64,000 nt of DNA, taken from NCBI RefSeq assembly GCF_014633365.1, contig NC_068348.1, forward strand, positions 11,488,311 through 11,552,310, read 5' to 3'. Both the position numbers and the translations under genes were made by a program. Numbering within the stretch: position 1 is the first letter of the stretch; the number at the start of each line of letters is the position of its first letter. The notes under the pieces are model-generated. The model saw only the letters and a program-made list of their open reading frames with translations, did not search any database and was not told the origin of the DNA. Source of the stretch: Diospyros lotus. Its lineage: Eukaryota; Streptophyta; Magnoliopsida; Ericales; Ebenaceae. Shown one piece after another: positions 1 to 64,000 of this stretch.

Positions 1-1458
1 GTGCAGCCTTTGGAAGCCGGAGGCTAAACTTGTCAGTTGAAGAGGTCGAGATTCTTAACCTTCTTGCTTACTACGGGTTAGGCTCAGAAGATCTCAAGCT
101 TATGACGAGCTCCTTAGGGAACACCAGCTCACCCTTTCTCTTGACAATAAGATCATAGCGAGAGAGTTTATCAGGGTTTGAGTCCTTTCTCCATCTTCAA
201 ATTTGTCGAGGCCAACAACAAGAAAGAGGGAGAAGGTTCAGCTTCAGAGATGGAGAGGCTGAATCTGTTGAAGCCCAACCAATCCGAAGCCAAACAAGTT
301 GCTGCTCCTCCTAAGGCTCTAAGCGTTAGCTCGCAAGGAGGGAGGTTGGAACAACAACAACAATGTCGTGGCCTTAATAACAACAGTAGCAACAACAACA
401 ACAACGGCCCTAACATCAATAATGAGCCCTTGTTTCTTATGGTCAATGGGGGGTTGATCGAGGTTGCAGGAAGGAGCCTTCCAAGGAAGCTCAAAATGCT
501 TTCATTGCTGGATCAAAGAGAGGACCAGATCGACAATAGTAGTGAGAGGAAGATAAGAACAAGAGGGTTAGAGTCCCCGAGAAGGAGGCAGCCCTTGAGG
601 CCATGGCTAGAGGGGCTTACTTCAACGCCCTCTTGGATGACATGCCATCAATCATGAGCTGGTCCACCAGGAGCATGGAATAGGAGGGGATGACCGGGAT
701 GACACTCCATGACTACCTAGCTCGCCACAGCCTCTTGGTAAGCTTTTCCTTTATCCTTCTATTCCTTAGCTTTTGTTTTTTTTCTCACAAGCTAACCCTT
801 TTTATTTTTTAGACCTCCATTGCTACTATGAAACTTAAAAGGCAGTAGGTGGATTTTGAAGGTTGGTTAAGTGCGGCCACCTTAAGCTTCAAGGAGGAGG
901 TGGCGAAACTCGAGAAGGAAAGGAGTCTCATATTGCTGAGCTCATAGAGGCCCAAAGGAAAATAGAAGGCTTCGAGATGCAGCTACGAGATGCACATCAA
1001 AGAAATAAGGACATAGAGGAGGAGCTTCACCGGGAGAAGATCTAACGGGAGACTTTGAACTCTGATCTCACCGGCAAGCTAAATAAGGTCGGGGAGGAGC
1101 TACAGAAGGTGAAAGACAAGCTAAAGCTGGTCATTGATCGAGCTGAAGAGTGTGAGTGGATGGTAGGCAGGTTATTGATGAGATCAAGGCAAGCATGGAA
1201 GCTTGGATAGACAAGGCACAGGAGAAGGCCGAATCCGACACCTGCTCGGGGTTCCTCTTCACCTTGTGGGTGAATCATCCAAAAATGGACTTCTCTTTCA
1301 TTGGTGAAGAGGCCGTCGAGGAGGTGAAGAGGTTTGTGACTCAAGTTGCCAAAGAAAAAGTTATTGAGGCTTCTAACTTGCTTGACCAAAGCGGGGCCAT
1401 CCCACTAGTTACAAACGTTGAAGGCCAACCATCTGAAGAAGAAACTCCCCCTAGCTAG
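1..1458 (+). pseudogene. T1 antisense ORF, C-terminal part (putative gypsy-type transposon protein)
   Basis: The gene enters from the left edge and ends at the stop at 1456-1458. It is antisense to T1 pol, as in Tat elements. Readable blocks are 3-176 (leucine-rich), 178-657 (basic, with Gln and Asn runs near 350-420), a Glu/Lys-rich stretch with heptad-like spacing at 863-1160 that should form a coiled coil, and an acidic C-terminus at 1156-1458. The blocks lie in different frames with in-frame stops near 175 and 1045, so the copy is broken. A GT-AG intron fits at 738-812. T3 has a protein of the same layout (37952-49912, minus). Function unknown; annotated relatives are called putative gypsy-type transposon protein. 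Confidence 0.6.
738..812 (+). other. Predicted intron in the T1 antisense ORF
   Basis: The donor is G/GTAAGC at 738 and the acceptor TTTTTTAG at 805-812 follows a T-rich tract. The 75-bp length suits a plant intron. It lies just before the coiled-coil segment, the same place as the candidate intron in T3 (40528-40622, minus). Predicted only. Confidence 0.5.
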
Positions 1459-2014
1459 GGGTTCTTTTTCGCTTTCTTTCTTCATTTTTTTCTTTGTAAT
1501 ACAAGTACCTCTTTCTTAATGAAATTTGATATTCTTTGAACATGTACTTCTTACTTTCAATTTTTTCACGAGCTTAAGCCAATCGAACTTGGAGTTTAAA
1601 AGAGACTTGACAGAATAATACTTGAACTAATTTCCATGATATAATTTAAAATAAGTTCCAGAAAGCTCCGATATACTAGGATAAGCTTGAGAGTATAACT
1701 GGGAAGAAACCTTCAAAGTATAAGCTTAGAATGAATCTTCCGAATATAAGTCAAAATAAACCCAAAGAATTCCCAGTTTGCATGCTTGAAACAGCTCGTC
1801 GTTAATGGACATAATAATCAAGATGTGAGTCTAATAGGTTGCAAACAACCATACTTAAGCAAACTGTGAAACAAAATAGTTAATATGCCTTGATATCCAG
1901 CCATAATGGTAAAATAGTATTGATCCATTAACGAGATGATGATTAAATCAAACCAGTCTTAGTTAATACGTCATAATGAGACTATGTTAGGATCATATTG
2001 AAAGCTTTGTCGAG

Positions 2015-2150
2015 ATATATGTCCAGGTAGATCATGTCGCGATCTCAGTTAACATACCATGGCTTTCATTTAATTAACTTGCATCGCTAAGCTATATGTC
2101 CAAGTAGATCATGCTACGATCTCATCTAACATACCATGGCTTTCTACAAG
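2015..2150. repeat. Two-copy direct repeat of about 75 bp
   Basis: ATATGTCCAGGTAGATCATG near 2019 recurs with one change near 2094. Both copies end in CATACCATGGCTTTC. Confidence 0.7.
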
Positions 2151-2416
2151 TTTAATGAGCCGAGAGGGAACACCCGGGTAGGTCGCTTACCATAACTTGA
2201 GTCAAGTTGAAAGGACCCCAACTAGTGCACCCTTAGCTAAAAATCAGTAATGGAAGTGGTTGCTCAGTAGGTACTAAACCATGAAGTTAGGTCAAGATGA
2301 GTGGTTCTCAGCTTACAAACCATGACTTAGGGGAGGACTAAGATGAATGATCAGTTAAGCCGTAAACCATAGCATAATGGCTAAGATGAATGGGCCCCAA
2401 CTCGCAAACCATATCT

Positions 2417-2430
2417 CCCCCCCCCCCCCC
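2417..2430 (-). other. Polypurine-tract-like run of 14 G (minus strand) downstream of T1 pol
   Basis: An uninterrupted C run on the plus strand, about 130 bp past the pol stop. It could be an internal polypurine tract or simple homopolymer expansion. It does not abut an LTR. Confidence 0.35.
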
Positions 2431-2559
2431 TCATTTTGAAGACACTCAATCAAATATCAACAAAAATGAAGTGTAATAAGCTTACTAAATGAAAATTCAT
2501 AAATTCTAATCAGAATTGTGGGAATTAACTGTAACAAAAACTTAGAGAATAAGTTACAT

Positions 2560-4055
2560 TCATTGGAAGTAAAAATGGAGGTGTTCTACATTCCAAGCAC
2601 GTGCGAGAATAACGCCATTCATATTTACCAGGTGATACACTCCGTTGCCTAGGTTTTCTTTGATAATATAGGGGCCTTCCCAGTTCGGGCCTAGTGTCCC
2701 GTCGCTGGCCTTGCGAGTTCCAAGAAGAACAACGCGTAGCATAAGATCACCGATGTTATAGCACCAAACTCGAACCCTCTTGTTGTAATACCTTGCGACT
2801 CGCTGTTGATAGATAACAACCCTTATGCGAGCTAGCTCCCTTACCTCCTCGAGTAAATTAAGGTTTGTGGTTAGTAGATGGTCATTGTTCCTTTGGTTAA
2901 AGGTGGCTCTTCGCTGACTGGTCACTTCATACTATGTCGGGATCATATCCTCAGACCCATAAACCATAGAGAAGGGAGTTTCTCCCGTGGTAGTGCGAGC
3001 TATGGTCCTGTAAGCCCAAAGTACATTTTATAGCTCATCTACTCAAGCTCTTTTCCTAGCCTCCAGCTTATTTTTCAATATTTGCTTAATTATTTTATTC
3101 ACGGCCTTGACCTGCCCATTGGCCTGGGGGTGATCCACGGTAATGAAACTCTTCACTATCCCTAGCAAGCTGCAAAACATAATGAACTGCTCACTGTTGA
3201 ACTGGGTCCCATTGTCAGTGACTATCTGCTGAGGAACCCTGAATCTGGAAATGATATTGCCCCAGACAAACTTCTCTACCTTTACCATGGATATCACTGC
3301 GAGCTCCTTCGCCTCTGCCTATTTAGTGAAGTAATCAATTGCCACTATAGCAGGTATGCACTTGTCGCGAGCTGTAGGAAGTGGTCCAATTAGATCCATG
3401 CCCCATATGGCGAAGGATATGGGCTGCTCATTTGCTGGAGATAGGCAGGGTGGAGCTCGTGGTTTTTTGCAAATCTCTAGCATGTGTGACACCTCTTTAC
3501 CAGATTCATAGCATCTTTCTTCATGGTAAGCCAATAGAACCCTTAGCGAAGTGCCTTTTGAGCCAAGAACAGCCCCCAGTGTGGTTGCCACAGTGGCTTG
3601 CATGGATCTCCTTGAGAAATTCCTGGCAATCAGGGTCATTGAGGCACCTCAACAACGGGCTGTGAACCTCATTTTGTAGAGCATGTCATCGTGAAGACAG
3701 TATCTGGCTGCGTGAGCTCGCATATGTCACTCTTGTATCTTGTCGCCTTACAATTTTCCCTCTTGTAGATAGTCAATAATGGGCCTCATCCACGAGTCTG
3801 GGCTCACTGCAATTGCTAATACTTCTCCTTGCCCTTTCGTGCTTAGCATTGCTAGGAACTCCACTGGAATGTCTCCCAAGAGTTCGTATCTTGTGCTGAC
3901 ACCAAGAGATTTAGAACATCTCGTGGGAATTCTAGTTCCTTGGCACTTGGTTCACCTTGCACCCCTCAAAGGTGCACATTAGATCCCAGACTCTCTGAAG
4001 GTAGGCCACCATCCTTGAGTCCTTTGTCTGATATTCACCTCGTATTTGACATACC
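2560..4055 (-). pseudogene. T1 integrase (degenerate)
   Basis: Frames on the minus strand give a zinc-binding region (about 3640-3480), the catalytic core with WGMDLIGP (near 3395) and TDNGTQF (near 3215), and a C-terminal domain ending at 2560. The core and C-terminal domain match Gypsy integrases. In-frame stops lie near 3315, 3042 and 2928. The third catalytic acidic residue is lost: the position after ANGQV reads Lys (AAG) instead of Glu, a change consistent with CpG deamination. Its role would be insertion of cDNA into the chromosome; this copy cannot do so. Confidence 0.85.
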
Positions 4056-4060
4056 ACAAG

Positions 4061-4342
4061 CTAAGTGTCACTGAAGACCATTAGTTGCTTTGCCTTCACC
4101 TTTCTCACTAGGCGTAGTCTTGTCAACAGTGCCTCTTTCTTCGCTTCATTATTGGTCGCTTTAAACCCGAATATCATCACATAGGGAATTTTATGCCCCT
4201 CTGGGATTATTAGGAGTACCCCAGCTCCATCTCCATGCTCGCTAGAAGACCCATCTACATATAATTCCAAGGATGGACCCTTCGAAGATTCGGGCTCTTC
4301 CTCTACTAGGGCTGTGAACTTAGCAATAAAATCTACCAGCAC
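4061..4342 (-). pseudogene. T1 second RNase H (Tat-type)
   Basis: The 93-residue frame contains VDGSS (first catalytic Asp) and NNEAKKEALL, where the RNase H Glu and Ala are recognisable, then FSDT (catalytic Asp). Tat elements carry an additional RNase H domain after the usual Gypsy one, and the position fits. The frame ends at a stop before 4061. Confidence 0.75.
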
Positions 4343-4909
4343 CTACCTCTTTATGGTTGACCTTGGTTTGTACTCTATGTCGAACAGAGCGAGCTTGATA
4401 GCCCACTTGAGTAAACGGCTAGACGAGTCGAGCTTCTGTAGGACCTACTTCAGTGGGTATTTAGTCAACACATCAATTCGATAGGCCTAAAAATAGGGGT
4501 GTAGCTTCCTTGATGCCACTACTAAGCAATATGCAAGCTTCTTCATATAGGGGGTATATCTTGTTTCAGCATTAATTAGTTTGTGGCTTACATAATATAT
4601 CTGGTATTGCACCCTATCTTCTTCTTGCACCAATGCCACACTGATAGCATATTAAAATCCCCCCCCCCCCAAATGGATGGTTAACTCCTCTCCTTCCATA
4701 GTCTGTGGCTTACATAATATACCAGGTATTGCACCCTATCTTCTTCTCGCACCAATGCCACATTGATAGCATATTGAACCCCCCCCCCCCCAAATAGATG
4801 GTTAACTTCTCTCCTTCCTTTGTTTTTACATGAGCGGGGCCCGTCCCATATATTCCTTTAGTTGTTGAAAGGAAACTTCGCATTCCTCCATCCATTGGAA
4901 TTTTTTTGC
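4343..4909 (-). pseudogene. T1 Gypsy-type RNase H, disrupted by internal duplication
   Basis: Between RT (4910) and the second RNase H (4342) the minus strand shows remnants of the Gypsy RNase H domain with several stops. About 120 bp is present twice in tandem (4582-4702 and 4703-4822), each copy with a run of 12-13 C. The duplication destroys the reading frame. Confidence 0.65.
4582..4822. repeat. Tandem duplication of about 120 bp with C homopolymers
   Basis: TGTGGCTTACATAATATA starts near 4582 and again near 4704. Each copy goes on to GATAGCATATT, a C run (4659-4670 and 4779-4791) and GATGGTTAACT. Confidence 0.8.
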
Positions 4910-5539
4910 CTACTTCAACACATTAAAGAATGGAATACATTTATCAAAGGCTTTAAAGACAAACCTGCTGAGGGCAGCGATCTGGCCATTAAGGCTTTGC
5001 ACCTCCTTTATCCTGGTTACCGATCTCATGTCAAGCAAAGCTCGGATCTTCTCAGGGTTGGCCTCAATCCCCCTTTCATTCACCATGAAGCCCAAGAATT
5101 TCCCAAAAGCTACGCTGAATGAGCACTTGAGCAGATTCAGCCTAATTTGATACTTCCTCAGAATCTGGAACATCTCTTTCAGGTCACGAATATGGTTGAC
5201 AACCTTCTTAGACTTCACCATCATATCATCTACATATACCTCCATGGTTCTCCCAAGCAGGTCCTCGAACATCATATTAACCAGACGCTGGTAGGTTGCT
5301 CCCGCATTCTTCAGCCTGAAAGGCATCACCTTGTAGCAGTATAACCATCGATTTGTGACAAATGAGGTATGCTCTTCATCTTTGGGGTTCATAGGAATTT
5401 GGTTGTACCCCGAATAGGCATCCATGAAACTGAGAAGCTGGTGACTAATCCTTGCATCCACGAGCTAGTTTATTCTTGGCAGAGGGAAATTGTTCTTTGG
5501 GCACACCTTATTCAAATTTGTTGAGTCAACACAGTCCTT
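4910..5539 (-). pseudogene. T1 reverse transcriptase, C-terminal part
   Basis: The 183-residue frame contains FMDAYSGYNQIPM, MPFRLKNAGATYQR and the catalytic YVDD (in EVYVDDMM), then GFMVNERGIEANPEK, typical of Gypsy RT palm and thumb. Homology continues to 5539, where the domain is cut by the LTR of element B. The N-terminal fingers are at 26361-26781. Confidence 0.9.
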
Positions 5540-7121
5540 TGGCTGCACTCTCACCCTGTAATTAAAACACAATAAAACTTTTATATTTTTTTCTTTATTT
5601 TGGTGAGAGGTTTATACTCATCAGTGTACGAGTGCAGTTGTAGTCCAAATTTAAATTTGTATTTTCTGGATAAGTCTAGATCGTCCACTAAGAGATTTAT
5701 TTATGGCAAAAGAAAAAGAATGTCACACACACGTACACGCATTTGGACGAATTGGCAACAAGATTTTTTATGGATTTTCAGATAACGGATACTAGGAAAT
5801 AAAGCAAGGTAGAAGTTGAAATAAACGCTGAATGTGAGAATATGAAATTGATAGCACTTGAGTTAAGACAATTTCAGCACCAACCCGTTGATCCGCAATT
5901 TTTAGCAGAAAAGATTAGCAACATTAATTTAATTTTAGATATGAGGATTTGTTATTAAATGCAATTAGAGATGATGATAGTTCTAGTTTAAGCAATCCCA
6001 TACATGATATGCAGGATTCTAATTTAAGCAACTATCATAAATTCAATTGCAATTAATACACAAAACAACTAAATTAATCATCTGGGTTTGGGTATGATAG
6101 CATTTCCAGTTCTAGTAACTCCCATGTGTGGCATGAAAGCTCTAAGTTAGGCTTACGCTCCAATCCAAACCTAGTTATTTCTCAATAATTAATACACACT
6201 CATACTGAAATTTAAATTAACGTCACTCATTTAAAGCGCAGCTTTCTTTAGGAATCATTAGCGTTGGACACTGTCCTTGCCTTAACCCAAGATTGGATTT
6301 AGCTACTCATCTCTATTTGAAAGTTAATTGATAGGAATTTAAATGGCGTAATTTAAATAATAGAAATTAATTGGCCATTTAGGCGGTGGATAATAAAAAG
6401 ACGTGAACTAAAATTACAGAAATAAAATAGCAGAAATTAACCAGCCATTTAGGTGATGGATAATAAAGTAACGATAAATGACATAAGAATTCAAGAGAAG
6501 AAAGAAAGAAAGTAAGATCACAAGATAAGACAATAGAGAAAAAAAGAGAGAACAAGAGCAATTCTCAAAGAGAAAAATCTAGAAAAACAAACTAAACTTT
6601 GATTCAAGAATAATAATCACTCATTAAAAGTGCAACCAAGTGAGCTATTTATAGCCCACAAGATGCAATACAAACCACACAATTTCAATTATACAACTAG
6701 ACATAATTATATCTAATGGGTACTCACACACCTAAAGTTAAATGGATTTTAGCTAAAATACACACCTAAAGAAGCACTCATAAAACAAATATTTAAAAAT
6801 AAAAATAAAAAGAATAGATTTTTACAAGTTGAGTTTTGGGTCTTCTTTATGTTGGATTTGGGCCTTCCTTGGAATTAAAATGCTTGGGTCTTCTTTGGTT
6901 GGACTCCATTTAATAGTTGATCCAATTGCACTAGATTTTGAGTAGTAACGTTGGCCATCCGATTGACTCTTTAACATCTTCAATTACTCGGCAAATGTCG
7001 ATTTCTTCATATCATCCTAACTATAGTACATAATGTGCATAATTATTCAAATTAAACATTAATATAAGATAAAAAATAGGGATATAATTTATTAAGATTT
7101 AGAAAAATTAACTCCTCATCA
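5540..7121 (-). repeat. 3' LTR of B
   Basis: 1582 bp, aligning throughout with 24702-26360. The plus strand starts TGGCTGCACTC and ends CTCCTCATCA. The 61-residue ORF inside it is not a gene. Confidence 0.9.
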
Positions 7122-8923
7122 GACGCCTTAACTTAAACATTGCTAGTCCCTTAGCAATCAGACTATACACCTTTCAAAATTTATTCGCAATAACTGTATG
7201 AATGTAAATATTTCAAATTCGAAAATAAAATGCATAAAATCAAATAAGTAATTTAGCATTCTAAATCAAATTTTTAGTTAAAGGTCATACAACACAGAGA
7301 CTTATTCCCTCAAAGTTTTGACTTTAAACCTTACTGTGATTTTCCCTGCAATAAAAAGGATTCCTCAAGTGTACACACAAGGGGGTGCGCCGTTATAAGA
7401 GTAAATCTAGAACAAGTTCAAAACTCAGTGTCATCCCAATTACAAGGAATGTATTTTCATTAAAGAACAGGGAAAATGACACAGTTTCATGACTGGAATA
7501 ATGCTTTAGATGAGTAACTTTTGAATTTAAACATAATTCCCTACTCCAAACTCAAATTCTGAGATCACATGATTTATAGCATCAAGAGGGACCAGACCGG
7601 TTGTAATGGGGCTATGAGGTTAATACGAGTTGTCAAAGAAAAGGTAGAGTGTGCAAAGGGTGTGTCGGATTTTTTTTTTCCAGCATTTATTTTGAAATAA
7701 TTATGCTGAATAGGAAAGAGAATTTTTGTTTTTTTTTCACTTTTTTTTAAATATGAAAACAGCTAGATAGAATAATTCCCCAAAACACACCAGGTTGGAC
7801 AAAATTCATATGGTTATGGGTTAAATGAGGGTAATGAAAGAAATTATACTACAAATGGCTCAAATGGGCTAGTAAGGGACGTTAATGTTTAGAAAGAAAA
7901 AGGTTAATAGGCCCAAAATGGAAGAAATTGATCCCCCTATCATGCTTCTACAAGACGATGTTACTTAGTCAACTAATTCAGAGTTTGAAACTAGCCAAAT
8001 TCATCCGCTATCATACTAGACATTCAAGGCGAATTGATGTTTTGAAGCTATTGAAAATATGAGATAAATAATAAAGCACATTTAGAGTAAGTGCTATTTA
8101 ACTAAGAATCAACGTTTATTAGGCTCAAACACTCACTCGGGTAATAGTATCCACTTATGTTTATGGATCATGCAATGTACTAATTAGCTAATTACTGTTA
8201 CCTCTGACTTTATGACTGATAACTAATTTTTAAATTTTGAATACCCGATGAATGCAAATTACTTGTTCTAATGCACATACTTTTTCAAATAAGAAATCAA
8301 TGCATTCATGTTTTGTATTACAAACTTAACTGACTATCAGTGTATAACTCTAAAGCTTTAGGGATAACATTATTTAAAACACACAATTTTTTTTTTAATA
8401 AGAATAGATAAAGATAACCAATTCACACAAAACTACAAACAAGCAATAGCAAATTCATAGTTAAACATGAACCAGATAATTCATAACTAGACCTTACTCC
8501 CCCTAACTTGAATTGCAGTAATAAAATAGGGTTGTTTGAAATACCTGTAACTCCACAAGTCTATAGATTTACTGTGAACTGTTAAAACTCAAACAAACAA
8601 ATGAGTATACCATATATATATTTATTTATTTTTTCACACAAAAATAAAAAAAAATTCATGCAAGTCATAAGATAAACAAAATGCATCTCAAGAGTATAAA
8701 ATATACTCCTTACTCAGCCATCTTATCATAGACTTGCCTAACAACATTTCACAATTTTTTTTAATTATTATTATTATTATTATTATTAGGAACACAACCA
8801 AGAAAAATCCTACAAGTTGTAAAATAAATAGATGCGTCTCAAGAGTACAAAAAGTACTCCTTACTTAGCCATCTTAATAAAGAACACTCCTTACAGTGAT
8901 AAATCTAAATTAATCGGACTCTT
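7122..8923. other. B: non-coding region between LOG ORF and 3' LTR
   Basis: AT-rich sequence without a supported ORF. It includes a two-copy repeat (8655-8893), an (ATT)n microsatellite near 8768-8790 and T runs near 7670 and 7730. A block with ACCTTACTCCCCCTAACTTG near 8492 resembles ACCTTACCCCCCAACTTG near 10824 on the other side of the LOG region. I see no clear polypurine tract next to 7121. Confidence 0.6.
8655..8893. repeat. Two-copy direct repeat, period about 152 bp, 3' of the LOG ORF
   Basis: CATCTCAAGAGTATAAAATATACTCCTTACT near 8682 recurs as CGTCTCAAGAGTACAAAAAGTACTCCTTACT near 8834. Both copies have AGCCATCTTA downstream. Each contains an inverted repeat (GAGTA...TACTC) that could form a short hairpin in the transcript. 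Confidence 0.75.
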
Positions 8924-9550
8924 TTAGCGCTTGTTACTGACTGCCTTAAACCAGTTTATTCGAGCCTCATGAGGATTGTGTTGTGGAACATAAGCATGTA
9001 ATTTCTCTAGCAGCTCCTTAATGGTGGATGCGAGAATGAGAATCTTTCTTGTTGAAAGAGAAATGAACTTTTGGTCCACAACTTGATAAAAAAAAGAGAG
9101 CAACCCATCGAAAAAATGGTTAACATTTAAAAGTACAATGAGTTTGGTATGGAGATTACTCTTGGCCCATGAGATTATACAAAAGATTTCTTTAAGTGTT
9201 CCAAAACCTCCAGGTAAAGTAATGAAGGCATCTGACTGATAAATCTTACAAGTCATGCGCTCAGACATAGAATTCGTTTCTATAAGTTGGCCGCGTGTAA
9301 TCCCAAAAATATGTGGTTCAGCCAAAGAGATTGGCATTACACCTACTAGATATGATTTTCCAAAATGTGCAGCTTGTGAAACGCAACCATTCAATCCATG
9401 ACTTCCCCCTCCGTATACCAAATTAATTTTTCGCTTTCCCAATTTTAGGCTAAGTTCGCTTGCTACAAGTGCGTAACAACTATCGCTCCCAAGTTGAGAG
9501 CCATAAAGTACACATATGGTATTGATTCGACGAACTAATTGGCCTTCCAT
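8924..9550 (-). CDS. LOG-family cytokinin riboside 5'-monophosphate phosphoribohydrolase, captured in B
   Basis: Uninterrupted 208-residue ORF from ATG at 9550 to TAA at 8924. LOG enzymes cleave cytokinin nucleoside 5'-monophosphates to the active free base plus ribose 5-phosphate, in cytosol and nucleus. Seen here: ICVLYGS near residue 12, NLVYGGGSHGLNG at 43-55, SERM with Arg98, and PGGFGTLKE at 113-121. The latter two cover the phosphoribosyl-binding and catalytic region, with the expected Arg and Glu present. The usual Lys after that Arg is Met and several flanking residues are unusual, so activity is uncertain. Length matches plant LOGs, but plant LOG genes have several introns and this one has none, which suggests capture as RNA. 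Strand matches B pol. Two uncharacterised ORFs lie upstream. Confidence 0.85.
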   Translation of the reverse strand: MEGQLVRRINTICVLYGSQLGSDSCYALVASELSLKLGKRKINLVYGGGSHGLNGCVSQAAHFGKSYLVGVMPISLAEPHIFGITRGQLIETNSMSERMTCKIYQSDAFITLPGGFGTLKEIFCIISWAKSNLHTKLIVLLNVNHFFDGLLSFFYQVVDQKFISLSTRKILILASTIKELLEKLHAYVPQHNPHEARINWFKAVSNKR

Positions 9551-9721
9551 TTACGTTTGTTCCTTATGTATGCCTTGGAAAGAGGTTTAACGATCAAAAG
9601 TAGCTATACAAAAATTCAATAAGAAATAAATACAAACAAAAATCATGCGTATGTACAAGTAGTTGTGATTGTGGCTCACATCTTCCTCTGGTTTTATGTC
9701 TAGAAATGACTTAAACACTTT
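9551..9721 (-). other. Spacer between upstream ORF and LOG ORF
   Basis: 171 bp with stops in the LOG frame. It is the immediate leader of the LOG ORF if the region is transcribed on the minus strand. Confidence 0.4.
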
Positions 9722-9967
9722 CTATGAAGTGGGGATAGGCTTCCCATCCAATTTTCTTATAGATTGACAAACAGCGTCATTTTTAGTCAGATTCCCAAGA
9801 CTATAGTGTTGGTGGTCACTTATAAACTGGGTCCATAAAGCAAGAAGTTCTCTTTGCACTATTCCACATGGATGCATCTCAAGAGTCAATTGTGACAACC
9901 ATTGACGTAAACCCCACAGATTTGCATCGTGTGTTACAGGTCCAACGAGCACATTTGTGACAACCAT
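9722..9967 (-). CDS. Uncharacterised ORF upstream of LOG (second part)
   Basis: 81 codons ending at 9722. The product has Trp and hydrophobic residues spread as in a folded protein and no membrane segment. It overlaps the 3' end of the ORF at 10211-9879 in a +1 relation, so the two may be one gene with a one-base frameshift. No family recognised. It shares strand and frame with the LOG ORF, 171 bp further on. Confidence 0.4.
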   Translation of the reverse strand: MVVTNVLVGPVTHDANLWGLRQWLSQLTLEMHPCGIVQRELLALWTQFISDHQHYSLGNLTKNDAVCQSIRKLDGKPIPTS

Positions 9968-10211
9968 TCACTCTTTTCGCTCTTCGTTTCTTCGCAAAAC
10001 TACTCTTCCCTAAGCCTGAAAAGTGCTTAAAACTAGGTGAAGTTTCGCTAGCTAATTGAACTTTTGCTTCGATCAGCCAACGAATATCTTCAGTGATGTT
10101 ATTACGCATCAACAGCCTAAGTCTTTCACACCTAGTGGCATAAATTTTTTTCAAATCATTCTGTGGGAGAGATGGATAATACTTGCGAATTTTTGAGAGT
10201 TGAAGATCCAT
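9879..10211 (-). CDS. Uncharacterised basic ORF upstream of LOG (first part)
   Basis: 110 codons. The ATG at 10211 follows a run of about 12 A on the minus strand. The product is rich in Lys and Arg, has KKRRAKR near residue 75 (nuclear-localisation-like) and a few Cys and His near the end. No family recognised. Homology of this stretch to Athila env-like ORFs is not evident. It may be a captured host fragment or the 5' part of the frameshifted gene continued at 9967-9722. Confidence 0.4.
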   Translation of the reverse strand: MDLQLSKIRKYYPSLPQNDLKKIYATRCERLRLLMRNNITEDIRWLIEAKVQLASETSPSFKHFSGLGKSSFAKKRRAKRVNGCHKCARWTCNTRCKSVGFTSMVVTIDS

Positions 10212-10299
10212 TTTTTTTTTTTAAAACAACTATAATAAAAAGAAAGTAAAGAACTATGAACCTTACAAAAGGGATAAGAGTACCTGATCGGAGAATAAC

Positions 10300-10550
10300 A
10301 CAAAGGAGAGAAGACTGAGCTCAAAGAAGTGTGGCTTGCCTTATGTAGATACGGGATCTCTTATAGGGCAATGGAAGTTATCATTCCAACAACCACACTT
10401 GGCTCAAGGCGTGCCACGAGTGTAGGGTCACGTCTGGCGTCTCTTTTTTCAACATTTGGCTTTTCTTTTTTCAACGTTTGGCGCCTCCTTTTTCAATATT
10501 TGGCAGTGTGCCTCTTTCTTTATAGGGCAGTGTGATTGCACTGCCCGAGA
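10300..10550 (-). promoter_or_regulatory. Candidate promoter for the ORF cluster ending in LOG
   Basis: On the minus strand two TATA-like elements occur in similar contexts: CCCTATAAAG (near 10518-10526) and CCCTATAAGAG (near 10357-10367). Between them are three near-copies of a unit like GCCAAACGTTGAAAAAAG (10444-10507 region). A perfect 8-bp inverted repeat, GGGCAGTG/CACTGCCC with a 6-base loop, lies at about 10525-10546. A CT-rich stretch follows the second TATA, as at many plant transcription starts. Inferred from sequence only. Confidence 0.4.
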
Positions 10551-11189
10551 AAAATGGTTACCACCAGCGTCAATTTTGTCTCCCTCTTTTCTCTCTCAAA
10601 AATATATATATATTTATTTTTTTATTATATATTCTTATTGTTATATTTTTTTTAAATTTTATTATACTATTTATTATTATTATTATTTAATTTTTTTATT
10701 TTTTAATATATATATTTTAGGGGCCCAATAAAATCATATATACTACACAAGATAATATTATAAAGTCAAACAAAATTATTTACAAAATGGATTAAATTCA
10801 AATGCCAATAAATTCTTAAGTACACCTTACCCCCCAACTTGAATTGCACATTGTCCTCAATCAGCAATAAAATGATAGAAAATAGGCATACCTGGTGGTC
10901 TTCAATGCATCAACTCGTATGCAAAAAGATTTGTTTAGACTGCACACAGAGAAACACTATTTGAGTCAAAGTTAATTAACTAATGCAAAATATGAACAAT
11001 TTATATATATATATATATTCATATATTTCCTTTTTTTTTTTTTAATGTCCCAGATCCAGAGATATCCATTTAACCTAAATGGAAAGGTGGTATTTTAATG
11101 TCAGATTTCCAAACGACACGAAACTTCCCTTACTCATTAGATGATGGTGGATCATCCAAATCCACAACTCCTTCATTCTCCTCAACACT
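10551..11189. other. B: AT-rich non-coding region between candidate promoter and integrase end
   Basis: Long A/T stretches at 10595-10735, a (TA)n run near 11001-11016 and the block ACCTTACCCCCCAACTTG at 10824. No ORF supported. Confidence 0.6.
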
Positions 11190-12400
11190 ACCCTAGTATG
11201 GTTTCAACCTATGACCATTGACTATAAGACGTTGTCTTGACACTAGATTTTCTATCTCAAAGGCCCCATATTCTAAGATGGACTTGATTACAAAGGGGCT
11301 GACTCATCGAGACTTCAATTTTCTTTAGAATAGATGCAATCGAGAATCGTACAAAAGTACTGTTGCCCTACTTGAAAGCTTTTCCGAATGATGTGCCGAT
11401 CATGCAACTCTTTCATGCGAAGCTTGGTCAATCGTGCATTTTCAAATGCCTTGTTATGAATTTCTTCGAGCTCATTCAATTGGAGCTTCCTAGAGAGGCC
11501 TACTTCAGTTAGACTCTTGTTGATCTTTTGAATTGCTCAATATGCTTTATGCTCAATTTCCACCGGCAGATGATAAGATTTACCGTATACTAGCCTATAG
11601 GGAGATATTCTTAAAATCATTTTGTAAGCTGTCTTGTACGCCGAAAGAGCGTCTACTAGTCTTAAGGACCAATACTTACGATTAGCAACAATAGTCTTTT
11701 TCAATATGGCTTAATCTCCCTATCGGCTAACTTAGCTTAACCATTGGTTTGGGGATTGTATGGTGTTGTAACCTTGTGTAGTACACCATATTTCTTCATT
11801 AGTTCTGCCACAACTTTATTATAAAAATGGGAACCCCCATCACTAATGATTACTCGTGGCATCCCAAATTGACTGAATATGTTTTCTTTCAAAAATTTCA
11901 CTACAGTCCTATGGTCATTTGTTCTGGCCGGATCACTTTGACCCATTTAGACACATAGTCAACAGCAAGTAAGATGTATTCATGACCAAATAAATTGATA
12001 AATGGGCCCATAAAATCCATACCCCAACAGTCAAAGACTTCTAACACTTGGATTAGATGTAATGGCATCATGTTTCTCCTCAATAGACTTCCTAACATTT
12101 GACATCGATCGCAACTTGAACAGAACTTGTACAAATCCTTAAACAGTGTCAGCCAATAAAATGCACTTTAAAAAATTTTTGCAACTGCTTTCTTGATAGA
12201 AAAATGGCCTCCACATGCAAGAGTGTGACAAAAATTAATGACACTCTGTTGCTCATGATCGGGTATGCATCGACAGATAATTTGGTCAGGACAATATTTG
12301 AACAAGTACGGGTCATCCCTAAGAATGTCACCACCTTCCGAAAGTTTTTTTGCTTGTCTAGCCTAGACTAGTGATCTGGAATCTGTCTAGTGACTAGATA
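11190..12400 (-). pseudogene. B integrase (degenerate)
   Basis: Minus-strand frames show a zinc-binding region ending CDRCQ (near 12095), the core with CWGMDFMGPF (near 12020) and IISDGGSHF (near 11840), and PYNPQTNG at 11737. The next codon is TAA, and the catalytic Glu position right after it reads Lys. A C-terminal domain with many stops extends to about 11190. The copy is inactive. Confidence 0.8.
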
Positions 12401-12502
12401 ATTTTCTATGTCAGCATACCATGGAAGGATAGGTGATGTAGATTGACTACTTATTTGAAATAATTGTTCATCTGGAAAGGAATCATGGATTGGGCTCTCA
12501 AA
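12401..12502 (-). pseudogene. B linker between RNase H and integrase
   Basis: Short degenerate coding stretch joining the two domains. No intact frame. Confidence 0.4.
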
Positions 12503-13900
12503 CTAATTTAGCTCTTGACATGGTAGACGAGACAAATGGTCAGCCACCACATTTTCTACCCCTTTTTTATCTCTTATTTCAATGTGAAATTCTTGCAAAA
12601 GTAAGATCCATCGGAGGAGACAGGGTTTTGCATCTTGCTTTGTGAACAAATACTTCAGAGCAGCGTGATCGGTAAAAATGATCACTAGTGACCCTACGAG
12701 GTAAGATCGGAACTTGTCTAGGGCAAAGACAACTACTAGTAACTCTTTCTCTATAGTGGTGTAATTCTTTTGCACCTCATTAAGAGTTTTGCTAGCATAG
12801 TATATCACATGAGGTTTCTTATCCTTCCTCTGCCATAACATAGCTCCTACCACATAATCACTAGCATCGCACATAAGTTCAAATGTGAGGGACCAATCAG
12901 GGGATTGAATGATAGGTGCTGAAATGAGTGCATCTTTCAATTTATCAAAAGCATTTTGACAGCCAAGAGTCCATTCAAATGGAACATCTTCAAACAACAA
13001 ATGGCACAAGGGCCTTGTTATGGTGTCAAAGGAAGTAATGAATCTCCCATAAAACCCTGCATGTCCTAAAAAACTTCTGAAGTCTTTCACATTCCTAGGA
13101 GTGGGGAGTTTTTGAATGGTTTCAATTTTTGACCTGTCTACCTCCATCCCCTTAGATGAAACGATGTGCCCTAAGACTATGCCCTGTTTCACCATGAAGT
13201 GACACTTTTCCCAGTTGAGTATCAGATTTGTTTCCTCACATCTTGCTAAAACCTTTTTCAGATTCTCTAAACATGGCTCAAAGTTACTTCCATAAACAGA
13301 AACGTCATCCATGAATACTTCAACAATCTGCTCAACCATTTCACTAAAAATGCTCATCATACACCTTTGAAAGGTGGCTAGAGCATTGCATAACCCAAAT
13401 GGCATGCGCCTATATGAAAATGTCCCAAATGGACATGTGAAAGTAGTCTTCTCTTTATCTTCTAGTGCAATTTCTATCTGATCATACCTTGAGTACCCAT
13501 CTAAGAAGTAATAGTAGGCTTAGTCTACTATTCTCTCCAGAACTTAATCCAAGAAAGGTAGAGGAAAATGATCTTTCCTTGTCACAGAATTGAGATTTCT
13601 ATAATCAATGCACATACGCCATCCTGTTTGGATGCGCATGGGAATCAACTCATTGTTCTCATTTTTTACAACAATGACTCCAGACTTTTTTGGTACTACC
13701 TGAGTTGGACTTACCCACTTAGAATCAAAGATTGGGTAAATTATTTCAGCATCCAATAGCTTAAACACTTCTTTTCTAATAACTTCTTTCATGTTGGGAT
13801 TTAATCTCCTTCGCATTTGCCTAACTAGTTCTGCTCCTTCTTCCAAGAATATCTTATGAGTACAGATCAAAGGGCTAATACCTTGCAAATCTGAAATGGT
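12503..13900 (-). pseudogene. B reverse transcriptase and RNase H (Athila type)
   Basis: The N-terminal RT segment (13888-13544) has KSGVIVV and GWRMCIDYRNLNSVT. After stops near 13540 the frame 13405-12503 (300 residues) gives [14 protein letters not shown], the catalytic loop [22 protein letters not shown] and the connection domain. The RNase H follows with [32 protein letters not shown] and [10 protein letters not shown], ending [13 protein letters not shown] instead of YVDD is usual in this lineage. The stops between the parts inactivate it. Confidence 0.9.
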
Positions 13901-14119
13901 CCATCCTAATGACTTCCTATGTGTTTTCAGAACTTCTATCAGTTGTTGCTCTTACTGAGGTGTCAAACTAGAAGAGATCACCATTGGGAATGCTTCCCCT
14001 TCTCATAGAAAGACATACCTCAAATTACTGGGCAATGACTTTTTCTCAAGCATGGAGTGATGGCTATCAGAAGTCGTGAGCTTACTGTCCAAGTTCCCTA
14101 ATGGCTCTAAACTAGGCAT
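13901..14119 (-). pseudogene. B protease-RT linker
   Basis: Degenerate coding sequence with stops between protease and RT. No conserved motif recognised. Confidence 0.4.
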
Positions 14120-14625
14120 TCATGTAGGCTTCTCACTCTCTTTACCTATGACTTTCATTTCTCTTATTTCCTCAAGATCTTGATTTCCTTCTTTGGGTCT
14201 TCTCATGAACTCTTCAAAATAATAATTGGTTAGTGTTTGGATCAAGTCTACCTCCTCCACTTCACTCTCAGTGTCCTGATGTTTGGCTACCCTAAAGACA
14301 TTCATTTCTACAGTCATGTTCCCAAAAGATAGCTTCAACATAGCATTCCTACAATTGATGATAGCATTTAATGTTGCTAAGAACGGTCTACCCAAGATGA
14401 CAGGAACAGGAGGTTGAGGACCCTGATGAGGCTGGGTATCCAACACTATGAAATCTACTGGAAAGTAGAACTTGTCCACTTGGACCAATACATCCTCAAC
14501 TATTCCTCTAGGGACTTTGACTGACCTATCTGCCAACTGTAGAGTGACTCTTGTAGGCTTCAATTATCCTAGACCCAATTATTGATAAACACTGTATGGC
14601 AATAGAATAACACTAGCTCCTAGGT
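14120..14625 (-). pseudogene. B aspartic protease (Athila type)
   Basis: The active-site motif DLGAS is read at about 14622-14608. After one stop the frame 14563-14120 gives VTLQLADRSVKVPRGIVEDV and PVILGRPFLATLNAIINC, diagnostic of Athila proteases. The tail is acidic and leads to RT. The ORF is interrupted near 14575. Confidence 0.85.
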
Positions 14626-15615
14626 CTCAAAGTGCTTGATCAACTTTCTGGCTTCCTATGATGCATGAAATGGTTAGATAACTTGGATCTTTATATTTGG
14701 GAGGGGTTTTGAATTGTAGGATATAACTGACCTGTTCAGTTAGAAATGCTTTTTCATGCACATTTATTTTTCCTTTTACAGTACAGAGGCCTTTCAAGAA
14801 ATTTAGCATATGAAGGTGTTTGTTTTATTGCATCCAAAAGTGGAATGTTGATTCTTACTTGCTTAAACACTTCATATATATCTACATTTTGTTGCTCTTT
14901 TTTCAAATCATTCAACCTTTGTGGAAAATGTGATTTGGGTCTGTATTGAATGTCTTTCCCTAGAATGTTATTACATTTCCCATCTTCTTTTTATTTTTCA
15001 TTTTTTCATTTTTCTCCACGATGGGTTCACGATCTTTTGGTTCTTCCTCTTCAGCAGCAGGTCGGTTTATCCTAGGATAAGTTGATTTTTCAATTATTCT
15101 TCCACTTCTTAGGGCAGTCACTGCTTGCACTTGTTCATGAGTGTTGGTTTTACTATTTGAAGGTTCTACCTGGTTGGTTTGCCTAATTGGGTTAGGATTA
15201 GTTTGGGACGAAAACCTTCCGGGTTCTCTCACACTCAATGTTTGTGTTAAGTTGGTCAACTGGCTCCTAATGTCTTCTATGGCTCTGTTTGTTTGCTCTT
15301 GAGTTTTGGAAACTTGATTATTGATTCCTGTTTGGCTTTGGATGAATTGATGCAGAGTATCATCTAAAGGTCTCCTATGAGGTGGCTGGTAAGTGTTGGA
15401 TGAGGAACCGTGATTTGGTTGGAAAGTTTGTTGTGTAGGGAAGGGTGGCTGAGAATGATTTGCAGAATCATTTCTCCAAAAAAAATTTGGGTGGTTTCTA
15501 TTGTTGGGATGATATGAGTTGTAATTTTGGTTATGCCCGTAATAGTTTCCCCCTTGATTTTGGTTTTGCCAACCCTCAAAATTGTGTGGATGTGTATTAT
15601 TTGTTTGCCCATACA
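14626..15615 (-). pseudogene. B gag, C-terminal part
   Basis: The 218-codon frame 15616-14960 is rich in Asn, Gln and Pro, with NNRNHPNFFWRN and VTALRSGR, typical of the Athila gag tail. Degenerate coding sequence linking to protease follows to 14626 (frame 14809-14627). At 15616 the gag is interrupted by L1 and continues at 23597. Confidence 0.8.
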
Positions 15616-15620
15616 ATTCC

Positions 15621-18030
15621 TGTAACGCTCCACTTTTCCAAATACGTAATAACTTGAAATATAATTAAGACATCACCTACGGGCGTTATGAAAACCCTTA
15701 CCAACGGAAGCATTGGATCGAACCTGCAAGCTTAATCAAAGCTAAATGAAGGGGTTTCCACTAGATTTCATTTCCAAGTACAAGAAATGTAAAAGACTCA
15801 ATAGTCCAGAAGGACACAACCTATTAATGTAATATAACTGTAGGGCATCATTTTATTACAAACTCTGAGTACCCTAGCTGCTATTCACAATATATTATTT
15901 TGGTTACAAGGGTACAAAATGAATCCAAGATCCCAAAGCTAGCAAAGCTCCACCTCCTTGCTCACGCTTTAACTTGGAACCTGTAACGCTTGATACTTCT
16001 GATAAAGCTGGGACGATGAATGCCCCGGGGGTAAGAAACACCCGAGTTAGATTATTACATCTAAGTGAGTGGTAAGAAAGAAAGAAACAGTGCATGCAAG
16101 AGTAATATGCAGCTTTGCCAAGAGACATGTAGAAATAAGAACAAAATCTCCCAAGATCACAGCTCACCGCAAGAGCACAAGATCCCCTGTGATACCCCAA
16201 CAAATAGCGACAAATACAAATACCGAGATGCATGTGCAATAGGCAAGATTTGCTCAAAAGCAACAAACACATGAGATGTAACCTCTCGGCCCCCTTACAC
16301 AGGCACAAGATATCCTCCTTACTTCCCATGTATGAACCCCTCAGCCCCCTTACACAAGCTCGAGGTAGCCCCCTTACACAGGCCCAGGTGGTTAGCCCCC
16401 TTACACAGGCCCCCGTGGTAGTTCACACATGACAAGCCACCAACTAGCCACAACCACCAAATGACAATATGTATGACAAAGCAGAAGGAATATGATCACA
16501 AGCCACGCACGAAAGATGTTATGGTCAAACTTGATACAACAAAGTAGAAAGGATATGCTTGAACAAAAGGAACATAAGACGTAAGCAACAAACCATCCAC
16601 AAGTGAAAACCAAAAGTGATCAATAGGAATACGAATCACTCACAAATGAAACCAAGAATGATCAAGAGGAAGCATGCACGAGAACCACTCACCTTCGATA
16701 GCACGGTTTATAGCCCGATTTCGTGCACTAGGGGATGTTTCTACAGAAATCATGCATTTAAGTGAATCAAACCTTAAATATTTTTACACAGGGTTGTAGG
16801 TAATTAAAATAGGAGAACAACGGTAAAAATTTCAGGCCAATCGGAGGCTGAATGCGACCTCACGTGCCCCCGGAAGGGTGGCCACGCGCTGCCCTTTCTC
16901 TATTTTGCAACCCAAAATTAAAATGGCCATATCTTGCTCATTTTAACTTTGATTTGCTCTCCATTTGAACCTACGGACTTCTATTTTCATGCTCTACGAT
17001 CCTATAGAAAGAAAATTAGCTTAACTCTTCGAATTCCCTTCTTTTTTGGCAGTTTTCCAGCCAGGTCTCTCTTTCCTTTCTTCTTTGGTTTTTCTTTGAT
17101 TTTTCTTGCACTTCCTTTCTTTCCTTTCTCCTTAGCTTCTCGTGGCCTTAATTCCTTCCATTTATATAGCCTTTAAATGCCCAAATCCTCAAGATTTCAC
17201 TTGGCCTCCAAGTTACTTATTTTTCACCCAAATAATCATCACACTTTGAAATTTTTGCAATCTTCTCAAGCAAGCCTCCACTTCTTCCAATCCTAGGCCT
17301 CCAAATATACCTTTAAGATAAGCTCCATCATCTCCTTCCTTTGCAAGCTAATTCCTAGCCAGTCCTAATCTTCCAAGTTTAGACTTTAGGATAAAAATCA
17401 ATCATTGCAATCTTTGATTTTGATTTCATCTTCTCCTTCAAGCCTTTACTTCCTTCCAATCAATCTCCCCTTCATGTGGCTTTCATGATAAGAACACTCA
17501 AAGACCCTTATCTCTTCTCTTCCAAGCCACTCATAGCCATCCAACTCATGCCACTTAAGACTTTTGGGGTAAAAATCCATCATTACAACCTTTGAATATT
17601 TCCTACTTTGATTCTATCTTCCAAAGCAAGCTTCTCCTTTCTTCCAATCTTAAACCTCCAAATACTCCTTCACGTGGCTTTAGGATAAGCTCCATTATCC
17701 TCTTCTTTTTCAAGCCAACACAAGTCTTCCAAATTAAGTCTTCCAAGTTAAGTCTTCCAAGTTTCATTACTTTTGACTTTAAGGTGAGAGTGATTATTGT
17801 TATCACCAAAGCTTTAAGACTTTTAAGTTAACCCTCCAATCCAATTTCTCCAACTCAAAGCTTCTTAAATAAGCATTTATCATTGCAATATTCTTATTGT
17901 TGGAGAAGTTATCCTTTGATATTTGCATTTAGTTCCCTAAAACCATTTCCATTTACACTTAAATCCAAAACTTCCATTAAAACACTTTATTACATCACCC
18001 AACCTTTCCATTAAATTTTGGGGTATTACA
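15621..18030 (-). repeat. 3' LTR of L1
   Basis: Plus strand begins TGTAACGCTCC and ends GGGGTATTACA. It contains five short repeats of the type AGCCCCCTTACACAGGC at 16280-16420. The ORFs in it match those of the other LTR and are not genes. Confidence 0.95.
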
Positions 18031-18046
18031 TCCCCCCCCCCCTTAA
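18031..18046 (-). other. Polypurine tract of L1
   Basis: A run of 11 G preceded by AA on the minus strand, directly before the 3' LTR. Confidence 0.85.
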
Positions 18047-21000
18047 AATAAATTTTGTCCCCAAAATTTCCTTCATAACTCACTTAGAATCTATTTCCCG
18101 AAGCAAATTCCTCAATATGGTGTCTCCCGAACACTTTCTTGGCATGCCCCGATCAATATGGTTTTCCTTAACTCTTGGCTTAAGGCACACATTTTAACTT
18201 AGAAATCAAAATGTTTCGTCCGAAAATCAATATCAAGGGTTTTGACCCTTTCCCAATTGTCAACTCATGACTATACCTTCGAGTCTTTTAGAATAGCTTT
18301 TCAAATCTATTCATCAGATGAGAGTGAATCGCTAGGCTAGCGACGTAAATAGATATTCCATCAGGAATTACATCCAATGCCATAGGCTAAAAAGCCTTCA
18401 CCAGTCCCCCACTCTCAGGTCAATAGAACAGGCTCATTCCGGCATTAACCACCACGTTCACCTAGAATAAGCTATTAGAGCAGGCCCGTTAGCCACCACG
18501 TTCATTTTCCTGAGATGGTACTAGATCACACAACCACAACCCTTCAAAAACTCTATCCACTGTCGTTATCCTGCATTCAAATCCCTCTGAAAGAACAGGC
18601 TCCTCAAGCAATCATGAAGACCTCGAACTTTTCACATAGTGCTACCATCGCACGCTCACTACTGCATCAATATCCACATCAACAAGGGCAGAGTTCGGGA
18701 TAATCAAATCAGAGCCAATTGCTCACAATAGCTGGGGTGTATAATAATTCGCACACTAAATCGAAGGTTAGGTCAGTAACCAGAATAAATCTCCCTTCCC
18801 AAGGCCAAATCTGGGGAACACACATATCCCCATGCTCACTATCTTGGGAAACACACTTTCCTAAGCAAGCCCATACCACACACATGCCTACACTGGGAAG
18901 CATTCCACCCATGGTTATGACCTACCCCGACCTATGTATGCAATCACAGTTCCACCACCCCTTTCCCAAACCTCCAAATTTCCAATCCCACTTAGCACAC
19001 AATGCAGTAGTCATGACTCCTGGCACCCTCTCTGACTTACTTTCAAACCCATAAGGGTTAGCCAACTCAAATGGCATTATAATGTCCACCATAGGTCTCC
19101 TGAAAAGGATAGCCTAAACCCTTTGGACAATCCCGGGCTTGCAGCCACCCATTTTCCTCAAGTATAACACTCTTTGGCCTCCCGTTTGGCCCCAACCAAG
19201 TTTCCAAACTTGCAAGACTTTCCAAAATAAAATAACTGGGATAGTTACCTTTTGGTTTGAAGTTTCCTTCCTCAGATTCCCAGGCCACGTCTTGTCCCAA
19301 GCCTCGGGCACTTCTTACCAAACCTTTATCAGGTTAGTAACCTCAATTCTCAAAATTTTGAAGCCATTAGATACATGCAAAACATTTCCAACGAACCGTG
19401 AATCAAACATCCTCAAAGTCTAGTTAGTCTCCCCAATAGTCTCCAACTATCCACAATCAACTGGTAAATCGTAACCTAAGAACCATAGGATTTCCAGGAT
19501 TCTTTGCGAGTCTATTTGACCGTCAACCCTAGGTTATCATCACCCAAATATCCTCAAGATTGATATAAGAATTACTAGACTTATCTCAAGTCCATAATCA
19601 TTGGTCCCGAATTCCAAAATGTCTAGAATCCTCCAGATTCCAAATTTATCAAGTTCCTGCAAAATAGTCGTTACACAGGATTCTAACGAACCACATATAT
19701 ATGTATCTCCAAGACCCAATAGGTCCCCCAAACACTTATTATCAAAACTCCTCGAAGCAATAGAAATAGTGGAGAATTCTCCAATGGTCATTGCCAAACT
19801 CCTGCAATACATAATCATTAATACGAGATTCTAGCAAACCATAAATAAAAATGTCTCCCAATTCCTCATCTCCTCAAGGTTCTCATTACTGGCTAGCTCA
19901 AAATGGTTTGGGTCCTATGTGTGGTTGCCTAAGGCATAACCTATCCACATGTCCCATTCCACAGATCGTACCCAGACTTTAGATTATCGCGTGTCTCCCT
20001 TACGTGTACCATTTCAATCAAATCATCATGATCATATAACGACCATCCATCTTTGATCTTTCGCCTGACCCAATCACTTAACAAGGTTAGTATCCTCAAA
20101 TCACTTAACATTTAATAAAACCTTAAATGAAGCCTTATCCAATTTTTTCCTAAAATCCAATGAGTCACCCAAAATAATAGCAAAAATGAGGTTTAGTCCA
20201 CCACACAATTAGAGTACTTACTTGTATCACACACCCAACTTACATACTCATTAGATTCTACCAATGACCGTCTATACCTCTCAAATGGTTCCATGACCTA
20301 CCCTGTCATCAAAGTTCAAGGATTAATAACATCAGGTATATACCATAACGTTTCATACCACCGTTTCATCTTCCAAGATCCTCAAAGGTAAGCCATGTAA
20401 CTTAACCTTTTACCAAGGATTCCCAAAGGTTAGTATCACTCGGTAACTATCACATCTCCTGCCGTTGCTTATCCCATAAATACACATAAACATAAAGCAA
20501 CAACCCATCACACCCATTAAATCTTCAAATTGGCACAAGGTCCCATGGACCAATATTAACAAATCTCCCAAAGCACAAAATAATTAAACCACCAGACAAA
20601 ATAGGATACTTGCATTTCATTCCAACTTACTCACTCACTGAATTACCTTGATCAACGTGTAACCTATCTTGTCATCAAAACTCAAGATTAGTAAGACTAA
20701 CATAACACCAAGCATACCTCAAGATACCACATACCACTATTGTGATTACCAAGAATATCCTCTAGTAACACGTAACCTATTCTGCCATCAAGGCTCCTCA
20801 ACGGTTAGTAACATTTGTCAACATCATAATCATCATATACTATCCGTTTCAATTATACATAGACCATTTCCTTGTGTACATACACATAATCCTCAGTCTC
20901 GTAAAAATAGAAATAACAATCATTCTTCATGTTCATCTACGAGTCCCATCATGCCCCCTGGCCAAAGTACCCACAATATTAGACATGTCAATCTAGATCA

Positions 21001-21165
21001 AGACCATACTCAATATTAAACCCAAACCTGAATCCAACCCTTCTTGTGCAACGTTCCTTAGTCTCGCAAAATCATTCCTCTTTGGTTACAAATCCACTCC
21101 TATCATAGATCAAAACATCCTCAAGGTTACTCAACTCAAATCTTAAATTAAAACCACAAATTCTA
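18047..21165 (-). other. L1 interior: non-coding, conserved with L2
   Basis: No retroviral domain in any frame and no ORF above 120 codons. The 5' end (21165-21060) is homologous to 52564-52640 of L2. The 3' part (about 18750-18280) is homologous to 63560-63950 on the plus strand. A degenerate motif TACTAACC...TTGATGACAGG recurs several times, for example near 20830, 20690, 20440 and 20320 (minus). Presumably the interior keeps packaging or cis signals. Confidence 0.7.
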
Positions 21166-21178
21166 GCTCTGATACCAA
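21166..21178 (-). other. Primer binding site of L1
   Basis: The minus strand reads TTGGTATCAGAGC, matching the 3' end of initiator tRNA-Met, one base inside the 5' LTR border. Confidence 0.92.
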
Positions 21179-21179
21179 C

Positions 21180-23591
21180 TGTAATGCCCCAATTTTCCAA
21201 ATACGCAATAACTTGAAATATAATTAAGACATCACATATGGGCGTTATGAAAACCCTTACCAACAGAAGCATTGGATCGAACCTCCAAGCTTAATCAAAG
21301 CTAAATGAAGGGGTTTCCACTAGATTTCATTTCCAAGTACAAGAAATGTAAAAGACTCTCAATAGTCCAGAATGACACAACCTATTAATGTAGTATAACT
21401 GTAGGGCATCATTTTATTACAAACTCTGAGTACCCTAGCTTATATTCACAAGATATTATTTTGGTTACAAAGGTACAAAATGAATCCAAGATCCCAAAGC
21501 TAGCAAAGCTCCACCTCCTTGCTCACGCTTTAACCTGGAACCTGTAACGCTTGATACTTCTAATAAAGCTGGGACGATGAATGCCCCAGGGGTAAGAAAC
21601 ACCCGAGTTAGATTATTACATCTAAGTGAGTGGTAAGAAAGAAAGAAACAGTGCATGCAAGAGTAATATGCAACTTTGCCAAGAGACATGTAGAAATAAG
21701 AACAAAATCTCCCAAGATCACAGCTCACCGCAAGACTACGAGATCCCCTATGATACCCCAACAAATAGTCACAAATACAAATACCGAGATGCATGTGCAA
21801 TAGGCAAGATTTGCTCAAAAGCAACAAACACATGAGATGTAACCTCTCGGCCCCCTTACACAGGCACGAGATATCCTCCTTACTTGCCATGTATGAACCC
21901 CTCAGCCCCCTTACACAAGCTCGAGGTAGCCCCCTTACATAGGCCCACGTGATTAACCCCCTTACACAGGCCCCCGTGGTAGTTCACACATGACAAGCCA
22001 CTAACTAGCCACAGCCACCAAATGACAATATGTATGACAAAGTAGAAGGCATATGATCACAAGCCACGCACAAAAGATGTTATGGTCAAGCTCGATGCAA
22101 CAAAGTAGAAAGGATATGCTTGAACAAAAGGAACATAAGACGTAAGCAATAAAGCATCCACAAGTGAAAACCAAAAGTGATCAATAGGAATACGAATCAC
22201 TCACAAATGAAACCAAGAATGATCAAGAGGAAGCATGCACGAGAACCACTCACCTTCGATAGCACGGTTTATAGCCCGGTTTCATGCACTAGGGGATGTT
22301 TATGTAGAAATCATGCATTTAAGTGAATCAAACCTTAAATATTTTTACACAGGGTTGTAGGTAATTAAAATAGGAGAACAACGCTGAAAATTTCAGGCCA
22401 ATCGGAGGCCGGATGCGGCCTCATGTTCCCCCGGAAGGGTGGCCACGCGCTGCCCCTTCTCTATTTTGCAACCCAAAATTAAAACGGCTATATCTTGCTC
22501 ATTTTAACTTCGATTTTCTCTCCGTTTGAACCTACGGACTCCTATTTTCATTCTCTACGATCCTATCGGAAGAAAATTAGCCTACCTCTTCGAATTCCCT
22601 TCTTTTTTGGTAGTTTTCCAGCCAGGTCTCTCTTTCCTTTCTTCTTTGGTTTTTCTTTGATTTTTCTTGCACTTCCTTTCTTTCCTTTCTCCTTGGCTTC
22701 TCGTGGCCTTAATTCCTTCCATTTATATAGCCTTTAAATGCCCAAATCCTCAAGATTTTACTTGGCCTCCAAGTTACTTATTTTTCACCCAAATAATCAT
22801 CACACTTTGAAATTTTTGCAATCTTCTCAAGCAAGCCTCCACTTCTTCCAATCCTAGGCCGCCAAATAGACCTTTAAGATAAGCTCCATCATCTCCTTCG
22901 TTTACAAGCTAATTCCTAGCCAATTCTAATCTTCCAATTTTAGACTTTAGGATAAAAATCAATCATTGCAATCTTTGATTTTGATTTCATCTTCTCCTTC
23001 AAGCCTTTAGTTCCTTCCAATCAATCTCCCCTTCACGTGGCTTTCATGATAAGAACACTCAAAGACCCTTATCTCTTCTCTTCCAAGCCACTCATAGCCT
23101 TCCAACTCATGCCATTTAAGACTTTTGGGGTAAAAATCCATCATTACAACCTTTGAATATTTCCTACTTTGATTCTATCTTCCAAAGCAAGCTTCTCCTT
23201 TCTTCCAATCTTAAACCACCAAATACTCCTTCACGTGGCTTTAGGATAAGCTCCATTATCCTCTTCTTTTGCAAGCCAACACAAGTCTTCCAAATTAAGT
23301 CTTCGAAGTCAAGTCTTCCAAGTTTCATTACTTTTGACTTTAAGGTGAGAGTGATTATTGTTATCACCAAAGCTTTAAGACTTTTAAGTTAACCCTCCAA
23401 TCCAATTTCTCCAACTCAAAGATTCTTAAATAAGCATTTATCATTGCAATATTCTTATTGTTGGAGAAGTTATCCTTTGATATTTGCATTTAGGTCCTTA
23501 AAACCATTTCCATTTACACTTAAATCCAAAACTTCCATTAAAACACTTTATTGCATCACCCAACCTTTATATTAAATTTTGGGGTATTACA
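21180..23591 (-). repeat. 5' LTR of L1
   Basis: Near-identical partner of 15621-18030. Plus strand begins TGTAATGCCCC and ends GGGGTATTACA. Confidence 0.95.
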
Positions 23592-23596
23592 ATTCC

Positions 23597-24582
23597 TCTT
23601 TGAAAGCAAGCAATGTAAGACATTCCTCAGTCTTGTACTCTGTTGTGTCACAAACTGCACATTTTACTTCCACTTGATTAACAAACTATGTTCCCTTGGT
23701 TTCTAGACTTTCAATCTTTCTTGTCAAGGTAGCTATCCTAGCATTCAGATCATCACTTTCACTCAGTTGGTACCTACCTTTAGACTGTAGATTTTCTCTT
23801 GAGTCATTAGAAGATATTAGTCTAACCTCCCAGTTTCTAGTGTTTTCTGCTAAGGTATTAAAGAACTGGAATGCTTCATCTAAAGTCTTATCATAAAACT
23901 CACCATTACACATGGTGGACACTAACATTTTCAATTAAGGACTAAGAGCATCATGAAAGAAATTGACCACTCTCCATTGTTCAAAAGCATGGTGTGGGCA
24001 AGCATGGAGAAGGTCCTTAAACCTCTCCCAAGTTTAAGCAAAGTTCTCATTGGGTTTGCACACAAAATTCATAATCTGTCTCTGAAGGGTGGCAACCCTA
24101 TTGGCTGGGAAATATTTTTTCAAAAATGTCATTTGCATTTCCCTCTAGGTTCCTATGGACCTAGGTGGAAGAGTGCTCGACCACATCTTAGCCTTATCCT
24201 TGAGTGAAAAAGGGAAGAGCTTTAATCTTATGACATCTTCATTCACTGTATGATCCATACAGGTGCTACACACTTCCTCAAACTCTTTCATATGGGTGTG
24301 TGGGTTTTCAAAATCCATGCCATGGAAAGTTGGCAACAATTGAATGGTGTCAGGCTTGAAATTAAACCTAGGATGGTTGATGGGAAGAATAATGCATAAG
24401 GGAGTTGTCTGCCTAAGAGGATGAAGATACTCCCTAAGGGGTCTGATCATTTCCTGATCGATGGGATCATGGTCACCGTGGTCACTACCATGTGCAGACA
24501 TATTAGGTGCAAGTTGCAAGCTCTCGTTGTGTTGAGACATGAGTGATTGATATTCTACAATCCTACCTAACCTAAGTATCAT
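23597..24582 (-). pseudogene. B gag, N-terminal part
   Basis: The frame 24582-24145 starts with MSQHNESL (Met near 24540 is the likelier start), then PLREYLHPLRQTTP, LLPTFHGMDFENPHTHMKEF and LKLFPFSLKDKAKMW, typical of Athila capsid. Frameshifts follow near 24145. A second frame (23934-23686) covers FFNTLAENTRNWE. Interrupted by L1 at 23592. Gag would form virus-like particles. Confidence 0.85.
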
Positions 24583-24679
24583 ACACCATGTACAAAAGTA
24601 AAGGAAAAAGAAATAGAGTTACCGAATTTATCAAGAGATGCTTATTCTTATTTTTTTCTTTTTGTTTTTGCCTTAATCT
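24583..24679 (-). other. B 5' leader between PBS and gag
   Basis: Short AT-rich untranslated leader. No feature seen. Confidence 0.5.
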
Positions 24680-24700
24680 TCCCTGCAATGGCGCCAAAAT
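24680..24700 (-). other. Primer binding site of B
   Basis: Directly downstream of the 5' LTR in element orientation, the minus strand reads TTGGCGCCATTGCAGGG, the TGGCGCC-type tRNA primer site found in Athila elements. Confidence 0.8.
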
Positions 24701-24701
24701 T

Positions 24702-26360
24702 TGGCTGCACTCTCACCCTTGCAATTAAAACACAATAAAAAGAAACACAATAAAACTTTTATATTTTTTTCTTTATTTTGGTGAGAGGTTTATACTCATC
24801 AGTGTACGAGTGCAGTTGTAGTCCAAATTTAAATTTGTATTTTCTGGATGAGTCCAGGTTGTCCATTGAGAGATTTATTTATGGCAAAAGAAAAAGAATG
24901 TCACACACACACACGCATTTGAACGAATTGGCAACAAGATTTTTTATGGATTTTCAGATAACGGATACTAGGAAATAAAGCAATGCAGAAGTTGAAATAA
25001 ATGCTGAATGTGAGAATATGAAATTGGATAGCACTTAAGTTAAGACAATTTCAGCACTAACCCATTGATGCCTAATTTTTTGCAAAAAAGATTAGCAACA
25101 TTAATTTAATTTTAAATATGAGGGTTTGTTATTAAATGTAATTAGAGATGATGATAATTATAGTTTAAGCAATCCCCATACATGATATACGGGATTCTAA
25201 TTTAAGCAACTACCATAAATCTAATTGCAATTAATACACAAAACAACTGAATTAATCATCTGGGTTTGGATATGATAGCGTTTCCAGTTCTAGTAACTCC
25301 CATGCGTGGCATGAAAGTTCTAAGTTGGACTTACGTTCCAATCCAAATCTAGTGATTTCTCAATAATTAATACATACTCATACTGAAATTTAAATTAATG
25401 TCACTCATTTAAAACGCAACTTTCTTTGAGAATTATTGGCGTTGGACACTGTCCTTATCTTAACCCAAGAATAGATTTAGCTACTCATCTCTATTTCAAA
25501 GTTAATTGACAGGAATTTAAATGGTGTAATTTAAATAATAGAATTTAAATTACAGGAATTAAAATAACAGAAATTAACCGACCATTTAGGTAATGGATAA
25601 TAAAAAGACATGAATTAAAATTGCAAAAATAAAATAACAGAAATTAACCGGCCATTTAGGCGGTGGATAATAAAGTAACAATAAATGACATAAAAATTCA
25701 AGAGAAGAAAGAAAGAAAGTAAGATTACAAGAGAAGACAATAGAGAAAACAAGAGAGAACAAGAGTGATTCTCAAAGAGAAAATCTAAGAAAATAACTAA
25801 GTTTTGATTCAAGAATAATAATCACTCCTTACAAGTGCAACCAAGTGAACTATTTATAGCCCACAAGATGCAATACAAACCACACAATTTCAATTATACA
25901 ACTAGACATAATTATATCTAATGGGCACTCACACACCTAAAGTTAAATGAATTTTAGCTAAAATACACACCTAAAGTTAAATGGATTTTAGGTAAAAGAC
26001 GCACCTAAAGAAGCACTCATAAAACAAATATTTAAAAATAAAAATAAAAAAAATAAATTTTTACAAGTTGGGTTTTGGGTCTTTTTTATGTTGGATTTGG
26101 GCCTTCCTTGGAATTAAAATGCTTGGGCTTTCTTTGGTTGGACTCTATTTAATAGTTAACCCAATTGCACTAGATTTTTAGTAGTAATGTTGACCATCCA
26201 ATTGACTCTTTAACATCTTCAATTACTCGGTAAATGTCAATTTCTTCATATCAACCTGACAGTAGTACATAATGTGCATAATTATTCAAATTAAACATTA
26301 ATATAAGATAAAAAATAAGGATATAATTTATTAAGATTTAGAAAAATTAACTCCTCATCA
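24702..26360 (-). repeat. 5' LTR of B
   Basis: 1659 bp. It matches the left copy with substitutions and small indels, including extra copies of short motifs such as CACCTAAAGTTAAATG near 25935-25985. Confidence 0.9.
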
Positions 26361-26781
26361 TCCTCCACTTACCGTTCTTCTTCTTCACAAGGATTGGGTT
26401 CGCTACCCAAATCGGATAATGGGCCTCTCTGATAAACTTGTTGGTTAGGAGCTTGTCCATTTCTTCTTTTAGGGCCACATAACACTCCGCAATCATGGGC
26501 CTCCTCTTCTGGCGAACTGGCATATTGCTGGGGTCTATGTTAAGCCAATGCAACATCACATTCAGGTCTATCCCCATCATATCTTCGTGGTTCCAAGCAA
26601 ACACATCTTCATTTGCCTTAAGAAAATCAATAAGTTGGGACTTTACCTCGGGGGTGAGGCCCTTACCTAGCTTGAGATACCTCTCAACGTCTATGTCATT
26701 AATAATAATATCTTTTAGCTTGCCTACCGGGCCGGTAGCTCGGTCACAGTCCACCTCACGGGGATCCAAGTCGTGACTCAC
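26361..26781 (-). pseudogene. T1 reverse transcriptase, N-terminal part
   Basis: The minus-strand frame holds a pre-RT segment (FLKANEDVFAWNHEDM), PVRQKRRPM and IREAHYPIWVANPILVKKK, all typical of the start of Tat RT. It ends at the border of element B. The rest of the domain resumes at 5539, so the insertion split one RT. Confidence 0.9.
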
Positions 26782-26886
26782 TCCCTTTTCACTTATGACT
26801 CGTGGCCCCCCTTAAGAGACAACATTGACTTTCTTTCCTTTGAACCCCATTTTTAATGCCTCTTCATAGCAACATCTCCCTGAATA

Positions 26887-27506
26887 CTACTTCCCCCTTA
26901 TGTACCCAGTCCCATTCGAAGTTGGGAATTTGATTACCAGAGCTCTGGTCGAGATGACCAGATTTAAGTCGTTCATGGTAAGCCTCCCCATGATGACGTT
27001 GTATGCTAAGGGACAATCGATGATCAAGAAGTCTGCCATCACTGTAGTCTGGCGATCCGAATCCCCAATGGTGAGTAGGAGCCTAATACATCCCGTCGGA
27101 GTCACCGCATCTCCAGTGAGACCATAGAGCGGCTCCGGGGATGCTATAAGCTGATTTAACCCTAGGCCCATTTGGTCGAAGCATCCCCAATACATCACAT
27201 TCACCAAGCTACCCGTGTTTACCATAATCCTACGCACTTTCACATTGCCAATTCGAGCTCGGACCACAAGACCGTTATTATGAGGCCAATGCACATCTCC
27301 AGTATCTCCTTCTGTGAAAATAACATCATATGGGGCCACTCTGGCTTTCTTCGATGGTCTTTCTTATCCACTATATCTGATGAACAGAAGGTGATCGGCC
27401 TCTCGAACATAACGTTTGTGCGATCTGTTAGAGGTTCCTACAATATGAGGCCCACCATGAATAGTAAAAATTATTCTTATCGTAGGTGTTCGGTCCAGCT
27501 CAGGAG
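26887..27506 (-). pseudogene. T1 aspartic protease (catalytic Asp lost)
   Basis: The 150-residue frame from 27339 has the retropepsin layout: the active-site loop VNTGSLVNVMY, then TIGDSDRQTTV and NVIMGRLTMNDL. The active-site Asp is Asn here (AAC). Homologous sequence with RPITFCSSD continues upstream to 27506, where L2 is inserted. Its role would be polyprotein cleavage; the copy is inactive. Confidence 0.8.
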
Positions 27507-28115
27507 TGTAATACCCAAAAATTTTAGAATTAAATATGATGTAATCCTTGATTCAAATACTTGAGAAAAAAATATATTTCAAAGGATTATGGAAGTATTG
27601 AGATAAACGTTCAGTTTTGAGCCAAGGGTAAAATCGTAAATACTAAAAAGTCCAGACCAAGGAGTAATTATCGAAAAGTTTGTGGTGAGAGTGCCATATT
27701 TGAAAGGCTCGAGTTAAGGAGTAATAACACAAAGGTTGTGGATGTGAGCTTATATTCCAATATAGTTTTTGAAAAGCTTTGGATTTCAAATGGATTGCAA
27801 ATCAAACTTTGGCCACACATGGAAGGTAATATGAGGCCTTATCATTATATGGGACACATGGCACCATTTGGATGGAAACACATGGAAGTAATGATGATAT
27901 GGGACATAGGGCACCATTTGGATGGAAACACATGAAAGTAATGATTATATGGGACACATGGCACCATTTGGATGATAACACATGGAAGTAATGATTATAT
28001 GGGACACATGACACCATTTGGATGACAACACATGGAAATAATGATTATATGGGACACATGACATCATTTGGATGTAAACATATAGAAGTAATGATGATAT
28101 AGGACACATAACACC
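27507..28115 (+). repeat. L2 5' LTR, first segment
   Basis: Starts TGTAATACCC after AGGAG in T1 protease-flanking sequence. The LTR is cut at 28115 by T3 and resumes at 50843. It contains five full 50-bp tandem units and part of a sixth, completed at 50843. Confidence 0.8.
27861..28115. repeat. 50-bp tandem repeat in L2 LTR (split by T3)
   Basis: Units begin at 27861, 27911, 27961, 28011 and 28061, each with CACCATTTGGATG, ACACATG and TATATGGGACA. The sixth unit begins at 28111 and holds the T3 target site. The array resumes at 50838 with exact 50-bp phase. Antisense ORFs here are repeat artefacts. Confidence 0.92.
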
Positions 28116-28644
28116 TAATGAGGAAAATACCCTCGGGTCCATAATTACTCTCATGTCCGGGGAAGGCGTCCTATAACAGTCAAGCCACGTTTTCGCTCAA
28201 GGGGTATTTGCAGATGTGATCTTGTTTGAATCTCGAAGGACACGTGGCTGATATGTGTTACCACGCCAGTTGGCGGGATGCTCGATAAGGAAGTCCCTAA
28301 GACCCTCTCACCGATAATGACGGAAGAGAAGGCTATCCCAAACTTCTCGGAGAAGGTGATTATTATGGAATCCTTATCGATAAGATTCCAAGAAAAGTGG
28401 GATAAAGATCCCTAAGATCTTTACTCGGAATCTTGATCTCAACACAAGGATAAAAGAAGGGGGAGGGTAAAGGTAAGTGATCGGATCACCTTTCGATGAT
28501 TAGAGCATAAGTAATTTTACTGGGTTTTTTCGGATAGAGGATATCTGACTTAATTGTCGGAGATTGACCGGGGGAGCAAGTCCCTGTCTCCATTGCAAGC
28601 ACACTGGAGGAGACGGAAGAAGGTGATCGGCCACCGCATCATCA
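28116..28644 (+). repeat. 5' LTR of T3
   Basis: 529 bp, aligned without net length change to 50309-50837. Begins TAATGAGGAAAATACC and ends GCATCATCA. Confidence 0.93.
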
Positions 28645-28645
28645 A

Positions 28646-28664
28646 TTGGCGCCCACCGTGGGGC
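28646..28664 (+). other. Primer binding site of T3
   Basis: TTGGCGCCCACCGTGGGGC one base after the 5' LTR, the TGGCGCC-type tRNA primer site seen in Tat elements. Confidence 0.8.
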
Positions 28665-28735
28665 CGAGACATTTTCATTTCTATCTCTCTAGCGCAGCAG
28701 GGCATGACGTTCTTTAGTAATCCCCTTTTCCTATA

Positions 28736-31640
28736 ATGGCGACAAGGATGCAGCAATCCCGAGTTGTTTGGGGTAACCCCGTTCCAGTGCCCAGTCAACA
28801 AAATCCTCCAAGAAGCTCGCCAGGGAAAGATCGGAGTCCGAAGGGCCCTCCACCCCCTCCTGATCGAATAGCGCTTCTAAAAGGCCAAGTGTAGCGGTTG
28901 ACGGAGTTACTCGCGGGTTTCTTGGATCAACAGCAAGCCCAGCATTCTCGGACGGAGGAGAGACAAGAGTCCCCAAGGGAGGAGGAGTCATATCAGCGGG
29001 AAGCAAATATGTGGAGGCTAGGGCAAGACGATGGGCATGGCGAGGCGGCCGAATCTACCGACTTGTCGTATATACAACAGCGGTAAGAAAGGAGGTTATG
29101 ACAATTGGAGGAGGAGATCGCCGCTTTGAAGCCGAAGTCTAGAGAGGCTTAGGGGATAAGGGTGAATCAGCCCCTCAGCCCGGAGATCATGGCGGCGGTA
29201 CCACCGGAGCGTCTTCGCATTCCAGCCATCAAACCTTATGCATGGACCTCTGACCCGATAGATCACCTTGATCTTTTTACCTCTCATATGTGTTGGAAAT
29301 GTATGCCCTAAAGACACGTTTTGTTTAATTTATGGTAATGATGTTTCTTTTATTCAGTTTATGGCACATATATTATTTGCATTTAATTGTTGGAAAAGTG
29401 TCCATGCTATTAAGTAAGTGATTCATGTGATGGGTCGTTCTTCACAGTTAGGCATGAATCATGGGTACTTAATAAGCAAGAAAATATTACTCTTGATCTT
29501 TTGATAGAACTGGGCATTCTATCATGATAAGATCATTGTGCAATAGATCCTAATGGAGGATGGCTTGCCTTAGCCAGTAAACAGTCCGTTTACTCTAATT
29601 GTACAAGCGCATTCGGAATGCGTAGAGTGGACCTGTGATAGAAGCTAATGACAAAGTACTGATTATCATGGAGCTAGTCTATCACTGCTACTACGTGGAC
29701 GAGTACTCTAATACTTGAGTATTAGTTGGTGGTCTAGTGAACCTAGAGCTATATATTCTTAGATTCACTGTAGGTGAGGTCTATCAAAGATCAATAACCC
29801 TTTGAGTTGGGAGTATGGTTTCTAATTAGCTAAGACAGACTAATACAAGATAGTTTCTGTGATTCACCCCCTTGTGATTGTCCAAGAATAATCAAATAAT
29901 CCAGGGCCCTGGGAACGTGACATAAGAGTGTGTGCTTCTGGGTAGCTCCCAGTGATAAGCAAGTACATTCGAGTAGTCACGGATTATTGGACTAGTGATC
30001 TAAGGATGGTAGAAATCATTTAGAGAGATGTTAGTACATTATTCCTTTCTAAATGAGGGGTATTTTCATCATTACACTAGTAGGTCAAAGACATGGCATA
30101 TGCAAAATTATTCGTGGGGTCAGTGTTACCATATGGTGATAGTTGGAACACTTAGAATGACAAAATATAGTTACTAGGTAGCAGGGATATTTTGGTCATT
30201 TTAGTAGCCGTGAATGATTTGTCTTTTGGTCCCCGGGGTAGCTCGATATAACTCATGTATTACTTAATACATTTGGCTTGTTGGGTGAATTAAATTGAGA
30301 GAGAATTATTTTATTTAGAATGGTCCATAATTAATTGGGCTAGAATAAAATAATAGGTCATTAGTTTTTAATTAATTAATTGGGCTAACCCAATTAGAAA
30401 ATTAATTAAATGGACTTGGCCCATTAGGGTTTGGCTCACTAGGGTTTTAACCCTAGGGTTCTCCCTATATATTCTCTCTTTGGTTATTTTTCATCCAGGG
30501 TTCTTTTACTCTTCTTCACCGAAAGAGAGGCCACGAGTTCGAGTCATACTTCGGAAGATCGAAAGAGAGCCTTCAAGTTCTGATGCGAAGGAGCCGAAGG
30601 ATTGCAGGACAGCCGTCGTCTCCACTACGAGAAGAAGCTCCCGCCCATCCTCCGCCTGTCGCATCATTTCGTCCGGTAATCCGTAGGAGAAGTAAGTTTC
30701 CTAGATTCTAATCAATACGAGGAAAGTTTTTTTTTAAAAACCGCTTCTGTTGCATGCCATGTTTCCTCGTTTATGGATCCTACAATATGATGGTGCAGGA
30801 TGCCTTAGATGCGATGTGGTGTAAGGTCTTCTTGGCAACCTTGGAAGGGCACGCACGGGCTTGGTATTCAAACCTGGCCCATCATTCTGTCACAAGTTTC
30901 GCACAGCTCCGAGGCAATTTTTTGGCGGATTTTGCACCTCTTCGGAGGCACTGAAGGTCCACCATGGCCCTCATAAGTATGAAGCAGAACTAAGGAGAAC
31001 CTCTGAAAGACTTCGTTTCACGTTTCAATATGGAGGGTTTGAGCATTGGGAACTTCGATCACAGTGTGGCTATGGTGGCATTCCAGAACGCCTTAAGGCC
31101 CGGTCCTTTTGCTTAGTAATTAGCCAAAATGTCCCTGATTACGTTCACGGATATCTTGGGTCGTGCTACAAAGTATATTAATGCCGAGGAAGTCATGCAA
31201 GCCAAGAGGGCAGAGCACGCAAAAAAGAAAGACAAAAAGAAGCACCTCGAGGAAAGAAAGAATGATGACCGAAAGGAAAAGCATCGTCCTCTGTGGGACT
31301 GGGGTGGTTGTACCCCTCTAAATGCCCCAAGAGCAGAAATCCTGGCCACCATCAAAGGTAAGAACTATCTGAAGAAGCCTCGACCGATGAAGGCACCGTC
31401 GGATAAAAGGAACCGGAATAAATACTACCGTTTCCATCGGGATCATGGCCACGATACGGAGGAATGTCACCAGTTAAAAGAGGAGATCCAGGAACTCATC
31501 AACTGAGGTTTCTTAAGGAGTTATGTGGCCAAGGAAGGTGATTCCCGAAGAAGGAAGGACCGACAATCGCGATCGAGGAGTCCCCCCAAGAGGGACCGAA
31601 CGGACGATCGAGATCAGGCTCGACGTTCGCCGCGAAGAGA
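28736..31640 (+). pseudogene. T3 gag (interrupted)
   Basis: Starts MATRMQQSR at 28736, with a Pro-rich N-terminus, shifts near 28890 and reads on through IDHLDLFTSHM to 29290. A solo LTR follows (29291-30784). Capsid resumes at 30785 with GHARAWYSNLAHHSVTSF and, after shifts near 30950-31110, gives a basic segment and the zinc-knuckle-like KYYRFHRDHGHDTEECHQLK (near 31423). An Arg/Ser-rich tail ends in stops near 31506 and 31648. Typical Tat gag, not functional. Confidence 0.88.
29291..30784 (+). mobile_element. Solo LTR, Copia-like, in T3 gag
   Basis: 1494 bp, TGTTGGAAATG to GGATCCTACA, flanked by ATATG at 29286-29290 and 30785-30789. A TATA box (CCCTATATATTC near 30463) gives plus orientation. 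No second LTR or interior is present. The 68-residue ORF at 30480 is in U5 and not a gene. Confidence 0.9.
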
Positions 31641-31699
31641 GCGATCATAGCGGGGAGAAGATGATCATCCCCAGCCTCTAGTATTCCACACACTCACTA

Positions 31700-32280
31700 C
31701 AGGAGAAGTCCCAGTCGTGAAAGGCGAACGAGGGACTGGCGGTCGTACTAGTGGGCTAAAAAGGTCGAGGTATGTTGAGCCAATCTCTTTTTCAGATAGT
31801 GACCTCCCTGGGTACCCGAATCGAAATGATCCGCTAGTGATAACAACTGAGCTCAAAAAATGGGAGCTTCGACAGTTCCTCGTGGATCCAGGAAGTTCCT
31901 CTGAAATCTTGTATCGGCAAGCCTTCTTAGGCATGGGGTACGAAATGGCGCAACTAAGACCAGCGAGGGTCCCCTTGGTAGGATTTGATGGGGAGGCCGT
32001 ATACTCGGAAGGGATCATTCAACTTCCGCTAACTATAGGGAAAGGAGCTTGAACTTCTCAAGTCACGCTAGATATCCTGGTAGCAGACGTGCCTTCGGCC
32101 TACAACATGATTCTGGGAAGGTCTGGCCTTAATTCCCTTCGGGCTATTCCTAGCACGTGCCATATGATGATGAAGTTTCCTACAGACAGTGGAACAGGCG
32201 AAGTACGGGGAGATTTGCGCTCAGCGCGGGAATGTTATATGGCCTCTGTAGGCATAGCAAAAGACAGAGAAGCAATGTTG
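31700..32280 (+). pseudogene. T3 aspartic protease
   Basis: Frame 31717-32052 holds the active site FLVDPGSSSEILY (catalytic Asp kept), then IQLPLTIG, a TGA near 32050, and VADVPSAYNMILGRSGLNSL in frame 32089-32601. Tat proteases have this VDPGSS form. One stop splits it. Confidence 0.85.
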
Positions 32281-33516
32281 CAAGGAGAAGTTCCAAGCTC
32301 TCGAAGGAATCCCCAGGGAAGAAAGGGAGAAGATCCTTTGAAAGAGGTCAGTTTTCTACTAGAAGGGCTAGAAGATCCAAAGACAGTAGAGCCGGTGGAT
32401 AAATTGGAGGAAATACCTTTGAAGGAGGATTGTCCAGATCGTTGTATAAAGATAAGTGCGCAATTGAAAGACCTGTTAAGGGGTCGGATATTAGCACTTC
32501 TTAGGCAATATGCGGACATCTTCGCATGGACTACTCAAGACATCCCAGGAGTAGATCCAGAAGTTATGACGCACAAACTAGGGATACGACCAGGCTTCTG
32601 ACCTGTCAAGCAGAAGAAGCTAAGTTTCGCTCCTGAAAGAGCTCGAGCAATTGAGGAGGAAGTTGTGAAGTTAACTGAGGCACAATATATTCGGGAAGTA
32701 GATTATCCGGAGTGGTTAGCAAATGTCGTGTTGGTTCCAAAAGGGGAAAGCAAATGAAGGCTTTGCATTGATTTCACTGATCTTAATAAAGCCTGCTCGA
32801 AGGACAGCTACCCTCTTCCGAGGATTGATGCCCTAATTGATGGGATTGCCGGTTGTTTACTCATGAGTTTTTTGGATGCTTTCCAGGGATACCATCAGAT
32901 TCCATTACACTCGGAAGATCAGGAGAAAACCACTTTCATTACCAATAAAGCAACTTACTATTACACAGTGATGCCTTTTGGCTTGAAAAACGCAGGAGTC
33001 ACTTACCAGCGCTTAGTAAATAAGATTTTTCAATACCAGCTCGGGAGAAATATGGAAGCATATGTGGATGACATGCTGGTGAAAAGCATGGAGGTAGAGC
33101 ATCATCCGGTAGATTTGGAGGAATGCTTCAAAACCCTTCGTAAGTTCCATGTGAAGATTAATCCTGTCAAATGTGCTTTTGGTGTCTCTGCAGGGAAGTT
33201 TTTGGGCTATATAGTGCACCATCGAGGGATTGAGGTAAACTCGGAGAAAGTTAAAGCCATTATAGATATGCCAGCCCCAAGGAGCATCAAGGAAGTGCAA
33301 AGTCTTACGCGCAAGATGACAGCCTTGGGGAGATTCCTTTCTCGTTTGGAGGAAAAAGGCCTTCCTTTCTACAAAGTCCTAGCAAAGGCAAACAACTTTG
33401 CATGGAACGATGAATGTCAGAGGGCCTTCAAAAGGCTGAAAGAGCATCTGGCTACACCTCCGATGGAGTTGATCGCTTTTGACATTGAGTATAAGCCACG
33501 ACCGGCTATTAATTAA
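32281..33516 (+). pseudogene. T3 reverse transcriptase
   Basis: Pre-RT ILALLRQYADIFAW and VDPEVMTHKL, then a stop at 32599. Fingers with WLANVVLVP and FTDLNKACSKDSYPLPRI lie between a TGA near 32756 and 32860. The frame 32863-33516 has SFLDAFQGYHQIPL, MPFGLKNAGVTYQR and the catalytic AYVDDMLVKSM near 33059. Catalytic Asp pair retained; stops inactivate it. Confidence 0.9.
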
Positions 33517-33960
33517 GGCACAGTCGTTGGTGGACTTTATTGCTGAAGGGATAGGGATTCCCAAAGAAGTGGAGAAAAATTAGAAACCATGGACAGTGGC
33601 TGTAGATGGGAGCTCCACCTCGAGTGGTGGAGGAGCAGGATTAATGGTAAAGAGCCCCGAAGGACAGATATAGCCTTATGCCTTACATTTTGAATTTTGA
33701 GTATCCAACAACGAGGCGGAGTATGAAGCTTTGTTGGTAGGGTTGAGATTAGCTGAGCAATTGGGAGCTCAGAGCGTTAACGTGAGTTCAGATTCTAATC
33801 TGGTGGTGCAATAGGTGAATGGAGAGTACGAAACTCGAGAAGGTCACATGGTGCGATATCTAGCCATGGTCAGAGAATTGATGGCACGTTTCCGACATGT
33901 AAAGGTGGAGTATGTCCCTCGGGCTGTGAATGCGGAGGCGGACCTATTGTCCTGAATTTC
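33466..33960 (+). pseudogene. T3 RNase H: first domain deleted, second degenerate
   Basis: RT passes from LKEHLATPPM directly to ELIAFDIEYKPRPAIN near 33466. In related elements a Gypsy RNase H domain separates those two segments, so most of it appears deleted. The second RNase H follows with VAVDGSS (near 33601), NNEAEYEALL (near 33710) and SSDSNLVV (near 33790), with several stops. Confidence 0.75.
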
Positions 33961-34048
33961 CTCTTCCTCTTTTCCTACAAGCTCTCGAGAAATTTAGATC
34001 GAGTCCCTGCCACAAAAGAGTATCGAAGAAGTCACTGACCAATTATGT

Positions 34049-36552
34049 GTGGAGGATGAGCCAAGTTGGATGGATCCTTTCCTGTTGTACCTAAAGGAAG
34101 AGAAACTCCCCGAAGATGATTCAGAAGCTCGGGAGGTTAAACGAAAGGCCCGAAGTTTCGTATTAGTCAATGGGGAGCTTTACAAAAGGTCATTTTCGCA
34201 GCCACTGCTCAAGTGTATCCGGCCCCGAGAAGCAGATTATATCCTAAGAGAGATTCATGAAGGCATATGTGGAAGCCACATCGGAGCCCGAACTCTCAGC
34301 CAGAAGGCTCTTCGGTAGGGGTATTACTGGCCAACGATGGTAAAAGATTCGGAACAACTAGTCAGGACTTGCAACCAATGCCAGCGGACATCTAACTTGG
34401 TCCATGTACCGGCGGTCGCACTAGCTCATTTGGCTACGCCTTGCCCCTTCACTCAATGGGGTATTGACATCTTGGGACCTTTCCCCCCAGCGGTTGGTCA
34501 GGTTAAATATATCATGGCTGCTATTGATTACTTTACAAAGTGGGTCGAAGCCGAGGCAGTGACCTCTATCACCACTAGACGTGTAAAGCAATTTCTATGG
34601 AAGAATGTGGTCTCTCGCTTCGAAATTCCTTGGGTACTAATTGATCGGTGTTGTCGAACAACGATAGATTAGATGAAATATAGATTCGGATTTGCAATAA
34701 GGGTGCAACCCAAAGTTGTCTCCCAACGAACCTCAAACGGATCTGTCAAAACAAGACTAAACGAGGGGGGTTGTGATGAAAACTGAAATATAAACGTTCA
34801 AGAATGAAACAACGATGAAGTAAAACGTAACCCGCTACAAACCCTACCTCCTTACCACGGTAATCCTCGTCTCATTTATGAAAACAATCTGTTTTGGTTT
34901 GATTTTCTTTTGATTTGAAAAACTTTTCTACAACCGTAAAAGATTAAATCCAATCGAGCAATCGCTCATACAAATATACTGTTTCTTTCTAATCAAACCC
35001 TCAACCAAGTACATCAATTAAAACCATCCAAATATCATGCATGCATTCATACAATCGCATAAAAGAAACATACATAAACTTAGAGAAGGAAAGAAACAGA
35101 ATCATCAATTAAAACATGAAAATCGAGTTCCAAACCAGATTCAACAATATGACCGAGACTCAAATCGGGCAAGGGGTACGAGAATGTAGCGAATCAAAAA
35201 TGAATTAGCCTTCCATATTCTTGGTTGAAATCGTGAGAATTTCCCCAAAATCGGCCACTTAATGTGCTTAAATAGAGCTTAGGGAGGAAACCCTAGGTTA
35301 CCGCAACTTCACAGCTGATTTCGAATAGGATAAAGTGCGTTCTGGGCTTCGGACCCTTCATCAAAATTGTATATCAGGAAGAGTAGATAAATTTTGGATT
35401 TTAAAGTACTTGATTTGTATATCGGACGACCAAGTTATGGCCTTTTAAAGATTCAGCATCTGTGCAGCTTTCCTAATTTGACCCAACTTTCTGGTCCCGA
35501 TTTTGAAGCGATGTTTAGAGGCCCAAACGAACTTGGATTTGGAAAAACCATACCGTTCCAGAAATCAAAAGAAGTCCTATACAATATCTCTGAAGACATC
35601 ATTCACGTTCTGGGATTGTAACTTGGCCAAAAACTTGAAAGAAGCATAGAAGGTCAAATCTGTCAACACACTTTTGCTTCTTTGTCTCCAATCTCCTTGT
35701 TTCCCTTCTTGCCATCAAAATTCCTCATGACCCAGGAAGCTCTAATCTGTTCAAAATAAGAAAAAATAGTGTGAAGCCCAATTCCTATAAAATAAAATAA
35801 AGCAAAATCAAGATGAATAAAATGACACAACTAACGTGCAAAAAGACTAAATATGAGGGCTAAATAATATGAAAATATGCCCTCTATCACTAATCTTCGA
35901 TAACGACACTCAATTTACTGATCAATCTGTCCAAGAATGGTGTCAAGCATTGGGAATTAGGCAGCAGTTCACCTCGGTAGCCCACCCACAGGCTAATGGA
36001 CAAATCGAGCTCGTCAATAGGACTTTGTTACGCGGTCTGAAGGCGCGAGTGGATGAGGCAAATGGAAGCTGGGTGGAAGAACTACCGAACATCCTGTGGT
36101 CTTACCGTACCACGGTGAAAGTGTCCACGGGTGAAACTCCTTTTAGCTTATGCTATAGCTCGGAAGCATTGATCCCAGTGGAAATTGGGGTACCTACGCT
36201 AAGAGTAGAGCTTTTTAGCCCTGAATCCAACGAACAAAATTTGAGGGGCAACCTTGACCTCTTGGATGAATTCCATGATCAGGAAAAGATTCGAAAAGCT
36301 GTTTACAATCAGCGTATTGAAAGATACTACAATCGAAGGGTAAAGGCGCGAAATTTTCTTCCTGGAGATTGGGTGTTGCGTCGAGCAGATGTACGGGGGG
36401 CACGAGAAGCAAACAAACTAACATCGAATTGGGAAGGTTCATACCGCGTAACAGAGGTTCTCAGCCCCGGTGCATACAAACTCCAGACCCCCGAGGGTAT
36501 ACTAGTGAAAAATGTGTGGAACGTGCAGAATTTAAGAAAGTTCTACCAGTAA
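34049..36552 (+). pseudogene. T3 integrase (split by a solo LTR)
   Basis: Zinc region with CNQCQRTS (near 34372), core WGIDILGPFPPA (near 34459) and IDYFTKWVEAEA up to 34641. After the insertion come FDNDTQFTDQ (near 35891) and HPQANGQIELVN, where the catalytic Glu is kept. The C-terminal domain with NWEGSYRVTEV ends NLRKFYQ at 36552. A stop lies at 34315. All three acidic residues survive, unlike in T1 and B. Confidence 0.9.
34642..35889 (-). mobile_element. Solo LTR, probably Athila-type, in T3 integrase
   Basis: 1248 bp, TGATCGGTG to CCTCTATCA, flanked by CTAAT at 34637-34641 and 35890-35894. Minus orientation is suggested by TGATAGAGGGCATATTTT at its minus-strand start and a TATA-like CTATTTAAGC near 35266-35275. 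The small ORFs within are not genes. Confidence 0.88.
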
Positions 36553-36760
36553 TGATTCTTTATTATGTTTTGATGATGATAATTCTTTATTACTTGCATA
36601 TGTCTCGGCAATAGTACTTCTTTGTTATCTTCATATATTATTCAGGAATAAGCTTATTCTTTCCTCTACGAGTAAAAACTCTTCGTTTCCAAAGGTCCAA
36701 GAAGATGCGCCTGAATACAGTGAGCTTAACTTCAGAGGGCTGCGAGCCCTAAGCCCAAAA
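36553..36760 (+). other. T3 untranslated sequence after pol
   Basis: AT-rich 3' sequence with repeated ATTCTTTATTA. No ORF. Confidence 0.5.
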
Positions 36761-37813
36761 CTAAAGGATCGGATGCGATCCACGAGGGGCCCAAACCCTC
36801 GACCACAACTAAAGGATCGCATGCGATCCACAAGGGGCCCGAACCCTCAACCACAACTAAAGGATCGGATGCGATCCACGAGGAGCCCGAACCCTCGACC
36901 ACAACTAAAGGATCGGATGCGATCCACGAGGGACTCGAACCCTCGACCACAACTAAAGGATCAGATGCGATCCACGAGGGGCTCGAACCCTCGACCACAA
37001 CTAAAGGATCGGATGCGATCCCCGAGGGACCTAAACCCTCGACCACAACTAAAGGATCGGATGCGATCCGCGAGGGGCCCGAACCCTCGACCACAACTAA
37101 AGGATCGGATGCGATCCCTGAGGGACCCGAACCCTCGACCATAACTAAAGAATCGGATGCGATCCGTGAGGGGCCCGAACCCTCGACCACAACTAAAGGA
37201 TCGGATGCGATCCGCGAGGGGCCCGAACCCTCGACCACAACTAAAGGATCGGATGCGATCCACGAGGGACCAGATCCCTCAACCACAACTAAAGGATCGG
37301 ATGCGATCCGCGAGGGACCTGAACCCGCGACCACAACTAAAGGATCGGATGCGATCTGCGAGGGGCCCGAACCCTCGACCACAACTAAAGAATCGGATGC
37401 GATCCGCGAGGGGCCCGAACCCTCGACCACAACTAAAGGATCGGATGCGATCCGCGAGGGGCCCAAACCCTCGACCACAACTAAACGATCGGATGAGATC
37501 CGCGAGGGGCCCGAACCCTCGACCACAACTAAAGGATCGGATGAGATCCGCGAGGGGCCCGAACCCTCGACCACAACTAAAGGATCGGATGCGATCCGCG
37601 AGGGGCTTGAACCCTCGACCACAACTAAAGGATCGGATGCGATCCACGAGGAACTGGAACCCTCGACCCCGAACCCTCGACCACAACTAAAGGATCGGAT
37701 GTGATCCACGAGGGGCCCAAACTCTAAACCAAAATTAAGGGATCGGATGCAATCCATGAGAGGCCCGAACCCTCGACCAAAACAAGAGGATCAGATACGA
37801 TCCTTGAGGATCA
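36761..37813. repeat. 48-bp tandem repeat array, about 21 units, in T3
   Basis: Unit starts at 36761, 36809, 36857 and so on, core CTAAAGGATCGGATGCGATC followed by CGAGGGGCCCGAACCCTCGA. Late units diverge and one carries a 12-bp insertion near 37664. Each unit has two inverted repeats: GGATCG/CGATCC and CGAGGG/CCCTCG. The 48-bp period is divisible by three, so frames stay open; the long ORFs on both strands (up to 341 codons at 36732-37757, minus) are 16-residue repeats and not credible genes. Confidence 0.95.
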
Positions 37814-38349
37814 AATTCAACAACAAATGAAGGATCAAGCCTGATTCCTAAAGAAAAAGAAAATGACAAAAGTAAGGTAGTAGCTAAGGAAAATTTCCAA
37901 AGATCAGACAAAGATAAAAATTTTTATTATGAAGATTAAATACAAAGATATCTACTTTAAGGAGGATAAGGCAGCAGTAATATCGAAGGGGATGGAGTCC
38001 ATATCCAGGTTCAAAAAATGCTCCTTTGCAAGTTTCTTCATATGTTCAAACCCGCCCCGAAGGACTTCTTCCAGCTCCGCGGCGTAACCTTCAGAGCTTC
38101 GGAAATCCTTGCAACCATTCCGGAAGGCCACTTGGGCATCCTTGAGGGCGGATTGCAGTTGAGCATGAGCGGTACGAAGGTCTTTCTTACACTGAGAATA
38201 AGACTCCAGCACCTCGACTTGCCCATTTTTTTCCTCCTTCAGCTCTAAGGTGAGCTTCTTTATATTTTCTTAGAGCTTCTCATTGGCCTCCTTCACAGCA
38301 TCCAGTTCCTCCCCGAGCCGGGAATTGGCCTGATTAGCCTCGAGCATGT

Positions 38350-40300
38350 TGAAAGTAAAGCAAGATCGCTACAGGGTAAACAACGTAGTTCAAAATTTTG
38401 AACTTACCCCGATCCCGGCGATTGGATCAACGTCAAAATTAAATCATTCACAAACAAATAAATAAATCTAACCTTTAGATTATCGAGTCGTTCGCGGATT
38501 CTAGCCGTCCAAGCGTCCGGCCTCTAACTCGTGATACGTGGCACGCGTTCGTTGGCAAGGAGAGCGGAATAGGAGTGCTAGCTCCTTCTCCTTTGCACGG
38601 CTTGTGTATGGACGGTAAAAGAACACCCACGTTTCAAATCGATGCCAAAAGAAACGAAGAAGAGTGAACGGCAATGTGTTTTTCAACTCTTGAAAAACAA
38701 CACCAAAAATCACTACAATAATGGGCAACCTATAAAAGGATATTTATAGTGAAATATCCTAGGGTTTCTAAAACCCTAATGGATTGGGCTAGCCCATTAA
38801 TTCTAATTTAATTAGAATCTTAAGTGGGCTTATTCTAGTCCAACTAGAAATATAATTAAATGGCCCAATCCTTTTATAGGTTAAATAAAATATTATGGCC
38901 CAAATCTAATTCAAGCCCAAATATATTTTATTTAATATTTAGCCCAAATCTAATTTGGTCCAAATATAATATTTAATATTTGGCCCAAATCTAATTTAGT
39001 CCAAATATAATATTTATTTTAATATTTGGCCCAAATCTAATTTAGTCAAAATATTAACTTAAGCCCAAAAATATTTTATTTCCTATTTGCCACTCCAACA
39101 AATAGAAAATCATTAAATTAGAAACTCCTTCCTAATTTAATCAATTGCCATTTTAGGAAACTCTTTCCATTATAACGACTCCTTGTCATATCGACGTCAT
39201 TTACGTCTATTTGTTCTTTTTCCGTGAGAACCTACGACGGCACAACTTATTGCCGAAGTGTCCCACTTAACCATACGTCCACTCTCCTAGTTTAAGCCAG
39301 GGACCGTGCCTATTGCGTATGACTCATTAGGCTTCCGAATATGTTGGCAATGTGTTGGTACGAACACATAAGACAAGATTGGCCTCTAGCAAGGCATCAT
39401 GCCTACCCAATTATTCAGAAGGATTCATAATCCGCAAATAACCTTTCACGAGCATGGTTACCGTGTAATTCGATCCTCTCGTCAATGTATCATATGTGAT
39501 CTCAAGTATGGCGATGTGTTGCTTGATAATGATCACATGAGTTTTCTTCGGTCTTCTGGATATCTTCACTTAATAGAAAGTAAATCAATAACTCCTTATT
39601 GATCTCTTTTACCATGGCCATAGATTTAAAGTGAATATCCACCGAAGGTGCCTTAGATACATCATCCTCTATCAAGGGATAGACGAGTCCCATCTTGGTT
39701 ATGCACCCATCTCCATAAGCCTCACGATATGCCCAACGATCGCCCACGTGCAGCCTTTATCTAGGCCCATCGAAACGATGTCAAAGCATATCGATCTTCT
39801 TATGAGATGACCGTGACTACCTCAGGTCCAAGGATTAGTTACACCCATCTCGTATAAGAATTCCATCAACATATAACCAAAATAGATTCTCATGGCGAGT
39901 CATGTCCAGTGACACGTTCTCCAACATTGGTCACCTATGTACTTGTCTAGGCATCCCCATGCCTATGAGTGTGAGACCCCCATTGCTATCACATAGCAAA
40001 AACATAGCACATACAAGTCTTACCGCAATTGTCAATGTCCATTCTTGACATCGCTACGACTTGGGATGTTTAATGATGTCTAGAAACTGTGATGCATCAT
40101 CTCACATCTTTATAGATTAATCACAGTATACATCATATGGACTTCTATCTAGTGTCATTCGGTTATTACAATAATAACAAGCAACTAATAGAATGACTTC
40201 TTGTGAATTTGAACAACTCCTTATTCAAATAATAACATGATTACAATTGTCAGTGTACAACATGCCCAATCTGATTGGGTCTAGAGCACCTACACTAACA
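38350..40300 (-). mobile_element. Solo LTR of a Copia family, in T3 antisense ORF
   Basis: 1951 bp, minus orientation (TGTTAGTGTAGGTGC at 40300), flanked by CATGT at 38345-38349 and 40301-40305. Homologous over its length to the 5' LTR of the Copia element at 58109. Confidence 0.93.
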
Positions 40301-40527
40301 CATGTTCCTCTGGACTAACTCTAGATCCTCATGCACTTGAGCTTCGGCTTCATTGGTAAGTCTTGCATCTTCTTGTGCCAGCTCAACAGATTTCATCAAA
40401 ATATGGATGCGGTGTTCAAGACCTGACAGCTGGGAGGAGAGGGACTCAAACCCTCGGAGCCTCTCGACCTCGGACTCCAGGGAGATGATCTAGGTGCGGA
40501 GTTCAGACTCTCGCCGGGAGACAAAAT

Positions 40528-40622
40528 CTTGAAAACTCGTAAGGTTTTGAGAAGAGGAAACAAAGTGAGGATTAAGATTCATTCACATGAAAGAATTCAA
40601 AAGGAAAAGACTATGGTCATAC
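40528..40622 (-). other. Candidate intron in T3 antisense ORF
   Basis: The minus-strand donor AAA/GTATGACC at 40622 and acceptor TTTTCAAG at 40528 follow a CT-rich tract. They join the domain ending YYAEILK to the coiled coil, at the same protein position as the T1 candidate intron. Confidence 0.4.
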
Positions 40623-40998
40623 TTTTAGAATCTCGGCATAGTAATCTGGTTCGCTTGAGGTTGGTAGAATGCTGGAGAGAGCCAAAGTCGTTGGGGAGGC
40701 ATAGCTGGCATCGGGAACCGAAGGTTCGGAGATAGTAGCGGCAGAAGGTGCAGTTTCTATCCTGCGGCGTTTCGTCCGGCTCGCTAATATCTCCCTCGTT
40801 GATAGTATCGAAGCCCCTTCCAGCGAAGCTTCCCCCGTCAATTCCGAGCGCCCTTCTGGTGCCAGTGGCCTTAATATTTGCTTAAACACATAATTGATAG
40901 GAATGTTGGGAAGCAGTACAGTGGGCTCCATACCTGTAGAAGTTTGTTTTCTCTGTGCTTCCGTGCGAGTCGCTTCAAGCACCTGAGCGATCGTCGCC

Positions 40999-41939
40999 TG
41001 TAACACCCGGTGTTAAAAGAATGAGAAAGAAAGTGAAAAAATTTCAAAAATGCCCATGAGAAGGTGTTGGATCCTTGAGATTGAGGGTGCCCTATGAGAG
41101 GGGTATTTTGGTAATTTGGATAGTGAAATCCAATAAAGGGTATTTTGATAAATTAAAAATAATTCCTATGTGGAATTAGGTGAGTAGGTGAATTAAATCC
41201 CAATTTTGTAATTATGTGGAGATAAGGGATTAATAAATTCAAAAGGGTATTTTGGAATTTGGAATTTAATTCCATAAAGGAATTTAATTATGGAAATAGG
41301 GAAAATGGTGGATATTAAATTATTTGAGGAGAATAATTATATTTTCCCTAAGTTATGAATTAATGTGGTAATGCCACTTGGAGAGATGAGATTAAACTTG
41401 GAAGCCAAGGTTAGTGTCTTGTTGTGACACTTGGCATTTTGTGGTTCAAGTATAAATGGGAGATTTAATTAAATGCAAAAAGAAAGGATAATTGGTCTTT
41501 CAAGCATTTAATGAGAGACATTATGGTGTTGGATTAAAGAAAATCCAAATGAAATGGGAAAATAGTCACCATTAATGTTTGAAATTATGGTGAATTAAAT
41601 AAATGGAATGGAAAATGGGAAAATGGTCACCCATTAATGCTTGGAAAATATGGTGATATTGGAGCCCGGTAAAATTCTTGGTCGGAAAAGAATTAAATTC
41701 AAATGAGGAAGTAATGATTGGGCGTCTTCGCGAGATTTTTTTTTAACCAAACGCAGTGAGGTTTAAAGCCCAGTCCTGCTAGAAAATCCTTGGGTTTAAG
41801 GGAAGGGAAGGACGAGCCTAGCTCCCACCTAGGGCGTTTCTTCTTGAAACATAGTCCGCCCTTCATCACAGACCGAGCAGGTGGACAATTCGGGTAATTG
41901 TTCACCAGTAACACCCGTAAGTGGGAGCGGGGCGTTACA
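40999..41939 (+). repeat. 5' LTR of L3
   Basis: TGTAACACCCGG to GGCGTTACA, 941 bp. Confidence 0.95.
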
Positions 41940-41953
41940 GTTGGTATCAGAGC

Positions 41954-44900
41954 GTGGTTGGAGCATCAAGTGGAAGATGCTTGGGGGAAATGTGGTCAAA
42001 GGTTGATATGAAGGCCTTGAAAGTAGAACCACAAGTGACCGAGGACCCTAGGGGTTGGGTCGAGACACGGAGGTCTACAGTGATGGAAGTGGTGTGCTCG
42101 GATATTCCTGCTATAGGAAAGGGAAAATATCATGTTTGAGATGATATACCGTAAGAGATATACGGGTCGAGCAATGAAGAGTCAAATACCCAAGTGTGGG
42201 TATTGGTATCAAGAACCCGAATGTGGAAATTTGGTGGTTCATGAGGCATTCTAAGGATGAGAGTTCCTTGCGATTGAAGTGTTGAGGCTTGTGTGGGGAC
42301 ACAAAGCCGAGTCATGATAAGGATCATGATGGGACAAGGAGAGTCTGAAGTATGTCTAATCCAGGAAGGGATTAATGGAGCAACCCAATGTTGGGGGAGA
42401 TGATCAAGCAGGTATGAGGGAATGAAGTGTTTCTCGTAGAGATGGTGTGTTAAGGGTTACGTTCTTAAACTAGGGTGAGCTAAGGATGAAATTAGCTCGA
42501 AACCCAAAGAAAGAAGTCATCAACAGGTTGTGTGACGAGCTCCAGAAATGGAGCAAGCTAAAGTTGCTTGTAGAGAGGCTCTAGGTGGAGCAAGCATGTG
42601 AAGCATATGCCAGTCATGGCCAGGGTAGGCATGACGTTGGTGGTTCATTGAAAGACTCTAAGGGGAGTCGGGTGTGAGTCATGCATGAGGGATGCATACG
42701 GTGCCATATGATTATATCGTTATGACGATCCTGGAGGGGACGTGCCTAGGGTATGAGTGGACCCTAGTTGATTTCATGATGAAATGGGATATATCCTAAG
42801 AAAGGATAGGTATGTGGCAAATGGACCCTAGCGGGTGTTTGTGTGAGATGGAAATCCCAAGTGAGTCGAGCTGGAATCCAAGAGGATCCAGATTTGGGAT
42901 AAAGGAGTTGGGCATGCGTAAATATGCACGTGGGAGCCATGGGATTGGAAGTCCTAGTTGAGAAAGGCCAAAGTAACCGTTCTTGTGAATGATGGATGAG
43001 GGGTTAATCTAAACTCTCATTGACACTTGGGGTCAGGCGGGATGCCTAAGGTCGGGAGATGAGAGGTGAATAGACCCTCATTATGATGCCTGGGGTTGAG
43101 ATGATGCCTAAGGTTACGAGACCCTTAAAGGGAGACGCGGAGGTCACCTAATGAAGGGTATGAACGGTGTGTGGGCCGAAGGTAGTGAATTGTGGCGACA
43201 GGACATCCGTGGGCTATGTGCGCACAAGAAATGCCAACTTTGGATGCCAAGTGGGCAGGGGCATGGTGAGCAATGTGGAAGCCCGAGAATTTTAGTTCCA
43301 AGTCAAGGAGGCCCGAGCGAGGTGTGCATGAAGGCCAGGCCGGGCGTAGTGACTGAATACATTCATGAGTGTACAAGAAGAGACGAGAGGTCTCAATTTA
43401 CCTAGAAGGTAATGGGGGTCGCTCCATGGTTATGGGTGCTAGAGCCTGAGAGGGGCTCAACATGTCGATTGCGGGTTGCGAGATCTATAATAATCAAGCT
43501 CTAGGATGAGCTGGGTGGCGAATGAATCATGATGGATTGGGATCCATCATCGTGAAAGGTTGGAGCTTTCAAATGTTGAGAGAGACCCGTGAGGTATGAT
43601 CTTGTGGGGTAAGATCATGAGGCCTCAAGAGGTGAAATGGTTTGAGAGTCTTGAAACAGTAAGAGATGTGAAGTCATGAGGAGCGAGGTTTATGGTTTGG
43701 GCTTGGGGTTATCAAGGCAAGGATAACCAAGTAAGATGGCTTTGGTAAGATGGTGGTGGAACCATCGGGGTTGGAAAGGCTTTAAGTAGCTTTGATGTGA
43801 TGGGTGCGAGGCTCGACATAACTGATCTGATGCTATGGACCGTGTGGCAGAGGACTAATGAGTTGGCTTGCGTTAAGGGCAAGTGGCCCATGGGCCTAAA
43901 CAATTTAGTGAACTGCAGGTGACGATCAGATGCCGAGGATGTGGAGCAGCACCTTAGGAAATTGGTCAAGTGAGACCAAAAATCTTCCATGAGGGATAGG
44001 ACATTTAGAGTAGTCCTAAGGAGGAATCGTGGAACGCGTTAGTGATCCGATAGATTTGTTGTCAAGTAGGACGCCTGGTAGGAATAGTGGCTGCGAGCGT
44101 GGCGAGGTAGTCATGCCGAGTTCGATAGCAAAGGTGTGACTGGAAGGTGAAAGTCACGATACGGGGTGCAAAGCAGATTAGAGTGGGACCTGAACCATGC
44201 TGTAGGAAACTGTTGTTGGGCCAGTGTAAGGGACAACACAGTAATAGTGATTGGGTGTTAACTCTCTAAAGCACAGGATAACACGATGGGGAACCAGTGT
44301 TGGGCCAGTGTATGGGAGTGACACGATGATGGTGACAAGGTGTTGGCGCGCCTAAAGCACAGGGCAACACAGTGACTATGCAGATGGTCAGGGATAGAAG
44401 ATCTATGAGATGTTTTAGAAAGAAACCCGGGGAAAAGAAACGGGTCTAGCGTGGGAATAATGCTACGGTTGACGCCTATTAGTGACGGGTCTAATGCTAG
44501 GGACCACTGGATGCAGACGGTTAGTCCATAGGAGGGACTGCAGCCCTCCACGTGGAGTAACCTGTCTGTGGTGGAGACGATTAGACATCGAAGACCTGGG
44601 GTATGCTGTAGGTTATGCTGTAGGTTATGCCTGAGCCAGACCTAAAATTCCGAAAGGGTTGAGGTATGGTGGTAGTGCTGCTGGTGTCAAGGCAGCAAGA
44701 AAGTTTGTGAATCGAGGGAGTGATATCTTGTGGTGTGATAACAAGAGATGTGGCGATGCTCCTTGTTAAAGGATGCTAAAATAGTTGTGGTTAAATTTGA
44801 TCGAAGTGATCTGATAAATCGGGATGATGGACCCAGTGTGATCTTACAGTAATGCATGAAGATGGGATTGATTGGTGGAGTCGGTAAACGGCTCAAGAAT

Positions 44901-47757
44901 GATACGTAAGTGCCGTGGAGGGCAGGACTTACGAGGTGGAAGCCAACCATGTGATGGGGAAATTGAAGTATGCGGAGGTTTCAAATAAAGCGATCTCTAA
45001 TCCAGTGATGTAAGTTGTGGTAGACTGAACATGTGGCTAAGGCACGGTTTGAAATTCGTGAAGGTGCGCAATGGCACAGTCTGGTGTTAGTCTTGGTTGT
45101 GTCAATGCGAAATGAGGAAGTGTCCTCATGTGGCACTGGAAGGGTTTCCAGTTGATGACACACAAGAAATTGCCAGGTGGTAGCACCTGATGGCAATAAT
45201 GGAGCGTGAGGCTCGAGGGCAGTGAGGTAAAGCCTTGTTGGTACCGTGCATACCTTTAGTATAAAGGTTCAGCAGGTCCTGGTGGTTAGACCAGGAAAAT
45301 TGTGAGAAAGAGATGCAAGGTGATAAAAGATGGTTGGTCAGGGTAGAAATGTGCCACTCAGAGGAGTGTGGCTTTGGAATGAGAGCTATCAATAGTAGTG
45401 TTGAAATGTGATCAGGGTAGAACTAGAGATGTTCTCCCAAGTGAGGTTGAGCATGAGGCAACAGTGCAAGATGAACTTCCTAAGGCGCTACAACTCTATC
45501 AGGAAAGATCACCTGAGGAAAAGCCAACGTAATGGCAAGTGCCTGAGTAGGAAGGTGAGTCCTACGGCATCCAGTGGAAGTGTGAATTTCACATGATTGG
45601 TAGGGGTGATTTCTAGTGAGTGGAGTTTAAGTCGAAACGATAGTCGATGATTGCAAGTGCAGTGCCTAGAGGAAGGTTATGTGAGTTGTGAGCCGAGCGA
45701 TCCGGCTAGAGTTAATCAAGTTGGTTAGATGGAAGTTGTGACGAATTTAAGATGTCGCCAATGGGTAAAGAGAGCTCGAAGGAAGAGCTTATGGGATGAG
45801 ATTGATTTCCAGGAATGGTGTTAAGGTGATGAAATCACCTAATGGCTGTGAGTGATACAGCTAGAGAGATGCCTTAGTGTGTGGGCAATTGATGAGAGTT
45901 AACCTCGTGTCTAAGGTTAACGGTTGTGAAAGGAAATCGGCTAGAGAAGCTGTTGAGGTATTAGAGCCATGTGGTCACTCGCCAAGTGGTGTGAGCTGGC
46001 TGTAACAAAGTGTATAAGAAATCCGAGAGAAGCCAGAGTCTCTCAGGGATTTAGCTAACAGCTTTAAGTATAGAAAGTGATATGAGAAAGGCGACCTAAG
46101 AGTGGGGTCGTGCTGGTTGCAATGACCAGTGAGATTCATGGAGCAGCGAGTCTTTTGAGATGACATGGTGGTGTCATCGACGTGATTAGGGAAAAGATGT
46201 TGTCAGGAAGGTCAAAGGTAGCCATTGTGCATGGTAGGACCTCAAGGCCGAGTGTGAATTTCCATAAAGGCTGGTGCCCGTGAAGTTTGAAATGCAACGA
46301 CCATAGGGGAGAATTTGTTGCTATCGTGGTGTTGTCCTTACTGAGGAGGACAAAGGGAACCATTATGAATGGTTGAAGTCAGTTGCGGATTGAAAATGAA
46401 CCTGATTTAGGAGGGCTGGAAGTGTCATACCTCAAGAGTAAGAGGCTCTATTGAGAAATGGTGAGGTTTGTAAGTCCCAATGAAATTGAGGCTGGGTGAG
46501 TGAATTTGGCTAAAGACCGCTACAAGAGTGGGGATGTAACCAAGTTAGCTTGTTGTGGTACGGACCAAAGGCATGAGTCATCCTACAGGTGCGATGCATA
46601 AGTGATTGTGCAGATGGTAATAAGCCATTCACTTGTGCCACGCACCGTGGGTGATGACAAGGGCCGATTAATGGTCCTGCGACCTAAAGCGCAATGGTAG
46701 GATCCTAGACTCATAGTAGGGTAAATAGCCAAGGTAAGGCCTAGCATGGGAACATGATTGTAAAAGTTGAAATGGGATGAAAAATTGAAGAGGGGTTGCT
46801 TAGTGAAGAATTCCCTGGTATGGGTATGAGACCCTACTAGTGGTTATATCGGCTAGTAAGTATCTTGTGTGCTTAATGCAAAGAACTCCTGGTAGGGAGA
46901 AGGATGTGGCCCGAGCATGGTTAAGCTCGAGGTGAGATGGTAATGATGCGTGCATCGCCAAGCTCGAGTTGGACTCGAGTAATGCACATATGGTAGAAAT
47001 GTGTAATTACCTGGCATGGTGTTAGGTAGGTCGATTTTGCGTAATCGTATCGATAAATGAGAGAGTCAGCTGGTCAAGGTAGAAGACCATGTATGAAATG
47101 GTCGAAGTTGGCAAGGTGGGCCAAATGGGTGCTTCCCAGGTAGTGCTAGCATGGTAAGTTGATCGGTAATGAGAGGTTACCATGAGGATCAACTCAAGCT
47201 ATGCAGGCATGTGATTAATGGCGGTATGCCATGGTGGAATCGGTGTCCGAGTGTCTAATGGGCACTAGAATGTGACATTGCGGTGAATGATCAGTGTTAA
47301 GACGTTGCTGGTTGGACCAGCGTAAAATCGTGGCCATGTGTGATTGGCAGTGAGAAACGTTGCCGTGTGTGATCGGCGTAAAATCGTGGTAGACTGATCA
47401 ATGATGCAATGTTAGCGTATGTGGTTTTGACTGATGGGAAAAATGGAAGTGGACTGCAAAGTGACGCTCGAGGTAGCGAAAATCCATCTAGAAATGGATA
47501 GCGTTGCGATAAATGTGATTAGCAACCAGTTGTGCAATTTGGCAAGAGGCCAAAGCGGTGTTCGATTGTTGAATGTCCTCGAGAGTTGGAAGATCAAAAG
47601 CCTAAGGGAAGCCTTGAGGTAGGTGTAACCCAAGGTAAATGTGAAGAATTGATAGGCTATGGGATTCTCGAGCAGGAGAATTGGCAAGTAGCCCAAGATT
47701 GTGATTATCTTGGGCAAGAGATTATGATAAAGCGAATTTCGAGGATGAAATTCTTTT
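41954..47757 (+). other. L3 interior: non-coding, G-rich
   Basis: No ORF above about 100 codons and no retroviral motif. The plus strand is rich in G and TG. One imperfect duplication lies at 44213-44286 and 44302-44378. The last bases (GAGGATGAAATTC then the purine tract) resemble the ends of Tekay/Del elements. Confidence 0.7.
44213..44378. repeat. Imperfect direct repeat of about 75 bp in L3
   Basis: TGTTGGGCCAGTGTA begins both copies, and CTAAAGCACAGG occurs near the end of both. Confidence 0.75.
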
Positions 47758-47770
47758 AAGGGGGGAAGGA

Positions 47771-48711
47771 TGTAACACCCAGTGTTAAAAGAATGAGAAA
47801 GAAAGTAAAAAAATTCCAAAAATGCCAATGAGAAGGTGTTGGATCCTTGAGATTGAGGGTGCCCTATGAGAGGGGTATTTTGGTAATTTGGATAGTGAAA
47901 TCCATTAAAGGGTATTTTGATAAATTAAAAATAATTCCTATGTGGAATTAGGTGAGTAGGTGAATTAAATCCCAATTTTGTAATTATGTGGAGATAAAGG
48001 ATTAATAAATTCAAAAGGGTATTTTGGAATTTGGAATTTAATTCCATAAAGGAATTTAATTATGGAAATAGGGAAAATGGTGGATATTAAATTATTTGAG
48101 GAGAATAATTATATTTTCCCTAAGTTGTGAATTAATGTGGTAATCCCACTTGGAGAGATGAGATTAAACTTGGAAGCCAAGGTTAGTGTCTTGTTGTAAC
48201 ACTTGGCATTTTGTGGTTCAAGTATAAATGGGAGATTTAATTAAATGCAAAAAGAAAGGATAATTGGTCTTTCAAGCATTTAATGAGAGACATTATGGTG
48301 TTGGATTAAAGAAAATCCAAATGAAATGGGAAAATAGTCACCATTAATGTTTGAAATTATGGTGAATTAAATAAATGGAATGGAAAATGGGAAAATGGTC
48401 ACCCATTAATGCTTGGAAAATATGGTGATATTGGAGCCCGGTAAAATTCTTGGTCGGAAAAGAATTAAATTCAAATGAGGAAGTAATGATTGGGCGTCTT
48501 CGCGAGATTTTTTTTTAACCAAACGCGGTGAGGTTTAAAGCCCAGTCCTGCTAGAAAATCTTGGGGTTTAAGGGAAGGGAAGGACGAGCCTAGCTCCCAC
48601 CTAGGGCGTTTCTTCTTGAAACATAGTCCGCCCTTCATCACAGATCGGGCAGGTGGACAATTCGAGTAATTGTTCACGAGTAACACCCATAAGTGGGAGT
48701 GGGGCGTTACA
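47771..48711 (+). repeat. 3' LTR of L3
   Basis: TGTAACACCCAG to GGGCGTTACA, 941 bp. Confidence 0.95.
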
Positions 48712-50291
48712 TTGCCACATCATCTTCGGAGGGAACTGGCAAGAGGGCAGGCGCGATTTTGGATCTTTGTTGCGTAGAAGGGGGGGTCTTTGGTTTTTGG
48801 GGCAGGGGGCTCCAAAGAAAATCCCTTCGAGCCCCCATTGGCGCTGTTCGGGGAAGCCTCTTGGAAAGTTCGAAGATCCTCCTCCACTGTTTTTCGTGAT
48901 CGGGAAGGTGTTGAGGACTTTTTGTTCTTTTTTCTCTTCGGGGCTCGCTCAGGAGGGGTAGCTTTCTCAGATATCCTCTTATCGCGAGGAGGGGCCGAAG
49001 GGCCTTTACTCTTCGGGAAGTCTAAGATCATCTTCTAAGTAATAGGAGAATAGGTTATCTCCCAAAGATTGTCAACTGCAAAAACAACGACAAAGGTCAA
49101 CGTCTGAAAGGAGCGAGAAACGAAGAAGAAACCGAAGGGTGAAAACTTACAATTTACACCGTCCAAACCCGCTTCAATAAGAGCTGGGTTAGAAAGCCAT
49201 CCTTCTACCTAGTCCCGGCTGACCTTCATAAGCTTGCCGGCAGGTTCCTTGATGTTCTCGATGCTCGAACGTTTCTGCTTGGTATCCAAAGTCCATCAAT
49301 TGCTAACGGACCAAATTTCTTGGGTAGAGCCAGCTGATTGAGGACGGACAAAGACGAAGCGCTCCTTCCAATCGTCTGAGTCTTTCGATCCCCTGGAATG
49401 AAATAGGGTTGAGGCTTTGATCTCAAGTTTGGGCGCTCTTTGGGGGCAAGGAGGCAACCCTCCTTTATGATTCTTGGAGAGATCGAAATCCAGCTTCCGG
49501 GGTCACGATTGGTGGTAAAAAAACAGTCAAAGAGCTCTCCTATGGGTTCCACTCAAGCAAAACAACAGATAACGATGAAGCCCATCAAGTACCTCCACCC
49601 GAAAGGGGAAAGTTGAGCGGGGGCGATAGTAAGATGTTGAAGAAGTGACATAACCTACCCCCGAGGAGGTAGTCGGAAGCCTCGATCAAAGGCACACTTG
49701 TAAACACAGAGTCGATCCGTGACGGGATGGCACGCTCTGAGATGAGTGTTGAACTTAACCTCCCATTCGTCGGGAATCACGTACTTCTCCCGAAATTGTT
49801 GGCATTCCGATTCATTCATCCATTGGCAAGTAATGGAGGCCGCATGATGTTTTTCCCATTCTACGAGCTCGACGCCGGTGGAGGTGAAATGACCGGAGCC
49901 AGTGATCACCATCGCCGAAAGATTGATCAAGGAAGGTAAAGAGGGTAAGAACACCTGGCCGCGTAATAGTGGAGAGGAAGTGGAGAATACTCGAAAGAAA
50001 GAGAGGAAGAATGGAAAACCCCCGTTTAAATCATAAGAGCGGAAGATCAAAGGGCAAGCAATGATGAACATTAAACACCCCAAGTCGCTGCCAAAAGATG
50101 AAAAGGTTTGGATAGAGCATTAGGAAGAGAAAATACTGCCAGAGCAAAATGGATATCTATGCCCTCCATACACGCGTAAAAGAAAAAGAAGCATCAGCTC
50201 TTCAGGCCCTATAGATACTGACCCTCGGGATAATAAGAGCTTGAGTTTCGGAGATTCCAGCACTCCATGAGCCCTTCAACCCGAAGAGCTC

Positions 50292-50304
50292 AAGGAGTAG
50301 GGGG
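50292..50304 (+). other. Polypurine tract of T3
   Basis: AAGGAGTAGGGGG four bases before the 3' LTR. Confidence 0.75.
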
Positions 50305-50308
50305 CAAA

Positions 50309-50837
50309 TGATGAGGAAAATACCCTCGGGTCCATAATTACTCTCATGTCCTGGGAAGGCGTCCTATAGTAGTCAAGCCACGTGTTCGCTTAAGGGGTAT
50401 TTCATAGATGCGATCTTGTTTGAATCTCAAAGGACATGTGGCTGATATGTGTTACCACGCCAGTTGGCGGGATGCTTTGTAAGGAAGTCCTTAAGACCCT
50501 CTCGCCGATAATGACGGAGGGAGAAGGCTATCCCGAACTTCTCGGAGAAGGCGACTCTTATGGAATCCTTATCGATAAGATTCCAAGAAAAGTGGGATAA
50601 AGATCCCGAAGATCTCTACCCGGAATCTTGATCTCAACACAAGGATAAAAGAAGGAGGAGGGTAAAGGTAAGTGATCGGATCACCTTTTGATGATTAGAG
50701 CATAAGTAATTACTGGGTTTTTTCGGATAGAGGATATCTGACTTAATCGTTGGAGATTGACCGGGGGAGCAAGTCCCCGTCTCCATTGTAGGCACACTGG
50801 AGGAGACAGAAGAAGGTGATCGGCCACCGCATCATCA
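50309..50837 (+). repeat. 3' LTR of T3
   Basis: 529 bp, begins TGATGAGGAAAATACC and ends GCATCATCA. Confidence 0.93.
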
Positions 50838-50987
50838 ACACCATTTGGACGGAAACACGTGGAAGTAATGATTATATGGGACATATGTCACCATTTGGAT
50901 GGAAACACATGAAAGTAATGATGATATAGGACATATGGCATCATTTGGAAGGAAACACATGGAACTAATGATGAATCCCAAATAATT
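50838..50987. repeat. 50-bp tandem repeat in L2 LTR, second part
   Basis: Units begin at 50838, 50888 and 50938, continuing the array of 27861-28115, about eight units in all. Confidence 0.9.
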
Positions 50988-52548
50988 ACGATGACACATG
51001 GCAGATTATGATTCGTTGGGACATTCTGTAAATAAGGCTCTTAGGAAAGGATTTAAGGCATTCAGATAGGGAAACTTTGCTAAAAGTTTGGGTCATTTGG
51101 GAGATAAGAGAGTGAGGATTTTGTTCTTTAGAAATAAGGAGAGATTCTGCGCAAAAAGAAGTAGAATCATAGAAGAAGCGGGGGAGAACGAGCTTTGTCG
51201 GGAAGAATCAAAGCTTCGTCAGAGTTCTAACTTGATATTTCTGTAGAGGGATGAAAGAAGAGTGTGTAAGAAAAAATAGGGGTCGAATCAGAGTTAAAAT
51301 AAGGGAGATACAACCAAAATACGAAAACTACACGAAACTGGCCGAAAATAGGGAGCGGCGTGTGAGCTTCACCCACCGGAAGGGGGCTGAACATGGCAAC
51401 GTGTGGGGTCCCTTCCCAGGGCGCGTGTAGCATTATTTTCCATGAAATATTTATGCAATACCCCCCTTTTAATGCCCTACAACTTTGTGTAAAATATATT
51501 TTGAGTTTATGACATGAAACTTCTATAACTGCAGCAAAACCAAAGCCGATACCCTATTAATAGTAACTCCAAAAGGTAAACAATAAGGTGAGTGGTTCTT
51601 GCATCCAATAAACTCCATATTGGTCATATGTTAGTTCATTTGTGTGATGTTTATGGCTTGCATTTCATGTTTGTCTTTGTTGAAACATATTTCTTCGTTC
51701 TTGCATATATCATCAGTGTTGTGGATGGTTGATGAGGCGAGTGTGGTGATTCGGGGAAGTAATTCGGTGCCCTCGATGGGGTTAAGGAGTCCAGTGCCCT
51801 TGGTGGGGCTAAGGACGTCTGACCTCAATCACGTGCCTCGATGGCTAAGGTGTTAGAGGAGACTTCGTACTCACATTGCATTTTACATCTGCATGCATAA
51901 TTACCTTTAAACCATCTCACTTAGATGTCAAAATCTAACTTGGGTGTTTAATACCCCTGGAACATTCCACGTTCCAAGTATGTTAGTTGTGTCAGGTATT
52001 GGTTAGACAAGCAGAAGAGCTGAGAAGGAGGTGGCCGAGGCTTAATTCAAGTCATTTAATTTCCATTATGTCTATTTTAAGAATTGTAACATACACCTTA
52101 TGTACTACTAAACCTTGTAAGAGTATGAGTTCTTAAGAAACTTAGGTTTCCTCTATTTGGAAGTTTGTACATTGTGTTTATCTCTTTGGTCTTGAGAAGA
52201 TTATGCTGTAGTTGGGGAATAACTGTTGTTTGGGTGGGTACATCTTTGAAATATAAGGTTTGTGTTTGGTTTTGTTTTATTTTTACTTTGTGTATGGGTA
52301 TATAATTGTTCGTGACATTACAGTTAAGTCCAAAGGTGATCTATTACAAACAGCTGCTAAGATACTTGGAAGTCACCTAAGTATATGTATTCATCTTTTA
52401 TGACTCATAGAAATCCTAGTTGTTTAAGCCCTTAGGTTTGACCCTTGCTTCCGTTGATAAAGGATTTTCAATAACGCTTGTGTGTGGTAGATAACCTAAA
52501 ATGCTTGTATTTAGTATCATTATATATTTCAAAAAGTGGGGCGTTACA
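50843..52548 (+). repeat. L2 5' LTR, second segment
   Basis: Continues the LTR after T3 and ends GGGGCGTTACA at 52548, followed by the PBS. Total LTR without T3 is about 2315 bp. The Tekay-like tail contains GGAACATTCCACGTTCC near 51958. Confidence 0.82.
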
Positions 52549-52550
52549 AT

Positions 52551-52563
52551 TAGTATCAGAGCA
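52551..52563 (+). other. Primer binding site of L2
   Basis: TTAGTATCAGAGC, one mismatch from the tRNA-Met site, two bases after the LTR. This sets plus orientation. Confidence 0.8.
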
Positions 52564-55500
52564 TAAATATATGATTTGGGTTTAGATTTTGATTTGACTA
52601 ACCCTGAGGTTGTCTTGATCTATGGCAGGAATGGATCTAAGTTTGAGGAAGGGCATTTGTTTCTTTGTCGAAAGAATAAGGATTTGTGAATACATACTAG
52701 TGAAACTAAGTGTTACGTACAAAGAAGGATACACTAGTTGTCGAGTGTAGATTTTGATGATTGATGATTGGCATGTGTGAATGTGAATGTTCATTTATAT
52801 TTTATGTACTAACAAAGCATGAAGCCTTCATAAGGCTTACAAAGCTATTCTCTAGTGATTTCATGACATAGGTTATATATGGAAACTTCTTATATTGATA
52901 TAGAGATTTCATTATATATGGAATCAAGTTTTTAGAGAGCTTTCTAGAAATTTGAGTATTTGAGCTATATATGGAAAGTTCTTCTTGGAATGGAAAGTCA
53001 AGTAGATATATATATGGAATCATTGTTCATATATGGGAAGTTCAAAAGATCTATATGAAAGTTTTTGAGGAGATTGGAGTAGTCCACTATATGGACTTGT
53101 CATATATGTAACATGGCGACATGGCATTGTTAATGTGGCATTTTGATGACATGGCAGCCACGTTGGAGCTCACTCATCAAGGATACATCATCTCGTTGGT
53201 CTAGATATGATAAGAGAATCAAGGAGTAAATTTAAAGGTTCCTAAAAGCTCCTCTACTCAGTTAAATATGGAAGATTTTTTTGAATTGCATTCAAATGGA
53301 GAAGTTAAAGATTCAGCATTATTGTTCAACATTAATGGAGGAAATTAAGGTTTGAAAATTAAACCTTGATTGATATTACTTTCCTTTATTCCTGATTCTC
53401 TCTCTCATTAAAAGGATATGGAGACTCAAATCATGGAATCAAGTATCCTACTAATTATGGCTAATTGATATCTTCATTATTTGAGAATATTTGGCTGTAT
53501 TTTTCACCTCATGGAGATTTAAATTCAAATTTCAAATCAGCTATTCTTGTTATGGAAGCTAAGGGGTAAATTGCTCAATCAAAGGTGTTTGAAGATCATC
53601 TAGAACTCATAATAGATTATTTCTGATTTATGGACGATTTTGCAAGAATTATGAAGCATTGTGATGATATTTTAATCCTTAAAATTAGCCATGCATTACT
53701 GGAATTGATTTGCTCATTCAAGGCTGATTGGAGATCTCCAAAAGTCAAAGGTCTTGAAAATCAATCAAGTTAGCTGATTATGGAAGGTAAATCAAGAATT
53801 CAAAATGAAGGGATGAGATTGGCTTGAAGACTTGCCACATGGAGGGCTGAGATTGATCGAGGAAAGCCTACTCTAACACTATATAAAAAGGTCTCTTGAA
53901 GACTTTGGTACAAGTTTTGGAAGCCCTATTATTTTCTACATCATTGGCCAAGATTTTCACTCTCTCTAAGTCTTTCTTTTCCTCTATCTTCTTGAGAGAA
54001 AACTAAGAGAGTTCTCTACACTTCATTGTATTATTTTTGAGAGAACCCTATTTCTCAATCACTACTATTCTTGTATCTTGTAAAGAGCGTACAAAATCCA
54101 AACTAGTGAGTGTGAGACTCCAAAAATAGTTTGGTGGTGGTGAAGCCAAGTGAAGGCTTCGGTGGTTGTAACAAAAGTTTCATATAGTGGATTTGGTTGA
54201 AAATCCTAAGGAAGGAAATCCTTAGGTAGTGGATGTAAGCCATAAGGGCCGAACCACTATACATCGCTGTCTTCTTCCTCTCTTCACTCTTTACTTATTC
54301 TTGCTTGATTATACTTGTTTGTTTTTGGTTTTGTGTGGCCAAATCCTAAGGCCTGCATTCTTGTTGGTTATTATATTCTGATTTGCTTTAATTGATCATT
54401 CTTTGTACTCATTCAATATTCCATTTGGTTTATTTAAAGTCTTGTTATTGTGTGCATTCAAATCACATGTTTTCACCAAGTTGTAATTTGAAGAGTATAT
54501 TGGATCTAAGCACATACTAGCACAGCCGGCGGATATCATATTATCCATCTAGTATTTAAGTGCTCCCGTACTCTCAACTACAATTTTGGTTTGTATTAAA
54601 TTTGTTTTCTCATATATATATATATATACGTACATAAGTTTTGCATTAAAGTTTTTAAAAGGTGTCAATTCACCCCCCCCTCTTGACTAGGTTAGAACTC
54701 AACACTAGTGACGTGGGATGTCATTTGATGTTTATTACTAACCTGTGAGATTCCCTGATAACAGGGTGGAACTTGGTATAAATAAGTACACGAGGAGCAT
54801 AAACAATTACGAAGAAAGTTTGGGAAACTAATTGATTTTTTAAAACATTTGGTTTACGGTTCATAGATATTTGATGGATGTACTTGAGGATGTTTATGGG
54901 GATATGTACTTGATGATACTAACCTTTGGACTTCTTGGTAACAGGATAAGACTTGGTACAAGTCTAGGTCCAAGAGGAATAAACCCATGAGAAGAAATCT
55001 TGGAGACTTACTAGATTTCTGGTAATATTTTGATCATAAGAATTAACAAGAGTTTGGCAAGTACATAATGGATGATTATATATAACAAAAGAATATCAGA
55101 AGTTATCGGGGTTTGTGGAATTAGGATAGATTGCATAGCAAACTTTGGGGATGTAGGCAATTAAACCTAATAAGTAAGAATAGGTTTGATGCCAGTATGC
55201 TCTTTTGAATTTTAGAGACACAATGGACATGGGTAGCTAGAGTCCTCTAACAAGTTGTTGTAGAGATTTAAAAAAGCGAGTCGGGCCTTAGAGATACTAC
55301 CATATATGGTTCATTGAAGTCTCGACTAGTTGGTAGGAAATTGATATAGCTAGAGATTTAGAAATTAAGGGCAATGATCTTGGAAGAGAGACTTGGTGTT
55401 GTAGATATTGATGAGTTTAAAATTAAGGTGTTTGAAACTTGTTCGAGGAAGGTGAGGAAAATTTTAGAAACAAAGGGCTAGTTGGCACCCAATTCATTCA

Positions 55501-55693
55501 ACCTTTGCAAAGGATTTTGGGATTTGTTGGACAGATAGTTACTTGAATTCACTTTGAGTTTCAGTTTTATTAATTGGATATGATCACTCAAGGCTATTCC
55601 ACCATTATGGTTTAATTAGTGATCTTACAATTTTGAAGTGTGGTCATTTCATATGGTAAATACCCGACGTTCCCGAAGATTCGAATCAGTAGC
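52564..55693 (+). other. L2 interior, first segment: non-coding
   Basis: Homologous at its start to the L1 interior: both have TGAGG, then TTTTGATCTATG or CTTGATCTATG, at the same distance from the PBS. After a solo LTR (52739-54704) it continues with two copies of the TACTAACC...ACAGG motif near 54735 and 54918. No ORF supported. It ends at an LTR-like insertion. Confidence 0.65.
52739..54704 (+). mobile_element. Solo LTR, Copia-like, in L2 interior
   Basis: 1966 bp, TGTCGAGTG to CTCAACA, flanked by CTAGT at 52734-52738 and 54705-54709. A TATA box (CTATATAAAAAGG near 53881) supports plus orientation. A C-rich stretch precedes the 3' end. No internal domain, hence solo. Confidence 0.88.
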
Positions 55694-57198
55694 TGTAATA
55701 CCTAAGAAATCCAAGGATATAAATGGAATTTAATGAAGGGTATAAATGGAATTTTTGAAAGAATAGGGCCATAGGGTACACTATCGTAGTATTAAGTGAC
55801 CGAATCGACCATAGAGAGTACCTTGGACCCTAGATGATAAAGAAAAATGTAATGATATTGACGAGTAATATGAGTTATGATTTTAGGCATAAAAAGAAGT
55901 GGGATCGGGAACAGTTTTCGGTACAACTTTGAAAAAAGCTAAGAAAATCAAATCGACGTAGGGAACATCCGAAGAGTCAACAGAATTAGGAGAAAAATAG
56001 AGGAAATTATGAAAAATTGAGGAAAAATAGATTTTAATGCTCTTTAATTAAATATGGTGTTTAGGGAGTGTTATGGCTCGAGGTTGAGTATAAGCATGAG
56101 TGTTTGTAATTTGGCACACAAATCGAGGTCATGCATGAGGATCGAGTCAATCCGAATACGTTCAGGTGAGTGGTTTGATTCCAGTATTACCTTTGTCTTG
56201 AAAATGGGTTGGTGTATGTATAATGGGTTCAGGTGAGCTGTTCTACCCTCCCAAGCTTAGGTTACATATGATTGAACCAATTTCGGTGAGCGGTTATACC
56301 CTCAAGAACTTGGGATGTTATGCGTAGGATTTTATTTATTTATGTACTTATGGCATCATGTGCATATTGAACATGTGGTATATTGCATCAACTATTTTTA
56401 CTTGTAAAAGAGTCGGTGCACGGCGTGTGGTTTTCATCTCATCGGGGTGTTGATTTCGTGTCATGTTATGCCCGTGTGGGATGGGATGGGGTCTTCTTGA
56501 GAATGGGACAAGGTTAATCTAGGTGATCGGGTGACACGGTAGGGCACTTGCGGATTAAGCATGTCGTGATAAGGTTACCCCAAAGGCGTGTGGAATGGAT
56601 TTTCCACAGGAGGTTAAGTATGCTAGGGAGATTTCTCAAGTTAGATGTGTTGCATGTTGTTGTTGTCTGTATATGCCATGCTCATGTGTGTTTCATACAT
56701 TCAGTAAACTGTTTCATGCCATCACTTAGATGGTTTATCATTTAATCTGGGTTATGCCCTTGGAACATTCAACGTTCTAGCTAGGGACTGTTGCGAGGGC
56801 GAGGATGTGGCCAGTTGAGGGCCAATGATGTTTAGTTTGATCGTCGTTGTATCATTTTGGAGGCGTTTGTATTTATTCTTGTATATGTATGAACAGTTGT
56901 ATGATAATGCCGATATCATTTGGTAGTGTTGTAATATGTATTTTGGTGTGGCAACACTTTGTATGAATCTCGTGGTAGGCCAGGTATTTGATGTTAATGT
57001 ATCTGCTACGTTATAATATGTCTCGTTTAGTTTTAAAATTGTTTACCTTGTTAGTTAAATGGGCAAGACTGGGGTTCTCGGGATTTTTATCTGCATGTGA
57101 AGATTGTTCTTGAAATCATCGCACATGATGAACTTGGAAAAAAAAAAAGATTCTCAAGAATTGCCTTATAGTGACACACCTAGCGGGGCAGGGTGTTA
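55694..57198 (+). mobile_element. LTR-like sequence, Tekay type, followed by gag
   Basis: Starts TGTAATACC and ends GGGGCAGGGTGTTA. It contains GGAACATTCAACGTTC near 56761, matching a block in the L2 LTR (GGAACATTCCACGTTCC). Gag follows at once, with GAGCGG where a PBS plus its 3' base should be, so about 12 bp including the primer site appears deleted. No clear target duplication. Confidence 0.6.
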
Positions 57199-58108
57199 GA
57201 GCGGCCCCGAACCATCTTAGGAGGGGCACCCAAGAGGAAGAGTCACAACACTCATATGAAGAAACATCCAAAACACCTTAAGGAAATTCACACCAAGGAG
57301 GAAGCCAAGAAAGTGGAAGCCGCATCGACTGAATGGAGCATATCATGAAAAACATGCTAACATTTATGCAAGGGGTGCAACCAACAAATCCAGCCACTCC
57401 TCAAGCTCCTGGTGCTGTAGATAGATTTCAATGACTGAATCCACCCATCTTCCGAGGGAAGGTAGAAGCCGACCCAAGTTAAAGTGAGTATTGGATAGAA
57501 CAAATTGAGAAGATCTTTGATTTTATAGGTTGCAGCGAGGAGGAGAAGATTATATATGCCACTTTGATGCTTCGAAACAAGGCAGACCATTGGTGGAAGA
57601 TGACGCGAAGAACTTTGTCAGGTTCTATAGGCCAAGGTATGCCAACTATGGAGTGGGCTCAATTTAAAGAACTTTTTAATGCTAAATACTTTCCTTTATG
57701 TAAGAAAATGGAAAAGGGTCATGAATTTATGGATTGAAAGCAAACTGGGAACATGATTGTTGCCCATTACGAAGATAGCTTCACTCAACTAACCAAATAT
57801 ATGCCTATTTACAACCTGGACGAGGAAGCTAAGGCCTAGAAATTGCTCAAAGGATTAAGGTTGGAGATTCAATTGGCGTTAAGCTCTTCAGGGGCACATA
57901 CTTATTAAGAGGTGGTACAGCAAGCCCTGACCATGGAAAGTAACCTTCACTGCATGAGCATCCTAAAGGCAGAGTTCCAGGAATCGGAGGATAGAAAATT
58001 TGAGAAAAAACAGCATTTGGGGCCTTAAGAAAGGAGTTTCAAACCAAAAGGAGAAGCTAATCATGTGAAGGATAATTGTCCTCGATGTCAAAAGTTTCAC
58101 CCCAGAAA
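57199..58108 (+). pseudogene. Tekay-like gag, N-terminal and capsid part
   Basis: Frames with KIFDFIGCSEEEKIIYATLM, NKADHWWKMTRR, WAQFKELFNAKYFP and YEDSFTQLTKYMP define a Gypsy capsid, with stops near 57736 and 57838 and more downstream. The segment ends at the Copia insertion after a CPRCQKFHPR knuckle-like stretch. The rest is at 62892-63118. Confidence 0.85.
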
Positions 58109-60007
58109 TGTTAGTGTAGGTGCTCTAGACCCAATCAGATTGGGCATATTGTACACTGACAATTATAATCATGTTTATTATTTGAATAAGGAGTTGTTCA
58201 AATTCACAAGAAGTCATTCTATTAGTTTCTTGTTATTATTGTAATAACCAAATGAAACTAGATAGAAGTCCATATGATATATATTGTGATTAATCTATAA
58301 AGTTGTGAGATGACGCATCACAGTTTCTAGACATCATTAAACGTCCCAAGTCATAGCAATGTCAAGAATGGACATTGACAATTGTGGTAAGACTCGTATG
58401 TGCTATGTTTTTGCTATGTCATAGCAATGGGGGTTTCACACCCATAGGCATGGGGATACCTAGACAAGTACATAGGTGACTAATGTTGGAGAACATGTCA
58501 CTGGACATGACTCATCATGAGAATCCATTTTGGTTATATGTTGATGGAATTCTCATACGAGATGGGTGTAACTAATCCTTGGACCTAAGGTTGTCATGGT
58601 CATCTCATAAGAAGATCAATATGCTTTGACATCGTTTCGATGGGCCTAGACAAAGGCTGCACGTGGGCGATCGTTGGGTATATCGTGAGGCTTATGGAGA
58701 TGGGTGCATAGCCAAGATGGGACTCATTTATCCCTTGATAGATGATGATGTATCTAAGGCGCCTTCGGTGGAAATTCACTTTAAATCCATGGCTATGGTG
58801 AAAGAGATCAATAAGGAGTTATTGATTCACTTTCTATTAAGTGAAGATATCCGGATGACCGAAGAAAAACGTATGTGATCATAATCAAGCAACACATTGC
58901 CAACTTGAGATCACATAGGATACATTGACGAGAGGATTGAATTACACGGTAACCATGCTCGTGAAAGGTCATTTGCGGATTATGAATTCTTCTAAATATT
59001 TGGGTAGGCATGATGCCTTGCTAGAGGACAATCTTATCTTATGTGTTCGTACTGACACATTGCCAACATATGTGGAAACCTAATAAGTCATACGCAATAG
59101 GCACGGTCCTTGGCTTAAACAAGGAGAGCGGACGTATGGTTAAGTGGGATACTTCGATAAGAAGCTGTACCATCTTAGGTTCTCACGGAAAAAGAACAAA
59201 TAGACGCAATGACGTCGATATGACGATGAGTCGTTATAAAGGAAAAAGTTTCCTATAATGATAATTGATTAAATTAGGAAGTAGTTTCTAATTTAATAAT
59301 TTTCTATTTGTTGGAGTGGCAAATAGGAAATAAAATATATTTGGGCTTAAGTTAATATTTGGACTAAATTGGATTTGGGCCAACTATTAAATATTATATT
59401 TGGGATAAATTAGATTTAGACCAAATATTAAATAATAAATATTTGGGCTTGAATTAGATTTGGGCTAAATATTTTATAAATGGATTTGGGTCACTTAATT
59501 ATATTTCTAGTTGGACTAGAATAAACCTATTTAATTAAATTCCTAATTGGACTAAATTAAATGGGTCGGCTCATATCCATTAGAGTTTAAGAAACCCTAG
59601 AACTCCTTATAAATACCCCTTTATGGGTTGTCCAAACTAGAGAGTTTTTGGTGTAGTTTTTCAAGAGTTGAAAAACGTATTGTCGTTCACTCTTCTCCGT
59701 TTCTTTTTTGTATCCATTTGAAATGTGGGCGTTCTTTTCCTTCCATACACAAGCCGTATAAAGGAGAAGGAGTTAGCACTCCTATTCCACTCTCCTTGCC
59801 AACGAACGTGAGTCGTGTATTACGAGTTAGAGGCCGGACACTTGGACGGCTCGAATTCGCAAACGACTCAAAAATCTAAAAGTTAGATTTATTTTATTTG
59901 TATGTGAATGATTTAATTTCGACGTTGATCCAATCGGCGGGATCGGGGCAATGTTCAAAATATTTTAACTATGCTGCTTGCTTTGTAGCAATATTGCTTA
60001 ACTTTCA
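58109..60007 (+). repeat. 5' LTR of the Copia element
   Basis: 1899 bp with TATA box CTTATAAATACC near 59607. The ORF at 58663-58878 is inside U3 and is also seen in the solo LTR (39502-39747, minus). Confidence 0.93.
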
Positions 60008-60020
60008 ATGGTATCAGAGC

Positions 60021-61710
60021 CATCATCGAAATATTTCAATTTCTTATGTACAGATTCGATTATGTTGTTATTTATGAAATAATTAAATAATTGTTGCATT
60101 TGTATTTTTTTGGATTGCATCACATTTTTGGGTAAAGGGGAAAAGATCGTGTATGACACGAAAAAGAGTGAAACGGGGTTCGGGGTGCATACGGATGCAC
60201 TGAGGGCCGAAAGGCGAGGCTACACGGGGCTCGCACGCCCTGGGCGTGGCCAGGGGCGGCCTAGCGTGCGTAAGGCCCTAGTATGGTACAGCCGCACGCA
60301 CGCAGGGTAAGGTCAGGTTTCTGGCGCGACCCACTGGTGCAACCCGCGAACCACGCATGGGCAGGAGTGATCCGCCCTGCCCAGCAGACCCTGCTCGCCG
60401 TGCTTGCCCCCTAGCGGCCCGTACAGCGGCGGCCAGTGCTCCTGGTGCGGCCCTAGCCCGCCTGGCCTGGCCCATGTGGGCCCAGCATGCCCCCAGTCGT
60501 GCCTAGGTGGCTTTTTGGCCTAGCAGCATGTATAACATGCTGCCCAGTTTCCTCCCGGCCCCTCCCACTTCCTCGAGCTTTACTTTAACCCTTCCCCAGG
60601 GTCCATGTGAAGCACTCGGGCAGGCCCTTCGGTGGCCTAGTGCGTTCCGCTCCCTCAGGTGGGGCCCGGCCAAATTGTTTGGTAATTTTGTATTATTTTT
60701 ATCTGATCTATGAGTGTATGACACCTATGGGTCATGATTAAAAATGGGTCTGGGCCGTTAATTGGATTATTCATTAATTATTGGGATGCTAGTGTATGTT
60801 TGACATGCATTGGTTGATCCAAGGCCTGTTGAGCCTTGTTAGTTAGACTAATGGATGGAGCCCAAGCCCAACACAATTAAAACAATTTTGTTTTTCCAAA
60901 ATTATACAAATTTTCAATTTATTGAAAGCGTTTCATTAAGATTGAAATAGATGCGATAATTAATGAACATAATTGTGAATGTATCAATTAGATTGATTGC
61001 ATGAGTGTATGGTATGGATCGAGTCGACCATTTATTTTATGTTGGGAATGAATGTGTGTAAATTTGGTTTTTGAAATAGGGTCTGCGTGTCCTGCCTCTC
61101 TTATGCTCTGATGTACATTCTCTTCTAATCTCACTCCCCCGGAATGTAACTCGAGGTTTCTGATTCTATGTAATGTATATAGAATATAATAGAGTAGTGA
61201 TAGTTGTAGTTTGTATGAAGAGCAAGAGATGATGGAGCCAAATTGAAGTCTAGATTCAAAGACTAATGAATGCTTGAAGAATGTGCTTGAGAAGCAAGTT
61301 GTGATTCTTCACCTAGGTTTGACCCGCTAGCTTCCCTTCTATGGCTCGAGGGGGCTAGCCGTAGTTATCCATACCATACACCGGTTTGAGTTATTTATTA
61401 TGCATGATTAATTTGATTAATTGCATGTGATGAGACCTAAATAAATAATAAATCCCTCATTAATATTAAGCCAACTTGCCTTCCATCATTATGATGCATT
61501 AGGATTCTAGTTGGCACTTGATTTGTTGAGTCACTCATGGTTATGTGTCACCTATGATACCTGTGTTTCATGGGCCATGAGATGTCCCTGAATGATGGGT
61601 CCGACTTAACTAGAAATGTGGGTTTGTTGAGTCACTCAAGGCCTTACTAAGTATAGAGCTAAAGATTGAGACTCATATAAGATGTGCTTGACAAGGATTT
61701 GTCAACCCAA
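60021..61710 (+). other. Interior of the Copia derivative, with a GC-rich block
   Basis: 60185-60680 is strikingly GC-rich compared with all neighbours. The remaining 1 kb is AT-rich. No gag-pol. Small ORFs on both strands in the GC block have low-complexity Ala/Arg composition. Confidence 0.6.
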
Positions 61711-62891
61711 TGTGATCATAATCAAGAAACACATTGCCAACTTGAGATCATATAGGATACATTGAGGAGAGGATTGAATTACACGGTAACCATGCTCGTG
61801 AAAGGTTATTTGTGGATTATGAATCCTTCTAAATAATTGGGTAGGCATGATGCCTTGCTAGAGGCTAATCATGTCTTATGTATTTGTACCGACACATTGC
61901 CATCATATTCGGAAGTCTAATGAGTCATACACAATAGGCACGGTCCCTGGCTTAAACCAGGAGAGCGGACGTATGGTTAAGTGGGACACTTCGGCAAGAA
62001 GTTGTGCCGTCGTAGGTTCTCACGAAAAAAAAATAAATAGACGTAATGACATCGATATGACAAGGGGTCGTTATAAAGGAAAAAGTTTTCCTAGAATGAC
62101 AATTGATTAAATTAGGAAGGAGTTTCTAATTTAATAATTTTCTATTTGTTGGAGTGGCAAATAGGAAATAAAATATATTTGGGCTTAAGTTAATATTTGC
62201 ACTAAATTGGATTTGGGCCAAATATTAAATTAAATATTATATTTGGGCTAAATTAGATTTTGGCCAAATATTAAATATTATATTTGGGATAAATTAGATT
62301 TGGACCAAATATTAAATAATAAATATTTGGGCTTGAATTAGATTTGGGTTAAATATTTTATAAATGGATTTGGGCCACTCAATTATATTTCTAGTTGGAC
62401 TAGAATAAACCTAGTTAATTAAGTTCCTAACTGGACTAAATTAAATGGGCCGGCTCATATCCATTAGGGTTTAAGAAACCCTAGAACTCCTTATAAATAC
62501 CCTTTTATGGGTTGCCCAAACTAGAGAGTTTTTGGTGTAGTTTTTCAAGAGTTGAAAAACGTATTACCATTCATTCTTCCCCATTTCTTTTTGGAATCGA
62601 TTTAAAATGTGGGCGTTCTTTTCCGTCCATACACAAGCCATATAAAGGAGAAGGAGCTAGCACTCCTATTCCGCTCTTCTTGCCAACGGATGCTTGTCGC
62701 GTGTCACGAGTTAGAGACTGGACATTTGGACGGCTCGAATCTGCAAATGACTCAAAAATCTAATGGTTAGATTTATTTTATTTGTATGTGAATGATTTAA
62801 TTTCGACGTTGATCCAATCGCTGGGATCGAGGCAAGGTTCAAAATTTTTGAACTACATTGCTTGCCCTATAGTGATCTTGCTTAACTTTTA
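61711..62891 (+). repeat. Truncated 3' LTR of the Copia element
   Basis: Starts TGTGATCATAATCAAG (homologous to 58874) and ends TTAACTTTTA. Confidence 0.9.
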
Positions 62892-63118
62892 AGAAAGCCA
62901 TGTGAAAGGAGAGGCTAAAGATACTAAACCTGTGGAGGAGATGATCACTTGGCTCGTGATTGCCGAAGGGGACTTATGTGCTATAATTGCCAACAGACTG
63001 GTCACCTCTCTAAAGACTGTCCGCGGAGAAAGGAAGTCAACCCAATGAATAAAAAGGGGCAGGAGCCGCGTCAAGGTCGTATATTCTATCTAACGAGGGA
63101 AGCTACAAGTGCTGACTA
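62892..63118 (+). pseudogene. Tekay-like gag, zinc-knuckle part
   Basis: CYNCQQTGHLSKDC (62979-63020) is a perfect CCHC knuckle preceded by a degenerate one. RIFYLTREATSAD then precedes a stop at 63117. It continues the gag split by the Copia element. Confidence 0.88.
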
Positions 63119-64000
63119 GGAGAACAAATAAGGTATGTTGACTTTCTCTTAATACATTAGTACACGTAATGATGGATTCAACCATATCATATGCATTGAC
63201 ATTGAGAATTGCGATTAAGGAAGTTGGTTATCCATTGATATTGACCACCCTCTGGGTAAAGTGTAGAGTAACAAATCAGGCTTACTTCATTTAAAAATGT
63301 AAATTGAAGAATTGTGGGTAATGGGAATGGTTTTAATATTCGAATGCAAAAAGGGATTAAATTCAGGGAAAATAAGAGGTGTGGATGTGGTTGAATTAAT
63401 CCTTACCTCTATTGTAGTGATGTTTCGAGAAATGGGAAGATTTACGACCTATGGTAGAGTGTGACCTCATGAAGTCACCTGGGAATTAGTAACTGAGAAA
63501 ATTGTGAGGGATTAGTAGTAGAAAAGTTTGCCTTATAATCTTGATGGCACTATTAAATTGTGGAAAAACTTGGGGTCTTCATAAACACTAGAGGTATGTG
63601 TTCTCTCTGAGGAATTTAAATATGAGACAATGCTATATGAAAGTTGCGGTCTTCATGATTGCTTGGGGTATTTTTTCTTTAGAAGGATTGAAATGGGGGT
63701 AACGACAACAAATAGTCTTCGAAAGGTTTTGGTCGTGTGATCTAGTACCACTTCGGGAAGATGAACGTGGTGGCTAATGAGCCTACTCTAATAGCCTGTT
63801 CTGGGTGAACGTGGTGGCTGATGCTGGAATGAGCCTGTTCAGTTGACCTGAGAGTGGAGACTGGTAGAGGCTTTATAGCTTGTGGCATTGGATCTGATTC
63901 CTGGTGGAAACATCTATTTACGTTGCTAGCTTGGTGACTCACTCTCGTATGATAAACAGACCTGGCAAGCTATTCTAGAAGACTCGAAGGTATGGTCATG
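63119..64000 (+). other. L2 interior, last part seen: non-coding
   Basis: From about 63560 the sequence is homologous to the reverse complement of L1 18750-18280, for example GTCTTCATGATTGCTTG, GTGTGATCTAGTACCA and GAACGTGGTGGCT. In L1 that block ends about 250 bp before the 3' LTR, so the L2 3' LTR should begin a little past the window. 63119-63560 has no recognised content beyond a possible decayed protease start. Confidence 0.65.

What the first reader, a model, noticed from the sequence alone, without database searches (positions are those of the whole stretch)
8924..9550. Intact, intronless LOG cytokinin-activating gene inside an Athila retrotransposon
Seen: a 208-codon uninterrupted ORF with YGGGSHGLNG and PGGFGTLKE in the env-like region of B, on the same strand as its pol. 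Known: LOG proteins release active cytokinin bases, and plant LOG genes contain introns. Inferred: B captured a LOG transcript and may have spread it. The ORF stays open while the gag-pol of the same element is full of stops, which suggests constraint or a recent capture. I know of no described Athila family carrying LOG.
Basis: partly seen in the sequence, partly recalled or inferred. Interest (0 to 1): 0.92.

Follow-up and report, generated by a model that had tools for sequence, protein, structure and literature searches.

The report
Cytokinin-activating gene carried by plant retrotransposon
A date-plum chromosome holds one decaying copy of a retrotransposon family that carries a plant hormone-activating enzyme gene next to a gene resembling a plant-virus silencing suppressor; hundreds of other copies are listed, most with the enzyme gene still open, so it looks like a working part of the element and not a stray passenger.

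Summary
Confirmed: 9550-8924 (minus strand) is an open, intronless LOG gene between pol and the 3' LTR of an Athila-like element (5540-26360). The window copy itself is decaying: its private changes fit neutrality, a premature stop removes an 11-residue tail, the neighbouring gene is frameshifted, and its openness is what chance predicts. The family differs. Two capped searches of the host genome (Diospyros lotus, inferred) list 275 LOG copies, 20 with stops in the matched part. Of 63 scored relatives with a gag-pol frame of 1800 aa or more, 37 have a listed LOG downstream; five of the other 26 were read and all five have it. Subfamilies differ with dN/dS 0.27-0.34. Two LOG carriers have LTRs 100% and 99.7% identical; the first lacks pol. 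Upstream of LOG, in 61 of 61 loci, lies a gene matching plant-virus cysteine-rich proteins. LOGs of this type from Diospyros, Orobanche, Rehmannia, Paulownia, Reevesia, Diplodiscus and Populus group apart from cellular LOGs, most with a C-terminal basic-LxLxL tail. The two-gene module, its old origin and the tail were not found in print. Function is untested.

The parts
5540..26360 (-). LOG-bearing Athila-like LTR element (about 12.8 kb without its nested insert), inserted in the RT gene of another Gypsy element
   Evidence: LTR pair, near-matching target-site duplications 5535-5539 TCCTT and 26361-26365 TCCTC (4 of 5), host-element reading frames on both sides
24702..26360 (-). 5' LTR
   Evidence: 93.4% identical to the 3' LTR over aligned bases, K=0.071
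24679..24696 (-). primer binding site TGGCGCCATTGCAGGGAA, three differences from TGGCGCCGTTGCCGGGGA of two young copies
   Evidence: tRNA-Asp assignment is recalled, not tested
15621..23591 (.). nested LTR element inside the gag-pol region, 2.4-kb LTRs 96.3% identical, TSD ATTCC on both sides
14960..15664 (-). gag remnant frame
   Evidence: open frame on pol strand; no Pfam match above cut-off; matches the gag-like frame of L033 at 3e-43 and of L031 at 8e-22; called gag by position and composition
12503..13951 (-). RT-RNaseH in two broken frames (13544-13951, 12503-13519)
   Evidence: PF17917, PF17919, PF00078 in the second frame; the first frame by position and sequence only
9879..10211 (-). 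remnant of the cysteine-rich (viral nucleic-acid-binding type) gene, frameshifted after about 104 residues
   Evidence: PF01623 E=2.5e-6, 27.8 bits against 20.9; PF05515 19.9 bits, below its cut-off of 23; alignment with intact 181-aa copies
9574..9575 (-). AG of a predicted 3' splice site 23 bases before the LOG ATG
   Evidence: pyrimidine tract + AG at this place in 57 of 61 other loci; prediction only
8924..9550 (-). LOG gene (cytokinin riboside 5'-monophosphate phosphoribohydrolase type), 208 codons, 11 codons short
8891..8923 (-). former C-terminal tail (KSPINLDLSL then stop), now behind the premature stop
   Evidence: in-frame reading past the stop
5540..7121 (-). 3' LTR

Best explanation
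Shown: the ORF is the LOG gene of one old, decaying copy of a LOG-bearing Athila-like family with many open and some very young copies elsewhere in the same genome. In the loci examined LOG sits with a viral-type cysteine-rich gene (CRP) in a fixed two-gene cassette; where pol is present the cassette lies behind it. Relatives in other eudicots group with it apart from cellular LOGs, so one old capture of a spliced LOG transcript is the simplest history. Inferred, most likely mechanism: both genes are accessory genes of the element. LOG is made from a spliced element transcript and releases active cytokinin in the cells where the element is expressed, keeping them dividing and meristem-like so that new insertions reach the germ line. 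CRP, like its viral counterparts, dampens RNA silencing and/or acts in the nucleus.
For: Copies: 150 matches scored of 1112 first-look candidates, 17 of 150 with stops; 275 distinct in the union with a second capped list. Linkage to pol: 56 of 119 scored RT copies have a listed LOG 3.5-4.4 kb downstream on the same strand against 6 upstream and 1 opposite within 15 kb; five of five further elements with a 1800-aa frame, read directly, have it. Constraint: LOG dN/dS A-B 0.32, A-C 0.27, B-C 0.34; CRP 0.36, 0.29, 0.35. Youth: LTRs 1978/1978 identical with TSD CCGCT in a pol-less copy; 5 mismatches in 1939 with TSD GGCGA in a copy with an 1873-aa gag-pol frame. Cassette: CRP found upstream of LOG in 61 of 61 loci, 43 fully open; CRP+LOG fused in Orobanche gracilis proteins P0191, P0263, P0269, P0318. 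One group: support 100/98. R98 and E121 kept in the window copy and nearly invariant or invariant in the aligned relatives. Confident LOG model (pLDDT 88). Splice-site-like sequence before LOG in 57 of 61. Viral CRPs as silencing suppressors, one also a transcription factor causing hyperplasia: PMC12172455 passages.
Against: No enzyme, expression or silencing assay was possible. The genome lists keep the best matches, so they favour intact copies and dN/dS may be biased down. Within-group ratios are higher (LOG C-C 0.48; CRP 0.43-0.44 in A and C), and singletons of group C are near neutral (0.78). The CRP-LOG spacer differs less between groups A and C (0.046) than LOG does (0.080), so it is no neutral yardstick. 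CRP matches viral families only at E 1e-3 to 1e-8, one of the two scanned copies passes only one cut-off, its cysteine spacing differs from what I recall of carlaviruses, and its model is poor (pTM 0.32). That LOG of this type lies in an LTR element is shown directly only for Diospyros.
Confidence: 0.6

Rival explanations
1. LOG is a neutral passenger that was caught once and is merely copied along with successful elements.
For: The window copy evolves neutrally and singletons of group C have a ratio of 0.78.
Against: dN/dS 0.27-0.34 between subfamilies; present in 37 listed and five of five read elements with a 1800-aa frame; two pol-less copies kept LOG while losing pol; one group across orders with a shared tail.
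Confidence: 0.12
2. The protein has been recruited for something other than cytokinin release, for instance as a nuclear partner of TOPLESS-type corepressors through its C-terminal basic + LxLxL tail.
For: 85 of 137 retro-type LOGs of 205 aa or more end in LxLxL and 121 of 137 have a dibasic pair before it, against 0 and 3 of 18 cellular LOGs. The EAR reading of LxLxL is recalled.
Against: The LOG core motifs are kept; 7 of the 10 Orobanche sequences printed end FLSL instead; related rows are counted many times; no binding test.
Confidence: 0.2
3. The window ORF is a processed pseudogene of a host LOG gene that happened to land in this element.
For: It is intronless and decaying.
Against: 275 listed copies, a fixed position behind pol where pol is present, and a group apart from the five host LOG genes put in the tree.
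Confidence: 0.01
4. LOG reached different plants by horizontal transfer of the element and not by descent from one old capture.
For: Within the group, Reevesia (Malvales) falls with the Lamiales and away from Diplodiscus, also Malvales (orders recalled); some Diospyros copies are young.
Against: Long branches between the plant groups sampled; no pol tree across species was possible.
Confidence: 0.25

Closest known systems
LOG/YgdH domain in Ty3/Gypsy elements of Citrus and Populus (PMC9289625, which cites Steinbauerova 2011)
   Same: Plant Gypsy elements with a LOG-type domain; the 2011 abstract, as I recall it, names Athila-like elements.
   Different: There: domain hits in consensus sequences, with no copy number, selection, origin, tail or partner gene for LOG in the passages read. 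Here: a large listed copy set, a partner CRP gene, one group over several orders, pol-less derivatives.
2-ODD/AlkB RNA demethylase in Phalaenopsis Gypsy elements (PMC9289625)
   Same: A host-type enzyme captured as an extra ORF and kept through rounds of replication.
   Different: RNA demethylase, shown active in vitro there; here a hormone-activating enzyme type, untested, with a viral-type partner.
Cysteine-rich (nucleic-acid-binding) proteins of carlaviruses, allexiviruses and mandariviruses
   Same: Basic KKRRAK stretch followed by a cysteine cluster; Pfam PF05515 and PF01623 above cut-off in L033.
   Different: Longer (181 aa), cysteine spacing CX2CX4CX3C, carried by a retrotransposon. 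Details of viral spacing and length are recalled.
Acute transforming retroviruses (recalled)
   Same: A growth-related gene caught from the host, carried also by derivatives that lost pol.
   Different: Plant element; the LOG capture looks old and is present in the pol-bearing family; no evidence of disease or infection.

Membership tests
LOG (cytokinin riboside 5'-monophosphate phosphoribohydrolase) | PF03641 domain | tested here: met
   E=6.9e-28, 97.9 bits against cut-off 27, residues 56-184
LOG (cytokinin riboside 5'-monophosphate phosphoribohydrolase) | PGGxGTxxE motif and conserved Arg before it | tested here: met
   P113-E121 and R98 kept in the window copy; their role in catalysis is recalled
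LOG (cytokinin riboside 5'-monophosphate phosphoribohydrolase) | Rossmann-type LOG fold | tested here: inconclusive
   Confident alpha/beta model, pLDDT 88, and sequence match to solved LOGs; the fold comparison did not complete
LOG (cytokinin riboside 5'-monophosphate phosphoribohydrolase) | Phosphoribohydrolase activity on cytokinin nucleotides | not testable with these tools
   needs enzyme assay
Athila lineage of Ty3/Gypsy | LTR retrotransposon with Gypsy-type RT-RNaseH, TG..CA LTRs, 5-bp TSD | tested here: met
   (window TSD agrees in 4 of 5 bases)
[quoted passage not shown]
   position described in PMC7264820 passages; not unique to Athila
Athila lineage of Ty3/Gypsy | RT placed with Athila references in a tree | not tested
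Athila lineage of Ty3/Gypsy | Athila ORF-1 domain PF03078 | tested here: inconclusive
   not among the hits for the 14 frames scanned, which do not include an intact gag-pol; a PMC6317226 passage gives it in only 16% of Athila elements, so it does not define the lineage
Viral cysteine-rich nucleic-acid-binding proteins | PF05515/PF01623 above cut-off | tested here: met
   L033 copy passes both (34.5 and 23.1 bits); L031 copy passes only PF05515; window remnant passes only PF01623
Viral cysteine-rich nucleic-acid-binding proteins | Silencing suppression | not testable with these tools
   needs a patch assay

The most novel reading that the evidence does not exclude
An old lineage of plant retrotransposons carries a two-gene host-manipulation module, a virus-type silencing suppressor and a cytokinin-activating enzyme with an added nuclear/corepressor-type tail, and uses it to hold cells in a dividing, weakly silenced, germ-line-competent state. 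Derivatives that lost pol but kept the module are the plant counterpart of oncogene-carrying defective retroviruses.
Probability: 0.3. Interest if true: 0.92.

Novelty: new variant of a known kind. Interest (0 to 1): 0.72.

Why it matters
Apart from Agrobacterium T-DNA (recalled), I know of no mobile DNA shown to change its plant host's hormone supply. If these LOGs are active, hundreds of mobile copies of a cytokinin-activating gene sit in a fruit-tree genome and, as annotated proteins suggest, in parasitic broomrapes, so insertions could shift cytokinin status and the element would have a direct handle on meristems. The pairing with a viral-type protein makes the question of what the extra 3' genes of plant retrotransposons are for directly testable.

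Tried and rejected
Rejected: constraint at the window copy; a processed pseudogene unique to this locus; recent capture in Diospyros.

Led nowhere: a viral-contig scan with the LOG profile gave one match of 25 residues, not followed, and with the CRP profile none. The CRP model was too poor to search with. The LTR DNA search of the genome and a search with P0002 did not complete, so total copy number and LTR statistics are missing. Equal contig lengths of LOG and CRP protein clusters are suggestive only: 3 of 14 LOG clusters on contigs over 2000 bases against a null mean of 0.09 (maximum 1), and 7 of 47 overall against 1.9 (maximum 5); six LOG fragment clusters (P0009, P0012, P0014, P0018, P0023, P0052) were left out of that list and chromosome-length contigs were not used. 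Literature searches. For viral CRP plus retrotransposon, one search found 0, two and one paper, none about such an element by title and abstract start (listings only). For LOG plus retrotransposon, one search found one paper (PMC9289625), none, another the same one, that one and a bermudagrass genome paper seen as a listing. These cover one open-licence library only.

Full report
Observation. The frame at 9550-8924 is on the minus strand, 208 codons, Met to stop, and is a LOG protein by Pfam and by match to solved Arabidopsis LOGs. The model is confident, pLDDT 88; a fold comparison did not complete. It lies on the pol strand, behind pol and before the 3' LTR of an element at 5540-26360 whose LTRs differ by K=0.071 and whose target-site duplications agree in 4 of 5 bases. 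A second LTR element is nested in its gag-pol region at 15621-23591, with 2.4-kb LTRs and TSD ATTCC. The LOG-bearing element itself sits in the RT gene of a third Gypsy element.

The host. G000 carries no name. One of its contigs, C3, has 42,671,757 bases, equal to the contig given for P0080, a protein named Diospyros lotus, so I take the window to be date plum.

The window copy is decaying. Its LOG frame ends 11 codons before that of relatives; read past the stop, the tail is still there. Among codons where the majorities of three copy groups agree, it has 20 private nonsynonymous changes, 1 stop and 8 synonymous ones, ratio 0.76, p=0.66 against the neutral ratio. Neutral simulation from the LTR divergence gives 0.65-0.71 stops per 219 codons, P(none) 0.48-0.52, and about 5.7 for a pol-sized frame. 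So the contrast 'open LOG, broken pol' needs no selection here. The CRP gene upstream is frameshifted.

The family is not. A six-frame search of the 630-Mb genome with the window protein scored 150 of 1112 candidates; all 150 match over at least residues 1-207, and 17 have a stop. A second query scored 150 of 927; the union is 275 distinct copies on C1 to C16, 20 with a reported stop, which for the second list means in the matched part only. These lists hold the best matches and so favour intact copies. A search with the window RT scored 119 of 13,915 candidates; 63 of the 119 lie in open frames of 1800 aa or more. 56 of 119 have a listed LOG 3,493-4,376 bases downstream on the same strand; 6 have one upstream and 1 on the other strand within 15 kb. 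Of the 63, 37 have a listed LOG. I read five of the other 26 at the expected place: five of five have LOG, one with a stop. The remaining 21 were not looked at.

Age. Three copies had both LTRs read. One (C10:2858416-2868415) has LTRs identical over 1978 bases and TSD CCGCT. It is 10 kb long and holds a gag fragment, CRP and LOG; no RT or protease match was found in it. A second (C8, LOG at 15,713,796) has LTRs 95.5% identical over 1629 aligned bases, a gag fragment, CRP with one stop, LOG, and no RT beyond a weak 46-residue match at 2e-4. The third (C8, LOG near 42,281,200, gag-pol frame 1873 aa) has LTRs with 5 mismatches in 1939 aligned bases and TSD GGCGA. So a pol-bearing and a pol-less LOG carrier both inserted recently.

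Selection. 60 LOG frames were compared: 59 copies plus the window; L017 was left out for a 12-base deletion and L075 for being broken. Mean dN/dS between groups: A-B 0.317, A-C 0.266, B-C 0.342; within groups A 0.27, B 0.36, C 0.48; window against A 0.59, B 0.39, C 0.44. Singletons: A ratio 0.35, C 0.78. 10 of the 60 frames have a stop, the window included. For CRP, 53 of 61 loci gave a full-length ungapped frame; between groups 0.29-0.36, within groups 0.35-0.44. The spacer between the two genes differs less between A and C (0.046) than LOG does (0.080), so recombination or a conserved RNA signal may blur the yardstick.

The partner gene. In 61 of 61 loci examined a CRP gene lies upstream of LOG, in most starting about 713 bases before it; 43 are full-length and open. 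In L033 it matches PF05515 (2.7e-8) and PF01623 (7.1e-5), families of plant RNA virus proteins; the L031 copy passes only the first cut-off. A profile search found 749 relatives in the protein database (120 listed), named ones from Orobanche, Populus, Xanthoceras, Rhamnella and Acer, two unnamed clusters with 315 and 566 members. Four Orobanche gracilis proteins join it to a LOG domain (P0191, P0263, P0269, P0318), and one Diospyros prediction joins integrase, CRP and LOG domains (P0080). Viral proteins of this type suppress RNA silencing, and that of chrysanthemum virus B also acts as a transcription factor and causes hyperplasia (PMC12172455, passages). Which way the gene moved, virus to element or the reverse, is open.

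Origin. In a tree of 61 rows, 37 rows that I labelled retro-type (Diospyros, Orobanche, Rehmannia, Paulownia, Reevesia, Diplodiscus, Populus and unnamed sources) are one side of a branch, 100/98, with two Xanthoceras sequences next (98/97 for all 39). All 19 cellular LOGs, five of them Diospyros genes, lie outside. Outside Diospyros the label rests on sequence alone. Ten Diospyros cellular LOG loci are intron-split; the other five were not put in the tree. One capture of a spliced transcript before these orders split, or capture followed by horizontal spread, both fit. The bacterial rows and P0019 have long branches, and the root is only a drawing choice.

The tail. Retro-type LOGs tend to end in a basic stretch and LxLxL: 85 of 137 of at least 205 aa end exactly so and 121 of 137 have a dibasic pair before it; of 18 cellular LOGs 0 and 3. 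Sorting was by best BLAST to reference rows, Xanthoceras-like tails appear among the retro type, and many rows are near-copies from a few species such as Reevesia and Orobanche. Of the 10 Orobanche sequences printed, 7 end FLSL. LxLxL is the EAR corepressor motif as I recall it; no test was made.

Expression. A pyrimidine tract with AG lies 20-odd bases before the LOG start in 57 of 61 loci, as a spliced subgenomic message would need. This is a prediction, and shared descent makes the count weak.

Known or new. LOG-type domains in Gypsy elements of Citrus and Populus are in print (PMC9289625), with an earlier report that I could only recall. The CRP partner, the copy numbers, the old shared group, the tail and the pol-less carriers were not found in the searches named in Tried and rejected.

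Mechanism. Shown: structure, listed copies, linkage, constraint in the sampled copies, grouping of relatives. Inferred: enzyme activity, splicing, silencing suppression, and the benefit to the element.

Noticed in passing
2560-5534 and 26366-27363 (minus): Another Gypsy element is split in its RT gene by the LOG-bearing element, which in turn holds a third: stacked nested insertions.
   Followed up: partly
36755-37803: 48-base tandem array (19-22 units) with long overlapping open frames on both strands, directly behind a Gypsy integrase-like frame at 35857-36552.
   Followed up: no
27844-28109 and 50839-50974: Similar-looking 50-base tandem repeats at two distant places, possibly parts of one element's LTR pair.
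   Followed up: no
4577-4818: Two copies of about 96-121 bases ending in long C runs.
   Followed up: no
CRP-LOG spacer, upstream of 9550 (minus), and the 11 loci aligned: A block GTAAAACCAGAGGAAGATGTGAGCCACAATCA behind the CRP stop codon is almost invariant in the 12 rows; Orobanche P0324 continues into a similar peptide (SEEDVSHNHN), which hints at a conserved RNA signal or a longer CRP.
   Followed up: partly
L033:7043-7650: The pol-less copy holds a direct repeat spaced 413 bases in its internal region (repeated frames).
   Followed up: no
P0003, P0213: Short unnamed contigs close to the Diospyros family (84% to the window LOG, 91% to the L033 CRP) might be transcripts; the source was not visible.
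   Followed up: no
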